DNA from: a virus
DNA: 64,000 nt
IMG/VR virus record: IMGVR_UViG_3300042691_015370
Location: 1-64,000 of that record
Strand: one strand, 5' to 3'
Position 1 is the stretch's first letter. Every line of letters starts with the position of its first letter. Positions 1 through 64,000 of this stretch are shown here, piece by piece. Under the pieces are notes generated by a model. It was not told the DNA's origin. It made no database searches and saw only the letters and a program-made list of their open reading frames with translations. Both the position numbers and the translations under genes were made by a program.

Positions 1-33
1 GTGCTGGGTTGGCTGGCACAGGAGGATGACTAA
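1..33 (+). CDS. 3' end of an upstream gene (partial)
   Basis: The first eleven codons read VLGWLAQEDD and then TAA. The last base of this stop is the first base of the next ATG, the same TAATG coupling used by many genes downstream, so this is most likely the tail of a real gene cut by the window edge. Nothing about its function can be said. The GGAGG inside its last codons serves as ribosome binding site for the next gene. Confidence 0.6.
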   Translation: MLGWLAQEDD

Positions 34-380
34 TGGCTAAGCAGAGTTTGGTTGAGTCCTTTGAGGACTGCTACGGCGTGAAGCTTCCCACCTGTCGGGA
101 AGTGTGCCCTGAGTGTGACGGATACGGTGAGTATGTGCATCGTGACCTGAGCGTGGTCACTCAGTCTGATCGTGAGGATTGGGCCGATGATGACTTCATG
201 GAGGGCTACATGCGGGGTGACTACAACGTCCGCTGTGAGGAATGTCACGGGCGCAACGTGGTCGATGTTGTCGATGAGACACAGCTAGATGACGATACTC
301 GTGAGTCGTGGGAGAACTGGCAGAAGGATTACTACGAGACTGAGGCCATCTACCGCATGGAGAGGGCAATGGGCGCATGA
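33..380 (+). CDS. Small zinc-finger protein with DnaJ-like CxxCxGxG motifs
   Basis: A 115-residue acidic protein with two cysteine pairs, CPECDGYG (C25, C28) and CEECHG (C68, C71). They have the spacing and glycines of the DnaJ cysteine-rich domain and should bind one zinc ion. No J domain is present, so it is a free-standing zinc knuckle rather than a co-chaperone. The start follows GGAGG by seven bases. Its stop overlaps the next ATG (ATGA). A 44-residue protein with the same kind of motif lies at 49409-49543 on the other strand. Confidence 0.8.
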   Translation: MAKQSLVESFEDCYGVKLPTCREVCPECDGYGEYVHRDLSVVTQSDREDWADDDFMEGYMRGDYNVRCEECHGRNVVDVVDETQLDDDTRESWENWQKDYYETEAIYRMERAMGA

Positions 381-559
381 GTAGACTTGCGGCAACGGAG
401 GGTCACATCGACGACGAGCAGTGCCCTGACTGCGGCTGGCCGTTCCGTGCTCGGCTTGGCGAAGTGTGCCGCAACCGTTGGCACTTCCGAAACGCTGCGC
501 GAGATCTACGACCGGGTGCGTCGATGACCCACTACAGTCAAGACTACGAAGGAGAATAA
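377..559 (+). CDS. Small CxxC protein
   Basis: Sixty residues, coupled to the previous gene by ATGA. CPDCG at residues 16-20 with C31 gives a possible zinc knuckle; the region after it is rich in Arg and aromatic residues. Family not recognised. Its end lies one base before the next ATG, and the AAGGAG inside its last codons is the ribosome binding site for that gene. Confidence 0.6.
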   Translation: MSRLAATEGHIDDEQCPDCGWPFRARLGEVCRNRWHFRNAARDLRPGASMTHYSQDYEGE

Positions 560-560
560 C

Positions 561-944
561 ATGGGCGCAGACTTGCTTATCGCTATCTGTGATGCACCAG
601 CAGCAGATCCGAGAACATGGTCCTATTCAGTTGAGGACATTGCAAGAGCTAAGGCTAAGGTTGTTGCTGCTCTTGACCGACTTGACGCAGACGAGTATCA
701 GGAGCTTGCGGAATACTTTGGCATGTGGGACCATGACATCGAAGATGAAGCTTCCCGTGAATCAGAGATTCGTGAGCGGGTGCTGAGCGCTGCCGATAGC
801 GTGCTGAACAGTCCACGAGATGTGGTACTTGCCAACGTGCATGACCATTGGATCTTTATCGGTGGTGGCACATCGTGGGGAGATTCGCCAGAAGGATTGA
901 CCGAAGTAGCTGCACTCGCACTAGTGAACCCTTGGGGAGACTGA
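561..944 (+). CDS. Conserved phage protein of unknown function
   Basis: A 127-residue protein: a helical, acidic N-terminal two thirds and a C-terminal stretch WIFIGGGTSWGDSPEG followed by a short helix. This GG-T-WGD pattern is familiar from unannotated small proteins of actinophages (recalled, not searched). ATG preceded by AAGGAG at good spacing. Function unknown. Confidence 0.75.
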   Translation: MGADLLIAICDAPAADPRTWSYSVEDIARAKAKVVAALDRLDADEYQELAEYFGMWDHDIEDEASRESEIRERVLSAADSVLNSPRDVVLANVHDHWIFIGGGTSWGDSPEGLTEVAALALVNPWGD

Positions 945-945
945 G

Positions 946-1476
946 ATGAAGATGATGATGTTTGATCGTGTGACCGTCCTGAACGACGACCCGGCCAAGA
1001 ACATGCTGGGCACCGTCGTCGGTACCGCTAGCTACTTGGTCGATGACCGAGACTTCACCACCATGGACAGCCCCGGCACCATGCGTCAGTGCTTTGTGGT
1101 GGCGCTCGACCACAGAGATCAGGGTTGGCTCGGTGGCGATGATGCTGAGGATGGGCGTAGCTTCATCACTCACCTGATGGTGCATGAGGATGAGTTGGAG
1201 CCTGCACCTTGGTACGTCAATGTCTACGAGGAAGATCGTGGCTACGGTGGTGCTGAGGAAGGTGGCTGGTGGTACGACATCAGCGAGCCTGTCCACTCCG
1301 AGGTGTTTGACAACAAGCCAGATGCTGAGGATTACTGTGATCGTATCCGTGACGAGTACCCTGCCGAGGGTGATCGTCCGATCAGTAGCGTGCTCTACTC
1401 CGGTGGTGCGTACAGCATTCGGATTGAGAACCATCCTCCAGTGCGCCGCCCCGAGACTGTCCCGCATTACGAGTGA
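946..1476 (+). CDS. Acidic protein of unknown function
   Basis: A 176-residue protein rich in Asp, Glu and aromatic residues. The N terminus is MKMMM, so four in-frame ATGs compete; the first sits best behind GGAGA. A mixed beta pattern with several Gly-Gly turns suggests a compact soluble fold. The stop overlaps a GTG start of the next gene. Confidence 0.75.
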   Translation: MKMMMFDRVTVLNDDPAKNMLGTVVGTASYLVDDRDFTTMDSPGTMRQCFVVALDHRDQGWLGGDDAEDGRSFITHLMVHEDELEPAPWYVNVYEEDRGYGGAEEGGWWYDISEPVHSEVFDNKPDAEDYCDRIRDEYPAEGDRPISSVLYSGGAYSIRIENHPPVRRPETVPHYE

Positions 1477-1748
1477 GTATGATCTATACACTTAAGACAG
1501 ACAGCACCATCATCATCGAAGCCAAGCAGCTTGACTCAGACAACGCTGTCAACATCAGCGTTTGGCTTGACTACCATGGTGTGCCCAACACCGTGTACGT
1601 CAACAGTCCAGACCTAGGTGTGGGTGATGAGCGCTTGGTGCCGGGTATGTGGGTGGGTGTGCTGCCCTATGAGGGCTATGTCACGCTCACTCAGGAGGAT
1701 CTGGACACACACTTTGTCGCAGATGAACAGGAGGATGAGGATGACTGA
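1473..1748 (+). CDS. Hypothetical acidic protein
   Basis: Ninety-one residues with a GTG start in a GTGA overlap; an ATG two codons later (1479) is an alternative. Beta-rich N-terminal half, and a strongly acidic tail ending EQEDEDD. Family not recognised. Confidence 0.65.
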   Translation: MSMIYTLKTDSTIIIEAKQLDSDNAVNISVWLDYHGVPNTVYVNSPDLGVGDERLVPGMWVGVLPYEGYVTLTQEDLDTHFVADEQEDEDD

Positions 1749-1863
1749 TCCGTATAGCATCTACTACAACACCTACTGGAATGCCCGCAGCGAGGGTTAT
1801 TCCGATAGTGCTGCACGGCGACTTGCCGATGCAGCGTACCGATTCGCAGGGAGGTTGCTGTAA
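1741..1863 (+). CDS. Hypothetical 40-residue helical protein
   Basis: Starts at an ATG eight bases before the previous stop, behind AGGAGGATGAGG, an excellent ribosome binding site. Residues 14-38 (NARSEGYSDSAARRLADAAY and following) look like one amphipathic basic helix. Its TAA shares a base with the next ATG, which supports it as a real translated gene despite its size. Confidence 0.65.
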   Translation: MTDPYSIYYNTYWNARSEGYSDSAARRLADAAYRFAGRLL

Positions 1864-2066
1864 TGGCACGACAGATCACGTTTCCAGTTGAGTTCACCGT
1901 CACGCTGGATGACGACACGAGTGAGCGCAAAGTCAAGGACACATTCTTCCAGTTCGTGACTGAACTGATCGAAGTGGAGCCTGCGCCCGCACCCGGCACC
2001 ACACCCTATTGGGTGAGCCTTATCACACTGGACCACACCAAGATTGTGACCAAGGAGACTGAGTGA
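1863..2066 (+). CDS. Hypothetical protein
   Basis: Sixty-seven residues, TAATG-coupled, with an alternating beta N terminus (QITFPVEFTVTLDDD). No motif recognised. Stop and next GTG overlap. Confidence 0.6.
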   Translation: MARQITFPVEFTVTLDDDTSERKVKDTFFQFVTELIEVEPAPAPGTTPYWVSLITLDHTKIVTKETE

Positions 2067-2293
2067 CAGAGTACGCATTCCCTACCATCGAAGTTGAGAC
2101 TCCCCGATGCTTTCACTGTGGCAAGACTGGCACAGTGACGGTGGTGGCTGAGGCTTACGCTTCATGGAAGGCTAAGCGTGGTCCGATTCAGCAGTTCATG
2201 CCTGAGATGCATGAGGATCTGAGAGAGCAGTTGATTTCTGGCACGCACGCCAAGTGCTGGGACGAGATGTTTGGAGAGGGTGTTGACGTATGA
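2063..2293 (+). CDS. Hypothetical CxxC protein
   Basis: Seventy-six residues, GTG start in a GTGA overlap. CFHCGKTG at residues 16-23 is a zinc-knuckle half; a lone Cys near the C terminus (HAKCWDEM) could be another ligand. Function unknown. Confidence 0.65.
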   Translation: MTEYAFPTIEVETPRCFHCGKTGTVTVVAEAYASWKAKRGPIQQFMPEMHEDLREQLISGTHAKCWDEMFGEGVDV

Positions 2294-2499
2294 GTTTCAT
2301 TGCAAACCCCAACCCGAACCCGTACAAGCGCATGAACTCATACGAACAAGAGCACCTTGACCCACATCATGGTTTTGCTGGTGTAGTTGTGAGATGTGAT
2401 GCACGGTGCCCACGAGAGCACTGGTGGTACATGCCAAAATGCACGTCAACAGATCCGAACAACCATCAGGGTGATACATGCCCTATCCACGAAAGGTAG
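2290..2499 (+). CDS. Hypothetical Cys/His-rich protein
   Basis: Sixty-nine residues, ATGA-coupled. A low-complexity NPNPNP start is followed by scattered Cys and His (RCDARCPREH, MPKCTS, DTCPIHER) that could form a metal site. Family not recognised. Confidence 0.6.
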   Translation: MSFIANPNPNPYKRMNSYEQEHLDPHHGFAGVVVRCDARCPREHWWYMPKCTSTDPNNHQGDTCPIHER

Positions 2500-2504
2500 G
2501 CACT

Positions 2505-2927
2505 ATGTCCGCAGACAACTTCCTCGCACTTCGTTTGCACGAGCCGAGCGGCAAGTACGTCGTCACCCATGAATCAGCCAGTGCTGATGAGTTGAGTGAC
2601 TTGGACCGTGAGTATAACCGTATCACGGCGAACGGTGGCTCTTGGTACTTGTCAGGAGTGTTCGACACTTGGCTGGACGCATTCAGCTTCCTCAACAAGT
2701 GCTATGAGGATGAGCCGTACATTGAGTACGGCCCCTCCATCTGTGTAGAGCAGCCCAAGTGGGAGAACAGCAACATCCAGTTCCCACGCCTGATCGCAGA
2801 GATCGTAGCAACACAGGAGATCGACATGGAGGCACTGGCAGAGTCCATGGACCTGACTCTGGATGACGTGCATGAACTGTTTGAGCGTGCTCAGACAGAG
2901 TGGGAGCAGATCAAGGAGAAGGCATGA
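2505..2927 (+). CDS. Hypothetical protein
   Basis: A 140-residue protein. I start it at MSADNF because GAAAGG stands just upstream; an earlier in-frame ATG at 2478 lies inside the previous gene without a ribosome binding site. The C-terminal third (LIAEIVATQEIDMEALAESM and following) resembles a helix-turn-helix-like helical bundle, but this is only a pattern impression. Confidence 0.65.
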   Translation: MSADNFLALRLHEPSGKYVVTHESASADELSDLDREYNRITANGGSWYLSGVFDTWLDAFSFLNKCYEDEPYIEYGPSICVEQPKWENSNIQFPRLIAEIVATQEIDMEALAESMDLTLDDVHELFERAQTEWEQIKEKA

Positions 2928-3184
2928 TTGCCAAAGCATACTTCAGTCGTAGCGAGGTGTTCGCTGATGACATGCACCTCGACCCGGATGAGACACTCTC
3001 GGTGCCGGTTGATACGAGTCAGGGTAACTTCATCACCCTCACCTACGACAACGTGTATGACACGGTGACCGGAACAGTGGCCTACTACGACACCAACTAC
3101 AACTGCTGGGTCGATGGCTTGACTGGTGCTTCGTGGAGCGATGTCACCATCCACTTCAGTGAGGACGAGAATGCCGTTTCGTGA
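2924..3184 (+). CDS. Hypothetical acidic protein
   Basis: Eighty-six residues, ATGA-coupled, with AAGGAGAAGG upstream. Beta-strand alternation and many Asp and Tyr residues suggest a small beta-sandwich. No family recognised. Confidence 0.6.
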   Translation: MIAKAYFSRSEVFADDMHLDPDETLSVPVDTSQGNFITLTYDNVYDTVTGTVAYYDTNYNCWVDGLTGASWSDVTIHFSEDENAVS

Positions 3185-3440
3185 AGATTACAGCCCCGCA
3201 GGATGCGAGGAAGTGATCCGAGCAGTTATCTGCAACGAGCCAGATGACGCTAACTTTGGTGGCTGGGACATTCTTATCAGTGTCCCTAACGAACTTGGGT
3301 TTTCGATGTGGGTGTGTGTCGCAGAGACTGCATCCTTTCCTAAGATGCGGACTATCTGCTCAGCCCTAGAAAGTGTGCATCAAGCCCTGAAGGATACACG
3401 CTACAACCCGGTTATTCTGGGTAAGGAGGACGGTTGGTAA
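3171..3440 (+). CDS. Hypothetical protein
   Basis: Eighty-nine residues starting MPFREDY; the start overlaps the previous gene by 14 bases. An upstream in-frame alternative would extend far into that gene. Mixed alpha/beta, no motif. Ends TAATG with the next gene. Confidence 0.6.
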   Translation: MPFREDYSPAGCEEVIRAVICNEPDDANFGGWDILISVPNELGFSMWVCVAETASFPKMRTICSALESVHQALKDTRYNPVILGKEDGW

Positions 3441-3736
3441 TGAGCGTTCCAATGCCGAATGACAAGATCCTTGGTGGTACATGCATTGCGTCCACTTGTT
3501 ATCGTGAGGCTGATGCTGAGGTGCCGAACGACCACTACGTTGTGGTCGTGCTGATGCCAGAAGCCCCATTCTATAAGGTGTGTGTGGTAGAAGATCAGGA
3601 TGGTGTGCTCGTTCCAGAGTGGACAGAAACACACCGCAATATCGTTCCAGCCATTGTGAACGAGCCATCCACTTTCTCCGGTGGACATTTCAGGCCGGAA
3701 AAGAGCGGCTACGTTGACATGGGGGGCGACTACTGA
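3440..3736 (+). CDS. Hypothetical protein
   Basis: Ninety-eight residues with AAGGAGGA ahead of the ATG. The middle is a run of beta strands (NDHYVVVVLMPEAPFYKVCV) ending in an acidic loop. Unknown function. Confidence 0.6.
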   Translation: MSVPMPNDKILGGTCIASTCYREADAEVPNDHYVVVVLMPEAPFYKVCVVEDQDGVLVPEWTETHRNIVPAIVNEPSTFSGGHFRPEKSGYVDMGGDY

Positions 3737-4017
3737 TGAAGCTCGTTGCGTTGATCGTTGCGGGTGTGCTGACCGCTAGCTGTTCACAGATGCAGGCACC
3801 ACAACTTTCCGAAGATTCTCTTGCGTGCATGAGAATTGACGAGACTTATCCGTTTCACGAGTTGATCGCTGATGGATACGATGTCAGCTATGATAGCGAT
3901 GTGTGGTACCTGAATGGAGAGTCCATCGGTTACGCAGAGAACGAGGATGAAGCCTTTGTTGCCTGTGGACCCGTCGATCTGATCGACGTACTCTACAACT
4001 ACGGAGATAACAAGTGA
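3736..4017 (+). CDS. Probable small lipoprotein
   Basis: Ninety-three residues with a short signal peptide (MKLVALIVAGVLTASC). C16 is the likely lipidated residue, although Leu sits at -4 rather than -3, so the lipobox is imperfect. The mature part is acidic with two further Cys that could form a disulfide outside the membrane. Early-expressed phage lipoproteins often block superinfection; here that is inference only. Confidence 0.65.
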   Translation: MKLVALIVAGVLTASCSQMQAPQLSEDSLACMRIDETYPFHELIADGYDVSYDSDVWYLNGESIGYAENEDEAFVACGPVDLIDVLYNYGDNK

Positions 4018-4031
4018 TTGCGAGGAACCAA

Positions 4032-4451
4032 ATGACCGCTACTGACTACTATGGACTGCGCCGACTGCATGAGGGCCGACGCTTCTACGCCACCCGCAAG
4101 GTTGGTAACAACACCTACTCTCACCTGACGCTGGACGCTGAGTTCCAGCCCATCGACATCACCCTGCATGGACACAACATTGTGCGCCTGTTCCCTAACG
4201 GTGCAGTGATGTTCAATGAGTGTGGGTGGGCAACAGTCACTACCCGTAACCGTATCAACCAGTTCCTGCCGGGGCGCTACCATCTCAATCAGCGTAACTA
4301 CGACCAAATCCTGCACCATCCTGACGGAACGGTCGTTCAGGTGCCCTCGTCTGGCTGGGTGCTGGTCGATTGGTACTCTACCGGGGAGCAGCCGACCCGT
4401 GAGGCTCTTGTCAATCTCGGCTACCTGAAGGAGAATGGTGCCCATGTCTGA
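4032..4451 (+). CDS. Hypothetical protein
   Basis: A 139-residue protein. GAGG lies seven bases before ATG 4032; a GTG at 4014 overlapping the previous stop is the alternative start and adds six residues. Numerous His and Tyr (TLHGHNIVRLFPNGAVMFNE) in a beta pattern. Family not recognised. Confidence 0.65.
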   Translation: MTATDYYGLRRLHEGRRFYATRKVGNNTYSHLTLDAEFQPIDITLHGHNIVRLFPNGAVMFNECGWATVTTRNRINQFLPGRYHLNQRNYDQILHHPDGTVVQVPSSGWVLVDWYSTGEQPTREALVNLGYLKENGAHV

Positions 4452-4719
4452 CACCTTTTTCGCTCACCCCAAGTTCTATAAGGAAGTCTTTGCCGATGGT
4501 GCATGGATTGAGACTCGTGAGGCTGAGTATCCTGCAACACGGCACATGATTGTGAACTACGAGGATGTGGAGCTTCATCTCACCTACTGGCTCGACAGTG
4601 GATGGCACCTGCACAAGCGTAAGGTTAACGGTTCTGTGGTGTGGATCAGGACAGGCATGTGTCAGCGTCGAGATCAGGGAGAGATCACCCGCATGGCAAT
4701 GGAGGGACATGATGTGTGA
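4444..4719 (+). CDS. Hypothetical protein
   Basis: Ninety-one residues, starting inside the previous stop region with AAGGAGA ten bases upstream. Beta-rich, with paired Trp residues; no recognisable domain. Confidence 0.6.
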   Translation: MSDTFFAHPKFYKEVFADGAWIETREAEYPATRHMIVNYEDVELHLTYWLDSGWHLHKRKVNGSVVWIRTGMCQRRDQGEITRMAMEGHDV

Positions 4720-4828
4720 GTCACATGAATGGGGGCCAGTTGAGCGTAGTCGCATGGCTGGCACGTTGCATCGCAAGTGCAATAACTGTCGGTTCATCAC
4801 GCTAGACTTGGATGATGAGGACGAATGA
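4712..4828 (+). CDS. 38-residue zinc-knuckle protein
   Basis: Begins MCESHEWGP behind GGAGG at six bases and ends in DLDDEDE. CESH near the N terminus and CNNC at residues 23-26 give a C-x2-H...C-x2-C pattern, a plausible single zinc site. Overlaps both neighbours by a few bases, as coupled genes here do. Confidence 0.6.
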   Translation: MCESHEWGPVERSRMAGTLHRKCNNCRFITLDLDDEDE

Positions 4829-5235
4829 TTTACAACGAGAATGACGTTGACGTGTTGCGACAGGCACTGATTGGCCGTTCGATCACGTCAGTGCAGTTTG
4901 GTGGTGATCTACCCACCACTGACAAGTACGTGACTACCGAGGGCAAGGTCACTCTTGACGACGGCACCGAGCTACTGCTGGGCGGCAACGATGGTGGTTG
5001 CTCATGTGGTGCTGGTGACTACGACTTGGTGCGACTGAATGACATGCCGATTAACGGTATCATGAACGTTGAGGTTGTTGACGAGACAGACGGCAGCGAT
5101 CGTTACGAGCCTGATCGAACCTATCGCATTTTTGTGCTCGCACAAGATCAGCGGTTTGAGCTTGCAGCGTTTGAAGGTAATGATGGTAATGGATACTACG
5201 GAACCGGGTTTTGGTTCACCGTAGTGAAGCCCTGA
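4825..5235 (+). CDS. DUF7448-like phage protein
   Basis: A 136-residue protein with the arrangement I associate with the phage family DUF7448: N-terminal LIGRSI, a beta-rich core, then GGNDGGCSCGAGDY with three invariant-looking Cys and Gly residues. The family name is recalled, not checked. The role is unknown; the CSC-G motif may bind a metal. ATGA-coupled to the upstream gene. Confidence 0.7.
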   Translation: MIYNENDVDVLRQALIGRSITSVQFGGDLPTTDKYVTTEGKVTLDDGTELLLGGNDGGCSCGAGDYDLVRLNDMPINGIMNVEVVDETDGSDRYEPDRTYRIFVLAQDQRFELAAFEGNDGNGYYGTGFWFTVVKP

Positions 5236-5246
5236 AGGAGATAAAT

Positions 5247-5534
5247 ATGCGTGACTACCTTGAGCTTGGCCCTAGCCCCGCTGGTGAGAACTGTGTGCAG
5301 GTTGGTGAACCCAACTATGCTCCCCGTGCTCGACTTGAGTGTGAGCGTTATATGACACTCTTGGAGCGGACCTTTGGTAAGCCTCCTAGGGGTGCTTGCT
5401 TTGGCGTCAAAAGCTTCCCACATGACTTCGGTAGCTACTACGAGGTTGTCATCCACTTCGATGACGATTACGACGAAGCTGCGGACTTTGCCTACGAGGT
5501 GGAGCGTAATCTGCCTGAGACTTGGGAGGGCTGA
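5247..5534 (+). CDS. Conserved actinophage protein of unknown function
   Basis: Ninety-five residues, AAGGAG six bases upstream. The sequence MRDYLELGPSPAGE, the central CERYMTLLERTFG helix and VKSFPHDFGSYYEV match a small protein family met again and again in actinophages (recalled). No activity has been assigned to that family as far as I know. Confidence 0.75.
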   Translation: MRDYLELGPSPAGENCVQVGEPNYAPRARLECERYMTLLERTFGKPPRGACFGVKSFPHDFGSYYEVVIHFDDDYDEAADFAYEVERNLPETWEG

Positions 5535-5698
5535 TGATGACTGAAGTACCAGACTACACGACCGTGGATATGTGGTTGGTTTACACTGACCGCAACGGTG
5601 ACAAGAACTATCAGCATTGGCGTGATCTTGTTGAGTGTGGAACGCTCATTGATCCTGTCACTGGTGATGACATGGAATTGGTAGGATGGCTGTCATGA
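5534..5698 (+). CDS. Hypothetical 54-residue protein
   Basis: TGATG overlap with the previous gene, and a second ATG directly after the first. Reads MMTEVPDYTTVDMWLVYTD and ends DMELVGWLS; aromatic and acidic. ATGA overlap with the next gene supports translation. Confidence 0.55.
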   Translation: MMTEVPDYTTVDMWLVYTDRNGDKNYQHWRDLVECGTLIDPVTGDDMELVGWLS

Positions 5699-5865
5699 GC
5701 CTGCGTCAGTTCCATGAGTTTCCTGACGGTAGCTCTATCAACTTCATTGGCACCGACGAAGGTATCATCATTGATCTGTACGATTACCGTGGTGAACCTA
5801 TCGGCACTGTTGGTATGACGTATGATGAGTGGTTTGAGTGGGCGATGAACAGGAGTGTTCGATGA
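5695..5865 (+). CDS. Hypothetical 56-residue protein
   Basis: ATGA-coupled. Begins MSLRQFHEFPDGSSINFIG and has a beta hairpin-like middle (EGIIIDLYDYRGEPIGTVGM). Its stop overlaps the next ATG in GATGA. Function unknown. Confidence 0.55.
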   Translation: MSLRQFHEFPDGSSINFIGTDEGIIIDLYDYRGEPIGTVGMTYDEWFEWAMNRSVR

Positions 5866-6167
5866 ATCTCACAGAGGAACTATTTGCTCTCTCCGAGAGT
5901 GAAGCCTTGGATCTGTTCTATGAACTGAAGTTTCACCACAACTGGGCTGCTACCGTGTTCGATGAGGCAGATATTGAGGATCTCTGGAACGAGTACCGTG
6001 CAGACAATCCACAGTGGCCTAGGTGGCCTGAGGTGCGGGAACAGGTGCTCAAGTCACGCTTTTGGGGCCGAGCCTTGCCAGAGGCACTAGCCGCACGGGG
6101 CAATGATCTTATCAACGAGTTTATGTGTAATGTCAGCGATGCAGGAGAGATTGATGACCGCTGGTAA
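5862..6167 (+). CDS. Hypothetical helical protein
   Basis: One hundred and one residues; AGGAG lies seven bases before this ATG. Almost entirely predicted helix, with two Arg/Trp-rich segments (NPQWPRWPEVREQVLKSRFW). No family recognised. Confidence 0.6.
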   Translation: MNLTEELFALSESEALDLFYELKFHHNWAATVFDEADIEDLWNEYRADNPQWPRWPEVREQVLKSRFWGRALPEALAARGNDLINEFMCNVSDAGEIDDRW

Positions 6168-6411
6168 TCCACGCTACGTTCATGACTGTGACATGGGCTG
6201 TATCTTTGTTGGACAGGTTGACGGTGACGACGTGTGGTTCCATGACCGCTACCAGAACGGTGAGCTTATCTACACAGAGGTGATCCTGCGTCACTCGTCC
6301 TATGGACCTGACTACGGTTGCTGGAGCAGTAGCTTTGGTTATGACCATATTCCTGAGCACTATCAGAAGGCGCTCGCCTTGGTAGTGCAGCACAGAGCGG
6401 GAGTATGTTGA
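6154..6411 (+). CDS. Hypothetical protein
   Basis: Eighty-five residues starting MTAGNPRYVHDCDMGC behind CAGGAGAGA. The two Cys and His near the N terminus may form a metal or disulfide site. Unknown function. Confidence 0.6.
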   Translation: MTAGNPRYVHDCDMGCIFVGQVDGDDVWFHDRYQNGELIYTEVILRHSSYGPDYGCWSSSFGYDHIPEHYQKALALVVQHRAGVC

Positions 6412-6578
6412 TAATCTCGGATCTCATGCAGGCAGTGGACGAGTTCTCGCAGGAGCATCCATACACGTTCCTGTTCCTGTTCCTTGCGGCGATGGCTGCA
6501 CTGTCCCTGATTTTCCACTACATCGGTTACAAACTCCGACCCTACGTATTCAAGGAGCGAGATGACAACGACGACTGA
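6405..6578 (+). CDS. Small single-pass membrane protein
   Basis: Fifty-seven residues. Residues 22-42 (FLFLFLAAMAALSLIFHYI) form one clear transmembrane segment, followed by a basic then acidic cytoplasmic tail ending RDDNDD. Overlaps both neighbours. Holin-like size, but no lysis context; role unknown. Confidence 0.6.
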   Translation: MLIISDLMQAVDEFSQEHPYTFLFLFLAAMAALSLIFHYIGYKLRPYVFKERDDNDD

Positions 6579-6951
6579 GATTGCAGATCAGATCAAGGCA
6601 CTGTACCCAAACGTTAGCTGGGAAAAATTCGAAGATTGCGACCGAGCGCTCAACTGGGAACTGTGGCATGGTCCACTTCCCTATGATTACTGGACTGTTG
6701 CTGAACCACTTGACCACTACGTGTGGCTTGGTTTTGAGCAGGCCGAGCGGGATCTGCGGGAAATGCTGGACCCCGTTCCCCGCATCATGTATCTTGATCG
6801 GGATTGCGACTACGTGACCGAGACAAACCCGGAAGATGACGACGGCAACTACGACGAGGATTACAACTGGATCGGCAGTGAGTCGTGGGAGCGGATCGAC
6901 CCGTGGGAGAAGTTGATGTTCCGAGAGACATACAGGCAGGTAGCGGATTAA
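6562..6951 (+). CDS. Hypothetical acidic protein
   Basis: A 129-residue protein very rich in Trp, Tyr and Asp (DCDRALNWELWHGPLPYDYW). AAGGAG precedes the ATG. Such Trp-Asp-rich compositions occur in phage DNA mimics, but no fold can be assigned. Confidence 0.65.
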   Translation: MTTTTEIADQIKALYPNVSWEKFEDCDRALNWELWHGPLPYDYWTVAEPLDHYVWLGFEQAERDLREMLDPVPRIMYLDRDCDYVTETNPEDDDGNYDEDYNWIGSESWERIDPWEKLMFRETYRQVAD

Positions 6952-7313
6952 TGGCTTGGATCATTCGATCACTCAAAGAGTTCGATGACGGTGGTGTGCC
7001 GTTGTTCTGGCGCAACCAAGATGGTTGGGTGCTGATTCAGGACGCTGACTCGTTCACCGATGACGAGATGGAGACTCTGAACCTGCCCTTCGATAGTGAG
7101 TGGCAGGTAGATCACCGCACGCACCTGATTACACACAACATGCGCTGTATTTATACACAGACTGTGCTCATGGTGGATGATATCGGTGACGTTAGACTTG
7201 AGCCTGACGGTGCCTGCGAAGCCATTGATGAAACGTTCCTGTGGTGCGAGAATTGCGGTGAGCGTTTGATGGGCATTGAGATTGGTGCCAACGAGTCATG
7301 GGCGGCGATGTGA
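6951..7313 (+). CDS. Hypothetical protein with C-terminal CxxC
   Basis: A 120-residue protein, TAATG-coupled. CENCGERL at about residue 100, with Cys residues upstream (MRCIYTQ, DGACEA), suggests a zinc ribbon. Function unknown. Confidence 0.65.
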   Translation: MAWIIRSLKEFDDGGVPLFWRNQDGWVLIQDADSFTDDEMETLNLPFDSEWQVDHRTHLITHNMRCIYTQTVLMVDDIGDVRLEPDGACEAIDETFLWCENCGERLMGIEIGANESWAAM

Positions 7314-7567
7314 GACAAGTAAATGTATGGGAAATTGGGCAGACAGTTTTTGTAATCTACGTAATTCTGCTCGTGTTTTGCCTCATTCTGTCAGGGTTGA
7401 TGGCTGCCGAATACCCTCATACTGCTAAGCGAGTTATCTTGGGTACGATTACCTTTGTGACACTGATCGTCTTGATTGGTGGGTTTTTGTACTACAAGAA
7501 CGTGGAAACCAAGTGTATGCACGATAAGGATTTCAGCGGTGCCTGTCTAGACAAGGATTTGACATGA
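7298..7567 (+). CDS. Two-pass membrane protein
   Basis: Eighty-nine residues with two hydrophobic segments (about residues 14-34 and 46-65) and an extracytoplasmic or cytoplasmic Cys-containing tail (TKCMHDKDFSGACLDKDLT). GTG 7310 is an alternative start. Inner-membrane location likely; role unknown. Confidence 0.65.
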   Translation: MGGDVRQVNVWEIGQTVFVIYVILLVFCLILSGLMAAEYPHTAKRVILGTITFVTLIVLIGGFLYYKNVETKCMHDKDFSGACLDKDLT

Positions 7568-7950
7568 CTAAGAAGATCACCAAGAAGCGAGCAATTCGTG
7601 AACTTCTCGCTATCTGTGAGCAGTACCCTAACCTTCGGAATCCGATGGACGAAGATATTGACGACTGCGTATACTTCACCTTTGCGGTGCAGCCGGGTCA
7701 GAGTCAGCGGTGCCTGATCGGGGAGTGGCTCAGTCGTAAGGGCTACGATGCTCAAACGTTCTGCGACAACGCTGTGGACGTTCTCAACACACTGGAACGA
7801 GAGCATGGACTGATCGCCACGCATCAGGCTCGTAGGGTGGCTAACGACATTCAGGCTCAGGCAGACGGCAGCTATACCGATACGGGTCCCAAGAACTGGG
7901 GCGATGTTGCTGGCTGGATCAGGGTGGAGTATGCTGATGAGCTACGATGA
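7564..7950 (+). CDS. Hypothetical protein
   Basis: A 128-residue protein with a basic N terminus (MTKKITKKRAIRELL) and a helical core ending in WGDVAGWIRVEYADELR. RCLIGEWLSRKGYDAQTFCD resembles a conserved short motif of actinophage proteins, but I cannot name the family. ATGA-coupled. Confidence 0.65.
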   Translation: MTKKITKKRAIRELLAICEQYPNLRNPMDEDIDDCVYFTFAVQPGQSQRCLIGEWLSRKGYDAQTFCDNAVDVLNTLEREHGLIATHQARRVANDIQAQADGSYTDTGPKNWGDVAGWIRVEYADELR

Positions 7951-8179
7951 CTTTGGATATGAGCGAGCACCTTGGTACATCTACTACTCCGAACGTCACA
8001 ACGAAGCCTCAGTCATTCAGGCAGATAGATATGATCTGCTTGACTACGACAGTAACTGTTTTCTGAGCAAAGCTTTTGATTCAGAAGAAGAAGCGCAGCT
8101 TGCGCTAGACCACCTAACACTCATTGTAAACCCGGACAGGCTCTTGCAGCTTGCCCGTTGGATGAAAGGCAATACATGA
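7937..8179 (+). CDS. Hypothetical protein
   Basis: Eighty residues; GGAG lies eight bases before this ATG, and an in-frame ATG six bases earlier is possible. Acidic and Tyr-rich N terminus (MSYDDFGYERAPWYIYY). No motif recognised. Confidence 0.6.
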   Translation: MSYDDFGYERAPWYIYYSERHNEASVIQADRYDLLDYDSNCFLSKAFDSEEEAQLALDHLTLIVNPDRLLQLARWMKGNT

Positions 8180-8835
8180 CCACTACTACCCCGGCATCCA
8201 AGCTGGATGTCTACGACCCCTACACCGACCCCGCCACTGGTGGTGACGTGACCGCTTGGTCAATCGTTGCTCGACGTGCCCGTGATGCTGGCAAGCTGTA
8301 CGCTCGTCCTCACAGCCCGTCCGATCGCAACGGTGTCTACACCCTGACTGGCGCACAGCGTATCGCTGAGTGGCAGGATATTCCCGACACTCCCCCTGTC
8401 GCTGTGGCACTCACCGAGACTCCTAGCCGTGACCTGTTCACTGCTGTGATGGAGTACCTTGATGACCCTGACCGCTCGGAGCGCAGTACCGTCTTCACCA
8501 AGCTTGCAAGCTACGGCTTCTTTGGCACGGACAGTGACGAGACTCGGCTTGAGGCTCTGAACAACGTGTTGCGGTACTACGACAGCACCTGCCCTGATGG
8601 TGCCCGACGTGCCCGTGAGTCGCTGTCCGACGTGCTGCCTCAGCCTGCTCGCAAGACCATTCGTGCAACCTTTGAGATTGAGGTTGAGGGTACTGCTGCG
8701 GCTGACCTGAGTGGCGACGATGATCATGGCGTGGTGTACGATATCGCTCACGCACTCAACGATCAGACTGTTAGCGTCAGCAATGACGGCCTGAAGATCG
8801 TCAACGCTCGGTACACCGACTACATCGTTCTCTGA
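8176..8835 (+). CDS. Hypothetical protein, two-part
   Basis: A 219-residue protein, the largest in the first 8 kb. Residues 1-85 read like a domain with RIAEWQDIPDTPPVAVALTE; a helical middle (residues 90-160) is followed by a C-terminal alpha/beta unit of about 60 residues resembling small-molecule-binding folds. Codon use is more GC-rich than the neighbours. It ends just before a perfect 13-bp hairpin. Function unknown. Confidence 0.7.
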   Translation: MTTTTPASKLDVYDPYTDPATGGDVTAWSIVARRARDAGKLYARPHSPSDRNGVYTLTGAQRIAEWQDIPDTPPVAVALTETPSRDLFTAVMEYLDDPDRSERSTVFTKLASYGFFGTDSDETRLEALNNVLRYYDSTCPDGARRARESLSDVLPQPARKTIRATFEIEVEGTAAADLSGDDDHGVVYDIAHALNDQTVSVSNDGLKIVNARYTDYIVL

Positions 8836-8840
8836 GCTAC

Positions 8841-8872
8841 GTGTGCCGGGTGCTGAGTTGCACCCGGCACAC
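8841..8872 (+). terminator. Perfect 13-bp hairpin, terminator or RNA-processing site
   Basis: GTGTGCCGGGTGC, loop TGAGTT, then the exact complement. It lies six bases after a stop codon and 25 bases before the next start. There is no U-run after it, so it may be a processing or mRNA-stabilising stem rather than an intrinsic terminator. Confidence 0.6.
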
Positions 8873-8896
8873 AACACACAACGGAAGGAAACAAGT

Positions 8897-9535
8897 ATGG
8901 ACAAGATTGATCTTGAAGAGTTCTCCAAGACTCTCCCGTCTGACCACCCTGCACTGACCCCCAGCGGTAAGCTGAGCGCAGCGGCAGAGCAGGTGTACCT
9001 GCGAGAGCCGATGTTCTCACGTACTGTGACGTTGCCTCCCATCGCACTCAAGACCGACAACCCTGTGCGTAACACTGAGCTTTTCTACCGCATCGCTGAC
9101 ATGATCGAATACTTCCCTGAGATGTACGATCAGAGCGTGTGGGGAGAAGAGGCTCCCGGCACTCCATGCGGTACCGCTTTCTGTATCGCTGGACATGCTG
9201 CACACGAGACTGGCTTCATTGCCCCGACCCGTACCTACGGTAGTCGAGTCACTCAGGACTGGATTAATGTCGAGTTTGCTGTCGATGATGACACCGTGGT
9301 GACTGAGACAACTCCTACCATTGGTCGGCTTGAGCTTGGTTTGACCCCCGCTGAGGCCGAGTACCTGTTCCATGAGGACTGGTGCCCGGTTGATGGCATC
9401 ACTGTGCCAGAGGCTCTGCGCATGATCGGTAGGGGTGAGTACATCAGCGAGGTGTCTGAGTCATACCACTACCGTGAAGAGTTGGAGCGAGATGAGGAAA
9501 GCCGCACCATTCAGGTGAGTGGGCAGCGACCCTGA
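8897..9535 (+). CDS. Conserved phage protein of unknown function
   Basis: A 212-residue protein behind GGAAGGAAAC. Contains GTPCGTAFCIAGHAAHETGF, a Cys/Gly/His-rich stretch seen in phage proteins of this size (recalled), then a helical segment with TPAEAEYLFHEDWCP. An in-frame codon at 8843 lies inside the hairpin and is rejected as start. Confidence 0.7.
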   Translation: MDKIDLEEFSKTLPSDHPALTPSGKLSAAAEQVYLREPMFSRTVTLPPIALKTDNPVRNTELFYRIADMIEYFPEMYDQSVWGEEAPGTPCGTAFCIAGHAAHETGFIAPTRTYGSRVTQDWINVEFAVDDDTVVTETTPTIGRLELGLTPAEAEYLFHEDWCPVDGITVPEALRMIGRGEYISEVSESYHYREELERDEESRTIQVSGQRP

Positions 9536-9560
9536 GTATTCAGCAACCCTAAGGAGACAT

Positions 9561-9962
9561 ATGACTACCACAACGATGACCGAGCGAGAGCAGTTCCTCT
9601 CCGATGTACTGACCACCGCAGTTGAGGGTGGTATCAATTACTGGGCCGCAGTGTCGGACTACAAGTGGTACGAGGGCGACTTCCGTGCCATTCCGGCAAG
9701 CGTCAAGGTCCATGAGATTGACGATGATCCCGCCGACGTGAGCCAGCCATACTTTGAGGTGGGTGTGCCGATTACTACCAAGGAGATTGGCGCAGCTATC
9801 GCCCGCATCATGAATCCCAACGATGAGATCAAGCACCTGAATCCCTATGTGCGTAGTCTCGTCTTTCAGGCTTCGATGGAGAACGATGCTGGTGACATTG
9901 ATACTGACATCGCTGACACGATCATGCAGATCGCTGTGCTAGGCGGCGTGATTTACGGTTAG
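9561..9962 (+). CDS. Conserved phage protein of unknown function
   Basis: A 133-residue protein with AAGGAGACAT before the ATG. EGGINYWAAVSDYKWYEGDF followed by beta strands and a helical C terminus (GAAIARIMNP) matches a recurrent actinophage family without known activity (recalled). Last gene before the HNH insertion. Confidence 0.7.
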   Translation: MTTTTMTEREQFLSDVLTTAVEGGINYWAAVSDYKWYEGDFRAIPASVKVHEIDDDPADVSQPYFEVGVPITTKEIGAAIARIMNPNDEIKHLNPYVRSLVFQASMENDAGDIDTDIADTIMQIAVLGGVIYG

Positions 9963-9965
9963 TTT

Positions 9966-10000
9966 ATGCAGGGCGCTGAGTTGTGTTAAAGTCCCTGCAT
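9966..10000 (+). promoter_or_regulatory. Inverted repeat enclosing the HNH gene start
   Basis: ATGCAGGG and CCCTGCAT flank 19 bases. The right arm contains the ATG of the HNH gene, and no ribosome binding site precedes it. TAAAGT about seven bases before the ATG could be a -10 box of a leaderless promoter. Either an operator or a start-hiding hairpin is possible. Confidence 0.4.
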
Positions 10001-10430
10001 GACCCATTTTCAAATCGTTCCCTCCAATCAAAAGCATGTCGTCCTGTGCGATGACGTGGACGGCTGCTGGATACCTCGCCAGAAACCAAACGCTCACGGA
10101 TACGTCAGAATCAAGCTAGATCGTCTTGGAGTTTTAGCTCACCGGGAATCCTACGAGGAACACATTGGACCAATTCCAGACGGGTTAGTAATTGATCACT
10201 TGTGTCGAAATCGTGCCTGCTGCAACCCAGCCCATCTTGAAGCCGTATTACCCAGAGAGAATATTCTACGTGGGGTTGGTACGGGGGCACACAATGCCGT
10301 GAAGACACATTGCGTTAATGGTCACGAGTTCAATGATAGCAATACTTATTGGCGACCATCTGGTGGCAGAGCCTGTCGTGCTTGTAGTGTTACTAACTCT
10401 AAGGCATGGCGAGATAAACATAAGGAGTAA
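9999..10430 (+). CDS. HNH homing-type endonuclease
   Basis: A 143-residue protein. Residues 63-86 hold the HNH core VIDHLCRNRACCNPAHLEAV: the DH supplies the metal-binding histidine, the Cys pair and NPAHL complete the beta-beta-alpha-metal fold. A second Cys cluster (THCVNGHEF ... RACRACS) near the C terminus binds zinc or DNA. This layout is typical of free-standing phage homing nucleases. It stands alone with its own start region between coupled gene runs, and has more rare codons than the neighbours, so it was probably inserted. Confidence 0.88.
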   Translation: MTHFQIVPSNQKHVVLCDDVDGCWIPRQKPNAHGYVRIKLDRLGVLAHRESYEEHIGPIPDGLVIDHLCRNRACCNPAHLEAVLPRENILRGVGTGAHNAVKTHCVNGHEFNDSNTYWRPSGGRACRACSVTNSKAWRDKHKE

Positions 10431-10432
10431 TT

Positions 10433-10675
10433 ATGAACGTTTGTGGAGAGATTGAGTACGAGAGCCGTCAGGTGGGTGGCATGGTCCACTCAGACATCTG
10501 CATCACTCATGACAAGTGGAGCGATGACAACCAATTCGTGCCCGGTGAGTACGCGGTGACCCCGGAGTACCGCCAGTTCTTGCACGCCTGTCTGGACGAG
10601 TGGATCGACAAGAGCCGTGGCACTGGTATCTTCTGGGTCGGTGATCCCGACGTGAGGGTGGCTGACTATGAGTGA
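10433..10675 (+). CDS. Hypothetical protein
   Basis: Eighty residues with AAGGAG upstream. Contains a helix with HACLDEWIDK and His/Asp-rich beta strands. Overlaps the next gene by eight bases. No family recognised. Confidence 0.6.
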   Translation: MNVCGEIEYESRQVGGMVHSDICITHDKWSDDNQFVPGEYAVTPEYRQFLHACLDEWIDKSRGTGIFWVGDPDVRVADYE

Positions 10676-10964
10676 TGGAACGTGGCCGATCATGAAGATC
10701 CGTAAGGCTAATGCTGATGGATACTACATAGTCCAATTGAATGGACTGCATGAGATGACAGTGAGTGAAGCTGTCTTGAAAAATGCTGGTGTTGAAGTTC
10801 CGCTGGATTACAGCGATCTACAACATGCTTTGAATGCGATTGGCTATGACGATGATCGTATTCACACCATTGCACGAGATGGTGCATACTGGCAGGACGC
10901 TGACCCGCTGGTGAAGGCGTGTCGGAAGGTTGTGAGAGGGATTTGGTGGAACCAAGATGGCTGA
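10668..10964 (+). CDS. Hypothetical protein
   Basis: Ninety-eight residues, mixed alpha/beta; ends GIWWNQDG. An internal ATG at 10692 is an alternative start. Function unknown. Confidence 0.6.
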   Translation: MSDGTWPIMKIRKANADGYYIVQLNGLHEMTVSEAVLKNAGVEVPLDYSDLQHALNAIGYDDDRIHTIARDGAYWQDADPLVKACRKVVRGIWWNQDG

Positions 10965-11133
10965 GCGACATTGGCACAATGTGATTCACGATCCCCCGCC
11001 AGAGAATGTGGTGGTGGAGGTTGAGAACAATGGTGGAGCAAGGTTGAAGAAGAGTGGTAACCTCTGGTGGTTCCCAGATGGTTCCATGTACGTGTACTAC
11101 ACGCCAGAGTGGTGGAGGCCGATTGATGACTGA
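10957..11133 (+). CDS. Hypothetical 58-residue protein
   Basis: Starts inside the end of the previous gene (MAERHWHNVIHDPPPE) and contains NLWWFPDGSMYVYYTPEWWR, a Trp/Tyr-rich segment like phage DUF551-type proteins, which share a WRP near the C terminus. That family link is a tentative recollection. Confidence 0.6.
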   Translation: MAERHWHNVIHDPPPENVVVEVENNGGARLKKSGNLWWFPDGSMYVYYTPEWWRPIDD

Positions 11134-11353
11134 AACAGTGAGTGTCCGGGGAATGTCCCGTGCCAAGCCGCAGCAGCGCCAACTGCTCCCGCCTGTCACA
11201 ACCGTTCAGGTCCGGGGCGATTCGCTGGTCGAGATCGTGGGCGACATCCTCGTCACGATTGACGCCGCCAACCCCCTCAACTGTGATACAATTGCGGCAA
11301 AGCTTCTTGAAGGGCTTGAGTCGTGTGGAGTTGAGGTGAAGTATGAAGGCTAG
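11126..11353 (+). CDS. Hypothetical protein
   Basis: Seventy-five residues beginning MTETVSVRGMSRAKPQ; a basic unstructured N terminus and a beta-alpha C-terminal part. Starts inside the previous gene's last codons. No motif recognised. Confidence 0.55.
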   Translation: MTETVSVRGMSRAKPQQRQLLPPVTTVQVRGDSLVEIVGDILVTIDAANPLNCDTIAAKLLEGLESCGVEVKYEG

Positions 11354-11585
11354 GTTCGGCCTTATTCTGATTACGCTTCTGGCTCTGGCCGGATGCGGTC
11401 CAGCGTATGAGGAAAGAATTGAGCAGAAGTACAACATCAATATACTCAGAGTCGAAGAGCATGGTTACAGTGGCGGCACAGTCGTCTACCAGAAGAAGAA
11501 CGGCGAGATTTGCTCTGCTGCACAGCTAGCAAACGATGTGCTTGTTGAGTCTGGTTGTGGTGAAGTCATGAAGGAACCATCCTAA
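11343..11585 (+). CDS. Small lipoprotein
   Basis: Eighty residues with a textbook lipoprotein signal: basic N terminus, hydrophobic core, LAGC with C18 lipidated. The mature 62-residue part has two Cys (EICSAA, VESGCGE) able to form a disulfide. Overlaps the upstream gene. Possibly a superinfection-exclusion lipoprotein (inference). Confidence 0.75.
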   Translation: MKARFGLILITLLALAGCGPAYEERIEQKYNINILRVEEHGYSGGTVVYQKKNGEICSAAQLANDVLVESGCGEVMKEPS

Positions 11586-11592
11586 GTGTCAC

Positions 11593-11667
11593 GCCTCCGT
11601 AGCTCAGCGGATTGAGAGCAGGTGGCTTCTATCCACAAGGTCGCAGGTTCGAATCCTGCCGGGGGCA
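11593..11667 (+). tRNA. tRNA-Arg(TCT)
   Basis: A full cloverleaf: acceptor GCCTCCG pairing with CGGGGGC through one wobble, D-stem GCTC/GAGC, anticodon loop CTTCTAT with TCT, T-arm GCAGG-TTCGAAT-CCTGC. No CCA is encoded. It reads AGA, a codon usually rare in high-GC hosts, which may serve expression of less GC-rich phage genes. Confidence 0.93.
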
Positions 11668-11694
11668 CTGTACTAAACATGAAGAAAGGGTAAT

Positions 11695-12015
11695 ATGAGT
11701 AAGTCAGGTATTGTGGCGAGCGTAATCGGTGGACTAGTTCTCATCGTGCTGCTGACCATCGGAGGATGGCAGCTAGGATGGTGGCTCAAGGACGAGACAG
11801 TCAACCGTAATGCTGAGATTCTACAGGATTCGTATGGTCGTCAGAATGCTCTTGTTGAGCAGATTCTTGACGACGTGCGAGAAGTTGAGGCAGGTAATCT
11901 CCCGCCCCAGCAGGTTATTGCAATTACAAGCCAGATTTGTGATTCGGCAGCTAAGCTGACCGGCACGATCGAACTACCCATGAGCGCACAGTCGTTCGTA
12001 GCGAGGGAATGCTGA
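11695..12015 (+). CDS. Membrane-anchored protein
   Basis: A 106-residue protein with one N-terminal transmembrane segment (about residues 7-30, rich in Val, Ile, Trp) and a helical, acidic domain outside the membrane with two Cys. AAAGGG precedes the ATG. Neighbouring lipoprotein genes suggest a shared envelope role. Confidence 0.7.
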   Translation: MSKSGIVASVIGGLVLIVLLTIGGWQLGWWLKDETVNRNAEILQDSYGRQNALVEQILDDVREVEAGNLPPQQVIAITSQICDSAAKLTGTIELPMSAQSFVAREC

Positions 12016-12016
12016 A

Positions 12017-12583
12017 ATGAAGAAGATTGTTATTGGACTCCTTGTTGCAGTGAGCCTTATTGCTGTTGGTTGTAACGAGCAAAAGGATAACGCAACGGAG
12101 CGTGATACCAAGACTGCAAGTGAGCAGTTGCGGCAGTTCCAAGAGGCACAGCCTGTCCCAATCTTTAACAGTTCACAGCTTCGGCAGAACTTGATTGAGA
12201 TTCAGACTGCACAGGCTAACGCCACTGCAACTACGACCTTCTTCTTTAATCAGGGCGTCACTGACCCTATCCATTCCTGCCCCAGCATTGGCTTCCCAAT
12301 CCCCGGCAGCTACCAATTGACCAACCCTGAGGGTGTGCAGCGTATTGGTGGCGGTAGTAGCTGGGAGCGCTTTGCCTTGCCGCAGCTTGAGGCTACTGGC
12401 GTTTACACCGGCGATACCACCGGCACCACCGTGATTTGTGTTGACGAGGACGGTAAGGGTTATGCCCACTGGTGGGAAGGCTTTGTATCCACCGTTGCTG
12501 GTCCTGCTGAGTGGAATACCGAAACCAAGCAGGTTGAGATGACTGGTGCTCCTAGCGCAGAGTTCAGCACTGGCGAGAAGTAA
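12017..12583 (+). CDS. Lipoprotein with unknown mature domain
   Basis: A 188-residue protein with signal peptide and cleavage before C19 (LIAVGC). Then a helical segment to about residue 75 and a beta-rich C-terminal domain with a probable disulfide (HSCPSIGFPIPGSYQL and VICVDED). The beta part looks like a compact surface domain. No family recognised. Confidence 0.75.
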   Translation: MKKIVIGLLVAVSLIAVGCNEQKDNATERDTKTASEQLRQFQEAQPVPIFNSSQLRQNLIEIQTAQANATATTTFFFNQGVTDPIHSCPSIGFPIPGSYQLTNPEGVQRIGGGSSWERFALPQLEATGVYTGDTTGTTVICVDEDGKGYAHWWEGFVSTVAGPAEWNTETKQVEMTGAPSAEFSTGEK

Positions 12584-12669
12584 TGTCATACTGGATGGAA
12601 GTCGCTTTATGGACTCTTGTCTTTCTGACATTCTTTACGTTCGGCTTTCTAGCTGGGCGTAGACGCTGA
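12583..12669 (+). CDS. 28-residue transmembrane peptide
   Basis: MSYWMEVALWTLVFLTFFTF followed by GFLAGRRR: one transmembrane helix with a basic tail. TAATG coupling to the lipoprotein gene is the main reason to believe it. A hairpin (CTCCAC/GTGGAG) follows at 12676-12694. Confidence 0.5.
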   Translation: MSYWMEVALWTLVFLTFFTFGFLAGRRR

Positions 12670-12794
12670 TTGAATCTCCACTGACCCGGTGGAGTGCGCC
12701 TTGACTGTTATTCTTGTGCGCGTTACTGATAAGTTAATTCCATCTCTGCCAAATACCGACCTAGAAGTCGGAGGGCGGTTATCCGCTAGTGGTG

Positions 12795-12962
12795 ATGGTG
12801 ATACGAAACAGTAAGGTAGGGAAGTACAACCTGCTGGGTAAGTTCTCCCCATTGCATGAGGCGTGTCCCGCACCTTATGTATATGTGCCTAGCTCTTGGG
12901 AAGAGCGAATTGACAGGCAGGGGCGTAAGTACCTTTGGTCCCATAACGCACGGTACAGGTGA
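12795..12962 (+). CDS. Possible 55-residue basic protein
   Basis: Open frame MVIRNSKVGKYNLLGK to KYLWSHNARYR, rich in Arg, Lys and Tyr with protein-like composition. No good ribosome binding site, and it lies in a stretch (12670-13030) that is otherwise noncoding and upstream of a tRNA, so it may be spurious. Confidence 0.35.
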   Translation: MVIRNSKVGKYNLLGKFSPLHEACPAPYVYVPSSWEERIDRQGRKYLWSHNARYR

Positions 12963-13033
12963 CAAGCTCGTAAAGCTAACGAGAGCCAACGCATCCATGC
13001 ACTAGCTAGTCATATGGATGGTGGTTGGCACAT

Positions 13034-13115
13034 GGGGGTGTCGCATAGCGGCAATTGCAATTGGCTGTAAACCAATCGCCTTCGGGCTTCGTAGGTTCGA
13101 GTCCTACCACCCCCA
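13034..13115 (+). tRNA. tRNA-Tyr(GTA)
   Basis: Acceptor GGGGGTG pairs with CACCCCC; anticodon arm ATTGG-CTGTAAA-CCAAT with GTA; long variable arm CGCCTTCGGGCTTC as in bacterial tRNA-Tyr; T-arm GTAGG-TTCGAGT-CCTAC. No CCA is encoded. Confidence 0.93.
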
Positions 13116-13117
13116 CT

Positions 13118-13345
13118 ATGGAAACAATAGTAGAAGCAATTCCAGTAATATTCATCATTTGCGCTGTCATCTTTGGATTTCTAGTGGCAAGACATTTCAT
13201 TAAGGATGCCGGAACCCCTCTAGACACAGAGACTGCGGCCATGTCAGTGGCGGTGTTCTTTGTGAGTGGCTTTATGTGGTGGTTCTTTGTGCCGCTACTG
13301 GCACTAGGCTTTCTTGTGAAGTTGGTAGTGAACCGGGTTAGGTAA
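13118..13345 (+). CDS. Two-pass membrane protein starting beside tRNA-Tyr
   Basis: Seventy-five residues, METIVEAIPVIFIICAVIFG plus a second hydrophobic segment (about residues 43-68). The ATG is three bases past the last tRNA base and has no ribosome binding site, so tRNA 3' processing would leave a nearly leaderless mRNA. A later internal ATG (13241) would lose the first segment. Confidence 0.6.
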   Translation: METIVEAIPVIFIICAVIFGFLVARHFIKDAGTPLDTETAAMSVAVFFVSGFMWWFFVPLLALGFLVKLVVNRVR

Positions 13346-13461
13346 TGAACATTAACCTACTGATCACGCTGATCAAATGGGATTGGAACTTGCGTAATAC
13401 TCGTGAGCAGAGCTTCAATGAATGGCTGAATAAGCTAGATACCTTGCTTCTTGGGGATTGA
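13345..13461 (+). CDS. Hypothetical 38-residue protein
   Basis: TAATG-coupled; MNINLLITLIKWDWNLRNTR then a short helix. Amphipathic, Trp-rich. Function unknown. Confidence 0.5.
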   Translation: MNINLLITLIKWDWNLRNTREQSFNEWLNKLDTLLLGD

Positions 13462-13463
13462 AC

Positions 13464-13655
13464 ATGAGTGAGCTAACTGCTCAAGAGGAATATGAAGGTC
13501 CATCAAAAAAGCAAGCAGTGCTAGCGCAGATCATTGCTAGGCGTTACCATGATAACGCTCGCCGGGGCAATGTTGAAGCGCAACGTCAGTCTGCTGCACA
13601 GTATAGATGGGCACGATGGTCATACCAAAATTGGATTCATACGGAGGATAACTGA
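13464..13655 (+). CDS. Hypothetical basic protein
   Basis: Sixty-three residues, helical, rich in Gln, Ala and Arg (AQIIARRYHDNARRGNVEAQ). Could bind nucleic acid by charge; no motif. Ends in a TGATG overlap. Confidence 0.55.
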   Translation: MSELTAQEEYEGPSKKQAVLAQIIARRYHDNARRGNVEAQRQSAAQYRWARWSYQNWIHTEDN

Positions 13656-14020
13656 TGGGTCGGAGTCCTAGCGCATATTTGTATTACGGTTTCACTGTTG
13701 GTAATCAGGATGATGGCGGCGAGCCTGATTGGGTAGACGATTTCACATGGGGCGAAAACAAGGGTATGCCCGATGGGTGTGATTACAGTTATGCTGGCGT
13801 CATTGATTACCCTCAGAGTTTCTTTTACATCAAGGAATTGTCGGTCAATTCTTACTGGGGTGACAAAGAGATCCCATCAGAGTTCGTTGAGCGTGGCTTC
13901 ACGGTCACGCCGGAACAGGAAGCACTGATTCAGCGTTGTCGTGAACTCTGCATTGAGCGATCCGATGATCCAGATGAGGTTGGACAGGTTGGCTGGCACA
14001 TAGCGGCCAATTACGGCTAA
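13655..14020 (+). CDS. Hypothetical acidic protein
   Basis: A 121-residue protein, Tyr- and Asp-rich N-terminal half and a C-terminal helix with two Cys (QRCRELCIERSDDPDE). Ends seven bases before tRNA-Leu. Family not recognised. Confidence 0.65.
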   Translation: MGRSPSAYLYYGFTVGNQDDGGEPDWVDDFTWGENKGMPDGCDYSYAGVIDYPQSFFYIKELSVNSYWGDKEIPSEFVERGFTVTPEQEALIQRCRELCIERSDDPDEVGQVGWHIAANYG

Positions 14021-14027
14021 AGATTTG

Positions 14028-14111
14028 GCCGGTGTGGTGGAACGGTATACACAGGACACTCAAAATGTCCCGGCGCAAGCCATACGGGTTCGAATCCCGT
14101 CACCGGTACCA
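14028..14111 (+). tRNA. tRNA-Leu(CAA)
   Basis: Class II tRNA: acceptor GCCGGTG with CACCGGT, D-stem GTG/CAC, anticodon arm GGACA-CTCAAAA-TGTCC with CAA (reads TTG), variable arm about CGGCGCAAGCCATA, T-arm ACGGG-TTCGAAT-CCCGT. Discriminator A is followed by an encoded CCA, unlike the other tRNAs here. Confidence 0.92.
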
Positions 14112-14183
14112 TGACCCCCAGCCCCTCATACCTTTAGAGGGGTTCTCGGCATCAGCAACCAACAACCATTAGGCTGGGGGTCA
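14112..14183 (+). ncRNA. Compact structured RNA between tRNAs
   Basis: A perfect 12-bp outer stem (TGACCCCCAGCC at 14112-14123 with 14172-14183) encloses a 6-bp hairpin (CCCCTC 14122-14127 with 14137-14142) and a GGTT/AACC hairpin. The two inner bases of the outer stem are shared, so two folds compete. It begins directly after the tRNA-Leu CCA. Lacks a T-loop, so it is not a tRNA. Confidence 0.55.
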
Positions 14184-14189
14184 GCACTA

Positions 14190-14271
14190 GGGCCGGTATC
14201 CGGGGCGAGCTTATACCTCGTGCATCATAATCCCGGTAATGTGCATGTGAGTTCAAGTCTCACCCGGCCCA
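14190..14271 (+). tRNA. tRNA-like element without D-arm; anticodon uncertain
   Basis: A 7-bp acceptor (GGGCCGG/CCGGCCC) and a perfect T-arm (GTGAG-TTCAAGT-CTCAC) are unmistakable. Between them there is no D-stem. One hairpin, GCGAG-CTTATAC-CTCGT, could be an anticodon arm with TAT (Ile); a second 27-base hairpin sits where a variable arm would be. Alternatively CCGGG pairs with CCCGG, enclosing the first hairpin and ATCATAAT. It may be a decayed or unusual tRNA. Confidence 0.5.
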
Positions 14272-14290
14272 CTGCAAGGAGGAAAGAACG

Positions 14291-14563
14291 ATGAAAAGTC
14301 CAGAAGAAGTTATTGCAGCAGTTGAGATCATGCACTGCGGTGATGGAGAGAACACCTACGACTACATGGAGCCGTTGGGTGTCGATGATGCCCGTAGAAT
14401 TATTCAAGCTCTCAAAGAGGTTGGATACAGGTTGGTAGCTCCAGAAGTGTGCGATCACTGTGGCGAACTTGAACCAACAGGCTTCAAGTGCTGCGATGAT
14501 TGTTCTAATAGACTTGCGGCAGAGTTTGCAGTAGAGGATGGGGTAACAGATGGGGATGTTTGA
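14291..14563 (+). CDS. Zinc-ribbon-like small protein
   Basis: Ninety residues behind AAGGAGGAAAG. A helical N-terminal half is followed by CDHCGELEPTGFKCCDDCS, two CxxC pairs that should form a zinc ribbon. Partner unknown. Confidence 0.7.
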   Translation: MKSPEEVIAAVEIMHCGDGENTYDYMEPLGVDDARRIIQALKEVGYRLVAPEVCDHCGELEPTGFKCCDDCSNRLAAEFAVEDGVTDGDV

Positions 14564-14945
14564 TTACATCAGTTTTGAAGATCCGCTACCTGATTTCCCT
14601 GTGAAGGTGATCACATCTGGCGGGGCATGTCCACAGACCAAGAGCTTTGACTTTCCGGCCATGGACACATACATCGTGCGTGATCACAAACTCTATCGAC
14701 ACGTTAAGGTGTATGTTGGTACTGGTAAGTTTGAGCAGTGGCGTGCAGGCAAGTACGATCTTGGTACTCGTGAAGTTATGGAAATTGACTCAGAGTATGA
14801 TGTGCAGGTTCTGTATCACGGTGATCTCGACCTGTCATGCACTACTGAAGATGACCAGTACGTAAGACTTGTTGCCAGATTCACTGATGGTGTTTTGCAA
14901 TGGATCAAGAAAGAAGAGGATGTGACCTATGAGCGACGAGATTGA
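14550..14945 (+). CDS. MGMFDY-type conserved phage protein
   Basis: A 131-residue protein starting MGMFDYISFEDPLPD, the hallmark of a family present in very many phages and some bacteria (recalled) whose activity is unknown. The rest is beta-rich with YIVRDHKLYRHV. Starts inside the previous gene. Confidence 0.75.
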   Translation: MGMFDYISFEDPLPDFPVKVITSGGACPQTKSFDFPAMDTYIVRDHKLYRHVKVYVGTGKFEQWRAGKYDLGTREVMEIDSEYDVQVLYHGDLDLSCTTEDDQYVRLVARFTDGVLQWIKKEEDVTYERRD

Positions 14946-15327
14946 TGTGAAGTCCTTTGCACAGCCCGTAAGGCTGGATGATGAACCTGAGTTCACCCCC
15001 GAGGAACTGGCACATCACGACTACAATAACCATGAGGGTAAGAAGCTGGTGCCCAAGTTCAAGCCTCAGTACATTTGGAGCTTCGATCACACGCTCGCAG
15101 CTTTCATCGACATGGGTTTGACCGAGATCATGCGATACCCTTACAACTACCCCGAGGATGAGATCAAGCGTGCCCGAGATGCTTTCCGGGCCTACGCTAC
15201 CAAGGATGAGGGTGAGTTTGATCCCGCCCGAGGCTTTGTGTTTGAGAACATCAACTCTCCCGAATACGCTGAGACGATGTGGGCATTCGATTGGTTGAAG
15301 GAACACTTCACCGGACTTTGGACATAG
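14929..15327 (+). CDS. Hypothetical protein
   Basis: A 132-residue helical protein, His/Tyr-rich (ELAHHDYNNHEGKKLV), C-terminal AETMWAFDWLKEHFTGLW. Overlaps the previous gene by 17 bases. Function unknown. Confidence 0.65.
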   Translation: MSDEIDVKSFAQPVRLDDEPEFTPEELAHHDYNNHEGKKLVPKFKPQYIWSFDHTLAAFIDMGLTEIMRYPYNYPEDEIKRARDAFRAYATKDEGEFDPARGFVFENINSPEYAETMWAFDWLKEHFTGLWT

Positions 15328-15336
15328 GAGACAGAT

Positions 15337-15702
15337 ATGAGACTGAAGGAATATGTGGACACGCTGAGCTTGATGCCGCTGAAGATGCCGGTCAAGTTCG
15401 CTAACGGAGATAACGTCGGTCCATTGACTACGTGGCGTGGTGACTACCGAAAGGTCACGATTCCGGTGTGCGATTACACCGTCATGTCGGTGGCAGAGCT
15501 TTTGGTTGATGCCGCTGAAGTCATGAACGGTCGAGAGATGATCGGATACAAGGGTGGAGAGTTCTACATGAACGAGAACACTCCAGTCTACGCAGATGAT
15601 TATGGTCAGTGTACATACGAGGTTCCGGCAGGGATCGTTGTTGCTGGAGACACTGTGATCATTGCAACATACAATGTTGCTGAATACGTGGAGTGGATGT
15701 AA
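15337..15702 (+). CDS. Hypothetical protein
   Basis: A 121-residue alpha/beta protein with TWRGDYRKVTIPV and VMSVAELLVDAAEVMNG. The TWRG motif occurs in a small phage family of unknown role (recalled). AGGAGACAG precedes the start; TAATG into the next gene. Confidence 0.65.
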   Translation: MRLKEYVDTLSLMPLKMPVKFANGDNVGPLTTWRGDYRKVTIPVCDYTVMSVAELLVDAAEVMNGREMIGYKGGEFYMNENTPVYADDYGQCTYEVPAGIVVAGDTVIIATYNVAEYVEWM

Positions 15703-16079
15703 TGAGTTGGTGGGCACACCTTGAGTGCAAGTCATGCGGCGGAACAGATGGCGAGAACGGTTACAGAGAGTGGAATTACACCCATAACTGCAACGGCATG
15801 GCAAATACTGTGCTGGATGAGTCTGGGTTTGAGCGTCCACCTCGCAAGGGCATTTCTGACATGAAGGAGTCTTGGTGGGCTATCCTGAATGGCATGGAGG
15901 GTCCAGAGGGCGCAGCAATGCTGAACACGATCGTGCGAGGTATTGAAGCTGACCCTGTGCGGTTCGGTTCCATGAACCCTGACAATGGTTGGGGGGACAG
16001 AGATAGTTTTGTTAAGGTGCTGCGTGCAATGCGTGACGCTGTGCCTGAGACTCCTACAGTTTGGAGAACATCGGGATGA
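15702..16079 (+). CDS. Conserved phage protein with CxxC and NYTHN motif
   Basis: A 125-residue protein. MSWWAHLECKSCGG at the N terminus, NYTHNCNGM at residues 27-35, then GMEGPEGAAMLNTIVRGIEA and DNGWGDRDSFVKVLRAMRD. These three motifs in this order define a recurrent phage protein family without known activity (recalled). Confidence 0.75.
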   Translation: MSWWAHLECKSCGGTDGENGYREWNYTHNCNGMANTVLDESGFERPPRKGISDMKESWWAILNGMEGPEGAAMLNTIVRGIEADPVRFGSMNPDNGWGDRDSFVKVLRAMRDAVPETPTVWRTSG

Positions 16080-16315
16080 GTAAGGTAGATGAAGCCGTTG
16101 AGAATCTTATTGAGGTTCTCGTTGAGGAATATAAGACTCCCCCCAAGCGAATGGTGCGCATTGATGGATATGTGTACTGCGGTGTTGAGGGCTGTGTCCA
16201 TGAAGATACGATGGACCCGTTTGGATACGGTGGTAACACCAACTGCGTTAAGTCAGAGCATCGACCCATTTTCGCCTACACTCGTAAGTGGGATACGCCG
16301 GGGGAGAACCTGTGA
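16076..16315 (+). CDS. Hypothetical Cys/His protein
   Basis: Seventy-nine residues, ATGA-coupled. YCGVEGCVHEDT and a later Cys give a possible metal site. N-terminal amphipathic helix (DEAVENLIEVLVEEY). No family recognised. Confidence 0.6.
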   Translation: MSKVDEAVENLIEVLVEEYKTPPKRMVRIDGYVYCGVEGCVHEDTMDPFGYGGNTNCVKSEHRPIFAYTRKWDTPGENL

Positions 16316-16431
16316 ATCTCGTGGAAGCATATACAGCGCTACTGTGGATTGTTATGGTTATTATCACCGTAGTTCTTAGCTATCTGATTGGTCGCTTGCA
16401 TGGATCAATAGCTGAAAGGAAAAAGCAGTGA
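16312..16431 (+). CDS. 39-residue transmembrane protein
   Basis: GTG start in a GTGA overlap. MNLVEAYTALLWIVMVIITV continues into a single hydrophobic helix followed by a basic tail (GRLHGSIAERKKQ). Stop overlaps the next GTG. Role unknown. Confidence 0.55.
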   Translation: MNLVEAYTALLWIVMVIITVVLSYLIGRLHGSIAERKKQ

Positions 16432-16637
16432 CTGAAACTACATGGGACACTGACGAAGTTGAGCGATGGATCGACAACGACGAAGGTATCTACAATACTT
16501 TCCACAGCCCAACCGGAAGATTCCATGGTTCTGCCGTGGAACTTCGCAACTTCTTCACTGAGTTTCCGATTGAGGGCGTAGACTTGGAAGAGGTTGACTG
16601 GGATCAGATTGTTGAAGATATGAGCGTGGAGGATTAG
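16428..16637 (+). CDS. Hypothetical acidic protein
   Basis: Sixty-nine residues, GTGA-coupled, ending TAG. Very acidic and aromatic (DLEEVDWDQIVEDMSVED). The reading frame stays open after the TAG into the next zinc-knuckle gene, so occasional readthrough would fuse the two. Confidence 0.65.
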   Translation: MTETTWDTDEVERWIDNDEGIYNTFHSPTGRFHGSAVELRNFFTEFPIEGVDLEEVDWDQIVEDMSVED

Positions 16638-16640
16638 GTA

Positions 16641-16802
16641 CTGTCTGATCATTGGTGTGAGAGGTGCGGCGAGAAGTTTCAGCCGCTTCAAGCTAACTAC
16701 CACAACGGATTTGATGCAGACACTCTCTGCTCAGACTGTTGTGACCTTGCTAATGAGGAACAGTTTTACCTCAACGAAGTTCAAAGGTGTGGTGGCGAAT
16801 GA
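16641..16802 (+). CDS. Zinc-knuckle protein with CTG start or TAG readthrough
   Basis: Fifty-three residues: LSDHWCERCGEKFQPLQANY and later LCSDCCDLANEEQF. Two CxxC pairs make a clear zinc-binding protein, and the stop shares four bases (ATGA) with the macro-domain gene. No ATG, GTG or TTG exists in frame. CTG at 16641 stands seven bases after GGAGG and is the best start; the alternative is readthrough of the TAG at 16635. Confidence 0.6.
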   Translation: MSDHWCERCGEKFQPLQANYHNGFDADTLCSDCCDLANEEQFYLNEVQRCGGE

Positions 16803-17269
16803 TTGAGGTTATTGAACAGAACTTGCTAGAGATTCAGCGAGGCATTATCTGCCATCAAGTTAACACAAACGGTGTCATGGGTGCTGGGATTGCGTTGCAA
16901 ATCGCTCAGATGTACCCTCAGGTGCTGGATGAGTACCAGACGATGTGTCTAGAGTTCTTTGATGACGAACTGCTTGGTAAGGCTCAGATCATACAAGTTG
17001 ACGATGAGCTTTATGTAGCCAACCTGTTTGCACAGAGACTAGGGCGCACCAAGTACGGGCGAGCGACACTGTATGATCCCACCACAATGGCGTGGGACGA
17101 GGTATATCAATCCGCCTACGATCTAGGGTTCTGTGGATTCAACACCGCAGTGATTGATGTGTACATGCCATACATGATGGGATGTGGGCTTGGTGGTGGT
17201 GAATGGGACATCTACTCAACCATTGTTGACGTTCACTGCCCCGGAGTCATTGCCTGCAAACTTGTTTAG
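16799..17269 (+). CDS. Macro-domain protein
   Basis: A 156-residue protein of the ADP-ribose-binding macro fold. ICHQVNTNGVMGAGIALQIA near the N terminus is the characteristic N-x-x-G-x-M-G-x-G-I-A ligand loop, and MPYMMGCGLGGGEWDIY matches the second loop (GxGxGG-W). Family members bind ADP-ribose or hydrolyse ADP-ribose-1''-phosphate, which arises from tRNA repair, or remove ADP-ribose from targets. A counter-defence role against ADP-ribosylating or NAD-based defences is possible (inference). ATGA-coupled to the zinc-knuckle gene. Confidence 0.88.
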   Translation: MIEVIEQNLLEIQRGIICHQVNTNGVMGAGIALQIAQMYPQVLDEYQTMCLEFFDDELLGKAQIIQVDDELYVANLFAQRLGRTKYGRATLYDPTTMAWDEVYQSAYDLGFCGFNTAVIDVYMPYMMGCGLGGGEWDIYSTIVDVHCPGVIACKLV

Positions 17270-17314
17270 TTCAGCGGCAAAACCGAAACTAAGAAAACGA
17301 CAATAGGAGCAGTT

Positions 17315-17479
17315 ATGACAACAGTAGAGATTGCCCCACCAAGTGCCAGAGAGCTTCTGCTCTTGGCAGAGATTGACCGATTTCTCACCGTGATCGGAGC
17401 GAGCGAGCGTTCCCTTGTCTCATCTTCAGACGTTGTGGACTTCGCTCTCGACCTTCGCAGGATTATTGACAACAACTAG
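17315..17479 (+). CDS. Hypothetical 54-residue helical protein
   Basis: ATG behind ATAGGAGCAG. MTTVEIAPPSARELLLLAEI and a second helix (VVDFALDLRRIIDNN) suggest a helical hairpin. Not linked to a known family. Confidence 0.55.
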   Translation: MTTVEIAPPSARELLLLAEIDRFLTVIGASERSLVSSSDVVDFALDLRRIIDNN

Positions 17480-17517
17480 CCAACTTGTGCTAGAGTTCAG
17501 GAAACAGGGAGTTAAAC

Positions 17518-17715
17518 ATGGAAACGCAGGAAAAGAAGTTGTGGTGTACTGTATCTATTCTGCCCAGTGAGCAGTTGCCGATGGAGATTTTCGAGAGCAA
17601 GGCAGACGCATATACTTTCAAGTCAGAGCATCCTCTCGGCAAGTATATGTCCGTCATTAGATACAACCGTGTCGAAGGGGAGACGTACTCCAAGTACAGT
17701 GATGAAGATGACTAA
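17518..17715 (+). CDS. Hypothetical protein
   Basis: Sixty-five residues behind CAGGGAG. Beta-alpha-beta pattern, LWCTVSILPSEQLPMEIF then a helix with KADAYTFKSEH, acidic end. Function unknown. Confidence 0.6.
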   Translation: METQEKKLWCTVSILPSEQLPMEIFESKADAYTFKSEHPLGKYMSVIRYNRVEGETYSKYSDEDD

Positions 17716-17727
17716 AGGAGACTGAGA

Positions 17728-18122
17728 GTGCCATCTTCCCCCGCCCACTTCAGTACTCTATTCGCATAGCTGAAGCCAATGATACGTACCCTAAGTGGTC
17801 ATTGGGTGCCACTATTGTACGTGGTGGCAACGTGCTAGCTGTTGGGCAGTCACGATTGAACTGCAATCCCGGTTGGTGCGACTTTGATCAGCCCGGTATC
17901 CGTGAGCGTGTATCCCTGCACGCTGAAGAATCAGCCTTGCGACGATGTGGCAATGCACGCAGAGCTAGCGTGTACGTTGCACGCATTGGTCGTAACGGTA
18001 GAATTGGGTTGGCGAAGCCGTGCAAGCGTTGTCGTAAGCTACTGATTGAGGCTGGTGTTCGGCGGGTGATTTACACCGTTGATCCAACCACCTACTCTGT
18101 GTGGACGCCTTATGATGACTGA
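17728..18122 (+). CDS. Cytidine/dCMP-deaminase-like protein, frameshift or odd start
   Basis: The zinc-dependent deaminase core is complete: SLHAEESALRRC (HAE) and KPCKRCRKLL (PCxxC). The first helix and strand (QYSIRIAEANDTYPKWSLGA) lie upstream of the first ordinary start in frame, TTG 17802, which would cut the fold. A GTG at 17728 with AAAGGAG seven bases before it reads MPSSP and meets a run of five C; slipping back one base there joins the deaminase frame. This could be programmed frameshifting, a lost base or a sequencing error. Products likely act in nucleotide salvage or base modification. Confidence 0.65.
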
Positions 18123-18435
18123 CGATATTGATGATATCGTTGAGCGAGTAAGAATGTGTGTAGCTGAGGCTGGTTATGATCCCATTTGGATCACACCAAT
18201 GCCGCCAGAAGCTCAAGAGCAGGGCTTTTACTTCGCTAACGAATACATGATGATTCCACATGATGTATGCTGGAGAGCACGAGAAATTGCCCTAGTAGGT
18301 GAACCCAAGTGCTTTAGCTGTTCGACTAGACACCTGAAGATGATCAAGCATAAAGAATGCAGAGCAGTACGACGACTTGAGTTGAACTGCGGCGCATACG
18401 AAGACAAGGAGACAAATGATCCCCACGAAGCCTGA
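18115..18435 (+). CDS. Hypothetical protein with CxxC
   Basis: A 106-residue protein; ATG 18112 is an equal alternative. Contains KCFSCSTRHLKMIKHKEC, a possible zinc site with three Cys and one His. Overlaps the deaminase and rIIA-like genes on either side. Confidence 0.6.
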   Translation: MTDDIDDIVERVRMCVAEAGYDPIWITPMPPEAQEQGFYFANEYMMIPHDVCWRAREIALVGEPKCFSCSTRHLKMIKHKECRAVRRLELNCGAYEDKETNDPHEA

Positions 18436-20461
18436 TGTGAAGGCAAACATTCACGGTCTGGAGACTCAGCAGTTCACCATCAAGGTGAACAACAAGAGTT
18501 TCCGGGTCCTGCTGGATGGCTTGTACACTGACAAGCCCCAGTCCATTATCCGAGAGCTTTGGACCAACGCTCTTGATTCCCATGTTGCTGCCGGTGTGGC
18601 CGATGAGCCGTTCCACTGCCAGCTTCCCACCTACATCGACCCTACCTTCACCGTTCGTGACTACGGCACGTCGATGGATCATCAGACTGTGATGAACGTC
18701 TACACGTCGTTGTTCGATTCGGACAAGGAAGATACCAACGAGCAGACCGGGTGTCTTGGACTTGGTTCCAAGTCTCCCTTCTCATACACTGACGCATTCG
18801 ACGTCTTTGCCTACTCTGGCACCGAGAAGCGGTTCTACCTCGCTGCGATGAATGATGATGGTATCCCTACCATTACTCACCTCAAGTCTGAGCCATGCGG
18901 TGATCCTCGTGGCATTGAGGTGCGGTTCCCGGTACAGACCCTCCATGTCACAGACTTCCAGCGTGCAGCCACCAAGGTTGCTATTGGCTTCGATGTCCGT
19001 CCCACCATTGTCGGTGGCGATGTTGAGCCTCCTGACGCAATCTTTGAGGCTGAGACGTTCCGTATCATGGCTCCGAACTCTTACATCGGTTCGGATCGTG
19101 GCTACGTTCGTCAGGGTCCGGTTGTCTACCCCATCCCCTACCAGTTCTTCCACAATCTGGATGAGGATGTCCGTTATCTGATTCAGGACGGTCACTCCTT
19201 CATTGTGGACGTGCCGATTGGTAGCGTTGAGTTCACCGCTAGCCGTGAGGCTTTGCAGTTGACCGATGCAACTACCAAGTACCTGACCACCGCTGTCAAT
19301 GAAGCCTTTCGTGATGTGCGAGAGACTGCCCTTGCTGACATCAAGGAGCAGGACTCGTACATGAACGCCTACAAGTCCTACAACGCTTGGGGCGAGTTCC
19401 TGCGACTTGGTGACATTGAGGCTCATGGCCGGATGATCTACGCCAATAAGACTGGTTTGATCCCGATCCTTAACAATGGCCCGATTCCCAAGATCATGCG
19501 TTCCGGTAGTCGTGGTCTGAGCGAGGTGTCGTGGTCGAGCAACGGTGAGATCTTCTTCAAGATTGATGACATTCCCAACATGCGGTTTGTGATCGACTCA
19601 CCGGCGATCAAGGCTCCCCGCAAGCGTAAGCGCTTCATGGAGTTCGCCAAGAAGAACAAGCTTGCCTACTGGCTGCACCATCCCACTGGCGAAGAGATCA
19701 TTCGTCTGATGCGACTCCTTGATCTGGACCGTGACCAGTTCATGAAGGTGTCTGATCTGGACGATGTTGATCCTCCTGAGCGTGACACTTACTCGTCCAG
19801 CACTGGCCGCAGCGTTGCGTCTGGTCTGTACAGCGTTGCTCTGCGACCCAGCAGTGTCGGTGATTTTCCGATCACTGACCGACCCTCTGAGATTCCTGAG
19901 GGTACGTCGTACTACTGGATGCCGATTGACAAGGCTATCGCCAGCGAGCAGATTTACCTTGAGGGTCTGAGCTACGTGCGCTTTGATGATCGTCAGAACT
20001 TGAAGATGTTCTTGCGACCACTGCACGCCTTCGGTGAGTACCGTCCAGTCTATCTGATGACGCCTCGTGCTCAGAAGAAGTACAGCCCAGACGACAATGA
20101 TCGTCTGGATGTTGCCTTCAAGGCAGTGATTCGGGATAACGCAGAGACTATCTGTGATATGCTGGAGATTCCTCGTTCGATGGACTTCGGTTACAACCGT
20201 TATGGTCGATCAATCATCGAGAAGATGGTTGCGAGCCATGATGGTTTCGATGAGGATTTGTGCAGTCTGGTTGTGCGATTCAAGCACACATTCAAGGACC
20301 TTGGGTTTGAGGATGCAGTTGCTCGTCGTGAGATTGTGGTCACGGATATCAAGGCTAAGTACCCTATGGTGTTCAATCCAGATGATCACGATGTGAAGCA
20401 GTACATCGAACTCATCGACTTTTTGGAAGAAGCAAACAACAACAAGGAGGATGGTAACTAA
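18416..20461 (+). CDS. rIIA-like protein (GHKL ATPase N terminus)
   Basis: A 681-residue protein. Residues 42-50 (RELWTNALDSH) form the N-box of the Hsp90/gyrase/MutL ATP-binding fold, followed by RDYGTSMD (D-x-G motif) and GCLGLGSKSPFSYTD (G2 loop). The long remainder resembles phage T4 rIIA, which with rIIB protects infected cells against a prophage exclusion system and is membrane-associated. AAGGAGACAA gives a strong start. It stands directly before its rIIB partner with two bases between stop and ATG. Higher GC codon use than the small genes before it suggests high expression. Confidence 0.85.
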   Translation: MIPTKPDVKANIHGLETQQFTIKVNNKSFRVLLDGLYTDKPQSIIRELWTNALDSHVAAGVADEPFHCQLPTYIDPTFTVRDYGTSMDHQTVMNVYTSLFDSDKEDTNEQTGCLGLGSKSPFSYTDAFDVFAYSGTEKRFYLAAMNDDGIPTITHLKSEPCGDPRGIEVRFPVQTLHVTDFQRAATKVAIGFDVRPTIVGGDVEPPDAIFEAETFRIMAPNSYIGSDRGYVRQGPVVYPIPYQFFHNLDEDVRYLIQDGHSFIVDVPIGSVEFTASREALQLTDATTKYLTTAVNEAFRDVRETALADIKEQDSYMNAYKSYNAWGEFLRLGDIEAHGRMIYANKTGLIPILNNGPIPKIMRSGSRGLSEVSWSSNGEIFFKIDDIPNMRFVIDSPAIKAPRKRKRFMEFAKKNKLAYWLHHPTGEEIIRLMRLLDLDRDQFMKVSDLDDVDPPERDTYSSSTGRSVASGLYSVALRPSSVGDFPITDRPSEIPEGTSYYWMPIDKAIASEQIYLEGLSYVRFDDRQNLKMFLRPLHAFGEYRPVYLMTPRAQKKYSPDDNDRLDVAFKAVIRDNAETICDMLEIPRSMDFGYNRYGRSIIEKMVASHDGFDEDLCSLVVRFKHTFKDLGFEDAVARREIVVTDIKAKYPMVFNPDDHDVKQYIELIDFLEEANNNKEDGN

Positions 20462-20463
20462 CC

Positions 20464-21408
20464 ATGACTTCAAAGTACCCTAGCATCATGAGTCCTCGGA
20501 CTCTTTCTGTCATCATTGATGGTGACACCTACCATGTCAATCGTCCCGATGAGGACGGTGACACTACCCATTGGGACCGTGTAAAGGCGGCTCTCAATGA
20601 TCCAACCATCACCGACGAAGAGATGTTGCGACTCGTCTCCCCGGCACGAGCAGTGCAGAATGCTCTTGATAACATCACCGATGATGTCAAGGATGTGTAT
20701 GCTGCTGCTGGTCTGGTGCGTCTTGAGGGCGGTGTTCTCTACTTCGATGACGAAGAGGTGAACAACACTCTGTCTGAGCGTATCATTGACATTCTCAATG
20801 AGGGTCTGGATGTGTTGCCGTGGATCAAGTTTGCGGATAACGTGTTCAAGAACCCTGCGCCATTCTCACGAGATGAGCTTTACCTTTTCTTGGAGAATGC
20901 CAACCTTCCCATCACTGAGGATGGTTGCTTCTTGGCGTACAAGAATGTCCGCAATGATTACAAGGACATCAACAGCGGCACGTTCGACAACAGCATCGGT
21001 GCTATCTGCGAGATGCCCCGAGAGGAAGTTGACCCCGATAGGTACCGCACCTGCTCGGCTGGTCTGCACTTCTGCTCCAAGGACTACCTCCCGCACTTCA
21101 GTCACTACGCTGGTGGTCACACGATGGTCGTGAAGATCAATCCGACCGACGTGGTGTCTATCCCTGCTGACTACAACAACAGCAAGGGCCGCTGCTGGCG
21201 CTACGAGGTGGTCGGTGAGATCCCCACCACCCGTGCTCAGACTCACCGCTGGAAGCCTCTGGTGGACGCTGAGTGGACCGCTGAGGTCACTGACCCTCAG
21301 TGGGATGAGCCTGAGGGTGTGACGGTGGCTGAGATTGAGGATGTCGCCCCAACAGCCCCGGAGCAGAAGAAGGGTAACCGCTTCAAGAAGTGGCTGCGCC
21401 GCAACTGA
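20464..21408 (+). CDS. rIIB-like protein
   Basis: A 314-residue protein. The C-terminal half holds the rIIB signature: LAYKNVRNDYKDINSGTFDN followed by GAICEMPREEVD and TCSAGLHFCSKDYLPHF. T4 rIIB works with rIIA; in many phages the domain occurs without known activity. It is the last gene of this transcription unit: a terminator hairpin follows 26 bases after the stop. The tail is basic (KKGNRFKKWLRRN). Confidence 0.85.
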   Translation: MTSKYPSIMSPRTLSVIIDGDTYHVNRPDEDGDTTHWDRVKAALNDPTITDEEMLRLVSPARAVQNALDNITDDVKDVYAAAGLVRLEGGVLYFDDEEVNNTLSERIIDILNEGLDVLPWIKFADNVFKNPAPFSRDELYLFLENANLPITEDGCFLAYKNVRNDYKDINSGTFDNSIGAICEMPREEVDPDRYRTCSAGLHFCSKDYLPHFSHYAGGHTMVVKINPTDVVSIPADYNNSKGRCWRYEVVGEIPTTRAQTHRWKPLVDAEWTAEVTDPQWDEPEGVTVAEIEDVAPTAPEQKKGNRFKKWLRRN

Positions 21409-21434
21409 CGCTCTACTAGATCTCTATCGGCATG

Positions 21435-21462
21435 AAGGGGGCGGGCCATGGTCCGTCCCCTT
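21435..21462 (+). terminator. Intrinsic terminator after rIIB-like gene
   Basis: AAGGGGGCGG, loop GCCATGGT, then CCGTCCCCTT, one G-T wobble, followed by TTTGTGTT. A GC-rich stem with a short U-rich tail between two transcription units. Confidence 0.75.
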
Positions 21463-21484
21463 TGTGTTGGTTGAGGAAGTTGGC

Positions 21485-21512
21485 TTGACTTTGAATCCAT
21501 CAGTTTGATAAG
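21485..21512 (+). promoter_or_regulatory. Possible sigma70-type promoter
   Basis: TTGACT, 16 bases, GATAAG. It lies just after the terminator and 80 bases before a stronger promoter, so the pair may give tandem starts for the 21.6 kb unit. Confidence 0.45.
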
Positions 21513-21563
21513 TTGATCGGGCTGAAGGCAAAGCAGGCCAAACGCAAACGAACAGAACACGGT

Positions 21564-21591
21564 TTGACAATTCGTGCAGGAATTTGATACT
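21564..21591 (+). promoter_or_regulatory. Strong sigma70-type promoter
   Basis: Consensus TTGACA, 16 bases, GATACT with TT before it. Transcription would start near 21598 and give a CA-rich, unstructured leader of about 68 bases with GAAGGAAAAC before the next ATG. Confidence 0.7.
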
Positions 21592-21665
21592 GTCTCTGTT
21601 CAAGTCAAATCCCGGCAACGGGACCAAACAGTAACAACAACAAACAAGAAGGAAAACACAACAAC

Positions 21666-22022
21666 ATGGCTACTACCAAGGCTACGGCCACCAAGGCTGA
21701 TACCCCGCAGTTTGAGATTCTCACCGAGGCTCCCCAGTTCCGTTCTGGCAAGGAGAAGTCGGCGCTACGTCTGGCGATGGAGAATCTTGAGGTGGGTCAG
21801 TCGATGACCACCGGCGTCATCGTGTCCGGTGAGACTCCTGCCACGCAGGAGGACAAGAATGCCATCGCTTCAGTGCGTCAGAAGGCGATTGAGATCAACA
21901 AGGCCCGCAACATGAAGGGTCTGTTCTCGGTCAAGGTTGACGTGCAGAACCGGGTCATCGTGAGCCGCAACGAGGGGCGTGCTGCCGACGCTCCCGGCAC
22001 GGCTGACGACAGCGATGTCTGA
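21666..22022 (+). CDS. Probably abundant early protein, unknown function
   Basis: A 118-residue protein with an Ala/Thr/Lys N terminus (MATTKATATKADTPQFEIL), a basic middle helix (SVRQKAIEINKARNMKG) and a disordered acidic tail. GC-rich, optimal-looking codons and the strong promoter just upstream suggest high expression. No family recognised. Confidence 0.75.
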   Translation: MATTKATATKADTPQFEILTEAPQFRSGKEKSALRLAMENLEVGQSMTTGVIVSGETPATQEDKNAIASVRQKAIEINKARNMKGLFSVKVDVQNRVIVSRNEGRAADAPGTADDSDV

Positions 22023-22140
22023 CTACTACGTCAATCATCCTCTACACATCATCCTCTGCCTTCTCACGGGCGGGCTGTGGCTGATCGTGTACATCCCGCT
22101 TCTTCTGAAGCAGGGCGAGGTGCGTAAGCAGCGTCGGTGA
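22015..22140 (+). CDS. 41-residue membrane protein
   Basis: Begins inside the previous gene. HPLHIILCLLTGGLWLIVYI forms one hydrophobic helix followed by LLLKQGEVRKQRR. The H..L..LTGGLWL motif recurs in short membrane proteins of phages and actinobacteria (recalled); some similar small proteins confer superinfection immunity, which is a guess here. Confidence 0.6.
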   Translation: MSDYYVNHPLHIILCLLTGGLWLIVYIPLLLKQGEVRKQRR

Positions 22141-22145
22141 ACTAA

Positions 22146-22195
22146 CTGACGGAAGTGGTCCGGGTGTGCTATTATCTCAATAGTGCGCCCGGACC
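22146..22195 (+). promoter_or_regulatory. Promoter with overlapping palindrome
   Basis: CTGACG, 18 bases, TATTAT makes a plausible promoter. A perfect 8-bp inverted repeat, GGTCCGGG (22158-22165) and CCCGGACC (22188-22195), brackets the -10 box and start point, so a dimeric repressor or an RNA hairpin in the 5' leader could act there. Confidence 0.5.
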
Positions 22196-22214
22196 TCTCC
22201 GTTTCTGAGGACAA

Positions 22215-22451
22215 ATGAACCGCACCATCAGCGCAATTATCGACATCGGGCCGGTTGACGACCCGCTTTCCAGAGATCATGCCCTAATGTTTGTCCACGA
22301 CTACATTCAGCGCATGATCCCCTCAAACCATGAGTTTGAGTATGATTTCCTTGATCTCGGCATTCAGGATGGCATCAATGGTGAGACTCAAGTGATGTTT
22401 TCGGCAGACGTACAGATTTGGAGTAACGATGACAGAAGAGGGGAAAATTGA
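22215..22451 (+). CDS. Hypothetical protein
   Basis: Seventy-eight residues behind GAGGACAA. Alternating strands and acidic loops (EYDFLDLGIQDGINGETQVM). Unknown; first gene after the palindromic promoter. Confidence 0.6.
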   Translation: MNRTISAIIDIGPVDDPLSRDHALMFVHDYIQRMIPSNHEFEYDFLDLGIQDGINGETQVMFSADVQIWSNDDRRGEN

Positions 22452-22725
22452 ACTCAGTAATCCACTTGCGAGCTATTTCGTAGAGGGCGAAGACGAAGAT
22501 CCCAATACGTATACGGCTATTATTGATCTATACGGCGAAACGGGTGAACGAGTAAGGTTGCTCTATGGTTCCTCTATTGAGGTTGACTCCTTTGCAGAGA
22601 TGCTTGTACGTGCTGGTGCTGATCTTGAGTACGCTGAAGATTATGGCATCAAGGCACTGGCTGATAAGGTCGGTCACGCCGACGAGGATGCCGAGCTAAC
22701 TATTCCAGATGAGTTTCTTGAGTGA
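22429..22725 (+). CDS. Hypothetical acidic protein
   Basis: Ninety-eight residues, overlapping the previous gene by 23 bases. Beta N-terminal half and helical C-terminal half with many acidic residues. No motif. Confidence 0.6.
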   Translation: MTEEGKIELSNPLASYFVEGEDEDPNTYTAIIDLYGETGERVRLLYGSSIEVDSFAEMLVRAGADLEYAEDYGIKALADKVGHADEDAELTIPDEFLE

Positions 22726-23117
22726 TGATTGAGATCTTTTCTATCGCAGGCACGAATGTGTCCAAAATCAGAGGTGGCACTGTGTTGTTTGATTGCAGCG
22801 AGTTGCCCGAACTACCACCATTGTCTGCTCTGCGACAGGAACACGGCAATCATGAGCTACTCGTCAGGCATTACTCTAGGATGCCCGCTGGCAGAAACCT
22901 GATTTATCAGAGTGTTGGACGCATCGTAGATGAGAAGATACGTTTTGCTGCGTTTGTCAGCGAGCATGGACAGTATCGCAGTCCAGCGATTGCTACCGCA
23001 GTTGGACAAGAGTTGTGTGACCGTGGGTGCAGGATCTACCTGACTCACGTCAACGTGAATGTACCCTCAGAAGAGCTTGTCCCAATCAGAAGAACTTGGG
23101 GAGAATATGAGTCTTGA
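22725..23117 (+). CDS. Hypothetical protein
   Basis: A 130-residue protein starting MIEIFSIAGTNV in a TGATG overlap; GTG 22722 is an alternative. GRNLIYQSVGRIVDEKIRFA and a C-terminal strand-loop region are protein-like, but the fold is unknown. Confidence 0.65.
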   Translation: MIEIFSIAGTNVSKIRGGTVLFDCSELPELPPLSALRQEHGNHELLVRHYSRMPAGRNLIYQSVGRIVDEKIRFAAFVSEHGQYRSPAIATAVGQELCDRGCRIYLTHVNVNVPSEELVPIRRTWGEYES

Positions 23118-23343
23118 GGATAATGTTATGAAGGCAGTTGATGCCGCTAGAGATTCAGCTATCTCAGCAATTGGTGCATCTGACAGGCTTTGGGAAGAGT
23201 TTCTGGACAGCACCAACACAGATCCAGACAATCCAGACGCTGAATCACTGTTTGGTTCATGGCTCGACTTCCAGAAAGATTTGGCCGCAGAGTATAGAGC
23301 AGAGCAGGTTGCATGGGAGGAAGAAAGAGGATATGACTACTAA
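23107..23343 (+). CDS. Hypothetical helical acidic protein
   Basis: Seventy-eight residues, nearly all helix, net strongly negative (DSTNTDPDNPDAESLFGSWL). Starts inside the previous gene. Unknown role. Confidence 0.6.
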   Translation: MSLEDNVMKAVDAARDSAISAIGASDRLWEEFLDSTNTDPDNPDAESLFGSWLDFQKDLAAEYRAEQVAWEEERGYDY

Positions 23344-24283
23344 ATCACTGTTTGACCAGTATTCTCAGCATCTCAAGGATGCTGAGATCCCCGCACTTGG
23401 ATATCTGGCGTGGTATCATGTGCCAGATTCGTCTCAGATCGTCCACAAGGACTTCCTGAAGCTCGTAGAGACATCCGACGCACCTATCAAGACCCCTAAC
23501 GTTCCGAAGGCAGCAGACGTGTTCAGGCGTGCCTGTAACAACGCTAAGATGCTCAAGGTTCGTTCGGATCACAACACCTACTACAACTACACCATGCGTG
23601 ACGCTGGCTATGATGAGGGTTTTGTGTTCCGGCGCATGGTTGAAGAGGAACTCGACAACAAGAACCACAAGCTTGGTTTCCGTGTGCTCGGATTGGTAAC
23701 CTTTGCCAAGAAGGGTGTTTCAGCGGCATACAGTCGAGAGATTGATGCAGATGATCCCGCTGTTGCGTATTGGGATGCTATGAAGGGCAAGGTGGATGAG
23801 TTTCTCTCCACCAAGATGCTTCATCTGCCAGCTATCGCTGTTCGTGAAGCAACTCGCAAGGGTCTGGAGATTCATCTTCTCGGCACCCGTGTGCGGCCCT
23901 CTGGTGGCGTCTACTTTGTCGGCATGGACAAGGGCGACAAGCTTGAGGCTCTTGACTACGTGATCAACCATGTGCCAGAATCCTCTTTCCACATTCTGCC
24001 CCTCGTTGACGATGCTCGTCAGCGTGAGATGCTGAAGCAAGCGTTTGAGGATGAGTCCATCGAAGAGACGACTCGTATGGTTGGTGAGATCACCGATCTA
24101 CTCAAAAGCGACAGCAACATCCCCGCCCCGACATTCCTCGCCTATCAAGAGCGTTACAACTTCCAGAAGCGTAAGCTCAAGGAATACTCAAATCTACTGA
24201 GTGATGCGCTGGACCGTTCACAGAACGCTCTCGACATTTGTAACAAGCAGATTGTTGCACTACTCGACAAGGCATCAGATTGA
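23333..24283 (+). CDS. DUF6744-like protein
   Basis: A 316-residue protein behind GGAAGAAAGAGG, starting MTTKSLFDQYSQHL. N-terminal GYLAWYHVPDSSQI, a middle with VPKAADVFRRACNNA and a helical C-terminal third fit what I recall of the phage family DUF6744, of unknown function. It sits upstream of the recombination genes. The family assignment is from memory. Confidence 0.65.
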   Translation: MTTKSLFDQYSQHLKDAEIPALGYLAWYHVPDSSQIVHKDFLKLVETSDAPIKTPNVPKAADVFRRACNNAKMLKVRSDHNTYYNYTMRDAGYDEGFVFRRMVEEELDNKNHKLGFRVLGLVTFAKKGVSAAYSREIDADDPAVAYWDAMKGKVDEFLSTKMLHLPAIAVREATRKGLEIHLLGTRVRPSGGVYFVGMDKGDKLEALDYVINHVPESSFHILPLVDDARQREMLKQAFEDESIEETTRMVGEITDLLKSDSNIPAPTFLAYQERYNFQKRKLKEYSNLLSDALDRSQNALDICNKQIVALLDKASD

Positions 24284-24489
24284 GTCCTGAAGACGAAACG
24301 CTATTTATCTTGCTTATGGGTTTCGTGATGTGCGAAGATCCAATTATCAAGAGAGACGATTATCCAGTTCTACATGCACTAATGGATCGCATGGCAATTG
24401 CCTATGGCTACATTGACTGGATTGACGCATATCACGCATTGCGGTTTGGGAAGAATGTGTCTATCAGCTTAGAGATGATTGAGAGATGA
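24280..24489 (+). CDS. Hypothetical protein
   Basis: Sixty-nine residues with a TTG start overlapping the previous stop (TTGA). Helical, with hydrophobic segments too short for a membrane protein. The stop overlaps the next ATG. Confidence 0.5.
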   Translation: MSPEDETLFILLMGFVMCEDPIIKRDDYPVLHALMDRMAIAYGYIDWIDAYHALRFGKNVSISLEMIER

Positions 24490-24710
24490 CAAGATACGTC
24501 AAGAATTACTACGACGAAGACGGTGAGTTTATACGCCGTATACTGTTTGACGACTCTGTTGTGCGAGCGAGTGGCAGATTGCCCGGATCGGGTTCCAATG
24601 CCCCCGAGTTTCCTGTTAATATTCGCAAAGCTCTCAGAATGAATAACGTCAAGTCAGTAGAGGTCCATCTTCAGGATGGAACAAGTTACGAAATTACGGT
24701 AATATCATGA
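24486..24710 (+). CDS. Hypothetical protein
   Basis: Seventy-four residues, ATGA-coupled. Basic N-terminal half, GRLPGSGSNAPEFPVNIRKA in the middle, C-terminal beta hairpin. No family recognised. Confidence 0.55.
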   Translation: MTRYVKNYYDEDGEFIRRILFDDSVVRASGRLPGSGSNAPEFPVNIRKALRMNNVKSVEVHLQDGTSYEITVIS

Positions 24711-25003
24711 AGTACCTGCCGATTGAGGATTGCTACGTCGGTTACGTGTACAGGGTATATGCTCGTAATTTCTCATATGCGATCTACACCGGAAATGGCT
24801 TTATCGGCGTAAGAGAGAAATTCGGCAGAGAGTTCCTTTTTACCGAATACCACGTTGACACTGATCCCAACTTCGGTACAGTAAGACCAGTTGGGGCGAT
24901 TCTTGGCGCTAAGGCCCCGTTTATTGAGGAAGAGTTGACGATGGACAACGAGCGCTTGCTGTCATACATGCAAATTGTAGAAAAGCAAGAATGCGAAAAA
25001 TAA
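24707..25003 (+). CDS. Hypothetical protein
   Basis: Ninety-eight residues, ATGA-coupled. Tyr-rich N-terminal beta region (CYVGYVYRVYARNFSYAIYT) resembling a small barrel; C-terminal helix. A 58-base AT-rich gap follows. Confidence 0.6.
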   Translation: MKYLPIEDCYVGYVYRVYARNFSYAIYTGNGFIGVREKFGREFLFTEYHVDTDPNFGTVRPVGAILGAKAPFIEEELTMDNERLLSYMQIVEKQECEK

Positions 25004-25061
25004 ATCCTCAAATTGCCCCCAAAATAATTTCACGATGACCGTTTTTCTATAGGAGCAAAAA

Positions 25062-25544
25062 ATGTCCAAGACTGTGAAAGCAACGAAGTTTAACAGCAAG
25101 GGTCAAGACATTGGTAACATGCTGATCAACATCAATGAGATCGGTCCTGTCACCTACCTGACCATTGAACGAGCCTCTGGTGAGGGAAACTCAACCAAGC
25201 TTTGTGTCCGCACAGAGGATCTGCGCTCTGTATTTGCTGAAGTAGAGCAAACAGTTACAGAGCAACCAATGAGTGAAATAGAGCGTAAGCTTCTGGACAT
25301 TGAGAACAATATCCTTGAAGCACAGGCTCTTGACAATAGGTACCAGCAGGCAAGGTTCCTGATGGAGACGTTCCATAAGTACCGTAACATCAGGAATGAC
25401 TACAAGAATGGTCATTGTGTTCTGTCTGATGATGAGGTTGAACGACTCAAGCAGGCTGGCACAGGGATGTTAAAGATGCTTGACGTGATTGACGCCGATC
25501 AAATTGTCGAAGATGATTTGACGAGCATAAACCAGAGCGGCTAA
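25062..25544 (+). CDS. Hypothetical protein with coiled segment
   Basis: A 160-residue protein behind TAGGAGCAAAAA. Residues 1-60 are a beta domain (KATKFNSKGQDIGNMLININ); residues 70-150 are helical and coiled-coil-like. It lies before the RuvB-like gene with a small CTTTC/GAAAG hairpin between. Function unknown. Confidence 0.65.
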   Translation: MSKTVKATKFNSKGQDIGNMLININEIGPVTYLTIERASGEGNSTKLCVRTEDLRSVFAEVEQTVTEQPMSEIERKLLDIENNILEAQALDNRYQQARFLMETFHKYRNIRNDYKNGHCVLSDDEVERLKQAGTGMLKMLDVIDADQIVEDDLTSINQSG

Positions 25545-25591
25545 ACTTTCTCGCAAGAAAGCAATACCCCTAACCCAAGGAAGAAACATAC

Positions 25592-26482
25592 ATGGCAGAT
25601 GCATCTGCACTTAGACCACAAGATTGGGATGACTATATCGGGCAGGAGACACTCAAGAAGCGTCTGAAGATTTCTATCAACGGTGCGCTCAGTCGTCAGA
25701 CGTACCTAGATCCAGTGCTACTTGTTGCACCACCCGGATACGGCAAGACATCCCTTGCCAAGCTCATTGCAGACGAACTCATGGAAGACTTCCATGCGTA
25801 TGTCATGCCACTCAAGCCCAAGGCTTTGCAGAAGGCAATTCTGGAGAACAAGGGAGTCATCTTCTTGGACGAGCTTCATCGTCTACCGAAGAAGGATCAG
25901 GAGATCCTCCTGTACCCGCTTGAGGACAAAGAGATCCACTTCGATGACGGCAAGGTCTTCAAGCTAGAAGAGCCACCCACATTCGTTGGTGCTACTACTG
26001 AGCTACGTGATCTCATTGAGCCGCTACGTGATCGTTTTACTCACAAGCCAAAGTTTGATCTGTACACAGATCAGGAGATGGCCCGTATCGTAAGGCAGAT
26101 GGCTCGTGGCGTTGGTATCAGGAACCTGTCCGACGAAGACGCTCTAGCTCTCGGCAAGGCATCGGCTGGCGTACCTCGTCAGGCTAGGACGCTGGTGCAG
26201 ATGGCTCGTGACCTAGGTACCACCAATCCCAACCGTGTACTCAGCGCTGCTGGTATCACACCGGATGGTTTGACTGAGGATCACGTAGACTACGTGCTAG
26301 CTCTGGACAAGCTCGGACACATCGCTGGTGTTGACGTTCTTGCTAACTACACTGGTCAGCCCAAGGATGTCATCGTGAAGCTGGAGAAGCTCTTGCTTCG
26401 CAAGGGCATGATCGACTACTCTCAGAAGGGTCGAGTTCTCACCACCAAGGGCTACAAGATTGCCAAGTCCATTGATCAGTAA
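25592..26482 (+). CDS. ruvB: RuvB-like Holliday-junction branch-migration ATPase
   Basis: A 296-residue AAA+ protein with RuvB order of motifs: RPQDWDDYIGQ at the N terminus, Walker A APPGYGKTS (46-54), Walker B VIFLDELHR (89-97), sensor 1 GATTE (133-137), the arginine-finger region LRDRF (145-149), then the RuvB lid GVPRQARTL and a C-terminal winged helix. RuvB hexamers drive branch migration at Holliday junctions. No RuvA or RuvC gene is visible, so it may use host RuvA or act alone. Slightly shorter than bacterial RuvB. Directly followed by an HNH gene (TAATG overlap). Confidence 0.9.
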   Translation: MADASALRPQDWDDYIGQETLKKRLKISINGALSRQTYLDPVLLVAPPGYGKTSLAKLIADELMEDFHAYVMPLKPKALQKAILENKGVIFLDELHRLPKKDQEILLYPLEDKEIHFDDGKVFKLEEPPTFVGATTELRDLIEPLRDRFTHKPKFDLYTDQEMARIVRQMARGVGIRNLSDEDALALGKASAGVPRQARTLVQMARDLGTTNPNRVLSAAGITPDGLTEDHVDYVLALDKLGHIAGVDVLANYTGQPKDVIVKLEKLLLRKGMIDYSQKGRVLTTKGYKIAKSIDQ

Positions 26483-26763
26483 TGAAGAAGAGCTATGAAG
26501 TTATCGGAAAGAGGACAAGGCGTAGGTTAAAGGCGTTACAAAAGAGAGATGGTTTGCGTTGCTATATCTGTAACAAGATACTGCAAGACGTCAACACACT
26601 CTACACAAGACCTATACCAACACCCAAAGATTTCCCCACAATAGAACACATCATCCCTCGCTCTCGTGGCGGGCCGAGGTGTTCAATACATAACCAAAAG
26701 ATCGCCTGCTCATCATGTAATAACGAGAAGGCAGACTCTTTACCAGAAGAAAGAAGGAAGTAA
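26482..26763 (+). CDS. HNH endonuclease
   Basis: A 93-residue protein: basic N terminus (KRTRRRLKALQKRD), CYIC zinc half-site, EHIIPRSRGG as the first HNH strand with catalytic His, then KIACSSCNNEKAD as the Asn-containing helix and second zinc pair. Because it is coupled to the RuvB gene, it could be a junction or end-processing nuclease of this repair cluster rather than a homing enzyme (inference). Confidence 0.85.
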   Translation: MKKSYEVIGKRTRRRLKALQKRDGLRCYICNKILQDVNTLYTRPIPTPKDFPTIEHIIPRSRGGPRCSIHNQKIACSSCNNEKADSLPEERRK

Positions 26764-26765
26764 GT

Positions 26766-27560
26766 ATGGCACGACGTGCATATGTTGGCGACTTTACATT
26801 TCGCCTAGGCCCAATCACTACTCGTGGTAAGCTGATGTCTATCCGCAAGGATACCGAGACAAAGCTGCACCTCATGACTCCCGAGGGTCTGCCGGTGAAC
26901 ATCGTCTACCGGGACGCCAACGAGAAGATCTGGACCAAGCCCGAGCTTGGTCGAGGCAAGGAAGATGAAGACGGTAACCTTATCCCCGTAGATTTGACGG
27001 CGGTCGAGGAAGCCAAGAAGTCAGCGCTCGTGGCTAACGTCATTGATCTGAACGTTCATCCTCGTGAGGATGTTGATGACTTCTTGTTCCCCGACAAGTC
27101 CAACGCCTACGTGTTCCTGCCAGTTATCCGTAACTCGTCCAACAAGGTCATTGATGACCCGGTGAATGACAAGTGGTATGAGGTTCTCAACAACCTCGTG
27201 CGTGATCCTAAGCTTGCTTTTATCGGTCGCTGCAACCTGAGCGGTCACGAGGGCATGTTCCGACTGTCCATCTACCGTGGTCACGTTGTACTTCAGAAGC
27301 AGTTGTTTCCTGAGGAAGTGAACGAGTTCGAAGTCATCAGTCCCAAGATTTCTCGGGTCGAGAAGGCTAAGGTCGCTAAGCTGGCCGAGGCTCTCGTCAA
27401 GCCCTTCAATCCTGAGGACTACCCGAACGAGATCACCCAGCGTGTTGCCGAGGCAACGTCCGCTGACTTTGATCCCGCCAAGCTCAAGGCACGCATTGAC
27501 GCCGACCGTGAGGTTGATGTAACCTCCGCTCTCGACGCTGCGCTGGCCGAGTTTGTGTAA
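26766..27560 (+). CDS. ku: Ku-like DNA end-binding protein
   Basis: A 264-residue protein, the size of bacterial Ku. N terminus MARRAYVGDFTFRLGPITTR parallels the Ku beta-barrel start; PREDVDDFLFPDKSNAYVFL matches the region before the bridge; YEVLNNLVRDPKLAFIGRCN and the following strands match the conserved Ku core; the C-terminal FNPEDYPNEI echoes F-D-P-x-x-Y of bacterial Ku. Ku rings thread onto double-stranded ends and recruit ligase. Phage Ku is known from mycobacteriophages Omega and Corndog. A DNA ligase gene lies 2.6 kb downstream on the same strand. Confidence 0.78.
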   Translation: MARRAYVGDFTFRLGPITTRGKLMSIRKDTETKLHLMTPEGLPVNIVYRDANEKIWTKPELGRGKEDEDGNLIPVDLTAVEEAKKSALVANVIDLNVHPREDVDDFLFPDKSNAYVFLPVIRNSSNKVIDDPVNDKWYEVLNNLVRDPKLAFIGRCNLSGHEGMFRLSIYRGHVVLQKQLFPEEVNEFEVISPKISRVEKAKVAKLAEALVKPFNPEDYPNEITQRVAEATSADFDPAKLKARIDADREVDVTSALDAALAEFV

Positions 27561-27567
27561 TTGATCT

Positions 27568-27643
27568 GTGGTGGAGGTGTACTATGGCCGTAAGGCATAG
27601 TGCGCCGTAATAGGTTGGGCGGCGTGTAGGGCACCTCCACCAC
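27568..27643 (+). ncRNA. Three-way-junction-like structured RNA
   Basis: A perfect 12-bp closing stem (GTGGTGGAGGTG with CACCTCCACCAC) surrounds two inner stems: ACTATG/CATAGT (27581-27586 with 27596-27601) and CGCC/GGCG. It fills the gap between the Ku-like and WhiB genes. No U-run follows, so it is more likely a leader element or small RNA than a terminator. Architecture resembles the element at 14112-14183. Confidence 0.6.
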
Positions 27644-27655
27644 ACTCACTTTATT

Positions 27656-27991
27656 ATGATTACACCAAGAGCGCACAACACTGCTGGCAGACAGTCAGGC
27701 AGCGATGGCGGGCTAGGTCACGTCTACACCGTCTATGACGGTGCCCAAGGCATTCATTCACACTGCCCTCCGTGGATGGACTACGCAGCATGTGGCGACA
27801 CTGACGTGGACATGACCAAAGATCCGCCGAACGCTCAACAGCGAGCCGTCTGCGAGTCCTGTCCTGTGCTAGAGTCCTGCCGAGCAGAACTCTTCAGAGA
27901 TCTACCCAAACACATTGTTGGAACGTGGGCTGGCATTGCTAGCAATGAGTGGGTAACAATACGCAAGCAATACATCAGCGATGTAGCCTGA
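27656..27991 (+). CDS. WhiB-family iron-sulfur regulator 1
   Basis: A 111-residue protein with the four cluster cysteines of WhiB proteins: C46 (YAACGDTD), C66 and C69 (CESC), C75, then GTWAG (89-93) in place of the usual G-[VI]-W-G-G turn and a basic C-terminal tail. WhiB proteins bind a 4Fe-4S cluster and the sigma-A region 4 of the host RNA polymerase; phage members such as WhiB of TM4 repress host WhiB genes. The ATG lacks a ribosome binding site and follows the structured RNA by 12 bases. Confidence 0.88.
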   Translation: MITPRAHNTAGRQSGSDGGLGHVYTVYDGAQGIHSHCPPWMDYAACGDTDVDMTKDPPNAQQRAVCESCPVLESCRAELFRDLPKHIVGTWAGIASNEWVTIRKQYISDVA

Positions 27992-28000
27992 GGGAGTGAT

Positions 28001-28228
28001 ATGGGTATCGGTGGACACATGCTTGGCGCAAAAAAGCTGAAGCAACTTTCAACCCGTAGCACCTTACCACTTAACCGTGCATGCCATCGCAACGGATATT
28101 GCGAAGGCGTGGTATGGACAGAAGAAAGTTGCATACATTATTCGATTGATTTCAAAACCGGAGAGCATGTCATCATTGAGAATCCAATGCACTGGTACAC
28201 ATGCCACCCCAAAAATAGGAGTGTTTAA
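28001..28228 (+). CDS. Hypothetical Cys/His protein
   Basis: Seventy-five residues behind GAGGGAG. RACHRNGYCEGVVW and further Cys/His (ESCIHYS, WYTCHPKN) may form a zinc site. Coupled (TAATG) to the NusG gene, so it may act with it. Confidence 0.6.
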   Translation: MGIGGHMLGAKKLKQLSTRSTLPLNRACHRNGYCEGVVWTEESCIHYSIDFKTGEHVIIENPMHWYTCHPKNRSV

Positions 28229-28803
28229 TGACAAACCCATATGATTTGCCCGGTAAGTGGTACGTACTGAACACCAAGGCAAACCACGAGAACAAGGTGA
28301 AGCAAGCCATTGAGACTCGTGCAAAGTCCATGATGGTTGATGATCGTATCTATGATATCCACATCCCGGTACATGACGTAACTGAGATCAAGAAGGGCAA
28401 GAAGCAGACCGTTGAGAAGAAGACTTTTCCGGGTTACTTGCTTGTCCGATGCGACCTAAACGATGAGTGCTACGGCGTACTGCGACATACTCCCGGCGTC
28501 ACAGGCTTCCTAGGTGGTAGCGATGTGCGTTCGGATCGTGTTGAGGATAAGGCTACTCCACTTACTCGACGTGAGGTAGAGCGCTTCGTGGTCTTCGACA
28601 AGGATGATGTAGACATTGCTGCCCCAGCAGTGATCGACTTTGAGCTTGACGAACTAGTGACCATCAACGAGGGTCCGTTCTCAGGCTTCAATGGTCAGGT
28701 GATTGACATCAATGCTGATCAGTTGACGCTCAAGGTGCTGGTCAATATCTTCGGTCGTGAGACTCCTGTTGAGATTGGATTTGGCAAGGTCACAAAGACA
28801 TGA
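28228..28803 (+). CDS. nusG: NusG-like transcription factor
   Basis: A 191-residue protein with both NusG domains. The NGN domain holds KWYVLNTKANHENKVKQAIE and the FPGYLLV strand (67-73) that contacts the RNA polymerase clamp; HTPGVTGFLGG follows as in bacterial NusG. The KOW domain is residues 141-191 (DELVTINEGPFSGFNGQVID). NusG suppresses pausing and couples polymerase to ribosome, Rho or antitermination complexes. A phage copy could reprogram termination on its own terminator-rich genome (inference). Confidence 0.9.
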   Translation: MTNPYDLPGKWYVLNTKANHENKVKQAIETRAKSMMVDDRIYDIHIPVHDVTEIKKGKKQTVEKKTFPGYLLVRCDLNDECYGVLRHTPGVTGFLGGSDVRSDRVEDKATPLTRREVERFVVFDKDDVDIAAPAVIDFELDELVTINEGPFSGFNGQVIDINADQLTLKVLVNIFGRETPVEIGFGKVTKT

Positions 28804-29021
28804 GCCACTACGAGATCCGTCAGTTCACCTTTGAACACAAGGGTGGCGTCTACGAAAACGTCAAGATAGGTGCTGGGCGACGTGTGACCAAGAGAATTGT
28901 CCCACCCGCTGGCGAAGCCTATGCATTCAAGGTGGACACTTGGGACACAATGGTTGAGATCACCGTGTCACCGACTGGCAGATCCGTGCAAGTGTTTGTG
29001 AATGGCAAGAAGGTAGCATGA
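28800..29021 (+). CDS. Hypothetical beta protein
   Basis: Seventy-three residues, ATGA-coupled to nusG. Alternating strands throughout (SHYEIRQFTFEHKGGVYENV), basic; a small barrel able to bind RNA or polymerase is conceivable but unsupported. Confidence 0.6.
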   Translation: MSHYEIRQFTFEHKGGVYENVKIGAGRRVTKRIVPPAGEAYAFKVDTWDTMVEITVSPTGRSVQVFVNGKKVA

Positions 29022-29305
29022 AGCCAGTTACGACCAACCGCAGAGCAACCGGACTCATCGAAGCTATCTGTGAACATGGTGTTGGACACCCTGTGTACGG
29101 ATCAGTGGATTGGCTCATCAAGGTGTCGGGTGATGACACTTTTGGAATACATGCGTGTGATGGATGCTGCAAAGATAACGAGTGGCAAATTGATACACTA
29201 AAGGCAAGTGTCAGAAGAGCCAACGAAATTATCTACCAACAAAAAGAAACGTTGATGCGTGTGAAGACGATGAAGGAGTTCTTTGATGACAGACCCAATG
29301 GATGA
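29018..29305 (+). CDS. Hypothetical protein
   Basis: Ninety-five residues. N-terminal GLIEAICEHGVGHPVYGSVD with CDGCCKDNEW and a C-terminal coiled-coil helix. The Cys/His-rich middle suggests metal binding. Confidence 0.6.
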   Translation: MKPVTTNRRATGLIEAICEHGVGHPVYGSVDWLIKVSGDDTFGIHACDGCCKDNEWQIDTLKASVRRANEIIYQQKETLMRVKTMKEFFDDRPNG

Positions 29306-29594
29306 TCTAGTACGACTGCGAGACGCTATTGATCGTCTTGCTAAGGATCTACACCTGAAGCGTGAGTCTTGGGGTGTGGTTCCAGCAGAGAAAGACTCGC
29401 CCGATCATGTCGTGGTCACCTTTAGTATTGACCCTGACATCGTTTTGTCAGAGCGTGAGCGTGAGCAGAAGAAGTTCGACGCAGCGTTTGAGCAGATTGT
29501 CACAGGTCCAGTTGAGGACCCCACGATGAAAGCGCTCCGAGAAAAAGCTAACAAGATGTGGGAAGAAGATGAAGACAATTGGGATGACCTATGA
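29286..29594 (+). CDS. Hypothetical charged helical protein
   Basis: A 102-residue protein behind AAGGAGTT, starting MTDPMDDLVRLRDAIDRLAK. Long charged helices; ends in EDEDNWDDL. A TTG three bases earlier is possible. Unknown role. Confidence 0.6.
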   Translation: MTDPMDDLVRLRDAIDRLAKDLHLKRESWGVVPAEKDSPDHVVVTFSIDPDIVLSEREREQKKFDAAFEQIVTGPVEDPTMKALREKANKMWEEDEDNWDDL

Positions 29595-29809
29595 GTGATG
29601 TGCAGGAAATGGTAGATACTTCGAACTCATTACTGGATCAATGGTTTCATATGCGTGCAACCATGCCAGTCGATGTGTTCAACCTCTACCTTGCTCTGTC
29701 GCTAAGTAAGATGAGCACCTTGGATGCCAAGGCAGCACTAGCAACTCTTGTCGTTCGGGCCACTGACATGCAGCCGATAGAGACGAATGATACGAGCACA
29801 ACAAACTGA
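29591..29809 (+). CDS. Hypothetical helical protein
   Basis: Seventy-two residues, ATGA-coupled, helical hairpin pattern (VDTSNSLLDQWFHMRATM). No family recognised. Confidence 0.6.
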   Translation: MSDVQEMVDTSNSLLDQWFHMRATMPVDVFNLYLALSLSKMSTLDAKAALATLVVRATDMQPIETNDTSTTN

Positions 29810-29927
29810 AACAAAGTGCCCAGATTGTGAGGGTGGACGCAACAGCCCACGCTTACTTCAGGGCCGGAACGGACCGGACTATTGCCATAACCCGTTCCAC
29901 TATGGAGATGATGATGGTAGAAACTAA
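29787..29927 (+). CDS. 46-residue zinc-knuckle protein
   Basis: MIRAQQTETKCPDCEGGRNS with YCHNPFHYG further on gives a C-x2-C...C-H-x3-H site. It overlaps both neighbours by more than 10 bases, so translation is likely but not proven. Confidence 0.5.
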   Translation: MIRAQQTETKCPDCEGGRNSPRLLQGRNGPDYCHNPFHYGDDDGRN

Positions 29928-30192
29928 GCGTTGCGGTAAGTGCGATGAGATCAGACCCTTGGAGGATTTCCGCAAGGACTACAGAGCCAAGGACAGAGAT
30001 CCCGAAAAGCGTAGAAGTCAGTGCAGGGGATGCGAAGCCCGCTACCGTAAGCTGAAGCGTGATCAGGAGAATGCAAAGAAGGAGCTTGCCAAGAAGGAGT
30101 TCACCCCGCAAGCACCTATCCTTGGCATCAAGGTACCGATGAGTGAGCTTGAGTATCAGCGTCGTCTACGAGCAGCCGAGAACATGAGATGA
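29914..30192 (+). CDS. Zinc-finger protein, basic
   Basis: Ninety-two residues. CGKCDEIRPLEDFRKD and QCRGCEARYRKLKRD form a four-Cys zinc finger of the kind found in phage endonuclease-associated proteins, followed by a long Lys-rich helix. The first of several ATGs (29902) is an alternative start. Probably binds nucleic acid; directly coupled to the ligase gene. Confidence 0.65.
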   Translation: MVETKRCGKCDEIRPLEDFRKDYRAKDRDPEKRRSQCRGCEARYRKLKRDQENAKKELAKKEFTPQAPILGIKVPMSELEYQRRLRAAENMR

Positions 30193-30977
30193 TTGACGTT
30201 CAGCGTCCAACAGAGATTCGTGAGAGTGAACTCCAAGCCTATCTACATAATGATACTTTTGCTCTCTCGCAGAAGATGGATGGGCACAGAATGATTGTCA
30301 AAACTGGCCCAATTAGGTGTTACACACGACAAGGTTTGGAGCGAGATGTTCCAGCCTCCGTCGCCTCCGCTCTGGCCGGAATCGACACCGAGTGGATCTT
30401 CGACGGCGAAATCCTTGACAACACTTACCACTGTTTCGATATACTCAAGACTTCCAAGGGCGACATCCGAAAGTGGGACTGGAGCCAGCGACAAGCGATT
30501 CTTCAAGCCGCCCTTTCGAAGCGTGAAGGTATCTATGTGGTACAGCAAGTGTACGGTACGCAAGACAAGACAGCATTCTTTGAGAAGTGCGTGAACGCAT
30601 CTGTCGAGGGGGTTGTGTTCGTCAAGATGGACTCACCTTACCGAGATGGCAAGGGACGTAACAGTCTGAAGTACAAGCTTGTCAAGGATGTTGATTGCGT
30701 AGTCACGGACAGGGGGATTGACGGCAAGGACAATCTGGAACTATCAGTGTTCAGGGATGGTCAACCCTTTGTTGTCGGCAAGGTATCTGCACTCACCGGA
30801 GATGGCCCCAAGGTCAATGTCGGTGATGTGGTAACAGTCAGTGCCCTGTACGCAACACCTACAGGGAAGCTATATCTTCCAGTGAAACCAAAGATCAGAA
30901 CCGACAAGTCTCCACACGAGTGTGACTATGCACAAATCGAAGTCATACAAACCAACAAGACAATCATCGAACCGTAA
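30189..30977 (+). CDS. lig: ATP-dependent DNA ligase
   Basis: A 262-residue minimal ligase. Motif I KMDGHR has the adenylated Lys29; FDGEI (71-75) is motif III; EGVVFVK (140-146) motif IV; LKYKLVK (160-166) motif V; the C-terminal 90 residues form the OB-fold domain with KPKIRTDKSPHE. It seals nicks in double-stranded DNA with ATP. No polymerase or nuclease domain of bacterial LigD is attached. With the Ku-like protein it could make a two-part end-joining system. Confidence 0.92.
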   Translation: MIDVQRPTEIRESELQAYLHNDTFALSQKMDGHRMIVKTGPIRCYTRQGLERDVPASVASALAGIDTEWIFDGEILDNTYHCFDILKTSKGDIRKWDWSQRQAILQAALSKREGIYVVQQVYGTQDKTAFFEKCVNASVEGVVFVKMDSPYRDGKGRNSLKYKLVKDVDCVVTDRGIDGKDNLELSVFRDGQPFVVGKVSALTGDGPKVNVGDVVTVSALYATPTGKLYLPVKPKIRTDKSPHECDYAQIEVIQTNKTIIEP

Positions 30978-31008
30978 GTACGAACGTAAGTTACAAGAGA
31001 GGCGTAGA

Positions 31009-31281
31009 ATGGATCAGGAATCATCGCAAGATGAGAAGCAGAAGCTTATCAAAGAGGTTGAGAAGCTGCGTCAGGAACTAGAGCACGAGATTGTTCTTGA
31101 AAGTTGGGACGACTGCAACGAGATCGTAGGCGCACTTGAAGCCTTCGGAATCCAGTCAGTGATCTGCAAGACCAAGGTGCCAAGCACACAGATTGACAAG
31201 GACTTTGATATCCTACCTGCTGTTGCTGTACCATCTACATTCTTTGACGATTACAAGAAACTACTCACCAAGCTTATCTAA
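31009..31281 (+). CDS. Hypothetical coiled-coil protein
   Basis: Ninety residues starting MDQESSQDEKQK behind GAGAGG. A coiled-coil helix (KLIKEVEKLRQELEHEIVLE) then an alpha/beta part. An ATG at 30928 would add a basic N terminus but overlaps the ligase by 50 bases. Eight bases before the MoxR gene, so perhaps a partner. Confidence 0.6.
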   Translation: MDQESSQDEKQKLIKEVEKLRQELEHEIVLESWDDCNEIVGALEAFGIQSVICKTKVPSTQIDKDFDILPAVAVPSTFFDDYKKLLTKLI

Positions 31282-31289
31282 GGAGACAA

Positions 31290-32495
31290 GTGACTACTCA
31301 AACCCTGCCGCAGAAGTTCCGTGCTGTTGAACAGGATGTCAATCAGGTTGTATTGGATCGTGTAGACGAGGTTCACTCAGCGATGCTGTCGCTGGTCGCT
31401 CGTCAGCATATGTTCCTGCTAGGTACTCCCGGCATTGCCAAGTCAATGCTTTTTGATCAGGTCGTGGCACGTATTGTTGGGGCCAATGCCTTCAAGTGGC
31501 AGCTAACCAAGTTCTCGGTTCCCGAGGAAGTCTTCGGTGGTCCTGACCTACTGACCCTGAAGGACAGTGGCGTCTACCGCAGAATCACCGAGGGCAAGCT
31601 ACCGACCGCACACATCGGCTGGATTGATGAGGTGTTCAAGGCTAACTCATCCATCCTCAATGCTTTCCTACTGCTCATCAATGAGCGTCAGTTCATCAAC
31701 CCCGGTGATGACCCCAACGTTCCACTGATGAGTCTCTTCACCGCTTCGAACGAGATGCCACAGAGCACCGAGCTAGAGGCACTGGTAGACCGACTGCTGA
31801 TCCGTCACATCGTGCATGAGCTAACCGACCCCGACTTGCTCGTACAGATGCTTGCCATGGAGCCACGGGAGCCTGAGGCATTCCTGACACTGGACGATCT
31901 GGAGCAGGCTCAGCAGGAGGCCCAGCAGGTTGTCATCGGTGACAATGTGTATGAGGCAATGCTAGAGCTTGCTACCAAGCTGCGTAAGGAAGGCATTACG
32001 GTCACCGACCGACGCCTCAAGCAGAGCATGTCTATCATCAAGGCTGAGGCATACCTTGCTGGTCGAGACGTTGCAGAGGTTGTGGATACCAAGCCTCTGG
32101 TCTATGTCATGTGGCGTGACCCCTCACACTTTGAGACGGTACGCAAGATGGTACTTGATCTTGCTGACCCCATTGAGCGTGAGGTCCTGAAGCTACGGTC
32201 TGAGCTTGAGAAGGCTTACGCCGAGTTCAAGGCCGTCATGGATGATGAGGACAACAAGCACACTCGTGCCAAGCAGGCTATGCTCACCTATGGGTACTTC
32301 AAGAAGGCTCGTGCCGAGTACTCAGCGCTTGCCGAGCAGCAGCGTGAGAGTGGCCGTCACTCCAAGGCTCTTGAGGATCTGCGGCGGCGACTCAAGGAGT
32401 TGGCACCCATCATCCTCTCAGATGGTGTTGGTGTTGACGACGACGACGCTGACGAGCTAGACAAGGCTATCGAAAACCGATCCGAAGGGTTCTGA
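31290..32495 (+). CDS. MoxR-type AAA+ ATPase (RavA-like)
   Basis: A 401-residue AAA+ protein with GTG start behind AAGGAGA. Walker A GTPGIAKS (45-52), Walker B IGWIDEVFKA (109-118), sensor 1 TASNE (151-155) and VDRLLIRH as arginine finger mark the MoxR/RavA clade. A C-terminal coiled region (ELEKAYAEFKAVMDDEDNKH) replaces the RavA triple-helical domain. MoxR ATPases work as chaperones or remodelling factors with VWA-domain partners that present the substrate. The partner gene starts in its stop codon (TGATG). Confidence 0.9.
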   Translation: MTTQTLPQKFRAVEQDVNQVVLDRVDEVHSAMLSLVARQHMFLLGTPGIAKSMLFDQVVARIVGANAFKWQLTKFSVPEEVFGGPDLLTLKDSGVYRRITEGKLPTAHIGWIDEVFKANSSILNAFLLLINERQFINPGDDPNVPLMSLFTASNEMPQSTELEALVDRLLIRHIVHELTDPDLLVQMLAMEPREPEAFLTLDDLEQAQQEAQQVVIGDNVYEAMLELATKLRKEGITVTDRRLKQSMSIIKAEAYLAGRDVAEVVDTKPLVYVMWRDPSHFETVRKMVLDLADPIEREVLKLRSELEKAYAEFKAVMDDEDNKHTRAKQAMLTYGYFKKARAEYSALAEQQRESGRHSKALEDLRRRLKELAPIILSDGVGVDDDDADELDKAIENRSEGF

Positions 32496-34105
32496 TGGGA
32501 TTCCTTGAAAGCTTTTTGAACAACCGACAGGTACGCAAAGATCCAAGCACGAAGTACTGTGTAGACAGTAACAAGTGGGATCGTCAGACCAAAGAAGAGA
32601 TCGAAGAGCAAGTAAAGGACTATGTGCTCGCCACCAACCGTCTTACGGACAAGGTGGATACTGGCTACGAAGCCATGAGTGATACCCTGCTCACACTCTT
32701 TAAGGCAGCGCCAAAGCTACGTGACCCGAAGGAGATCAGACCATCATATCTGGTCAACCACCGAGTCATGCAGGAGATGTTCGAAGTCAAGGAGCTACAG
32801 GATGCCCGCCGCAATTCGGTGGGTGATCCTGTAGCTACTGGCCTAGCAGCAGCAACGCTAGAGCCTGAGCTAGAGATCATCTTCGACAAGCTAGAGAAGG
32901 CTCGTGAGGATGCTCAGCGTATCGAACAGATGCTAGAGCAGCTAGAAGCTCAGGCCGAAGACCTAGAGTCAGTCATGCAGTTGGCTAATGCTGATACTGA
33001 AGAGACTGAAGGGTCCACTGATTGGCAGGAGCAGGCGGCACAAATCGAAGAGGCTATGGAGGCGCTGAAGCAGCAAATTGAGGCAGCGCAGAGTGGTTTA
33101 GAGCAAGAGCTAGATGGTCAGAGTCACATGATCAAGGAGTCCTTGGAAGAGGCTCTGGGTGACATGAACAAGAGCAACAGTGCTCTACAGGATTTTGATT
33201 CATGGGGACTGACCCCCGGCTCGTTGAAGAAGATGAATGCCAAGTCACGTATGGAGTTGGCAAGCAAGCTTCGCACACCACAGTTCAAGCGTATGGCTGA
33301 AGTGATCGGCAGAATGCAGCGCATTGCGTTCACTGCACAGACACAGAAGGCTGACTACGCAATGGAAGAGGTGTACGAACTTGAGTCAGGCAACGATCTG
33401 GCACGTCTTGTTCCCACCGAGCTACTTGCACTCAACAATGATCTGCTGGTCTACGACTTCTTGCATCGCTTTGTTGAGCGGTCACTTACACAGTATGCGC
33501 TAGAGGGTGAAGAGACTGTCAATCGTGGCGGCATCATTGCTCTACTCGATAGCTCATCGTCTATGACTGGTGATCGTCTGTGCTGGTCCAAGGCTATTGC
33601 TCTGGCACTGCTGAAGATCGCCAAGATGCAGGGCCGTCCGTTCCATGCCATCGAATTCTCCAGCCCCGGACTGTTCGTATCATATGACTTTGATACAACC
33701 CAAGATGAGTTGATGCTCCGTGTTACCCATAAGAACACGGAGCGTTTTCATTACGGTGCAGATGCCATCATCGCATTTGCTGAAGGTGGACTGACCGGAG
33801 GCACATGCTTTATGACGCCGTTCGGTGAGGCACTCGACCTTATGGACGCAGAGTTCAGTGCGACCGGCGCTACAAAGGCTGATATCATCTTCCTGACCGA
33901 TGGGCAGGCCGGTGTGAGTCAGCAGTTTTTGGAGCGTTTTAAGCAAGAGCAGGAGCGCATGGGATTCAAGGTGTTCGGCATTGCGATCGGTGCAGATCCA
34001 GAGTCTGAGCCTATGAATACCTTGTGTGACAGCAACGTGATCACACTGAAGCGTCTCACGAACGAGCGAGACATGCGGCCGCTCTTTAGCTCCGTAGGGG
34101 GATAG
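32495..34105 (+). CDS. VWA-domain partner of MoxR ATPase (ViaA-like)
   Basis: A 536-residue protein. Residues 1-330 are helical with a long coiled coil (RIEQMLEQLEAQAEDLESVM). The von Willebrand A domain follows: MIDAS DSSSS starting at D352, the Thr in GGTCFMTPFG, and FLTDGQAG near residue 470, so the metal site is complete. This matches the ViaA partner of RavA or the VWA proteins encoded beside moxR genes. TGATG coupling implies a fixed stoichiometry. Such pairs occur in bacteria and some large phages; their job in infection is unknown. Confidence 0.88.
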   Translation: MGFLESFLNNRQVRKDPSTKYCVDSNKWDRQTKEEIEEQVKDYVLATNRLTDKVDTGYEAMSDTLLTLFKAAPKLRDPKEIRPSYLVNHRVMQEMFEVKELQDARRNSVGDPVATGLAAATLEPELEIIFDKLEKAREDAQRIEQMLEQLEAQAEDLESVMQLANADTEETEGSTDWQEQAAQIEEAMEALKQQIEAAQSGLEQELDGQSHMIKESLEEALGDMNKSNSALQDFDSWGLTPGSLKKMNAKSRMELASKLRTPQFKRMAEVIGRMQRIAFTAQTQKADYAMEEVYELESGNDLARLVPTELLALNNDLLVYDFLHRFVERSLTQYALEGEETVNRGGIIALLDSSSSMTGDRLCWSKAIALALLKIAKMQGRPFHAIEFSSPGLFVSYDFDTTQDELMLRVTHKNTERFHYGADAIIAFAEGGLTGGTCFMTPFGEALDLMDAEFSATGATKADIIFLTDGQAGVSQQFLERFKQEQERMGFKVFGIAIGADPESEPMNTLCDSNVITLKRLTNERDMRPLFSSVGG

Positions 34106-34348
34106 ATGAGTGCAGTTGATGATGATCCTTTTGATTCCATAGTTGATGGTCTAGACCTGAATGTTGATGATGAAGTTATCAACGTGCAGACACTCTCAAC
34201 CAAGGACCTCATAGATATGAGGGATGACATCACAGAAGAGATCACCAAAGCTAAGAGTCTGTATAAGAACCATACAGAATGGCAACGTGAACAACACAGC
34301 CTTCGGGCTGCGATCATCGTAGAGTTATCAAGAAGGGGTTTCTCTTGA
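34106..34348 (+). CDS. Hypothetical acidic protein following MoxR/VWA
   Basis: Eighty residues starting MSAVDDDPFDSIVDGLDLN directly after the VWA stop. Acidic disordered N terminus and a helical hairpin C-terminal half. Possible adaptor of the MoxR/VWA complex by position only. Confidence 0.6.
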   Translation: MSAVDDDPFDSIVDGLDLNVDDEVINVQTLSTKDLIDMRDDITEEITKAKSLYKNHTEWQREQHSLRAAIIVELSRRGFS

Positions 34349-34653
34349 GCAAGCAAGCAACTAGCAGCCAGCGTAATGCGGCCAAGCACCTGTCGAATGA
34401 CCACCTGTACTGCCGTACCATTGGTCACAGATGGAACCGACTCAGCCAGATTCAGTTCACACTACCCAAGACTAGATGGGGCAAGCCAATTGCCCTTGAG
34501 TGTGAGGGCTGTGGCATGTATAGAATTGATCTGATCGATGCTCGTGGTCAGGTATCTTACCGGATGTACCGTCAGCCTCACGGCTATCGTATTCCTGCTC
34601 AGGATACACCACGACGTGACCTGTTGCGCCTAGAGCTACTCGACAGAAGCTGA
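34345..34653 (+). CDS. Zinc-ribbon protein
   Basis: A 102-residue basic protein with TTG start overlapping the previous stop. HLYCRTIGHRWN and LECEGCGMYRIDLID give a C...H...CxxC zinc ribbon, a pattern typical of phage proteins with RTxGHxW. Probably nucleic-acid binding (inference). Confidence 0.65.
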   Translation: MSKQATSSQRNAAKHLSNDHLYCRTIGHRWNRLSQIQFTLPKTRWGKPIALECEGCGMYRIDLIDARGQVSYRMYRQPHGYRIPAQDTPRRDLLRLELLDRS

Positions 34654-34664
34654 GGGTAGTACGG

Positions 34665-35015
34665 GTGAAGAAACAGAGCCTCAAAGGTATCCAGAAACAG
34701 TGCATCAACTGTGACAGGGTACTGTCTGGACGATGTTACATTTACAATCAGCATAGTCCAGACAAGCTGCGAGACTGCTGTCGCACCTGTGACTCCTACA
34801 GACCCAAGGGTTACCCCCCACTTTCTGCCGTACTCGCTTTTGAGTCTGAGATGCATGACATCATCGAAGAGGCTAAGCAGATCATTGAAGACCCCGAGAG
34901 GCAACGTATAGCTTTTGAGTCGTTCGTCTATGAAGAGATGCAGCGACGTGAATTACTCAACACTTGGAAGCCGCCAGTGTGGCTACATAAGACATCTATA
35001 AGGAAGATGAAATGA
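34665..35015 (+). CDS. Cys-rich protein
   Basis: A 116-residue protein, GTG start. CINCDRVLSGRCYIYN and CCRTCDSYRPKG supply five to six Cys, probably one or two zinc sites, before a helical C-terminal half. Unknown function. Confidence 0.65.
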   Translation: MKKQSLKGIQKQCINCDRVLSGRCYIYNQHSPDKLRDCCRTCDSYRPKGYPPLSAVLAFESEMHDIIEEAKQIIEDPERQRIAFESFVYEEMQRRELLNTWKPPVWLHKTSIRKMK

Positions 35016-35308
35016 TCATCAAGTACCGTGACCTGCATGGCAAATGGAATTGGCTCTCCAATGTGGGGGAGGCCACGGCGCTTGGGTATATGGATGAGCC
35101 ACCGGAAGGTGCTGTCCCTCTCGGAGTTGCAAGTGGTAAGCCGTATGTCATGAGTCTATGTGTCAAGAATGAAAGCCGCACAGTAGCTATCTATGCACAA
35201 GAGGCTTACCTGACAGATGACCAGACCGGCAACACTATCGAGATTCTGATCCCAAGGAACGGTAATGGGAAGACAAAGGCGCACACTACATCAGCATCGA
35301 AAAGCTAA
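35012..35308 (+). CDS. Hypothetical beta protein
   Basis: Ninety-eight residues, ATGA-coupled. Beta strands with KPYVMSLCVKNESRTVAIYA; disordered basic tail. No family recognised. Confidence 0.6.
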   Translation: MIIKYRDLHGKWNWLSNVGEATALGYMDEPPEGAVPLGVASGKPYVMSLCVKNESRTVAIYAQEAYLTDDQTGNTIEILIPRNGNGKTKAHTTSASKS

Positions 35309-35444
35309 CCGCAAGGTTGACAAGTTGATTGACGGTATACTCAGCGAACTACAGTCACAAAGAGAACAGCAGCACGATACCGACCAGTTGGAGGATGAAA
35401 GCTACGGCAATAATAGCCATGCTACCCCACTGGACGGTTCGTGA
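35265..35444 (+). CDS. 59-residue protein with very basic start
   Basis: MGRQRRTLHQHRKANRKVDK followed by an amphipathic helix and a polar tail. Starts within the previous gene behind AAGGA and ends 11 bases before the converging - strand gene. The Arg/His-rich start suggests nucleic-acid binding. Confidence 0.55.
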   Translation: MGRQRRTLHQHRKANRKVDKLIDGILSELQSQREQQHDTDQLEDESYGNNSHATPLDGS

Positions 35445-35455
35445 CTCTACGATCC

Positions 35456-35749
35456 TCATGACGGTACTGCCCCACTCCCGCCACCGTTGATAACCAAAGC
35501 GATCAAGGCAGTTACTACCGCTGCAAGCACAAGAGCAACCAAGCCATACAACAGCCGCTCAAGAGGCTTGATGCGAGTATCTAACTGCTCCTTATGTACC
35601 TCAAACAGAACTTTCAACACATACTCATCCAGTTTATTGTTGAGTTCTTCAAGGTCCTTTTCAAAGGCTTTAAGGTCACGCTCAATGCGGCTTAAAACTT
35701 CTTTGATCAGAGCGATTCTAGTTTCATCTGACTGCGTTTCATCTGCCAT
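35456..35749 (-). CDS. Coiled-coil protein with C-terminal membrane anchor (XhlA/holin-like)
   Basis: Ninety-seven residues. An acidic coiled coil (RIERDLKAFEKDLEELNNKL) is followed by a basic patch (DTRIKPLERLLYG) and one transmembrane helix near the C terminus with a Gly-rich tail. This order resembles the XhlA holin-associated family. It is one of only two genes on the - strand within a long + strand run. GTG 35752 is an alternative start. Confidence 0.65.
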   Translation of the reverse strand: MADETQSDETRIALIKEVLSRIERDLKAFEKDLEELNNKLDEYVLKVLFEVHKEQLDTRIKPLERLLYGLVALVLAAVVTALIALVINGGGSGAVPS

Positions 35750-36360
35750 CACGGAGCCTCACTGTGTAGTACGACAAAACTAGTGGTCTGCCATGTACGA
35801 CCTTCGCCCTCAGTTCCATCGTCACGGATAGGCACCTCGTGACCCGTAAGGTGCCAAGTTGACTGATTGATACCTGCTGCGGTCAGTTTCTTTATCTCAG
35901 CTTTGACCTGTGGCGGCACTTCATTCTTGAACTCATAGTTAATACAGCCGGGACCACGAGTACTGCTCACGTTTTCAATAATCTTGATGAACTTACCGGG
36001 TGGTTCATCTGACACCCATGAGAGATCACCCCTAATTGTCACCTGACCCTCTTCTGGCTTGACGCATTTGATACCAGTAGAGTTGGCGGTTTGATCCAAG
36101 TAAATAACAGGCAAGCCTATTTGAGAGTTGCGTCCACTATTTTGCACTGGCTCTATGATGACCTCTTCTGTGGTTACTATCTGAATAGGGTAATCTCCAA
36201 GCGGATTCCATTCACGAGCCTCACGCCATAAGACTCCACCAGATATGACTACTAGGATAATAGCTGCACATATCACTAGCGAACCAAATGCCTCAAAAAA
36301 TCTGAGCTTTTTGGTACTGGTTTTATTCAGTTCTTTCTGCACTTCTTCGTCCAAGTCCAT
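35749..36360 (-). CDS. Membrane-anchored protein with extracytoplasmic domain
   Basis: A 203-residue protein: short basic cytoplasmic part, a transmembrane helix at about residues 26-46 (GSLVICAAIILVVISGGVLW), then a beta-rich domain with two Cys probably in a disulfide. AGGTGGG precedes ATG 36360; an in-frame GTG lies 12 bases earlier. TGATG-coupled to the XhlA-like gene. Together they may alter the envelope or exclude other phages (inference). Confidence 0.65.
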   Translation of the reverse strand: MDLDEEVQKELNKTSTKKLRFFEAFGSLVICAAIILVVISGGVLWREAREWNPLGDYPIQIVTTEEVIIEPVQNSGRNSQIGLPVIYLDQTANSTGIKCVKPEEGQVTIRGDLSWVSDEPPGKFIKIIENVSSTRGPGCINYEFKNEVPPQVKAEIKKLTAAGINQSTWHLTGHEVPIRDDGTEGEGRTWQTTSFVVLHSEAP

Positions 36361-36418
36361 AATTAAGCCCACCTAGTTAGCTACAGTTATTAACGACCTA
36401 AGTTCACTGGAATCTAGC

Positions 36419-36922
36419 ATGTCCGCTAAGCCAACAATTCATGTTTACTTCAAAGAGAATGGACTGCTGCGTGCTGGCAAGTTCCTTTCCCTACGGAACA
36501 GGCGTTTGTATGTACAAAAGTTCAAGGCTTGGGACTGGGTGAATCAAAGTGTGATTCTTGACACACACCAGTTTGTTGGTGATGTAGTTGAGTTTGTACG
36601 AGAAGAGCATGAGACGTACACCAAGTGTGGGGTGAGTGACTGTACTCTATGCAAACCCATGTGGGTGAAAGAAGTGTACTGTCAAGATCATCAGCAAATG
36701 AATCTGGACATGGACTTGCTGATCCAATCCGCCATCTCATACAAATCAACGCTCCAGCAGTCTGCTTACAACATGCGTGTAAATATGCAACTAAACGCAA
36801 TAAGCCTCAACACCACATACATTCAGGCTGGCAGCAAAACCCTCAGCGTCAACCATATGTCGTATGAGGAAATCAAAAAGGCGCTCGGCGTGGACGACCA
36901 AGGAAATCCCGTCAGCCCTTGA
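36419..36922 (+). CDS. Hypothetical protein with Cys/His cluster
   Basis: A 167-residue protein. N-terminal beta part, a metal-site-like stretch (KCGVSDCTLCKPMWV then VYCQDHQQ), and a helical C terminus with GYEEIKKALG-like end (MSYEEIKKALGVDDQGNP). Ribosome binding site weak. It starts the + strand again after the inverted pair. Confidence 0.6.
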   Translation: MSAKPTIHVYFKENGLLRAGKFLSLRNRRLYVQKFKAWDWVNQSVILDTHQFVGDVVEFVREEHETYTKCGVSDCTLCKPMWVKEVYCQDHQQMNLDMDLLIQSAISYKSTLQQSAYNMRVNMQLNAISLNTTYIQAGSKTLSVNHMSYEEIKKALGVDDQGNPVSP

Positions 36923-36948
36923 CAAACCAAAACCAATTTCACTAAATT
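36919..36948 (+). promoter_or_regulatory. Sigma70-type promoter
   Basis: TTGACA, 18 bases, TAAATT, overlapping the end of the previous gene. The start point would fall at or next to the following ATG, so the mRNA could be leaderless. Confidence 0.6.
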
Positions 36949-36954
36949 AGGAGA

Positions 36955-37374
36955 ATGATGAATACCACCGAAGTAAGCACCAAGCGTACCCGTAAGAACC
37001 CCGTGACCCTGAGCGGCATCAGCGCAATGGCTGAGTGGAAGATCGTGAAGGATTACTTGGACAGCCTCAACGGCACCCGCAAGCAGGGGTCGCTGAAGGA
37101 GTTCCGTAAGCCTCAGGAGCAGCTAGCTCGTGTTGAAGCGGAGCTTGAGACTGTGACCGACCCTGTGCGTCGTCTCGACCTAGTGCAGCGCCGCATGGAC
37201 ATCAAGCACTGGATCGATGGTGGAGCCTCTGAGGATCACCTACAGGAGCTTGAGGATCGGTTCGTGGACATCGCTAGCTCGTACAGCTACCGTAAGCGCA
37301 TCTCCTACGCTGCATGGCGTGAGATCGGTGTGCCCGCTCGTGTCCTCAAGGCAGCAGGTATCGGCATCAAGTGA
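36955..37374 (+). CDS. Conserved actinophage protein, possible DNA-binding
   Basis: A 139-residue basic helical protein. TLSGISAMAEWKIVKDYLDS, a charged middle, and YSYRKRISYAAWREIGVPAR followed by VLKAAGI, a motif common in actinophage proteins encoded near regulators (recalled). The last part looks like a helix-turn-helix. ATG 36958 is an equal start. Codon use suggests high expression. Confidence 0.7.
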   Translation: MMNTTEVSTKRTRKNPVTLSGISAMAEWKIVKDYLDSLNGTRKQGSLKEFRKPQEQLARVEAELETVTDPVRRLDLVQRRMDIKHWIDGGASEDHLQELEDRFVDIASSYSYRKRISYAAWREIGVPARVLKAAGIGIK

Positions 37375-37751
37375 AGATCACATCCCTAACCAAGCATGGC
37401 GTACTGTACGCATACAACAAGGGATGTAGGTGTGAAGAGTGTGAAGGGCTAGGTAGTGTCTATGACCTAGCTGCCAACTACAATCGGCACAGAGAGGCTG
37501 TCATTCCTGTTGGATGGGAGAAATCAGCTAGGTGCCGTGGCATGGACCCTGAAATCTTCATTGATCCATCCAATGAAGCACAGGCAAGACGAGTGTGTGC
37601 TGAGTGTGAGGTGAAAGAGACGTGTCTTTCGTTCTCCATCCAGACCAAGAACCTTGCTGGCGTCTACGGCGGCGTGAATGAAGTCAACCGTCTGCGTGCA
37701 TACAGAGTATGGCAGAGACGTAATAGCAAAGCTGTGAGAGAGACTGTGTGA
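37371..37751 (+). CDS. WhiB-family iron-sulfur regulator 2
   Basis: A 126-residue protein, GTG start in a GTGA overlap. WhiB cysteines C55, C76, C79, C85 and the GVYGG turn (97-101) are complete, followed by a basic tail with RVWQRR. It has an extra N-terminal part with GCRCEECEG (C19, C21, C24), common in actinophage proteins that start HG...Y..GCRC..C, so this is a fusion of that unit with WhiB. Confidence 0.88.
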   Translation: MKITSLTKHGVLYAYNKGCRCEECEGLGSVYDLAANYNRHREAVIPVGWEKSARCRGMDPEIFIDPSNEAQARRVCAECEVKETCLSFSIQTKNLAGVYGGVNEVNRLRAYRVWQRRNSKAVRETV

Positions 37752-38032
37752 TGTTTCGCAAAAATCTACGAGCCAAAAACAAGATACTGGAAGAAACGGT
37801 TGCAGCTTATCGCAATGCGACTAAAGAATACCGTGAGAGTATCGCAACATACGCTGAGGCTTGTGAGATTTTTAAGGAAACAAACGAGATCCTCATCCAT
37901 CGTCTTGATGGACTACATCACACACTGTCAGGCATTTTACCAACCAACACGCATGGACGGTCTATAGAAGAGATTGCTGACATGGTTGCGATGTATGTGC
38001 TCACCCTAGAAGAAAGATTAAAGAATCCATGA
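37751..38032 (+). CDS. Hypothetical coiled-coil protein
   Basis: Ninety-three residues, basic N terminus then continuous helix (KILEETVAAYRNATKEYRES). GTG 37748 is an alternative. Coupled to the membrane protein after it. Confidence 0.55.
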   Translation: MFRKNLRAKNKILEETVAAYRNATKEYRESIATYAEACEIFKETNEILIHRLDGLHHTLSGILPTNTHGRSIEEIADMVAMYVLTLEERLKNP

Positions 38033-38301
38033 TCACAAAGGTTTTTGTCGGAATTCTCCTAGCTCTTTTTATAGCTATTGGAGTAATGGTAGTAGCCGCT
38101 GACGCTTGGGACTGTGACAAGTACCCGGAGCGGTGTGGTTCAACCACCACAGCGTCCACTACCACAGTACCTGAGACGACGACCTCTACGGTACCAGAGA
38201 CAACCACAACTACCACTAGCTCAACCACTACCACGGTACCTGAGCTAGCCCCGCCCACCAGCATCGTGGCCCCACCCAAGGAACCACGACTGGCAGGCTA
38301 A
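38029..38301 (+). CDS. Secreted or membrane-anchored Thr-rich stalk protein
   Basis: Ninety residues: N-terminal hydrophobic segment (residues 4-24), a short Cys pair (DCDKYPERCG), then a low-complexity tract of Thr, Ser, Val, Pro (about residues 39-72) that would form an extended stalk. The tract's DNA repeats ACCAC units and may vary in length. Likely displayed outside the membrane. Confidence 0.65.
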   Translation: MITKVFVGILLALFIAIGVMVVAADAWDCDKYPERCGSTTTASTTTVPETTTSTVPETTTTTTSSTTTTVPELAPPTSIVAPPKEPRLAG

Positions 38302-38305
38302 GAGC

Positions 38306-38571
38306 GTTGGGTTGTGAAGGGATACACCATATACACACAATTGTGACGACTGCGTGCCTGTGGCCCCTCATAACCCAACCCAATTCGGATTGAGGCACCC
38401 ACTCTGACCCGTCCCCATAGCAGGGTGGGTGCCTCTCCGTCAGCGTAACGGACACACAAAGGGAGCCACCAAGTCAAATCCACTTTCTCATGATGGGTGG
38501 AGTTGTCTCCTGTGGTGAGCGTGTCTGTCCCCGGTGTCGAAGGTTTCGGTCGTTCTCCTTTGGCACCGGGG
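38306..38571 (+). ncRNA. Multi-stem noncoding region
   Basis: No coding frame. Successive perfect or nearly perfect stems: GTTGGGTT/AACCCAAC (38306-38313 with 38372-38379), a 14-bp stem 38392-38405 with 38422-38435 (one G-T pair), TCCGT/ACGGA (38436-38452), TCCAC/GTGGA (38479-38501) and CCCCGGTG/CACCGGGG (38529-38536 with 38564-38571). Could be a structured RNA or a cluster of processing and termination stems. Confidence 0.5.
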
Positions 38572-38598
38572 CGATCCCTCTTCATTTTATGTTGCGGT

Positions 38599-38630
38599 TT
38601 GACGACAGAACTGTTACAGTGTTTGTAACA
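38599..38630 (+). promoter_or_regulatory. Promoter with TGTTACA operator
   Basis: TTGACG followed by a perfect inverted repeat TGTTACA-N5-TGTAACA (38612-38630) that covers the expected -10 region. Layout suits a dimeric regulator controlling the lysozyme-like gene. Confidence 0.5.
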
Positions 38631-38635
38631 AAAAT

Positions 38636-38692
38636 CTCGGGACGCAACTCCGAGTAGGTCTGAGGTTGAGATACCCCAGACCTTTTCTTATT
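38636..38692 (+). terminator. Leader hairpin and terminator (attenuator-like)
   Basis: A first hairpin CTCGG/CCGAG (38636-38654) precedes AGGTCTG...CAGACCT (38656-38683), which is followed by TTTTCTTATT. This is a good intrinsic terminator located between the promoter and the lysozyme-like gene, so read-through must be regulated or it stops transcripts from upstream. Confidence 0.6.
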
Positions 38693-38711
38693 CCACGAAC
38701 AAAGGATATAA

Positions 38712-39287
38712 ATGTCTATACGCCGAAAACTTACCACAATTGTTGTATCATTATTCGGATTAACTGGGCTTTTAGTAGCCTGCACTCCCGCTGAGCAGTA
38801 CACGTTTTTTGTCACACTTGGTGACGATGTAGTGTCAGCGGAACCAACCACACTAGAAGAAGCTGGACGCCAACTTGCAGAAGCTCGTGCCTCTTGGACC
38901 CCCGAGACTGCCACTCCTGCACAGAACGCTGTCCTTACCGAACTTGCTCGACAGGCTCAAGAACGAGCCTTCTACGAGGGACTGATCCGTGCAGAGCGGG
39001 AACGACAGGCGCTTGATTGCTACGGAGCAATGCGTCAGATATGGCCCGCACACCTTCACTCATGGGCATCAGGAATCATTCGCCGTGAGTCTGGTGGACA
39101 AGCTACAGCACAGAACCCTAGCTCTTCAGCAGCCGGTTGCTGGCAGTTGTTGAAGATGCATGACCATCGCTACTACGCTGTTGGTTGCACCCCTGCACAG
39201 AAGTATCAGGCATGGTGCAACAACCTAGCTGCATACCATCTCTACAAGGCTGCGGGCACATCACCGTGGCGACTCACTAACTACTAA
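38712..39287 (+). CDS. Lysozyme-like lipoprotein
   Basis: A 191-residue protein. Signal peptide with LVAC lipobox (C24). A helical linker to about residue 105 leads to a transglycosylase-like domain: SWASGIIRRESGGQ with E126 as likely catalytic acid, NPSSSAAGCWQL, and a C-terminal AAYHLYKAAG, as in phage and resuscitation-type lysozyme domains. Lipid anchoring outside the membrane would place it at the cell wall. It may be a wall-remodelling or superinfection factor rather than the main endolysin. Confidence 0.75.
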   Translation: MSIRRKLTTIVVSLFGLTGLLVACTPAEQYTFFVTLGDDVVSAEPTTLEEAGRQLAEARASWTPETATPAQNAVLTELARQAQERAFYEGLIRAERERQALDCYGAMRQIWPAHLHSWASGIIRRESGGQATAQNPSSSAAGCWQLLKMHDHRYYAVGCTPAQKYQAWCNNLAAYHLYKAAGTSPWRLTNY

Positions 39288-39296
39288 TATCTAAGT

Positions 39297-39332
39297 CGCT
39301 CCCTTGAGATCCTTCGGGGTCTTGAGGGAGCG
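39297..39332 (+). terminator. Long hairpin after lysozyme-like gene
   Basis: CGCTCCCT pairs exactly with AGGGAGCG and the stem continues through wobble pairs to a TTCG-type loop. No U-run, so it may stabilise the mRNA end or stop - strand transcripts. Confidence 0.55.
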
Positions 39333-39363
39333 CAACTGGGCGGGGTCGCAACCGTCACAGAGA

Positions 39364-39404
39364 GAGTCCCCGGTCACAGAGAGAGGCCGGGGACTCTTGC
39401 ATTT
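39364..39404 (+). terminator. Intrinsic terminator
   Basis: Perfect 10-bp stem GAGTCCCCGG/CCGGGGACTC (39364-39373 with 39387-39396), then TTGCATTTT. The second of two tandem hairpins closing the lysozyme-like unit. Confidence 0.75.
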
Positions 39405-39431
39405 TAAGGACAGTTTTGCTAAGGTGATCGA

Positions 39432-39728
39432 ATGATTCAGGTAGCTGAGCCGTTCCCGAACCCAAGATACGATGGTCATGGCATAGCCTACATCACTAGC
39501 AACAGAGTTCACGTATTTGGTGTAGTAAACGAACAGGTTTTGTGGGTTCTTCATAGCTTTCTTGTGAATAATGGAATCAACATCTCCTATTTTGAACCTA
39601 CTGGATCGGGTGCCTGCTTGATATGGGAAAGAAGAGTTGACGGCAAAAAGTATCGCATGCTCAATGGCGTAAATTACTGGGACTCGGGCATGACGCTTGA
39701 TGCTTGTGGAATACTGAGACTCAATTAA
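39432..39728 (+). CDS. AEPF-family protein, copy 1
   Basis: Ninety-eight residues starting MIQVAEPFPNPRYDG behind AAGGTGATCG. The same N-terminal block (hydrophobic-A-x-P-F-x-x-P-R) opens the proteins at 41315 and 43921. After it come beta strands, a helix (NEQVLWVLHSFLVNNG) and beta strands. Function unknown; the copies are too divergent to be recent duplicates. Confidence 0.65.
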   Translation: MIQVAEPFPNPRYDGHGIAYITSNRVHVFGVVNEQVLWVLHSFLVNNGINISYFEPTGSGACLIWERRVDGKKYRMLNGVNYWDSGMTLDACGILRLN

Positions 39729-39743
39729 TGATCGGGGTAAGTT

Positions 39744-40145
39744 ATGGATGTGGGTGACGTGTGTTCATACTGTGAGCTTGAATGCGTAGACTCAGTTACG
39801 AGCGCTTACGGTATGGTTGTTGGTATTGATCCATGTTTGGGGAGACTCCCCGGCGTGAAGAATGCTTGTTGTGGGCACGGGTTTCCTCAGTATGGTTACA
39901 TTATGTTCGACAACAGCATGGTTATTCGTAACTTTCTGATGGTAGAAGCTTCGCTAGAAGATAGTTCTATCTGGAATTGGATGGACTTTCCACAACCATC
40001 ACTCAACATCAGGCACCGAGAAGAAAGATGGCGTTGGATGGGTGAGCCTTACATGAATCATTTTTTCAACAACTTGGTTGGACTGTTTGGTCATCCATAT
40101 GATCCAGAGCTATGGAATCCTGAAGTTGTGAAGGGTTTTGCGTAA
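39744..40145 (+). CDS. Hypothetical Cys-rich protein
   Basis: A 133-residue protein. CSYCELEC near the start and NACCGHGFPQYG suggest a metal site; the C-terminal half has DFPQPSLNIRHREERWRWMG, rich in Arg and Trp. Unknown function. Confidence 0.6.
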   Translation: MDVGDVCSYCELECVDSVTSAYGMVVGIDPCLGRLPGVKNACCGHGFPQYGYIMFDNSMVIRNFLMVEASLEDSSIWNWMDFPQPSLNIRHREERWRWMGEPYMNHFFNNLVGLFGHPYDPELWNPEVVKGFA

Positions 40146-40429
40146 TGACAGAGTTTGAAATCATAGACACTGACGAGGTAGAGTTTAAGGACGAAGACCC
40201 TAAGCAGAAGCCAGTCAAAGCCCCGGTCGTGCGGGTAAACTCCCATAACATCAAACCACCTGCGAAGCGCAGTGTCTCCTACAACGAGGAATACACCAAG
40301 CCTCCGGGCCAGCCACGGATCTATGAGGTAGTCATCGAAACAGTTGACTACAACAAGGGTGGTACGAAGATCAACTACTCGCATACAATAAAGTACAAAG
40401 GTCACGAGGAATTCTTTGCAGATGAGTGA
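40145..40429 (+). CDS. Hypothetical charged protein
   Basis: Ninety-four residues. N-terminal 60 residues are charged and Pro-rich, probably disordered (KQKPVKAPVVRVNSHNIKPP); the end is beta. TAATG-coupled. Confidence 0.55.
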   Translation: MTEFEIIDTDEVEFKDEDPKQKPVKAPVVRVNSHNIKPPAKRSVSYNEEYTKPPGQPRIYEVVIETVDYNKGGTKINYSHTIKYKGHEEFFADE

Positions 40430-40607
40430 AACTAAGCCTTTTGAATACTACGCACGCTTCCTAGAAGGCATAGCCTTTCAGTTTCAGTACGTCCCTCAGG
40501 ATGACTGGACATATGATAGCGATGACATTAACGATCTCAAAAGTGCAGCATCTCTACTGAGAGAGTTTGCCGAGAAAGCATGGATGTACGATGAACCCTG
40601 CAAGTAG
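40422..40607 (+). CDS. Hypothetical acidic protein
   Basis: Sixty-one residues (MSETKPFEYYARFLEGIAFQ), helical, overlapping both neighbours. No motif. Confidence 0.55.
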   Translation: MSETKPFEYYARFLEGIAFQFQYVPQDDWTYDSDDINDLKSAASLLREFAEKAWMYDEPCK

Positions 40608-40869
40608 AATTAGAGTAAACCATATTCCCCAGATTCCAATGCAGGGATTCAAAGTTGACTGCAAGGATATTGATACTGCCATTCTACTTGTAGACGTTCT
40701 CTGCAAATACGATCTTTTTCAGTACGAGAATAATATCAAACCAGACTATGCCAACATTTCCATTATTGAGTACCTAGACTCTGAGGGTGAATGGTGCAGT
40801 CTCGATGATTACGAGCTTGCAGATTATCTACAGGGCGAACTGACCGTAGAAGAAATTCTATCATGGTAG
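40591..40869 (+). CDS. Hypothetical protein
   Basis: Ninety-two residues starting MNPASRIRVNHIPQIPM within the previous gene. Mixed alpha/beta with acidic C terminus (YLQGELTVEEILSW). Unknown. Confidence 0.55.
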   Translation: MNPASRIRVNHIPQIPMQGFKVDCKDIDTAILLVDVLCKYDLFQYENNIKPDYANISIIEYLDSEGEWCSLDDYELADYLQGELTVEEILSW

Positions 40870-40873
40870 CGGC

Positions 40874-41131
40874 ATGAGTGTAGAAGATTACCTCAACAGA
40901 ACTACATATATAGAAGTTTCTAGATCACTCCTACTGTCTCTTGTAGACACAGAAGACTGCTGGTTCGATCACCATGGTGGTTGTCAGGCTCATATGTACT
41001 TGGACTTACGGCCCGGCGAACTATGCCCACAACAGGAGCTTAAGAACATTCTAGAAGCAGAAGACGCTAGATACTATCAGGAACATAAGGACGATCCAGA
41101 AGAATGGGGTGATCCGGTTGCCGCTCAATGA
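40874..41131 (+). CDS. Conserved phage Cys/His protein
   Basis: Eighty-five residues. CWFDHHGGCQAHMYLDLRPG with a later CP forms a C-x3-HH-x2-C-x2-H pattern that I recall from short actinophage proteins of unknown function; metal binding is likely. Confidence 0.6.
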   Translation: MSVEDYLNRTTYIEVSRSLLLSLVDTEDCWFDHHGGCQAHMYLDLRPGELCPQQELKNILEAEDARYYQEHKDDPEEWGDPVAAQ

Positions 41132-41318
41132 TGAAGATTGGAAATGGATCTGGGAACTCAATGACTATGCCGAGCTAGAGCAAGGACTGGACCCTATTGG
41201 TTCCAGCGACATCCTGCGTGACCTCACGCAATGGGCAATGACACTCAAGGAACACCCACCAGTCGAGATGGCATTCAATATTTTTTGGTCTACACACAAA
41301 GCGGACTATGGGCTATGA
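41109..41318 (+). CDS. Hypothetical protein
   Basis: Sixty-nine residues; GTG 41109 or TTG 41118 start, both inside the previous gene. Trp-rich acidic helices (DEDWKWIWELNDYAELEQGL). ATGA into the next gene. Confidence 0.5.
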   Translation: MIRLPLNDEDWKWIWELNDYAELEQGLDPIGSSDILRDLTQWAMTLKEHPPVEMAFNIFWSTHKADYGL

Positions 41319-41662
41319 ACATTGAATTAGCTGAACCATTCTACAATCCTCGCCTCAGTCCACCATATACCTGTTTGGTCGGTGACTACATAATACTCTC
41401 AGGCAAGATCACCTCAGATGTAATACATAATTTGTATGAATTTCTGGCAAGCTCGCCCTTTATGCTCAGGGTAACCAAAACATTTTCGATAGCTGACCCA
41501 GCTAAAATAGAGTGGGAAAGCGAATTAGGTTACAAGTACAGTATAGAGATTGGCAATGCTGGCAAGCCTCTTGCGATACATAAGAAGGGTGACCTTACTA
41601 TAGGTGACACCGTAGCAAATCTATACTACTATCTAAGTGGGTTACGTGAACCAAGAAACTAA
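41315..41662 (+). CDS. AEPF-family protein, copy 2
   Basis: A 115-residue protein starting MNIELAEPFYNPRLSP. The N-terminal block matches copies 1 and 3; then strands, a helix (SDVIHNLYEFLASS) and strands ending in a second helix. ATGA-coupled. Function unknown. Confidence 0.65.
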   Translation: MNIELAEPFYNPRLSPPYTCLVGDYIILSGKITSDVIHNLYEFLASSPFMLRVTKTFSIADPAKIEWESELGYKYSIEIGNAGKPLAIHKKGDLTIGDTVANLYYYLSGLREPRN

Positions 41663-41798
41663 AATGTGGTACGATCTAGCCGGATGGGTTGGAGTACTCG
41701 ACTCATGGCAGCATCGTTATGAGCATTTTCCCATTCCACAAAGGTTGCGGCGATACATCTGCGATCTGTGTGACGATAGAGTCAGAGGTGACAAGTGA
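41646..41798 (+). CDS. 50-residue CxxC protein
   Basis: GTG start (ATG 41664 alternative), MNQETKMWYDLAGWVGVLDS, ending with RRYICDLCDDRVRGDK. The single CxxC would need a partner for zinc binding. GTGA overlap with the next gene. Confidence 0.5.
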   Translation: MNQETKMWYDLAGWVGVLDSWQHRYEHFPIPQRLRRYICDLCDDRVRGDK

Positions 41799-42340
41799 GC
41801 GAACGAACTCCAGAACTAGACGAGTTTCTGTCCCGATACGAGGCGGATCACAACGAGTGGTGGCGGATAGAGTGTGGTCACCACATGAACCTGTTTGACA
41901 TGGCAGTCGAACGTATGAAGGCAGCAGAGGACGCCACCGCCCGCTTCGGTATCCCGCTCTACGCCATGCTCGACTTGTGGATGGCACTCGGCGGCGATCC
42001 CACCGAGTTTGACCGGTGGTCGGAAGAACCTGAGATGTATCCCGTCGAGATGTGGTCGTTCCTGCTGGCCGCAGTGCGAGGCGACGATCTGACAGTGAAC
42101 CACAACCCGCCACCGGGACGCCTGCTGGACGTGGTGAACGCTAGGGCGGGGTCGGTGGACCCCGAGGGGGAGTGGCCTCCCGGTCACAGCTTCATTCCCG
42201 GTGCTGCACCCGCTGGCCTGCCCGCTCGGCCGTCGGTGTGCCCGACGTGCGGGAGCGACGACCCCCGCCATCGAAACATCATCAGGAACGAAGGCCGGTC
42301 GAGGCTTCGGTGGCACTCGATGACCTGCCCGAGCGACTAG
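41795..42340 (+). CDS. GC-rich acquired gene with zinc-finger tail
   Basis: A 181-residue protein with GTG start. The DNA from about 41,930 on is far richer in G and C than both neighbours and uses high-GC third positions, unlike the phage genes around it. N-terminal helical domain (YEADHNEWWRIECGHHMNLF), Pro/Gly-rich linker, C-terminal CPTCGSDDPRHRN with later HSMTC as possible zinc finger. Probably a recent gain from a high-GC actinobacterium or phage. Function unknown. Confidence 0.65.
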   Translation: MSERTPELDEFLSRYEADHNEWWRIECGHHMNLFDMAVERMKAAEDATARFGIPLYAMLDLWMALGGDPTEFDRWSEEPEMYPVEMWSFLLAAVRGDDLTVNHNPPPGRLLDVVNARAGSVDPEGEWPPGHSFIPGAAPAGLPARPSVCPTCGSDDPRHRNIIRNEGRSRLRWHSMTCPSD

Positions 42341-42366
42341 CACTCCCCCGACAGCATGGAGGCGTG

Positions 42367-42699
42367 ATGAATCTCATTACTGAACTCAATGAGCTATTAG
42401 AAGACTGGTCACACCTATCAGATGACCGTGGTTACGCTTGCCGCTATATCGAAGCTGCAATCAATGAACTAACCGCTTCGTACCAAAAGATACGGGAATT
42501 GGACGAGCGTTTGGATGCCACACCCTCACAAAATACAATCAACTATTACGTTAACGCTTTAAGCCGTGCTTACGATGAGCGTGACGCCCTCAAACAAGCA
42601 ATCTTTGAGCACAAGTTCAAGGTAGAGAACTACATAACCTCTAAAAATGAGATCGTATCTCTTATTGATGAGGACCTATGGGCGAATATAGAGAAGTAG
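42367..42699 (+). CDS. Hypothetical coiled-coil protein
   Basis: A 110-residue helical protein (MNLITELNELLEDWSHLSDD) with long heptad-like stretches behind GGAGGCG. AT-richer than the preceding gene. Unknown role. Confidence 0.6.
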   Translation: MNLITELNELLEDWSHLSDDRGYACRYIEAAINELTASYQKIRELDERLDATPSQNTINYYVNALSRAYDERDALKQAIFEHKFKVENYITSKNEIVSLIDEDLWANIEK

Positions 42700-43370
42700 A
42701 AAAGTGCATCTCTCGTAAACCCGGTGAACCTTACGTTCAGTGTGATTGCTATGCCCATGATTTTGTAGCCGAGCTACTGAATGTAGACTCAACAAGAGCC
42801 AATGGATACAAGTCTACCAAGAGCAGGGGTCTTAGTGTTGTTGACGCTAACGGCAAGGCTATCACTGATCCTAGGAAGCGACAGGCAGCTATAGAGCAAG
42901 CCTTTGCCCATCCACCTAGGCCACGCAAACCCAAGGAACCTATTGCTGGGCAACCAACCATTGATCTCACAGAGGCTCGGCTACGCCCTGAACTGCCACA
43001 ACCCGAGGACAGCGACTGGGACCTTTTACCTGTCGCTCGTAAACCAAACCTTGATCTAGAGGTAGCTGAATACTACGAGCGTGCTGGCTACGGCGTAGAA
43101 AAGATTTACGAACTCGGTAAGGCTGAGCCAGTAGATGTAATATACGAATTGCCACCTTATCTTGTGGCTGCCGGTGGAGAGTTCAGTATTCATGGACAAG
43201 CAAATGAAGCAACCCAGTTATTGTATAAGCGCAATGGACGTGCTGTCAGAAGACTACTCCCGACCGATCCAGATCGCTTTGAGCAAGTGGCTAGAGATAT
43301 GATAAAGGAAATGGATCTAGCCGAGCAATTGGTTGAAACAATGATCCCACTGCAAAACGAATGGAGATAA
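42678..43370 (+). CDS. Hypothetical protein, two-part
   Basis: A 230-residue protein. The N-terminal part has CISRKPGEPYVQCDCYAHDF (three Cys and His, possible zinc), a Pro/Lys-rich linker (HPPRPRKPKEPIAG), and a C-terminal helical domain. Starts inside the previous gene. Family not recognised. Confidence 0.6.
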   Translation: MGEYREVEKCISRKPGEPYVQCDCYAHDFVAELLNVDSTRANGYKSTKSRGLSVVDANGKAITDPRKRQAAIEQAFAHPPRPRKPKEPIAGQPTIDLTEARLRPELPQPEDSDWDLLPVARKPNLDLEVAEYYERAGYGVEKIYELGKAEPVDVIYELPPYLVAAGGEFSIHGQANEATQLLYKRNGRAVRRLLPTDPDRFEQVARDMIKEMDLAEQLVETMIPLQNEWR

Positions 43371-43377
43371 GGTCGCT

Positions 43378-43551
43378 ATGATTGTTTGTGTTCGCCACAA
43401 GATTCTCGGTATGCTACCGTGGCACACCCGCTGGCACGTTCATCTTGAAAAGGAAACGATGGCAGTTGGCACTGATGACTACAAAATTATCTTTGAGCTT
43501 CAGGAGTGGGCCAAAGATAAGCTGTTCTGGGAAGTGGAGATCTTCGAATGA
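43378..43551 (+). CDS. Hypothetical 57-residue protein
   Basis: MIVCVRHKILGMLPWHTRWH opens a Trp/His-rich strand region, followed by an acidic helix. ATGA overlap with the next gene supports translation. Confidence 0.55.
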   Translation: MIVCVRHKILGMLPWHTRWHVHLEKETMAVGTDDYKIIFELQEWAKDKLFWEVEIFE

Positions 43552-43946
43552 GAGTTGATGTAATTTCAGTTGCCACGCCGCAAGGTTTGTTCCGGGCGAT
43601 CTGCCCTACGTTCTCTGGTCAGAACTGTATGGATATGGTCAACGCTCTGGTTGAGTGCATCGGTAGAGTAAACCTGCAAGACACGGAGTGGCGTGGAGCT
43701 ATCTACGTAATGCCAGACTACCTGCGACCGAGAAAGCGATACGAGTATCCTCTCAGTGGAGTGTTCCTTTACCCATGGGTAACACGGAACCAGAAGTCAG
43801 CACTCAATCCTCATGCTATGCTAGAAAAGCATGATCAAGAGTCAGTCTGGAACGATCCCAGAAAGCGCTACACAATCCCAAGTCATCGTACATTTATCAT
43901 GCGGCCAAGAGGATGGATTCATGGTTCAGATAGCTCAACCATTTGA
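43548..43946 (+). CDS. Hypothetical protein
   Basis: A 132-residue alpha/beta protein (MRVDVISVATPQGLFRAICP, then SGQNCMDMVNALVECIGR) with a basic C-terminal third. Overlaps the next gene by 26 bases. Function unknown. Confidence 0.6.
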   Translation: MRVDVISVATPQGLFRAICPTFSGQNCMDMVNALVECIGRVNLQDTEWRGAIYVMPDYLRPRKRYEYPLSGVFLYPWVTRNQKSALNPHAMLEKHDQESVWNDPRKRYTIPSHRTFIMRPRGWIHGSDSSTI

Positions 43947-44244
43947 GAAGCCACGAAGAGGTTGGGTTGCTCTCAATAACTGCTGGGAACTGCGTGACAT
44001 GGATGGACCAATGTCACGTAAGGATGTGGAAGAGTTGCGCCGACTTCTACATAACCTTGGTTTTTTGGTTGAGTGGACCGACGATCATCGTGGCCTTACT
44101 CTTCACTGGGTTACTAAAGATAAGCATCTCTTAAATCTCGGACAAAGATCAAGCTTTTATCGGGGAGAAACCCTCCGACTGTCCGATAATGGTACTGTTG
44201 AGATAGTAGTGGCACGTATTGATCTGCCACAAAGACAGTTTTAG
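43921..44244 (+). CDS. AEPF-family protein, copy 3
   Basis: A 107-residue protein starting MVQIAQPFEKPRRGW, then VALNNCWELRDMDGPMSRKD and a helix (VEELRRLLHNLGFLVEW) that aligns in position with those of copies 1 and 2. Last + strand gene; its TAG overlaps the TAA of the converging - strand gene. Confidence 0.65.
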   Translation: MVQIAQPFEKPRRGWVALNNCWELRDMDGPMSRKDVEELRRLLHNLGFLVEWTDDHRGLTLHWVTKDKHLLNLGQRSSFYRGETLRLSDNGTVEIVVARIDLPQRQF

Positions 44245-44567
44245 CCATACTTCCTCTGAAGTCGCTCAAGCTCCTTGAGTTCAGCCTCACGCTTGGCTTC
44301 ACGACGTTGCTTAGCTTCGGCACGCTTCTTGGCTCTAGCCTTCTTGGCCTTTTCTTTCTCGGCCTCTGTCATAGGGCGGTCACCAAAGATTGGGTAGATG
44401 TAGGTGTGGTCCTGAATCCAATCCTGTTCAATACGCAGATTCAACCAGCCTCCCTCAATCAACTCGTCACTGAGGTTCTCAATGTTGGCAAGCGTTTCTT
44501 CAATCGTCTCACCGATAAGTTCGGCAAGATCTTCATGCGCTTTGTCTGCAATGTATTCGTTAGGCAC
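44241..44567 (-). CDS. Lys/Glu-rich coiled-coil protein
   Basis: A 108-residue protein. N-terminal acidic helical half (EDLAELIGETIEETLANIEN) and a long charged C-terminal helix of Lys, Ala, Glu, Arg. Downstream of recA in the same unit, overlapping its end by eight bases. May bind nucleic acid; no family recognised. Confidence 0.65.
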   Translation of the reverse strand: MPNEYIADKAHEDLAELIGETIEETLANIENLSDELIEGGWLNLRIEQDWIQDHTYIYPIFGDRPMTEAEKEKAKKARAKKRAEAKQRREAKREAELKELERLQRKYG

Positions 44568-45522
44568 GGATAGCCTCCATCAGAGAGTTGAACAGGGTAT
44601 CATCAGCACGGAGACAGTCAAGTGCAGCAGGCTTACCCTGCACCTTTTCACCAGTCGTCTTGAACGTGTACCATGCACCACCACGTTCCACTAGACCAGC
44701 ATCAACAGCAAGGTCCAGTAGTGTTGACTCATTGCTGACACCCGTTTCGTACAGGATGTCGAACGTTGCTGTTTTATATGGTGCGCCAGAGCGATGCTTG
44801 ACTGACTTGACCTTAACGGTCTGGCCGATAATGTCCTCACCCTGCTTCACAGCGCCGATGCGAGCAACCTCTAGACGAGTGGAGCACCAGAACTTCAGGG
44901 CGTTACCGCCAGTTGACTCGCTCTGTGGACCGTAGCCCATAGAGCCGATCTTCTCTCGGATCTGGTTCACCCAAATGATAATAACGTCAGACTGCTGACG
45001 ACGGATCATCTCGGTTCCAAGCTTTCTGGTGGCCTGTGACAGCAGACGTGCCACGAGTCCGACGTGAGAGTCACCGAAGTCTCCTTCGATCTCTGCTCTT
45101 GGCGTGAGGCCAGCCACAGAGTCAACCACAATGGCGACAAGATCGTCAGCGACACTGACCTCTTCCATGAGTTCAAAGGTTCGTTCCGCTGTGTCGGGCT
45201 GGGCAAACCACAGTTCATTTAGATTCACGCCAGAGGTTTCGGCAACATGAGGGTCAAGGGCACCCTCAAGGTCAATCAGTAGACATTTACCACGCTTCTG
45301 CGCTTCACCTAGGAACTGCATGGAGATAGATGTCTTGCCGCCACCGGGTCTACCATACAACTCAACCCACTGACCTACCGCAAAGCCACCACTGAGAATA
45401 TCATCAAGTGCTAGTACCCCTGATGGAATCCTCTCAACATCCATCACCTGATCTTCAAGGGTCATCAGTGCGCCTGCATGCACCTTGTTGATCTTCTTCT
45501 GGATTTCATTCATTGTTGGCAT
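44560..45522 (-). CDS. recA: RecA recombinase
   Basis: A 320-residue RecA. Walker A GRPGGGKTS (57-65), LLIDLEGALDP, the Walker B region AIVVDSVAGLTPRAEIEGD, and loop L1/L2 region NQIREKIGSMGYGPQSESTGG followed by NALKFWCSTRLEV. All ATP and ssDNA contact motifs are present; MAW-type C-terminal extension is short. It polymerises on single-stranded DNA and pairs homologous strands. Sits in the replication block with dnaE, unlike most phages, which carry UvsX or Sak-type proteins only. ATG 45513 is an alternative start. Confidence 0.93.
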   Translation of the reverse strand: MPTMNEIQKKINKVHAGALMTLEDQVMDVERIPSGVLALDDILSGGFAVGQWVELYGRPGGGKTSISMQFLGEAQKRGKCLLIDLEGALDPHVAETSGVNLNELWFAQPDTAERTFELMEEVSVADDLVAIVVDSVAGLTPRAEIEGDFGDSHVGLVARLLSQATRKLGTEMIRRQQSDVIIIWVNQIREKIGSMGYGPQSESTGGNALKFWCSTRLEVARIGAVKQGEDIIGQTVKVKSVKHRSGAPYKTATFDILYETGVSNESTLLDLAVDAGLVERGGAWYTFKTTGEKVQGKPAALDCLRADDTLFNSLMEAIRA

Positions 45523-45766
45523 TGCGTGATCTTTCTTCTAGAGTGAGGAATGGAAGGTCTGGTCGCATTCTCTTGGTGGCATCTTCAATCATACCACCAG
45601 TATAGTTTGTGGCAACATACTTGAACTCAGCGTGACAACCTTCAGAGCCAGAGTCAATGCTGTACTCTATGATGGTGTCGTGGTGGGTTTCTCGGGGGTC
45701 CGCTCCCCGGCCACAAGAGCCACAGGTAGAGCGGGTGGGGTCGATGAACAAAACTGCTTCATGCAT
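45506..45766 (-). CDS. Small zinc-finger protein upstream of recA
   Basis: Eighty-six residues from MHEAVLFIDPTRS. STCGSCGRGADPRETHHDT is a zinc-knuckle half with HH as further ligands; a later GCHAEF adds Cys/His. A consensus extended -10 box sits six bases upstream, so translation is probably leaderless. ATG 45784 would overlap that box. Confidence 0.65.
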   Translation of the reverse strand: MHEAVLFIDPTRSTCGSCGRGADPRETHHDTIIEYSIDSGSEGCHAEFKYVATNYTGGMIEDATKRMRPDLPFLTLEERSRNANNE

Positions 45767-45772
45767 GCCCCA

Positions 45773-45781
45773 ATTATACCA
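45773..45781 (-). promoter_or_regulatory. Extended -10 promoter, leaderless start
   Basis: TGGTATAAT on the - strand with the start point expected on the A of ATG 45766. No clear -35 box, as is usual with extended -10 promoters. It would drive the zinc-finger gene, recA and the coiled-coil gene. Confidence 0.55.
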
Positions 45782-45977
45782 CATCGTCTGGATGATCTTC
45801 GATCAGAAAGTGGTGTGGCGGGATCAAACCGTGGTTTCTGAGCGCTTCCCACGAGCATTCGCTTCGCTGTTGCCAGACTGCACAGGGCCAAGAGTGGAAA
45901 GGAGTGCTGCGCCAAAGATGGTACAACACGTTGTTGTGGAGATAGTCTCTAAGTTCTTCAACGGGGACTTCTTCCAT
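45774..45977 (-). CDS. Hypothetical protein between dnaE and the recA unit
   Basis: Sixty-seven residues starting MEEVPVEELRDYLHNNVLYH three bases after the dnaE stop. Trp/His/Cys-rich (RSTPFHSWPCAVWQQRSECS). It ends inside the following promoter region. Unknown function. Confidence 0.5.
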   Translation of the reverse strand: MEEVPVEELRDYLHNNVLYHLWRSTPFHSWPCAVWQQRSECSWEALRNHGLIPPHHFLIEDHPDDVV

Positions 45978-45980
45978 GCA

Positions 45981-48900
45981 CTATTTACGACCAGCAAACT
46001 CCTTAAATAGATTTCTGACATCTTCAACCAACTCATCCGATGGATCTACAGCAATACCATCTGGCAACTGTAGTTTTGTGGACTTACTGACATACAATAG
46101 TACCCCAGTATTCCCATAATGGCTGAGTAGAACGCCCTTGAGTTTAGAGATTGCGCCGTCATCTTGAGCGAAACCCTGCGGCAGATAGAAACTGATGTAA
46201 TGTTCTAACATATCTTCTTCAGCGTTCTCGTTGATTTGTGCGAAGTGCGTGACAATATAGTTACGTTCACCATCATAACTCGTACCTACCTTGAGTGTGA
46301 CGATACCAAGCTCACCTTCCACCAAGTGAGATTTCTTGTATGCTTGCGGGAAACAGACGGTATCCAAATATCCTGTCTGATCACTCACTGTCAGGTTCGC
46401 CATCTTGGCACCCTGTTTAGTGTAACGTGTTTTTAGATCAGTGATATGTACCAGCACCTTACCCTGTTCACCGATGGGCATTTCCTCAAGGTCGTTCACC
46501 GTTACTCCGGTAGCCTGAGCGGTGTACTCATCTAGAGGGTGGCCGGTCACATAGATTCCGATAGCTTGCCGCTCGTTCTCCAACAAGATACGTGGCGGAA
46601 ACTCTTGCTTGGGGATCTTCACGTCCCACATTTCGTTACTGTCAAAGAGGGACTCCTGTCCCTTCTTGACCTTTTTTGCTACCTTGCGGTTCTGGTTGAT
46701 CACATCACCAGCTACAGAGTGTACGCCTAGACGTGTACCAAACTTCTCAAACGCACCAGCCAACGCCAGTGTCTCAACCTGAGGAACCTTGGGACGGATT
46801 CTCTGAATGAAGTCGATGAGGCTGGAGTAGGGACCATTCTCTTTACGTTCATTGACAATCTTCTCGGCAAACTCAACACCAATACTCTTGACCGCCGCAA
46901 GACCTGTACGAATCCCCTCGTCAGTAGCGGTGAAATAGGCGTTTGATGAGTTGATGTCAGGTGACAACACCTGAATTCCCATGGTCCGGGCCTCGTTCAT
47001 GAACACCGCAGCCTTCTCAATCTTGTCCACCACGGACGAGCAAAGAGCAGCCATGTATTCCTTCGGGTAGTTAGCCTTCAGGAACGCTGTTTGATACGAG
47101 ATGTATGCATATCCGTATGCATGTGACTTATTGAAGGAGTACGCCGCAAAGGCTTCAATCATATCGAAGAGTTGCTTGGCAAGTTCGGCCGTGTATCCGT
47201 TGTCGATACAGCCCTGTGTGAACTTGTCTCGCTCGGTCGCCATCTTGTCACGGAGTTTCTTGCCGATGATCTTACGGATACCATCAGCTTCTACCAGTGT
47301 GTAACCAGCAAAGCGGCGTGCGATCTCCATTACCTGCTCTTGGTAGATCATCAGCCCATAAGTAGAACTGAGTATCTCTTTGGCGTCATCATGGAAGAAG
47401 GTGACTGGCTCCCGACCGTTCTTCCTATCTGCATAATCCAAGTGCATGTCCGAGGCCATTGGACCGGGACGATACAGCGCAACTACAGCAGCGATGTCGT
47501 CTATTGAATTGGGTTGCAGTCTCTGCAACAGGCTACGCATAGGTGGAGACTCAAGCTGGAACACTCCAATCGTCTTGCCTTCTCTCAACAGGTTGAAGGT
47601 ATCGAAATCATCAAAGGCCGTGTTCTGGATGCCGGGGTCTTCCCCAAGGATTTCGATGGTGTCACTGATAACGTCTAGGTTGCGTAGACCTAGATAGTCC
47701 ATCTTCAGTAGACCAAGATCCTCAATAGTGTTCTTTTCGTACTGGGTGACGATAGGACCATCAGGTTTGCGCTGGATGGGAATGTAGTCAGTGAGATCAG
47801 TCGGTGTAATCACCACAGCAGCAGCATGTACGCTGTCCTGACGCACCAGATCTTCCAGACCTTTTGCCACGTCCACAATCTGCTTGACCTCAGGGTCAGC
47901 AGCATACATTTGACGTAGCTCTTCTGCGTTCTGGTAACCTGTCTCATAGCGTGGGTTGAGTTCGAAGCACGCATTCAGTGGGGTTGACTCACCCATCACA
48001 AGACCGGGCATGGCTTTAGCTACCTTGTCGCCCGCAGAGGGTGGTAGTCCTAGCACTCTACTCGCATCTCTCACCGCAGCACGGGCACGGATACGTGAGA
48101 ACGTGATGATCTGAGCTACACGATTGGTGCCATACTTATCAATCGTGTACTTGATGAGCATGTCTCGGTATCGTGTATCGAAATCAAGATCGATATCTGG
48201 CAGAGCAATACGTGATGGATTCAGGAACCGCTCAAAGAGCAGCCCGTGACGCATTGGATCAACCCGAGTGATGTCCATGCAGTAGGCGACCAGTGATCCA
48301 GCAGCAGAACCACGAGCAGGACCACGACGAATGTTGTTTCGGTCAGCGAACTTGACGAGATCCCACACGATCAGGAAGTAGGAGGCCAGACCGAGCGTGT
48401 CGATGACCGATAGCTCATAGGCGAGTCGATTTGCGCTTTCCTCTGAGACGCTCCCATATCGCTTCTGGAGGCCCCTTTGGGAAAGATGGGTCAGGTATGC
48501 GATGGGTGTCTCAAAGCCCTCTGGAGGGGCATAGAAGGGCAAATGGAGGGTATCGAAGTCGATGTTGACGTTCGCCCGCTCACCGATGAGCAGCGTATTG
48601 TCACAAGCCTCAGGAATCTCACTGAACAGATACCTCATTTCCTCTGCTGTCTTGAGGTAATGCTGATCAGACTGGAACTTGAACCGCTTCTCGTCACTGA
48701 TCTTGCTATGTGTTTGTACACATAAAAGAGCATCGTGCGCTACGTGGTCGTCGTGATGCACATAGTGGCAATCATTCGCAACGATGGTGGGTGCGTCAAG
48801 TGCCCGTGAAATCTCAATAAGCTGAGGGTTCGTCTTAGCCTGCTCAGGGATACCATGATCCTGAAGCTCAATGAAGAAGTTGTCCTTGCCCACAATCTCC

Positions 48901-49412
48901 TGAAGTCGAGCAGCAGACTTCAACGCATACTCGTAGTTGTCGTGCAGCAAATACTGCAACACAGGGCCACCCAGACAGCCAGAAGTGACAATCAAACCCT
49001 CAGAGTGACGAGCTAGATTGTCCCAATCGGCACGAGGCTTGTAGTAGAAGCCCTCTAGATACGATTCAGACGACAACTTCAACAGGTTGCGGTAGCCTGC
49101 ATCGTTTTCAGCCAGCACCGTCAAATGGTAGTAACGCTTGTCCGACCCGTCGATCTCTGCGGTGTCAGCACGAGCACCCTTTTCATTGATGTCGTCACAG
49201 AAGTAAGACTCAATACCCAGCACAGGGTTGATGTCATACTTCTTACAGGTGCGATAGAAATCAATCAAACCATACAGGTTACCATGATCAGTGATCGCAA
49301 GTGCTGGTTGACCGTCAGCCACCGCTGCCTTGACGAGTGGCTCAATCTTTGCAGCGCCATCCAACAGGCTGTAGCTCGTGTGGTTGTGGAGATGAACGAT
49401 ACTATCAGTCAT
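45981..49412 (-). CDS. dnaE: DNA polymerase III alpha subunit (DnaE)
   Basis: A 1143-residue family C polymerase of full bacterial length. The PHP domain is intact: HLHNHTSYSLLDG (7-19), TDHGN (41-45), so 3'-5' proofreading activity is possible as in mycobacterial DnaE1. Palm: RGPARGSAAGSLV (363-375) and PDIDLDFD (405-412, catalytic D406 and D408). Then fingers, helix-hairpin-helix and an OB fold (GKVLVHITDLKTRYTKQGAK). It should be the phage replicase, perhaps with the host clamp. No separate clamp or clamp loader is seen. Coupled (ATGA-like overlap) to a small zinc protein upstream. Confidence 0.95.
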   Translation of the reverse strand: MTDSIVHLHNHTSYSLLDGAAKIEPLVKAAVADGQPALAITDHGNLYGLIDFYRTCKKYDINPVLGIESYFCDDINEKGARADTAEIDGSDKRYYHLTVLAENDAGYRNLLKLSSESYLEGFYYKPRADWDNLARHSEGLIVTSGCLGGPVLQYLLHDNYEYALKSAARLQEIVGKDNFFIELQDHGIPEQAKTNPQLIEISRALDAPTIVANDCHYVHHDDHVAHDALLCVQTHSKISDEKRFKFQSDQHYLKTAEEMRYLFSEIPEACDNTLLIGERANVNIDFDTLHLPFYAPPEGFETPIAYLTHLSQRGLQKRYGSVSEESANRLAYELSVIDTLGLASYFLIVWDLVKFADRNNIRRGPARGSAAGSLVAYCMDITRVDPMRHGLLFERFLNPSRIALPDIDLDFDTRYRDMLIKYTIDKYGTNRVAQIITFSRIRARAAVRDASRVLGLPPSAGDKVAKAMPGLVMGESTPLNACFELNPRYETGYQNAEELRQMYAADPEVKQIVDVAKGLEDLVRQDSVHAAAVVITPTDLTDYIPIQRKPDGPIVTQYEKNTIEDLGLLKMDYLGLRNLDVISDTIEILGEDPGIQNTAFDDFDTFNLLREGKTIGVFQLESPPMRSLLQRLQPNSIDDIAAVVALYRPGPMASDMHLDYADRKNGREPVTFFHDDAKEILSSTYGLMIYQEQVMEIARRFAGYTLVEADGIRKIIGKKLRDKMATERDKFTQGCIDNGYTAELAKQLFDMIEAFAAYSFNKSHAYGYAYISYQTAFLKANYPKEYMAALCSSVVDKIEKAAVFMNEARTMGIQVLSPDINSSNAYFTATDEGIRTGLAAVKSIGVEFAEKIVNERKENGPYSSLIDFIQRIRPKVPQVETLALAGAFEKFGTRLGVHSVAGDVINQNRKVAKKVKKGQESLFDSNEMWDVKIPKQEFPPRILLENERQAIGIYVTGHPLDEYTAQATGVTVNDLEEMPIGEQGKVLVHITDLKTRYTKQGAKMANLTVSDQTGYLDTVCFPQAYKKSHLVEGELGIVTLKVGTSYDGERNYIVTHFAQINENAEEDMLEHYISFYLPQGFAQDDGAISKLKGVLLSHYGNTGVLLYVSKSTKLQLPDGIAVDPSDELVEDVRNLFKEFAGRK

Positions 49413-49543
49413 TTACAAAACCTACCCTTTGCGTCACGTTTAGGAACTTCCCCATTACCTCTACAGTAATAGCAGTCAGTTATACCCCAGCCTGAATCCT
49501 GTAGTCCTGAACCACGACACGATGAACAGGTTTCATAGCTCAT
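49409..49543 (-). CDS. 44-residue DnaJ-type zinc-finger peptide
   Basis: MSYETCSSCRGSGLQDSGWG followed by CYYCRGNGEVPKR: two CxxCxGxG repeats, the exact DnaJ zinc-finger unit, and nothing else. Start overlaps the upstream stop and its own stop overlaps the dnaE start, so it is co-translated with the polymerase. A regulator or chaperone-like aid of DnaE is a possibility (inference). Confidence 0.7.
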   Translation of the reverse strand: MSYETCSSCRGSGLQDSGWGITDCYYCRGNGEVPKRDAKGRFCK

Positions 49544-49782
49544 GAACCAACCCCATGAGATGCGAGTGTAGTAGCAATACTAGTCTGTAGGTGGTCCATG
49601 ATGTCGGTCCACGCCTCATAGATAGCTGCATCAGCTACCTTGCGGTTGGTTTCTGGGTCGCCGGAGTACAGCGTAGCGGCTTGGTTCGCCCAATACTGTT
49701 GATTCTTCATGATAAAATCAACAACGTCCTCAACCAACTCCTTGACGAGCGGGCCATTTGTAGCAGTATGCAATTCAGTCAT
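49540..49782 (-). CDS. Hypothetical helical protein
   Basis: Eighty residues, fully helical (PLVKELVEDVVDFIMKNQQY and further). ATGA coupling to the zinc-finger peptide. No family recognised. Confidence 0.6.
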   Translation of the reverse strand: MTELHTATNGPLVKELVEDVVDFIMKNQQYWANQAATLYSGDPETNRKVADAAIYEAWTDIMDHLQTSIATTLASHGVGS

Positions 49783-49993
49783 CTAGCTTCATCCAATCAA
49801 AGTTTTCCCAGACCCTCTGAACATAATACTCGCTGAGATGCGAGAACTCTTCGGGCAAAGTTACACAGCATTGGCAATCATCAAGGCAATCTACAAGCTG
49901 TTCCCATGTCATGCCAAGCTTGTCCAACTCAGCTTGCCGAAGCCGACGCATCTCATCACGATCCAACTTCACTACCCTAATTTGTTCACTCAC
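49775..49993 (-). CDS. Hypothetical protein with Cys cluster
   Basis: Seventy-two residues. Basic helical N terminus (KLDRDEMRRLRQAELDKLGM), then CLDDCQCC, then an acidic aromatic end. Resembles short actinophage proteins containing MTWEQL, of unknown role (recalled). Confidence 0.6.
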   Translation of the reverse strand: MSEQIRVVKLDRDEMRRLRQAELDKLGMTWEQLVDCLDDCQCCVTLPEEFSHLSEYYVQRVWENFDWMKLDD

Positions 49994-50178
49994 TGGTCGG
50001 CATCCAAGTCAACTCGTCGGTATCTTACGCCCTGAAATGAGGCCAGTGCAGATTCTCTCCACCCCTCAAGCTCGCTGGCGCATTCCTCTAGAGTCTCGAT
50101 AACGTTAGACCATCCATATTCATCAGAGTCTTTCAACTCAGCAATGGCTCTTTCGATTTTTTGTTCAAGATTCTTCAT
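49990..50178 (-). CDS. Hypothetical helical protein
   Basis: Sixty-two residues (MKNLEQKIERAIAELKDSDE), helical, ATGA-coupled. No motif. Confidence 0.55.
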   Translation of the reverse strand: MKNLEQKIERAIAELKDSDEYGWSNVIETLEECASELEGWRESALASFQGVRYRRVDLDADQ

Positions 50179-50329
50179 TTGTTCTCACTGAGTCTATGGC
50201 GGAATTTGTCAAAGAGAAAATATTAACTACAGTATTAGTACCAACCTCATTCTCTAAACGCATCGCTAACCTCTCAATGGCTGCGGCCAAACATTCCACA
50301 GCGTGCTCCACATCTTGGTCATTCTTCAT
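50165..50329 (-). CDS. Hypothetical 54-residue helical protein
   Basis: MKNDQDVEHAVECLAAAIER then a second helix and a polar tail. ATGA-coupled upstream and overlapping the next start, so expressed in the chain. Function unknown. Confidence 0.55.
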   Translation of the reverse strand: MKNDQDVEHAVECLAAAIERLAMRLENEVGTNTVVNIFSLTNSAIDSVRTNEES

Positions 50330-50538
50330 CGGTACTCCATTGTTCTCATAAGAAGATCACGCTCCTGATTACGCTGGCAAATCTCTCTGTACTCATGATG
50401 CTCCCCGCCGAAGCCGCACGTACAAGGAGTATCATTAGTAATGTGCTCAGACAGAACCTCCATCACCCTGCTCAGCGTGGTGCTGATGTCGTTCACTCTC
50501 TCAACAAGTTCGTAGTAATCATCGTAATCAACCATCAC
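50326..50538 (-). CDS. Hypothetical protein with Cys/His site
   Basis: Seventy residues; GTG 50538 in GTGA overlap or ATG 50535. Coiled helix (YYELVERVNDISTTLSRVME) then CTCGFGGEHHEYREIC, a likely zinc site. Confidence 0.6.
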   Translation of the reverse strand: MMVDYDDYYELVERVNDISTTLSRVMEVLSEHITNDTPCTCGFGGEHHEYREICQRNQERDLLMRTMEYR

Positions 50539-50693
50539 GGACCATCCAATACAATGTCGTTAGAGATAGAGCCGGGTGGAATATGGAACTCGTAACGAAG
50601 AGTCTCGCTCCATTTATCACACTGGATGGGAGTCTTGTAGTACCACAGGTACCAACCCGGTTCGATATCGTCCACAGTGCAGACCATCTCCAT
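50535..50693 (-). CDS. Hypothetical 52-residue protein
   Basis: MEMVCTVDDIEPGWYLWYYK continues with TPIQCDKWSETLRYEF, a Trp/Tyr-rich beta pattern. It overlaps the end of the membrane-protein gene by 77 bases in another frame; one of the two ends may be wrong. Confidence 0.55.
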   Translation of the reverse strand: MEMVCTVDDIEPGWYLWYYKTPIQCDKWSETLRYEFHIPPGSISNDIVLDGP

Positions 50694-51063
50694 GTATGTA
50701 GGGATTCTCTGGCCTATCCTCTACGATGAATACCTTGTCTGCATCAACTTGTTCCAGACGCTTCACTCCACGGTCGCTAGTGTAGAAGCTGAACACAGCC
50801 TTGTCCTCTAGGTATCCACCGAACAAACTCCACCGTGCTTCAGTGCTGGAACCGTCTGTCATCATAATGATATCGGTCTTGCGTTCAACGTGACGAGCCT
50901 CGTCAGCAGAGCCTGCAACCAACATGCACATAATAGCAAAAGCGAAGGTGTACGCAATAGCAAAGAACAATGCAAAGAAAATACCCTCCCAGTAACCAGT
51001 ACGCACACGGACATAAATGATGATACCAAAGAAGAGTAGTACACCCAAGATAGCAGGAATCAT
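50617..51063 (-). CDS. Membrane protein with cytoplasmic domain
   Basis: A 148-residue protein from MIPAILGVLLFFGIIIYVRV. Two to three hydrophobic helices in the first 60 residues, then a soluble part (RWSLFGGYLEDKAVFSFYTS and DADKVFIVEDRPENPYI) like that of other phage membrane proteins with a Gly-rich sheet. The last 25 residues overlap another frame and may be fortuitous. Confidence 0.65.
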   Translation of the reverse strand: MIPAILGVLLFFGIIIYVRVRTGYWEGIFFALFFAIAYTFAFAIMCMLVAGSADEARHVERKTDIIMMTDGSSTEARWSLFGGYLEDKAVFSFYTSDRGVKRLEQVDADKVFIVEDRPENPYIHGDGLHCGRYRTGLVPVVLQDSHPV

Positions 51064-51067
51064 GATC

Positions 51068-51253
51068 TCACCACTGAACCGAGATCTCTGGTTCGGCCTT
51101 GTTAAAGAAGATGCTATCCGCAATGCTTTCGCAGTCACCACGGTTAACATAACCCTCGCCACTGGTGGCTACAACCCGTCCATTGGACGAAACCAAACGC
51201 CACCGGAACTCGCCAGCATCATCTTCGTAAAACTCTAGCTTAAATCTATCCAT
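51068..51253 (-). CDS. YegP/DUF1508-type protein
   Basis: Sixty-one residues behind GGAGAAATAAA. RFKLEFYEDDAGEFRWRLVS and NGRVVATSGEGYVNRGDCES match one DUF1508 repeat (F-x-x-Y-x-D-x-x-G-x-x-R-W-R-L, N-G, A-S-x-G-Y). The family is small and its function is not known. An in-frame ATG about 69 bases upstream could lengthen it. Confidence 0.75.
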   Translation of the reverse strand: MDRFKLEFYEDDAGEFRWRLVSSNGRVVATSGEGYVNRGDCESIADSIFFNKAEPEISVQW

Positions 51254-51314
51254 TTTATTTCTCCATAATCCATTCTCTAGTTCCGTGACGACACCGCCAC
51301 GGGAGATCCACATA

Positions 51315-51497
51315 TCAATCATTGGGCTGAAGAATCTGATGAATCTTGGTCCAAGAACCGGGAGAGTAGTGAGCAACAGTCTCACTCTTGCGTTCGATAC
51401 GAACACTGCCATCACAGTTATCGACAACCATCGAACAGTTGTCGTGGGTATCGACAGTGTGATTATCATTCAGATAAACGAGGATTGTGTTCTTCAT
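51315..51497 (-). CDS. Hypothetical beta protein
   Basis: Sixty residues (MKNTILVYLNDNHTVDTHDN), beta-rich, with a likely four-strand layout. The stop overlaps an ATG in the DUF1508 frame. Function unknown. Confidence 0.55.
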   Translation of the reverse strand: MKNTILVYLNDNHTVDTHDNCSMVVDNCDGSVRIERKSETVAHYSPGSWTKIHQILQPND

Positions 51498-51727
51498 ACC
51501 TTCTCCGGGTGACTTAGATGAAACTTCAGTTCTTCCTCTGCCCAGTTGAGCAGTTCAATCAACGAGTTATCAGTCTTGTCATTCACCAAAGCCCAACCAT
51601 AGTCTGTGATCTTCTCAACCTCAGCGCACCACTCGTCATGGTATCTAAACACGTTGACTCGATGTTCTGCTGCGCTAGACGAAAGCTCGCCCTGCAAGTA
51701 GTTACTCACAAAATGCCACTTAACCAT
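51494..51727 (-). CDS. Hypothetical protein
   Basis: Seventy-seven residues from MVKWHFVSNYLQGELSSSAA; acidic, alpha/beta. Overlaps the gene before it by eight bases. Confidence 0.55.
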   Translation of the reverse strand: MVKWHFVSNYLQGELSSSAAEHRVNVFRYHDEWCAEVEKITDYGWALVNDKTDNSLIELLNWAEEELKFHLSHPEKV

Positions 51728-52262
51728 CAATCGCCTCTCTGATACGTGGACCAACACCATAGAAGTTCACGTCAAATGTAATACTATACCTGTAAATACC
51801 AATTACACTGTGGTCCGCAACCCCCAAACCATCTGACCACACAAGCGTTCTCACACTCTCAACATAAGGAGACAGCGCACGCCTAGCTCTGAGTATTACA
51901 TCATCAAAGTGACGTAGCCAACCGGTAACTATATTGGTTTGACTATAGTCATGGCGCTTCCAATTATCTACACCCATTTCTGCCATCAGGGTAATGCTGT
52001 GATTAGGAAAAATTCTCGCAACCCTATCCCCTTCTGGAAACACATTCATTGACTCGTAAGAACAGGTGGAAGGTAAATCGATCCACCCAACACTGTTCTT
52101 GGATCGATTAGCATAGAATTCAAAAAACGTCTGTTCTGGATCATCAATAATCTTGACGTAATAAAGACTACCGTAATCACAATTCGTCACATTGACTCTT
52201 TGACGAGCAAGTGACAGGAACTCATTGGCCCATTCCCGGTCACGAACGGACACGTCATTCAT
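51720..52262 (-). CDS. Hypothetical protein
   Basis: A 180-residue protein of mixed alpha/beta type (YYVKIIDDPEQTFFEFYANR; SVGWIDLPSTCSYESMNVFP). ATGA-coupled. It and the next protein have similar length and aromatic content but no clear shared motif. Confidence 0.6.
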   Translation of the reverse strand: MNDVSVRDREWANEFLSLARQRVNVTNCDYGSLYYVKIIDDPEQTFFEFYANRSKNSVGWIDLPSTCSYESMNVFPEGDRVARIFPNHSITLMAEMGVDNWKRHDYSQTNIVTGWLRHFDDVILRARRALSPYVESVRTLVWSDGLGVADHSVIGIYRYSITFDVNFYGVGPRIREAIDG

Positions 52263-52777
52263 CGCAGTACCTCAGCCTCTTCAAACAAAGGCCCACACAC
52301 ATACGGTCTGAATCTCAGCATAAGAGCAATCTCTGTTGTATAGGTCATAAGATGCTGTTCGGCTTTCACTGAACAGCCATCCCAAATAGCTAACCGAAAC
52401 CTAGGTGACAATCGCATTAACCTACGCTTATGATCATGGATAACTGTGAGCACCTCATCACACAACAGACAAGCCACGGTGTGTTCAAGATTCCCAGCGG
52501 AATCTATCGACGCTAACGCTTCATCAGTAAGCTTGACTGAGAAGGTACCTGTAGAGCTATAAAGCTCAAAGGTTCGACGCTTAGGGAAATATGTCTCTAC
52601 GCTACCATCATGCTGCCATCGCCAGCCTGAGATGTAACCAACAACAAAATGCTCCGGTGGAGCAGGAACAAGCAATCTTTCATCCTGCCCCAGCACACTG
52701 TCAGCATATCGCCGCAAAGTCTCTTCCACTCCAGTGGCGATACTTGAAATGGTGCCCTTGTAGTCTTGTTGCAGCAC
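52259..52777 (-). CDS. Hypothetical protein
   Basis: A 172-residue protein, first gene behind a strong promoter. Helical start (TGVEETLRRYADSVLGQDER), beta middle, and CLLCDEVLTVIHDHKRR as possible metal site. Family not recognised. Confidence 0.6.
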   Translation of the reverse strand: MLQQDYKGTISSIATGVEETLRRYADSVLGQDERLLVPAPPEHFVVGYISGWRWQHDGSVETYFPKRRTFELYSSTGTFSVKLTDEALASIDSAGNLEHTVACLLCDEVLTVIHDHKRRLMRLSPRFRLAIWDGCSVKAEQHLMTYTTEIALMLRFRPYVCGPLFEEAEVLR

Positions 52778-52814
52778 GAAATTCCAACCTCAGTGACCTG
52801 ATTTACAGACCGCC

Positions 52815-52843
52815 AGAGTATCTCCAAGGAGATTTTTTGTCAA
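52815..52843 (-). promoter_or_regulatory. Strong promoter with operator-like dyad
   Basis: On the - strand TTGACA, 17 bases, TACTCT. The spacer holds a dyad ATCTCC-N2-GGAGAT. The same dyad followed by TTTTTT on the + strand could work as a + strand terminator. It starts a new unit right after the glycosidase gene. Confidence 0.65.
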
Positions 52844-52844
52844 A

Positions 52845-53885
52845 TCAGACTTCGCTGACCAACAGGGAGTACGGTGAGTTCATAAGTTCACGGAACTTAA
52901 TCAGGGCATCGCCAGACAGAGGAACGCCACCATTGAGACTGGTATCAAAGTAGGCAGCACCAACAACATTGTTGGTACGGAGATGATCAAACCACTCCTG
53001 CATCTCTGCCGCACCAGTCAGAGTGTGATCCTTGTTGCCCCATTCAGCGACACCAATCTTCAGACCCTTGGCTTTGTAGTATGCCAGAGCGTTCTTCCAC
53101 ATTGTAGAAAGAACGGTGGTGTTAGCGGCCTCAACATAGTGATCAATACCAGCGAAGTCCCAGATACCATCAACCCACCAGTCAGCGGGGTTACGTCCAG
53201 AACGAGTGTCGAATGTCCATGCCATCAAAATGGGAGCAAAGGCAATGTTAGTGACATTAGCTGAGTCAAGAAGTTGACGAATGCGCTTCTGCATGTTGCG
53301 CCAGTGAATCTCACTACCCTGACCCTCATCGGGGTAGGCGGTACCGTTACCACCCTCAGGCTCGTGGTGAACGCTGAACCACACAGGTAGACCAAGCAGG
53401 CCAAGGGACTTAATAAGGTTGATGATTGGGGTATCCAGTGCGCCATTGGCGGTGTTTTGCCACGTAGCGCTCAGCTTAATGGAAACCCATGGAAGTCGCC
53501 CAGCGGTGTGATCGGCCTTGCATGTGGAGATAATGCTGGAAGCCTGATCTAGACGCCAGAAGGTGCGTCGTACACCAACGGCCACACCAGCGGCAGTCTC
53601 ATGGGGAGAGGGAACACCATTGGAATTGTAGCTACAGCCCCAGCGGATCATTCCCGGTCGAGTGTCACCGGGGAACGCTGGTTCCCACTCCTGAACAGGT
53701 GGAGTGGTGGTCCCGCCACCAGCCTTGAGCGCAGCAATATCAGCCTTCATGGCATTCAGGGTGTTGTCCACCTCATTCATCCACCGACCCACATCAGTGC
53801 TGAGGGTCGAGGCGGTTGATGCAACCTGAGCGATCTGTGCCTTCAGATCCGCTACGATTGGTTCCATGTCTGGATCTATTCCCAT
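52845..53885 (-). CDS. Glycosidase-like protein (clan GH-A barrel) with coiled-coil start
   Basis: A 346-residue protein. Residues 5-55 are a coiled coil typical of trimeric or oligomeric phage fibre parts, then a Thr/Pro linker (GGGTTTPPVQ). Residues 75-340 look like a TIM-barrel glycosidase: WFSVHHEPEGG puts the acid/base Glu after strand 4, and IGVAEWGN (E281) the nucleophile after strand 7, as in GH5/GH26-type enzymes. The substrate is unknown; mannan or capsule polymers are candidates. It is odd within a replication block. Confidence 0.75.
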   Translation of the reverse strand: MGIDPDMEPIVADLKAQIAQVASTASTLSTDVGRWMNEVDNTLNAMKADIAALKAGGGTTTPPVQEWEPAFPGDTRPGMIRWGCSYNSNGVPSPHETAAGVAVGVRRTFWRLDQASSIISTCKADHTAGRLPWVSIKLSATWQNTANGALDTPIINLIKSLGLLGLPVWFSVHHEPEGGNGTAYPDEGQGSEIHWRNMQKRIRQLLDSANVTNIAFAPILMAWTFDTRSGRNPADWWVDGIWDFAGIDHYVEAANTTVLSTMWKNALAYYKAKGLKIGVAEWGNKDHTLTGAAEMQEWFDHLRTNNVVGAAYFDTSLNGGVPLSGDALIKFRELMNSPYSLLVSEV

Positions 53886-53889
53886 AATC

Positions 53890-54375
53890 TTACCTTTCGA
53901 TATCCGCCAGCAAAGCTCTCTGATACAGCCTTGCGACAACAGCTTTGAAGTTCGCCAGTCCAAGATAAGGAATGACGAGTTGTGTGTACTCAGCATCGGC
54001 CTTAGACTCCACGCCAAGACCTGAGAGGAACGTGGCAATACTCTCCACTTCCTCTCTTCTACTATCGTCATCTGCCCCCAGTAGTCGTAGTCGAGAAACT
54101 TCGTCAGAAATCTCTGACTTATCAATTACCTTGGGTTCAGCAGCGAAAATACTATGATCCCCATCTATTGCAGTAATGGATCTGGAGTTAGCATAGACGA
54201 CCTTTCTGCTGCCTTTAAGGGTGAACTGATGCCATCCACTTCTTGGATAGCTCTTGCGTCTCAGCTTGCCCACACCAGTTGTGAAGTTAGGTTGAAGAAA
54301 TGACCCTTTACCGGGGACAGCTTCACACCAACTGATGCGATAAAGCTTTCCATTCTCAAGTTCAGTTGCTTTCAC
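53890..54375 (-). CDS. Hypothetical protein
   Basis: A 161-residue protein. Basic beta N-terminal half (GKLYRISWCEAVPGKGSFLQ; WHQFTLKGSRKVVYA) and helical C-terminal half. Four bases before the glycosidase start. Function unknown. Confidence 0.6.
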   Translation of the reverse strand: MKATELENGKLYRISWCEAVPGKGSFLQPNFTTGVGKLRRKSYPRSGWHQFTLKGSRKVVYANSRSITAIDGDHSIFAAEPKVIDKSEISDEVSRLRLLGADDDSRREEVESIATFLSGLGVESKADAEYTQLVIPYLGLANFKAVVARLYQRALLADIER

Positions 54376-54382
54376 AGATACC

Positions 54383-54772
54383 TCACAGGAAAGACTTAGG
54401 CTCGCTCAAGGTGCCACGCAGCCAGTTGTAGATAATGTTGACAGTAACAAAGTTGTCGAACCGCCAGAAGTTAAACTCGTACAGCTTGCGGCACCAAGCG
54501 CTGATGTCGGACGAGTTCATCATGTCAACGTGCTCGGTAAAAAGCTTAAGTCTACGAGGCTCAATGTTGATATTGTTTTCGAACACATTATCGTTATTGA
54601 TCAGATATGCGGTGTGCATCATCATCATCTCTAGTACTTCAGTAGAGTGAGACAAGGGTTCGAACTGAGCTAGGAACTTGATGGCGAAGTGGATTCTTTC
54701 GATATCCTCGTCGTCCAAGCTAACCCTATTGGGTGGTAGTAGTTCTGCGTATTGGTGTGTCTTAGTTTGCAT
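54383..54772 (-). CDS. Hypothetical helical protein
   Basis: A 129-residue protein from MQTKTHQYAELLPPNR, overlapping the diphosphohydrolase-like gene by 11 bases; ATG 54787 is an alternative. Helical, Met/His-rich (VLEMMMMHTAYLINNDN), W-rich end. Family unknown. Confidence 0.6.
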   Translation of the reverse strand: MQTKTHQYAELLPPNRVSLDDEDIERIHFAIKFLAQFEPLSHSTEVLEMMMMHTAYLINNDNVFENNINIEPRRLKLFTEHVDMMNSSDISAWCRKLYEFNFWRFDNFVTVNIIYNWLRGTLSEPKSFL

Positions 54773-55187
54773 GTCGGAACCTATCATCGTTGCCGATACC
54801 TCTAATATCGAAACTAACAATTGCCAGACCGTGCCAAGCAGCATGGCCCATGTGATGTCTACCGGATTCGGGATCTAGATCCTCGCCTCGCCAGTAAGCA
54901 TTCATGTGTCGCAACATGGCGTTGTAGCTAAGGGAGTAATTGTAACCTTTGAGATAATTCCAAGGCTCATACTTCTCGGCCCCCATGCCAGCAATGTTAC
55001 CTAGCTCTTCAAGAGCCACAGGATCAATAAAGCCTAACTGGGATGGCTTAGACGCCTTCATTCCACCAGTATTCGGATCAGTCACAATGATCTCTTCCTT
55101 CAGAAAATCGATGTGCCCTGCTTCATTGAACTTGCGGGGACCAAGAGTGTTGTTTGCCCACTCTGGTTTGTATTCACCGAATGTCAT
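54762..55187 (-). CDS. dATP/dGTP diphosphohydrolase-like protein (DUF5664)
   Basis: A 141-residue all-alpha protein. PSQLGFIDPVALEELGNIAG, GAEKYEPWNYLKG and the signature YWRGEDLDPESGRHHMGHAA match the DUF5664 / dATP-dGTP diphosphohydrolase N-terminal family of the MazG-like fold (family recalled). Such enzymes cut dNTPs to dNMP and can adjust pools or remove canonical dATP in phages with modified purines. No PurZ is seen here, so pool adjustment is the simpler view. Confidence 0.8.
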   Translation of the reverse strand: MTFGEYKPEWANNTLGPRKFNEAGHIDFLKEEIIVTDPNTGGMKASKPSQLGFIDPVALEELGNIAGMGAEKYEPWNYLKGYNYSLSYNAMLRHMNAYWRGEDLDPESGRHHMGHAAWHGLAIVSFDIRGIGNDDRFRHAN

Positions 55188-55641
55188 CGGTTAACCTCTC
55201 TAACTTGTGAATTGTGGTGTACCGATCGTTGTTGAAGGTACGTAACCAAACGATCTGCAAACACAATGGTTGATATAGCTTTTTGTTACCGTGAATAATG
55301 TCGAGATGACATGGATAGTTACAGAGCGTGATCAGGTTATGTTGCTGGTTGAGCCATGGTTCATTCTTGGCTTCGGAGCGGTAGTAGATGTGATGCACAG
55401 CAAGGTTGTTGCTCGCCTTACCGCAATACCTGCACCTGTAGTTGTCCAGCGCAAGAATCTTGTCTCGCACAGCCGAAAGATCGTTATGCGGATTTGATTG
55501 CTTGGGCTTTTTTTGTTTGGGTTTGGCCGTGTTTATTGAGGCCAGAAAATGTGCATTTGAGCAGAATGCTGACAGACCACGAATCTCCATCGACTCACGA
55601 TCAAAGTAGTCACCGCAGTATGCACACTTTCTTTTACTCAT
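55174..55641 (-). CDS. HNH endonuclease with N-terminal zinc finger
   Basis: A 155-residue protein. N-terminal CAYCGDYF ... AFCSNAHF zinc finger; basic linker (KPKQKKPKQSNPHN); HNH core CRYCGKASNNLAVHHIYYRS, LNQQHNLITLCNYPCHLDII. HH, N and H catalytic positions are all present. Homing or DNA-processing enzyme. Overlaps both neighbours, so it is fully inside the operon. Confidence 0.88.
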   Translation of the reverse strand: MSKRKCAYCGDYFDRESMEIRGLSAFCSNAHFLASINTAKPKQKKPKQSNPHNDLSAVRDKILALDNYRCRYCGKASNNLAVHHIYYRSEAKNEPWLNQQHNLITLCNYPCHLDIIHGNKKLYQPLCLQIVWLRTFNNDRYTTIHKLERLTDDIR

Positions 55642-55930
55642 CTAACAAACCCAAGTCATAGTGAAAAGCCTTGATGTTGCGTTTGCGATGCATAATAATA
55701 GAGCTACGCTCCTTCTCACTCATCGCACGATGACCACCATCATCGTAATAGATCGCATCATCTAGACAATCACGCCACACCGGACACTGATCACAGAATC
55801 TCTGTGCCTGATCCTCATACTCTGGATCTAGAAACACATGCTCTGGGGTATCAATACACGCAGCGAACTCTCTCCAAGGATCTGTGAACGTTGCTGCAAA
55901 TTGTTCCCAGAAATCTAAATCACATCTCAT
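55634..55930 (-). CDS. WhiB-family iron-sulfur regulator 3
   Basis: Ninety-eight residues. Cluster cysteines C25 (EFAACIDTPEHVF), C46 and C49 (CDQC), C55; the G-[VI]-W-G-G turn is replaced by YYDDGGHRAM and a basic tail follows (HRKRNI). Lack of the usual turn suggests altered sigma-factor binding. Embedded in replication genes. Confidence 0.85.
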   Translation of the reverse strand: MRCDLDFWEQFAATFTDPWREFAACIDTPEHVFLDPEYEDQAQRFCDQCPVWRDCLDDAIYYDDGGHRAMSEKERSSIIMHRKRNIKAFHYDLGLLDE

Positions 55931-56249
55931 CGTCGTCAGCAGACTCAAGTTCCGTTAGACGACGGGGCGAGGCAACCTCACGCTTCATCTCAGCGTTCTT
56001 GCGCTCACCATTCTGCTCTGCCCGACGCTCGGCATAGCCACGATCCACAATCTCACGCAAGAGATCCTGAATCATCATCACCATGTCGGACTTTTCCTGA
56101 TCCTGAGCAAAGGGGATCATCACAACACGCAACTCACCCATTGCGTTGGACTGATCTCTGCTCTCCATGATTGTGATCTCCAGCGTCTCATCACTGAACA
56201 CCACGGATGTGATAATTGTATCTGACATGAACATATTCGTCATACTCAT
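55920..56249 (-). CDS. Hypothetical charged protein
   Basis: A 109-residue protein: beta N-terminal part (SVVFSDETLEITIMESRDQS) and charged helical C-terminal half ending ELESADDDEM. Several in-frame Met codons near the start (MSMTNMFMSD). Unknown role. Confidence 0.6.
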   Translation of the reverse strand: MSMTNMFMSDTIITSVVFSDETLEITIMESRDQSNAMGELRVVMIPFAQDQEKSDMVMMIQDLLREIVDRGYAERRAEQNGERKNAEMKREVASPRRLTELESADDDEM

Positions 56250-56653
56250 AGTGCTACTCCAACCTCTGGCTCATCCTTGAAGAACGAGTCCTGAACAACA
56301 TCCGGCTCTTTGTAATCAGTTGTCTCAATTGAAACCATTTCGATGTCACCCTCGTTGACACCAACTACCTTGATGCTCAACTGGTCGTACATCCACGCAG
56401 CCTTCTCGGGGTCGAGGGGGACAACCTTCTCCACCCGCAGAGCGTTGCTGCGCTTCAGGTCGCCGGTCTTCTTGACGTGCGAGAACTTGGGTGTCTCAAC
56501 ACGAGCGGTCACCATGAAGGTCACTAGATCATCGTTCGACATAGCAGCACCATTGGTGCGATCCAAGAAGAATGCTCCAGCGAATCGAGCCTCATAGAGA
56601 TCGACAAGCTCACCGTCGAAATACTCTGCTCCGTCTTTCAGTACCTTGCTCAT
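56246..56653 (-). CDS. Hypothetical protein
   Basis: A 135-residue protein with beta core (DLVTFMVTARVETPKFSHVK) and KVVPLDPEKAAWMYDQL. ATGA-coupled in the primase unit, suggesting a replication accessory role by position only. Confidence 0.65.
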   Translation of the reverse strand: MSKVLKDGAEYFDGELVDLYEARFAGAFFLDRTNGAAMSNDDLVTFMVTARVETPKFSHVKKTGDLKRSNALRVEKVVPLDPEKAAWMYDQLSIKVVGVNEGDIEMVSIETTDYKEPDVVQDSFFKDEPEVGVAL

Positions 56654-56880
56654 TGAACTTCAACCCTTTCATCAATAAGTGCTGCACACCAAAATGCACG
56701 ACCCTCAGGACCAATCACTCTGTGCGCTGTTGCTAGTGGATCACCATTTGGGTCCTTAAGGACAATGTTGTGATCAATTGCTTCAATAGTAAAACCGCAA
56801 CCAACAGTCTCAAACTTACTGAGGTTCTTCAGTAACCTTGAAATAGCCTTAGCTTCATCAGTCTTAATGTATGCTGTCAT
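56650..56880 (-). CDS. Hypothetical small protein
   Basis: Seventy-six residues (AKAISRLLKNLSKFETVGCG...), alpha/beta with a beta meander. ATGA-coupled to the primase-helicase. No family recognised. Confidence 0.6.
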   Translation of the reverse strand: MTAYIKTDEAKAISRLLKNLSKFETVGCGFTIEAIDHNIVLKDPNGDPLATAHRVIGPEGRAFWCAALIDERVEVQ

Positions 56881-58757
56881 AGGTTGACTCTTTCATCTCC
56901 GGTGAGGTATGCTCTAATAGCATCCTTGTAGTTCATGCCAGCAATCCAATACTGACGTTCACGCAAGGCTCTTTCATAGAACACTGGGTCACCCTTCGGG
57001 ACGATAGCCAGAGTCAGTGGTGCTGACTGAAGTACGCACATCGTGTTCACACCACCATCTCTTGACTTCGCCATCTTTAGGATCAATTCCTTCTTCTGAT
57101 CACCCTTTGTAATGATTCCCTCCTGTTCAGACTTACGCTGATCTGGATTCCATAGCACCAAGGAAACATCTGAGGTTTCCTCTACCGTGCCAGCACCACG
57201 ACCTTGATCCAGACGGACCTCAGACCCCATGTCGTTGCTACGGTTCGCCTGATGTGGTGCAAGGACAACGAGTTGGTGACGCTTAGCAATAGCCTTCAGT
57301 CCCATGATGGCTGAGGTGGTACGTGCGTACTCTTCCCCGCCGAACGATCTTGCGTAGTAACCCAAGTAATCGATCAGTACAAGATCAGGCTGATAGCCCG
57401 TTTCATATGCGTACTGCTCAATACACATCTCCAAAGCTTCTTCAGAGATGCGGTTCTCGTCAACGATGTAGAGGTTGTCTTTCCAATAGTTGACGGTATC
57501 TAGCGTAGTGACGCCGGGGTTGTAGAATGAATGGATGCGATGTGCTCGCTCAAACCATTCGTTACGCATCTGTTCCAACGACAGAAACAAGATCTTGATG
57601 TCAGGCTTTCGCATCCTCATACGATGCAAGATGTTCAAGCTGAACAGCGTCTTGCCCACGTTGGTGCGAGCCAACAGCGTGACGACCTGACCCGGCAACA
57701 AACCGTGTTGCATCTCGTTATCAATAGCGTCTATATTGAAACGCAAACCCTCAAGTGTTGGGTTACCCTCAAACTCCAGCCAGCGATCGAAAGCCTGAGC
57801 GGGAGAGATCAACAACCCACCCTGAGCCTTCGACATCAGAAAGTCGAAGTCTTCTCTCGTGTAGTTGTTGTCTACGAAAAGCTTACTTACATCGATCTTC
57901 TTTTGACCCGGCTTAGGATCAGGTAGCTGAACAACACGAGAACGAGGGCCGAGTGTGGTCGCAAGCTTTTCGGCAGCAGCTTTGCCGGTCGTGTCAGGGT
58001 CCAGCATTATGTAGATTCTCTTGGCATCTACAAGAAGCTCGGTCCACTCTGGCTTCCACATCTTTTCGCCCGGAATACCACAGGCGTTGTAACCAAGCAT
58101 CTGCAACACGGCGGCATCAAACTCACCGGCTGCAACAACCACAGAATCTTCCCCACGCACAGCATCTTCACCATAGATACGTGCGCTACTCCCCGGCAGC
58201 GACAGGTACTTACCGTCCATGTCCTTGCCACGGATCGCTACAGGCCGACCAAATGAGAAGTATGGGATGACGATCTTGTGTCGCAGGAAGTCGTCACCAA
58301 CATAGTTGACCAGCCCTTGAGCCTGAATATCCTCAAGAGCAAAGCCTGAAGCCAGCAGGTGTGTCAGGAGGCCAGTACTGTCAGCCCAGCCAAGCTTCAT
58401 TTCCTTGATCTTCTCGTGGGTGAGTCCACGTTTCTCGGTAAGATAGTTGTATGCCTCAACGTTTTCGAACAACTGCTCGGCATAAAACTCAACCGCAACC
58501 CGCATCATTGTCACATCATTAGGTGACTTGATTGGATCATCACCGAAGTGCTTGCGGATAGCGTTCAGGCCACCCTTTGCCCCACATAGGTGACAGTAGT
58601 GCGCTCCATACATCTCAGACTCAGGATCAGCCTGAATGTAGAGTCGTCCCCGCTTTGATTCATCTTCGTTACAGTACCAACAATGTGTGTAAATGTTTCC
58701 GTCAGGTGCAGCCTTGATATGTAGGTCTTTGGACTCTAGATACTCAACAAGCTCCAT
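56877..58757 (-). CDS. Primase-helicase fusion (T7 gp4-like)
   Basis: A 626-residue fusion. N-terminal zinc-binding module with C26, C29, C55, C58 (CWYC ... CHLCGAKGG); TOPRIM primase core with GEFD (211-214) and DPDTTGKA (253-260); linker; DnaB-family RecA fold with Walker A ARTNVGKT (363-370), LSLEQ (392-396), LIDYLGYYA and the H4-like APHQANRS. It should unwind the fork and lay down primers for DnaE. Organisation equals T7 gp4 rather than separate DnaG and DnaB. Confidence 0.93.
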   Translation of the reverse strand: MELVEYLESKDLHIKAAPDGNIYTHCWYCNEDESKRGRLYIQADPESEMYGAHYCHLCGAKGGLNAIRKHFGDDPIKSPNDVTMMRVAVEFYAEQLFENVEAYNYLTEKRGLTHEKIKEMKLGWADSTGLLTHLLASGFALEDIQAQGLVNYVGDDFLRHKIVIPYFSFGRPVAIRGKDMDGKYLSLPGSSARIYGEDAVRGEDSVVVAAGEFDAAVLQMLGYNACGIPGEKMWKPEWTELLVDAKRIYIMLDPDTTGKAAAEKLATTLGPRSRVVQLPDPKPGQKKIDVSKLFVDNNYTREDFDFLMSKAQGGLLISPAQAFDRWLEFEGNPTLEGLRFNIDAIDNEMQHGLLPGQVVTLLARTNVGKTLFSLNILHRMRMRKPDIKILFLSLEQMRNEWFERAHRIHSFYNPGVTTLDTVNYWKDNLYIVDENRISEEALEMCIEQYAYETGYQPDLVLIDYLGYYARSFGGEEYARTTSAIMGLKAIAKRHQLVVLAPHQANRSNDMGSEVRLDQGRGAGTVEETSDVSLVLWNPDQRKSEQEGIITKGDQKKELILKMAKSRDGGVNTMCVLQSAPLTLAIVPKGDPVFYERALRERQYWIAGMNYKDAIRAYLTGDERVNL

Positions 58758-58791
58758 GTATACCTATTTCTTCACTTGTAAACCAATAAAG

Positions 58792-58864
58792 CTCTGGGGG
58801 GAGGACTTGAACCTCCAACCTGCGCATTAACAGTGCGATGCTCTGCCGATTGAGCTACCCCAGA
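58792..58864 (-). tRNA. tRNA-Asn(GTT)
   Basis: Acceptor TCTGGGG/CCCCAGA, D-arm GCTC...GAGC, anticodon loop CTGTTAA on a CGCA/TGCG stem, T-arm GGAGG-TTCAAGT-CCTCC. No CCA encoded. It lies 35 bases before the primase-helicase start and is probably cut out of that mRNA leader. Confidence 0.92.
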
Positions 58865-58869
58865 ATCGT

Positions 58870-58932
58870 GCAGCAGTTGGGATTTGCACCCAACAGAGTC
58901 CAGTACCACCCCCTATTTACGAGGGAGGCTGC
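58870..58932 (-). tRNA. tRNA-like element without D-arm
   Basis: Five bases upstream of tRNA-Asn. GCAGC/GCTGC closes the element; one hairpin TCCCT-CGTAAAT-AGGGG has a 7-base loop like an anticodon arm but lacks U33; a T-arm-like hairpin GTTGGG-TGCAAAT-CCCAAC has G where psi-55 should be. Either a decayed tRNA or a non-decoding tRNA mimic. Confidence 0.4.
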
Positions 58933-59125
58933 CAACTCTCCAAGCTAGGAGCCGCTTGTGCGCCCGCTATCCAAACCTTTAGCGGTCGCATGAGGTAGTT
59001 CTCATCCTCAACGTATGTATACATGCAGATCAGAGCGAGTCATGAAATGCTACGTCTTTAAGAGGATCGCTTGGACCTCATCCCCTTCACCCACCACTGA
59101 GAAGTACGTGGTGGTCAGGGAGAAC
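58933..59125 (-). other. Noncoding leader with hairpins and ATGTATACAT palindrome
   Basis: No convincing gene. Contains a GCG-x-CCGCT/AGCGG-x-CGC hairpin near 58971-58999, TGAGG/CCTCA, the 10-bp palindrome ATGTATACAT near 59020 (operator candidate) and CCACCAC/GTGGTGG at 59091-59114 just past the end of the upstream gene. Confidence 0.4.
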
Positions 59126-59359
59126 TCAACCCTTGACGGGCTTCAGGCGAGTCAGGCGGTACTGAGCAGACCGACCATTGCGGCGCATCTGAATCTGGTA
59201 GCCCTCGGCACGAAGCTCACGAAGACGACGCAGACCCTCCTTACCACCAACGTTCTCGCTGGAAATCATTGAGCCATCAACCCAATCATTGCCTGAACGC
59301 TTAGCCTGAGCGAGAAAGTCATATACCCGCTGCTTGCGTGAAATAGTATCAGTGTTCAC
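59126..59359 (-). CDS. Small winged-helix DNA-binding protein
   Basis: Seventy-seven residues. SRKQRVYDFLAQAKRSGNDW, then GKEGLRRLRELRAEGYQIQM as recognition helix and a basic wing (RRNGRSAQYRLTRLKPVKG). Typical of replication-linked winged-helix proteins in phages. Possibly binds the palindrome just downstream (inference). Confidence 0.72.
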   Translation of the reverse strand: MNTDTISRKQRVYDFLAQAKRSGNDWVDGSMISSENVGGKEGLRRLRELRAEGYQIQMRRNGRSAQYRLTRLKPVKG

Positions 59360-59377
59360 CTATATCTCCTTTGCCCC

Positions 59378-59890
59378 TCAGAAGGGGTCCTCTTCACCAG
59401 CAATGATCTGCTGACGACTTGTCGTAGGCGCTGCGGTTGCATCAGCAGTGGGACGTGCTCGACGTACCTCACCAACAGACTCACCCTTAGTGCCATCCTT
59501 CTTGTTGTAGTTCTTCACCGTCACCCGGCACTTCTGACCAACCAGATGCTCGGAGTCGAACTCGTAGTCATCGGGGAAAGTCTCAACACCCATGATGGCC
59601 TGTGCCCAAAGACGCAGGCGGCAATTGCCCTCATACCACAGGGCCTGAGCGTTACCCCAAATCTTACGGTTCTTGTAGTCACCATCAAGAACCTTGAACT
59701 GGAAGTTGAACTCGTGGGTAGCTTCGATGTTGTACTTGCTACGAAAGCTCTCATCGATAGCACGAAGCGTGACCTTCTCTACCTCAACGTTGAGGACAGT
59801 TGGATCACCGAAGTCATCAACCTCTGGAATGGGGTCAAATGCCTTCTCTGCGGGCTTGAAGTCCCGTGCTGATGCTGGAATACCTGCCAT
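59378..59890 (-). CDS. ssDNA-binding-like protein
   Basis: A 170-residue protein. OB-fold-like beta core (HEFNFQFKVLDGDYKNRKIW; LVGQKCRVTVKNYNKKDGTK), a disordered Ala/Thr/Pro tail and the C terminus AGEEDPF, which copies the acidic-Pro-Phe tip by which SSB proteins recruit partners. Lies between the winged-helix and Sak4-like genes. Not a classic SSB sequence, so this is a structural inference. Confidence 0.75.
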   Translation of the reverse strand: MAGIPASARDFKPAEKAFDPIPEVDDFGDPTVLNVEVEKVTLRAIDESFRSKYNIEATHEFNFQFKVLDGDYKNRKIWGNAQALWYEGNCRLRLWAQAIMGVETFPDDYEFDSEHLVGQKCRVTVKNYNKKDGTKGESVGEVRRARPTADATAAPTTSRQQIIAGEEDPF

Positions 59891-59911
59891 TTTGTTTACC
59901 TATACCTTCTA

Positions 59912-60901
59912 CTATTGTGTTTTCTTGAAGCAGTGTGAGCACAACGTCTTTTGAACTTTGATCTTCGAAAGATCTGCCCACGTTTTTTCATCGAACTCTT
60001 CACCGCAGCCTTCGCATACGTAGTTGTTCGACTGAGGGTCCTGCGTACCCTCGTTCTCAACGACTGGCTGTGGAATCTCCACAACTTGTGTCTCAGATTC
60101 TGTTAATTTTACCGCACTCACATGGCTGCAAATGTTAAGGACGATCCCCTCGTCCACAGGGAAGCTCAGCGGCAAGGAGCCGGTCTTGTCATTCGGCCAC
60201 GGCAGCATGGAAGTCGGGGCGAAGTGCAGCACCCGCTGAACCTCTGGCACGGCCTCTGTCGTTATCGTGATTTGATCGGTGTTTCCGTCAAGGATCTCGA
60301 CCGCAAGATCATCAATCAACTCATCGGGTAGCTGACGATAGGCGGCAAGGTATGCAGAAATGTCCACATAGCCGTGAATGCCGGTCACAAATGATCCACC
60401 GAGTGCTGGCTGAAGTACAGAGAAATTATCACCGTAGGCCACATCCTTGGTGCGGGCCAATACAACTAGGTTGACATCTAGTTGTTTGAAGCCTGTGAAG
60501 ATGGAGTGGAATCGATCAGCGATCCAACCCCAGTCACTTGCCTTGGTTTCTTGTCTGCCTTCGTTCTTGACGTGCTCTAAGATGAGCAAACGCTGTAGTT
60601 CATCAACCGTATCGATGACTAGCGTTTCAACCTTGCGCCCGAACAGTTCCTCTCGCTCAGCGGCTGGTCGATCCAGTGCCTTCTTAAGAAGAAACAAATC
60701 CTTCAGGGTGCTGACGTTGACGAAGGGGACGCTACCGATTTGACCAAGTGTTGTCAAATCGCCGCCAGAGCAGGCGAACAGCGGATCGGGAAACCGGGTG
60801 CCCAGATGCGTCTTGCCGCTCCCAGCGTGGCCCACAACGAGCATTCTGAGACGGTTCGGGAACTCGTCGGCACCCGAAATGTGTAGGTCAAATTGTTCCA
60901 T
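59912..60901 (-). CDS. Sak4-like RecA-fold ATPase with C-terminal zinc ribbon
   Basis: A 329-residue protein. Walker A GHAGSGKTH (24-32), PLFACSGGDLTTL, Walker B ETLVIDTVDELQ, and ARTKDV sensor region identify the AAA_24/Sak4 single-strand annealing recombinases. A C-terminal CEGCGEEFDEKTW ... LCSHCFKK adds a zinc ribbon. Sak4 proteins work with phage SSB, which is encoded next to it. Confidence 0.87.
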   Translation of the reverse strand: MEQFDLHISGADEFPNRLRMLVVGHAGSGKTHLGTRFPDPLFACSGGDLTTLGQIGSVPFVNVSTLKDLFLLKKALDRPAAEREELFGRKVETLVIDTVDELQRLLILEHVKNEGRQETKASDWGWIADRFHSIFTGFKQLDVNLVVLARTKDVAYGDNFSVLQPALGGSFVTGIHGYVDISAYLAAYRQLPDELIDDLAVEILDGNTDQITITTEAVPEVQRVLHFAPTSMLPWPNDKTGSLPLSFPVDEGIVLNICSHVSAVKLTESETQVVEIPQPVVENEGTQDPQSNNYVCEGCGEEFDEKTWADLSKIKVQKTLCSHCFKKTQ

Positions 60902-61097
60902 CGTTACCTCTTACAATATTGATATGAATACTATTACCGACCAAGATGACTGAACGATCACCGAACATGCTCGTCAACTTGTCGGCAATGCCCTTTAGTT
61001 GTTCGTATGGTGCCTGTGGATCATCAATATGCACAATCAACTTGTCATCAGGTCCAACAACACCAATACTATTGAGTATTACCTCTTCATCCATCAT
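60888..61097 (-). CDS. Hypothetical small protein
   Basis: Sixty-nine residues from MMDEEVILNSIGVVGPDDKL behind AAAGG. Beta-alpha-beta with VHIDDPQAPYEQLKGIADKL, ferredoxin-like. Overlaps exonuclease and Sak4 genes. Function unknown. Confidence 0.6.
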   Translation of the reverse strand: MMDEEVILNSIGVVGPDDKLIVHIDDPQAPYEQLKGIADKLTSMFGDRSVILVGNSIHINIVRGNDGTI

Positions 61098-62934
61098 GTA
61101 CCTTTGCTTCTGGTGGTGAATAAATAGGACATATGTCGCTATAGGAACAGATGCCACAGGTGTCTCCAGAGATATCTGGAACATAGACGTCAAGCTCAAC
61201 TGCTTTAGCAATCTGATCTAGACAGAACAACATGCGGTCATAATCTTGTTGTGACCTTGCACCTACAGGATATTCCTTGGCGTTTCTGAGGTCATACCAT
61301 ACTCCGACTATCTCATGGTCCTTGTACTGCTCGTACAACTCTTCACCATTGGCAAAGCCTTTGTACTTTTCCTTCTCTGGCTCATAACCGCACCAAAACT
61401 GCTTCTGCTGAACAGCGTATGTGTAGGCGCTGTTGCCAGTGAAATATACCGTACCATTGCGCCTAGCTAGCCAAGTGCCATTACTAGTAGTCGGGCACCA
61501 TACTTTGCCAGTATATGTGACTATAGATTGCTTCTTTTTTGAAGGTATAAAGTTAGAGCGTCCCTCTTTAAGAACGAGAGTCCATATATCAGAATCTGCA
61601 TAAACACCTTTCCCGCCAAGCTTACGATGAGATAAACTAGTTCTGATGCCAGCTAGTTGACACGCAATGGCGAAGGCATCCAACCGAGAACGCAGAGACT
61701 GTGTAATGGTCCTTACTCCCGTAGGTCCTTTGTGACCATCGGCACGGATAGATACATCAATAAACAACCGAAGCTGATCCTCGGTTAAAGAGGTAATAAA
61801 ATCAGAGGACAAAACCTTGTCTTGCAAATCTTCAAAGGCCACATAAAGCTCAAGTGAGGCTGTTCTATTCAAGTAGAACCTGTTGGCGTCATCAGCGGGA
61901 ACAACTCGCCACGCCGGAAATGGCAGAGACTGCCTTCCATTCCTCATGCATTCTGATGGTGGTCCCCATAAGCTTTCAAGAGTTTTGTATATATCCTCAT
62001 AATCCGAGCCACTCTTTTGCGCTAAGGACAATGACCCGCCAGCCCTAACGTGACCCTCAGTCCAAAACCAACCAACCAAAGCAACAAAGTCATCATCATA
62101 TTTAGCAGTATCTGGCAGATTTGAAACCCTACGTCCACACGGAATCGAATCACGGCTAGTTAGGGCATCTGAGGTTACTACTCGCTTTTCTTTCCTCCAG
62201 CTACCACGAGATGAGATGGTATGATTAACGTACCATCTGTGATTCTTGGTCGTTAAAGAAGAGTGCGACAAACCCTCAATTGATACAAGCTCTTGATCAA
62301 TAGCATCAAAGACATTCACACTAAGGGCAGGTTGCCACTCCGCTAGGTCAGTTTCTGCATTGTAGGTAAGAACATCCTCGCCCTCAACAACATCTTGGTA
62401 CGTTTTCCAGCCTCTACGGGTCAAAATTTGGGTTTCGCTATCAGCGCAGAACTGGATGTCGAAGCCTAAGTTCGTTTTGTTGGGCCGCTGACCAGTCTTG
62501 AGGTCCACTACCTTCAGTTGCTTGGAACCTTTGACTGTTTCAAGGATGTCTACAATCCCAGAAAGTTGATGGTCACCAATGTCAACACAGAACCTGTGCT
62601 CTGTGGCGATCACCTCACGCTCAACCCACTTGCAGTTCTCGTGATACTCACGAATGAACTTCAGCCCACGTTCCCGATAGTCCTCATGTGAGGTTCTTGG
62701 AAAATAGAACTTCGGCTCAATGTCGAACTCTTCTGGGTTGTCCCAAGCATACAGGAAAGAATGCTCTGCATCCTCAAGCTTCTTTGTGTTGTTGTAGATC
62801 TCCAGAGCCATATGCACAGCAGTACCAAAAGAGGCAGCAGCATTCTGAATCTGTGGCCGTTGCTCTACATAATTGAATCGCCACTGCAAGCTGCAATTCA
62901 TGAAGGAACGGATCATAGATGGGCTAAACTTCAT
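61087..62934 (-). CDS. Cas4/RecB-type exonuclease interrupted by an intein
   Basis: A 615-residue precursor. Exteins (residues 1-162 and 502-615) make a 276-residue PD-(D/E)XK nuclease: RSFMNCSLQWRFNYVEQ, D129 in SGIVDI, DLKTG (D144, K146), and the QxxxY motif IQF-SAYTYA. A Cas4/AddB-like 4Fe-4S cluster is formed by C14 and the C-terminal CGICSYSDIC. It should degrade one strand at DNA ends to feed Sak4 or RecA. The intein splits the QxxxY motif, so splicing is required for activity. Confidence 0.9.
   Translation of the reverse strand: MKFSPSMIRSFMNCSLQWRFNYVEQRPQIQNAAASFGTAVHMALEIYNNTKKLEDAEHSFLYAWDNPEEFDIEPKFYFPRTSHEDYRERGLKFIREYHENCKWVEREVIATEHRFCVDIGDHQLSGIVDILETVKGSKQLKVVDLKTGQRPNKTNLGFDIQFCADSETQILTRRGWKTYQDVVEGEDVLTYNAETDLAEWQPALSVNVFDAIDQELVSIEGLSHSSLTTKNHRWYVNHTISSRGSWRKEKRVVTSDALTSRDSIPCGRRVSNLPDTAKYDDDFVALVGWFWTEGHVRAGGSLSLAQKSGSDYEDIYKTLESLWGPPSECMRNGRQSLPFPAWRVVPADDANRFYLNRTASLELYVAFEDLQDKVLSSDFITSLTEDQLRLFIDVSIRADGHKGPTGVRTITQSLRSRLDAFAIACQLAGIRTSLSHRKLGGKGVYADSDIWTLVLKEGRSNFIPSKKKQSIVTYTGKVWCPTTSNGTWLARRNGTVYFTGNSAYTYAVQQKQFWCGYEPEKEKYKGFANGEELYEQYKDHEIVGVWYDLRNAKEYPVGARSQQDYDRMLFCLDQIAKAVELDVYVPDISGDTCGICSYSDICPIYSPPEAKVHDG
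61432..62448 (-). mobile_element. Intein with LAGLIDADG homing endonuclease
   Basis: Residues 163-501 (339 aa). Block A CADSETQILTRRGWKTYQDV starts with the nucleophile Cys; block B is LTTKNHRW (T, H); the endonuclease has two LAGLIDADG-like helices, ALVGWFWTEGH and LFIDVSIRADG, each with an acidic residue; block F/G ends VYFTGN before Ser. The penultimate His is Gly, as in a minority of inteins. The nuclease looks intact. Confidence 0.9.
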
Positions 62935-63164
62935 TCACACCCCGCTAAGAAAAGAATCTCTACATCATTCAATTCAAGTTCCTTTGCAATCTTCACGAAC
63001 GTATCGACTGGTGGTTTTGAGCCACCGCTTTCAATCTTAGAGATGTAAGATGGAGACAGGCCACAGGCAGTAGACAGGGAACGAGCAGAGATGCCCTTCT
63101 CCGTTCTCATCAACTTAAGGACCGCACTAAAGGGCAGACCTGTTGCCTTAGCAAAGTCAATCAT
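62931..63164 (-). CDS. XRE-family helix-turn-helix regulator
   Basis: Seventy-seven residues from MIDFAKATGLPFSAVLKLMR. GISARSLSTACGLSPSYISK followed by IESGGSKPPVDTFVKIAKEL is a full HTH_XRE domain. It overlaps the exonuclease start (ATGA), so it may autoregulate the replication unit or tune recombination genes. No tail for peptide or metal sensing. Confidence 0.87.
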   Translation of the reverse strand: MIDFAKATGLPFSAVLKLMRTEKGISARSLSTACGLSPSYISKIESGGSKPPVDTFVKIAKELELNDVEILFLAGCE

Positions 63165-63583
63165 TTCACCAGAACCTTGGCACAGCCCAGACACTCCCAG
63201 CCTTGTGAGTCTTCTTTATAGACACCACCATAAACCGATAGGTGCGGACACTCTTCCACGAAATTGAACTTATCTGGTAACTTGTTCAAACCCTTCATGG
63301 GAGCCATGAAATACTCTCCCACATTGATCATAAGATCAGCACGAATCCAACCAATCAGTACGCCATTGTCAATACCGAGGACCATTATATCGGCATATGG
63401 AGCGCCAGTATGTAGCATCGAACCGTGAATTTCACCATAAGCTGGAGCCACTTTGTGACCCGTATTATCGGTCAGGATCACACCCTCGTTGCAAAAATCA
63501 TCAACCTGCAAATTGACGCAATACTTGTTCACGAACGAGTCGATAACTTTTCTTTGGTTCGGATCGGTGTTGATGTTACGCAC
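63161..63583 (-). CDS. Hypothetical protein with C-terminal Cys/His site
   Basis: A 140-residue protein, GTG start. Beta-rich core (GAPYADIMVLGIDNGVLIGW; RADLMINVGEYFMAPMKGLN) and a C-terminal zinc-like end (EECPHLSVYGG ... WECLGCAKVL). Resembles phage proteins with KVAPxYGEIHG (recalled). Coupled by ATGA to the regulator. Confidence 0.65.
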   Translation of the reverse strand: MRNINTDPNQRKVIDSFVNKYCVNLQVDDFCNEGVILTDNTGHKVAPAYGEIHGSMLHTGAPYADIMVLGIDNGVLIGWIRADLMINVGEYFMAPMKGLNKLPDKFNFVEECPHLSVYGGVYKEDSQGWECLGCAKVLVK

Positions 63584-63908
63584 TCGGCAATTTTACCAGA
63601 TCCGCTCCAGTGACAGGAGTTAAGGCTTCGATGTGGCGTCCGAGAAATCTCCCGGCAGCGCCGACTGGCTCAAATCTTCTCACAAAAGGAGGAAAGAAAA
63701 AGTCAAACAAGTGGAAGGTGAGCAGTAGCCACATGAAGATTACCGGCCAGCGACGCACTGGATGCTGTAGGGCATACCTAAAGGCTGAAGACATCGTGTA
63801 GTAGTCACACTTGCCACGATGCTCTTGTATAACCAGCATTGAGTCCATAACAAGCACATAGATAGTTAACCCGGCCCAAGCATAACCGGCAGGACGTAGC
63901 TGAGCCAT
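63576..63908 (-). CDS. Membrane protein, DUF7427-like
   Basis: A 110-residue protein with two hydrophobic helices (YAWAGLTIYVLVMDSMLVIQ and WPVIFMWLLLTFHLFDFFFP) around an LS-AF-x-x-A-x-x-HP motif (MSSAFRYALQHPVRRWPV). This layout is what I recall for the actinophage family DUF7427, of unknown role. Confidence 0.65.
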   Translation of the reverse strand: MAQLRPAGYAWAGLTIYVLVMDSMLVIQEHRGKCDYYTMSSAFRYALQHPVRRWPVIFMWLLLTFHLFDFFFPPFVRRFEPVGAAGRFLGRHIEALTPVTGADLVKLPSA

Positions 63909-64000
63909 CAGATCATACCAACCTTCCAGCCCCCCAAACTTCCTGCACGGAACTGATAATCATAGATGCGTGGGTATGACCAATCAGGACCATGCGGTTC
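63908..64000 (-). CDS. 3' part of a gene cut by the window end
   Basis: The last 30 codons read EPHGPDWSYPRIYDYQFRAG and then SLGGWKVGMI and TGA, in a TGATG overlap with the membrane-protein gene. Start lies beyond the window. Function unknown. Confidence 0.55.
   Translation of the reverse strand, partial: EPHGPDWSYPRIYDYQFRAGSLGGWKVGMI

Follow-up and report, generated by a model that had tools for sequence, protein, structure and literature searches.

The client usually serves to define a MoxR–VWA pair. The question raised by the pair encoded in the 64,000-nucleotide stretch of DNA analysed here (the window; bases 1–64000 of a 144,887-base virus record) is which protein accompanies it, and on what kind of complex the pair might act. 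The record is that of a large tailed phage, to judge by its genes: the half covered by the window holds rIIA-like, rIIB-like, RuvB-like, NusG-like and DNA-ligase genes, and the other half has genes for a terminase-like large subunit, for a tape-measure protein of 2,999 residues, for a sigma factor and for a ribonucleotide reductase (RNR). Features discussed below are collected in table 1.

Table 1. Features of the window, with positions, strand and evidence or status.
Feature	Position	Strand	Evidence or status
Predicted DUF6744 protein (PF20529), candidate third component	23333..24283	+	84.3 bits; linkage to MoxR–VWA; AlphaFold2 pLDDT 87.6
Coiled-coil ORF	30922..31281 (start in first-pass annotation, 31009)	+	outside conserved module; no homologue in surveyed loci
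Predicted MoxR-family AAA+ ATPase, RavA subfamily	31290..32495	+	bpMoxR PF20030; AAA_lid_8; RavA NF010054; PDB 6q7l
Predicted ViaA-like protein, N-terminal helical domain and C-terminal VWA	32495..34105	+	NF008230; phrog_24053; AlphaFold2
Small acidic protein	34106..34348	+	outside conserved module; no homologue in surveyed loci
Small cysteine-containing protein, phrog_4480	34345..34653	+	outside conserved module; one weak distant match
Small zinc-type protein, weak Lar-like match	34665..35015	+	outside conserved module; no homologue in surveyed loci

A predicted RavA–ViaA-type pair

The first-pass annotation had described an intact, translationally coupled ATPase and VWA gene of RavA–ViaA-like type, and this description was borne out. 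Both genes are intact (31290–34105); the ATPase gene starts at a GTG preceded by an AAGGAG ribosome-binding site, and the ATG of the VWA gene overlaps the TGA stop of the MoxR gene by one base. The ATPase was matched by the Pfam models bpMoxR (142.6 bits, E=1e-41) and AAA_lid_8 (58.8 bits, E=5e-16), by the NCBIfam RavA model (183 bits, E=1e-53, residues 4–312 only) and by the solved RavA structure (E=5e-45), and its Walker A/B, sensor and Arg-finger residues are present and conserved. These matches are consistent with a MoxR AAA+ core of the RavA subfamily, the RavA score lying below the equivalog cut-off (183 against 681 bits). Of the 498 positions of the RavA profile, the match covered none beyond 322; in E. 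coli RavA the remaining C-terminal part holds the LARA domain, which binds LdcI, whereas the phage ATPase had no match in this region.

The VWA protein scored 59 bits against the NCBIfam ViaA model, below the equivalog cut-off of 500 bits, and matched its PHROG family with E=2e-54. Its AlphaFold2 model (mean pLDDT 82.8) was helical in its N-terminal half and ended in a VWA domain, with a complete MIDAS (DxSxS-T-D; D352, S354, S356, T437 and D469) at positions that were invariant or nearly so in 23 VWA sequences. The predicted architecture is that of ViaA. As judged by the profile matches, the pair is a distant homologue of E. coli RavA–ViaA, neither gene being a RavA or ViaA equivalog.

Survey of relatives and linkage to DUF6744

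No close relatives of the window pair were found by blastn among 50,697 phage records or by single-protein peptide patterns in virus contigs and genome contigs, and the nearest pair in named phages was that of Moorella phage MTATph1 (39% identity in the ATPase, 30% in the VWA protein). Scanning with a profile of nine VWA sequences yielded 61 virus loci. A MoxR gene was present in 54 of these; the remaining seven had the VWA gene near the locus edge. Downstream of VWA, the first related loci carried a gene whose product resembled that of window ORF 23138–24283, and all of these products were DUF6744 proteins; barring reading-frame shadows, MoxR, VWA and DUF6744 were the only families present in more than three of the first ten loci. 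Matches in Campylobacter phage A11a/A18a were discounted, since they probably represent chromosomal kup-ravA-viaA-asnA DNA.

The DUF6744 ORF of the window is open from 23138 and has an ATG at 23333 with a purine-rich stretch upstream. It is located 7 kb upstream of the MoxR–VWA pair, beyond 31009–35444, and is thus not adjacent to the pair in the window.

The linkage was also approached from the DUF6744 side by a blind search of virus contigs with a hand-made degenerate DNA motif encoding RPSGGV[YF]FV, a sequence of DUF6744. Five virus contigs were matched, four with a true DUF6744 and one (L020) falsely; MoxR was encoded within 3.5 kb in all four true contigs, with VWA beside MoxR in each (4/4). 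Two-sequence DUF6744 patterns gave no matches, and a seven-sequence DUF6744 alignment contained no stretch conserved enough to serve as a search pattern. Among 72,556 plasmids, DUF6744 was found in 16 and a ViaA-like VWA match in 60, and every DUF6744 plasmid carried a ViaA-like gene (16/16), a count that does not stand for 16 independent events because the plasmids come from six genera. Nine of the ten plasmid loci that were opened contained the MoxR, VWA and DUF6744 trio within a few kb, and on a Subdoligranulum plasmid DUF6744 and VWA were ~43 kb apart, a larger displacement than that in the window. The trio spans phages and plasmids, the plasmid trios occurring in Rubrobacter, Brevibacillus, Alicyclobacillus, Streptomyces and Nocardia.

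Virus records chosen by VWA alone had a PF20529 match anywhere in 27 of 49 cases (26 above cut-off), a count that includes displaced copies and is drawn from records that are often fragments. DUF6744 was therefore not detected in about half of the phage records selected by VWA, which indicates that the pair can work without it. Pfam counts of DUF6744 are to be preferred, those from iterative profiles being more generous; the terminase profiles PF04466 and PF03237 were too insensitive for classifying contigs. Taken as gene linkage, the results give good support to a MoxR–VWA–DUF6744 trio with DUF6744 as the conserved partner, the function of which we infer below.

Predicted structure of DUF6744

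The window DUF6744 protein passed the PF20529 gathering cut-off of 27 bits (84.3 bits, E=1e-23). Its AlphaFold2 model, built from 22 aligned sequences, was predicted with a mean pLDDT of 87.6 and comprised, from N- to C-terminus, an alpha/beta part, a stretch of five strands and a set of three long helices. A Foldseek search of solved structures (PDB) with this model returned no match with E<0.01, and a search of viral predictions returned matches, the best being to a protein of haloarchaeal virus HVTV-1 (E=3e-15). HVTV1_25 (383 residues), the HVTV-1 gene of matching length, scored 69.5 bits against PF20529, above the cut-off. The AAA+ and VWA genes of HVTV-1 are ~15–20 kb from this homologue, and the AAA+/VWA pair of its family, the Druskaviridae, has been described as CobS and CobT (PMC8651126); on the basis of this co-occurrence, the DUF6744 link may extend to another MoxR–VWA class. 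No recognised effector domain was found in DUF6744 by Pfam scan, and the term DUF6744 was absent from the papers of the literature library that was searched.

Loci with a reverse transcriptase in place of DUF6744

In 17 of the 21 compared VWA loci without a local DUF6744, a reverse transcriptase (RT) gene was present downstream of VWA. The gene beside VWA in DUF6744-less phages had been considered as a diverged DUF6744; this candidate was rejected, the product being the RT. With the model of the retron St85 RT (cut-off 235), one of these RTs reached a score of 228.5 bits, and no known retron RNA (Rfam) was detected in eight RT loci. In the VWA tree, 16 RT rows and one other row formed a single group (SH-aLRT 96) and DUF6744 rows occupied most other branches; the tree was a quick one, unrooted and with long branches, from which the direction of the change between DUF6744 and RT is not readable.

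Proposed function

The reading that we prefer, to which a probability of about one half was assigned, is that of a mobile-element AAA+ machine, with DUF6744 as its client or adaptor, that remodels a complex for DNA maintenance. Physical interaction between E. coli RavA and ViaA runs through the ViaA N-terminal domain (PMC9489729), and the MIDAS of NorD is needed for action on the target and dispensable for NorQ binding (PMC9976466). By analogy with RavA–ViaA and NorQ–NorD, the phage MoxR protein would form an ATP-driven ring, on which the ViaA-like protein should dock via its helical part while gripping its client through the metal site of the VWA domain. DUF6744 would be the third component; as it is hardly found without the pair, it is a natural candidate for a dedicated client or a client-bringing adaptor. 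The target, judged from the gene neighbourhood, would most likely be a complex of the element's own that replicates, repairs or maintains DNA, and not the virion. Points that speak against this reading are the distance of DUF6744 from the pair in the window, the VWA-selected phage records in which no DUF6744 was detected, and the company of a CobS/CobT-type pair that DUF6744 has, at a distance, in HVTV-1.

This neighbourhood was examined by a Pfam scan of 132 neighbour proteins of the trio or pair, in which the descriptive counts were four for uracil-DNA glycosylase, three each for DNA polymerase A and exonuclease domain, and two each for amidase and GmrSD; single neighbours of the pair included ligases, DnaB, RuvB, RNR and a deoxynucleoside kinase.

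A wider proposal is that the trio is an ancient system specific to mobile elements, carried in Bacillota and Actinomycetota by their phages and plasmids, in which DUF6744 has a new fold and is replaced by an RT in one clade. We regard this as possible but somewhat doubtful. If the replacement by RT is true, the machine would act on a nucleic-acid–protein complex and could swap clients.

Alternative readings

The main rival is a role in conflict, with the trio acting in counter-defence or inter-element exclusion in the manner of the MoxR-vWA ternary systems of Kaur and colleagues. In its favour are the presence of the trio on both phages and plasmids and the clade with a retron-type RT instead of DUF6744; MoxR–VWA with a third protein is the layout of the published conflict systems (PMC7159879), and rIIA/rIIB-like genes lie immediately upstream of the window DUF6744 gene. 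A library of defence systems, however, gave no match to the ATPase or to DUF6744 and weak coiled-coil matches only to the VWA protein, and DUF6744 has neither a recognised effector domain nor a known fold, and we consider a conflict role unlikely.

A role as a virion-assembly chaperone, helping tail or head proteins to fold or assemble, has been proposed for phage MoxR-vWA pairs (PMC7824862), as for ATV and group 2.2 jumbo phages, and a MoxR-type structural protein is annotated in the archaeal virus ATV. The gene context stands against it. A 96.7 kb Nocardia plasmid carries the trio together with a relaxase and T4SS genes and has no annotated virion genes, in a gene table that is incomplete and in which many genes are hypothetical; in the phage of the window the terminase and tape-measure genes are 46–78 kb from the pair and on the opposite strand; and the 25 Pfam families met most often in the 132 neighbours included no capsid, tail or terminase family. 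Holin and amidases do occur among the families of these neighbours. A virion-assembly pair would be expected only in viruses and in linkage with virion genes, which is not the case for the trio. The position of the trio among DNA-metabolism genes, and on the Nocardia plasmid, weighs against a common function in virion assembly, which we rate as improbable.

By analogy with CobS–CobT, the trio might instead insert a cofactor or metal, for example in aid of RNR. In two viruses, Moorella phage MTATph1 and HVTV-1, the gene for the RNR large subunit is immediately followed by that for DUF6744, and Druskaviridae carry CobST (PMC8651126). The window pair is of predicted RavA–ViaA type and not CobST, however, and the RNR of its phage is ~84 kb distant; an RNR neighbourhood was found in these two surveyed loci only, and a general RNR linkage of the trio was rejected. 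This makes a cofactor role very improbable.

The first-pass annotation had named a coiled-coil gene before the pair and an acidic and two zinc-protein genes after it as dedicated partners. These ORFs exist, in a closely packed, partly overlapping order (30922/31009, 34106, 34345 and 34665), and 34345 and 34665 encode cysteine-pair (zinc-type) motifs and have weak PHROG matches. No homologues of 30922, 34106 or 34665 were found at E<0.01 in the other surveyed loci, the single weak match of 34345 (E=3e-4) lay away from the pair, and none of the four genes had a homologue adjoining the pair in ~70 related loci. A phage-specific set formed by the pair and these flanking genes, suggested by their tight packing, is scarcely credible in view of this lack of co-conservation, which the first-pass annotation had itself named as counting against its proposal. 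The general idea, that the phage encodes a remodelling machine and a partner dedicated to it, holds, with DUF6744, 7 kb upstream, in the place of the partners that had been named.

Comparison with known systems

E. coli RavA–ViaA resembles the window pair in combining a RavA-subfamily MoxR ATPase and a two-domain VWA protein with conserved MIDAS, encoded by adjacent genes, but the phage pair is far below the equivalog cut-offs, is borne by a mobile element and has a DUF6744 partner. Moorella phage MTATph1 encodes DUF6744, MoxR and VWA in one stretch (CDS0119/0115/0114), although its annotation gives hypothetical proteins and an ATPase only and does not note the trio. In Rubrobacter, Brevibacillus, Alicyclobacillus, Streptomyces and Nocardia the three genes are likewise close together but plasmid-borne, and no description of these trios was found; their presence in culturable bacteria makes the role of MoxR–VWA testable.

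CobS–CobT of Druskaviridae and cyanophages and the jumbo-phage MoxR-vWA-peptidase systems are also virus-borne AAA+/VWA pairs, but they belong to other AAA+/VWA subfamilies, with a metallopeptidase-like N-terminus; the window proteins gave no CobS or CobT matches and were matched by the RavA and ViaA models instead. The published assumption that phage MoxR–VWA pairs serve virion assembly is called into question by the present trio. DUF6744, a domain of unknown function without mention in the searched literature, gains a context.

The MoxR-vWA ternary conflict systems (Kaur et al. 2020, PMC7159879) share with the trio a MoxR, a vWA and a constant third protein. Theirs is a VMAP, FtsH or beta-propeller protein with effectors, whereas here it is DUF6744; no such domain was found when the genes near the pair and those near DUF6744 were scanned. 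A third protein that is constant across unrelated phages and plasmids provides a handle on the role of MoxR–VWA in mobile elements.

Gene neighbourhoods of the pair and of DUF6744

A retron-type reverse transcriptase gene was found 3' of the MoxR ATPase and VWA protein genes in a single phage clade lacking DUF6744, comprising 17 loci (L051, L052, L053 and 14 more). Known retron RNAs were searched for with Rfam in eight of the reverse transcriptase loci and none was found. The DUF6744 gene was closely preceded by an RNR large-subunit gene in two unrelated viruses, Moorella phage MTATph1 (L002, 1819-5293) and the haloarchaeal virus HVTV-1 (L119, 5957-10966), and in none of the remaining surveyed loci.

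Within the window, rIIA-like and rIIB-like genes lie a short distance 5' of the DUF6744 gene, and a RuvB-like AAA+ protein and a weak Ku-like match are encoded between DUF6744 and the pair. A RuvB-like gene was also located close to the MoxR, VWA and DUF6744 trio in the compared loci L044/L100, L093 and L096. The remaining window genes noted are listed below.

Features of the window and of three compared loci
Feature	Locus	Positions
Putative macrodomain protein	window	16787-17269
rIIA-like	window	18416-20461
rIIB-like	window	20464-21408
RuvB-like AAA+	window	25592-26482
Weak Ku-like match	window	26766-27560
Putative WhiB-like	window	27656-27991
Phage-encoded NusG-like, KOW motif	window	28228-28803
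Putative WhiB-like	window	37371-37751
Putative intein-interrupted nuclease	window	61087-62934
Retron-type reverse transcriptase, downstream of MoxR-VWA	L051	9930-10835
Retron-type reverse transcriptase, downstream of MoxR-VWA	L052	9793-10695
Retron-type reverse transcriptase, downstream of MoxR-VWA	L053	9766-10689

Host and record origin

The putative WhiB-like proteins, small and cysteine-rich as read from sequence, hint at an actinobacterial host for the window phage. The unverified Campylobacter phage A11a record (L010, MG065691) contains a stretch reading as enterobacterial chromosome, kup-ravA-viaA-asnA, which is probably contamination; its ravA and viaA were confirmed using NCBIfam.
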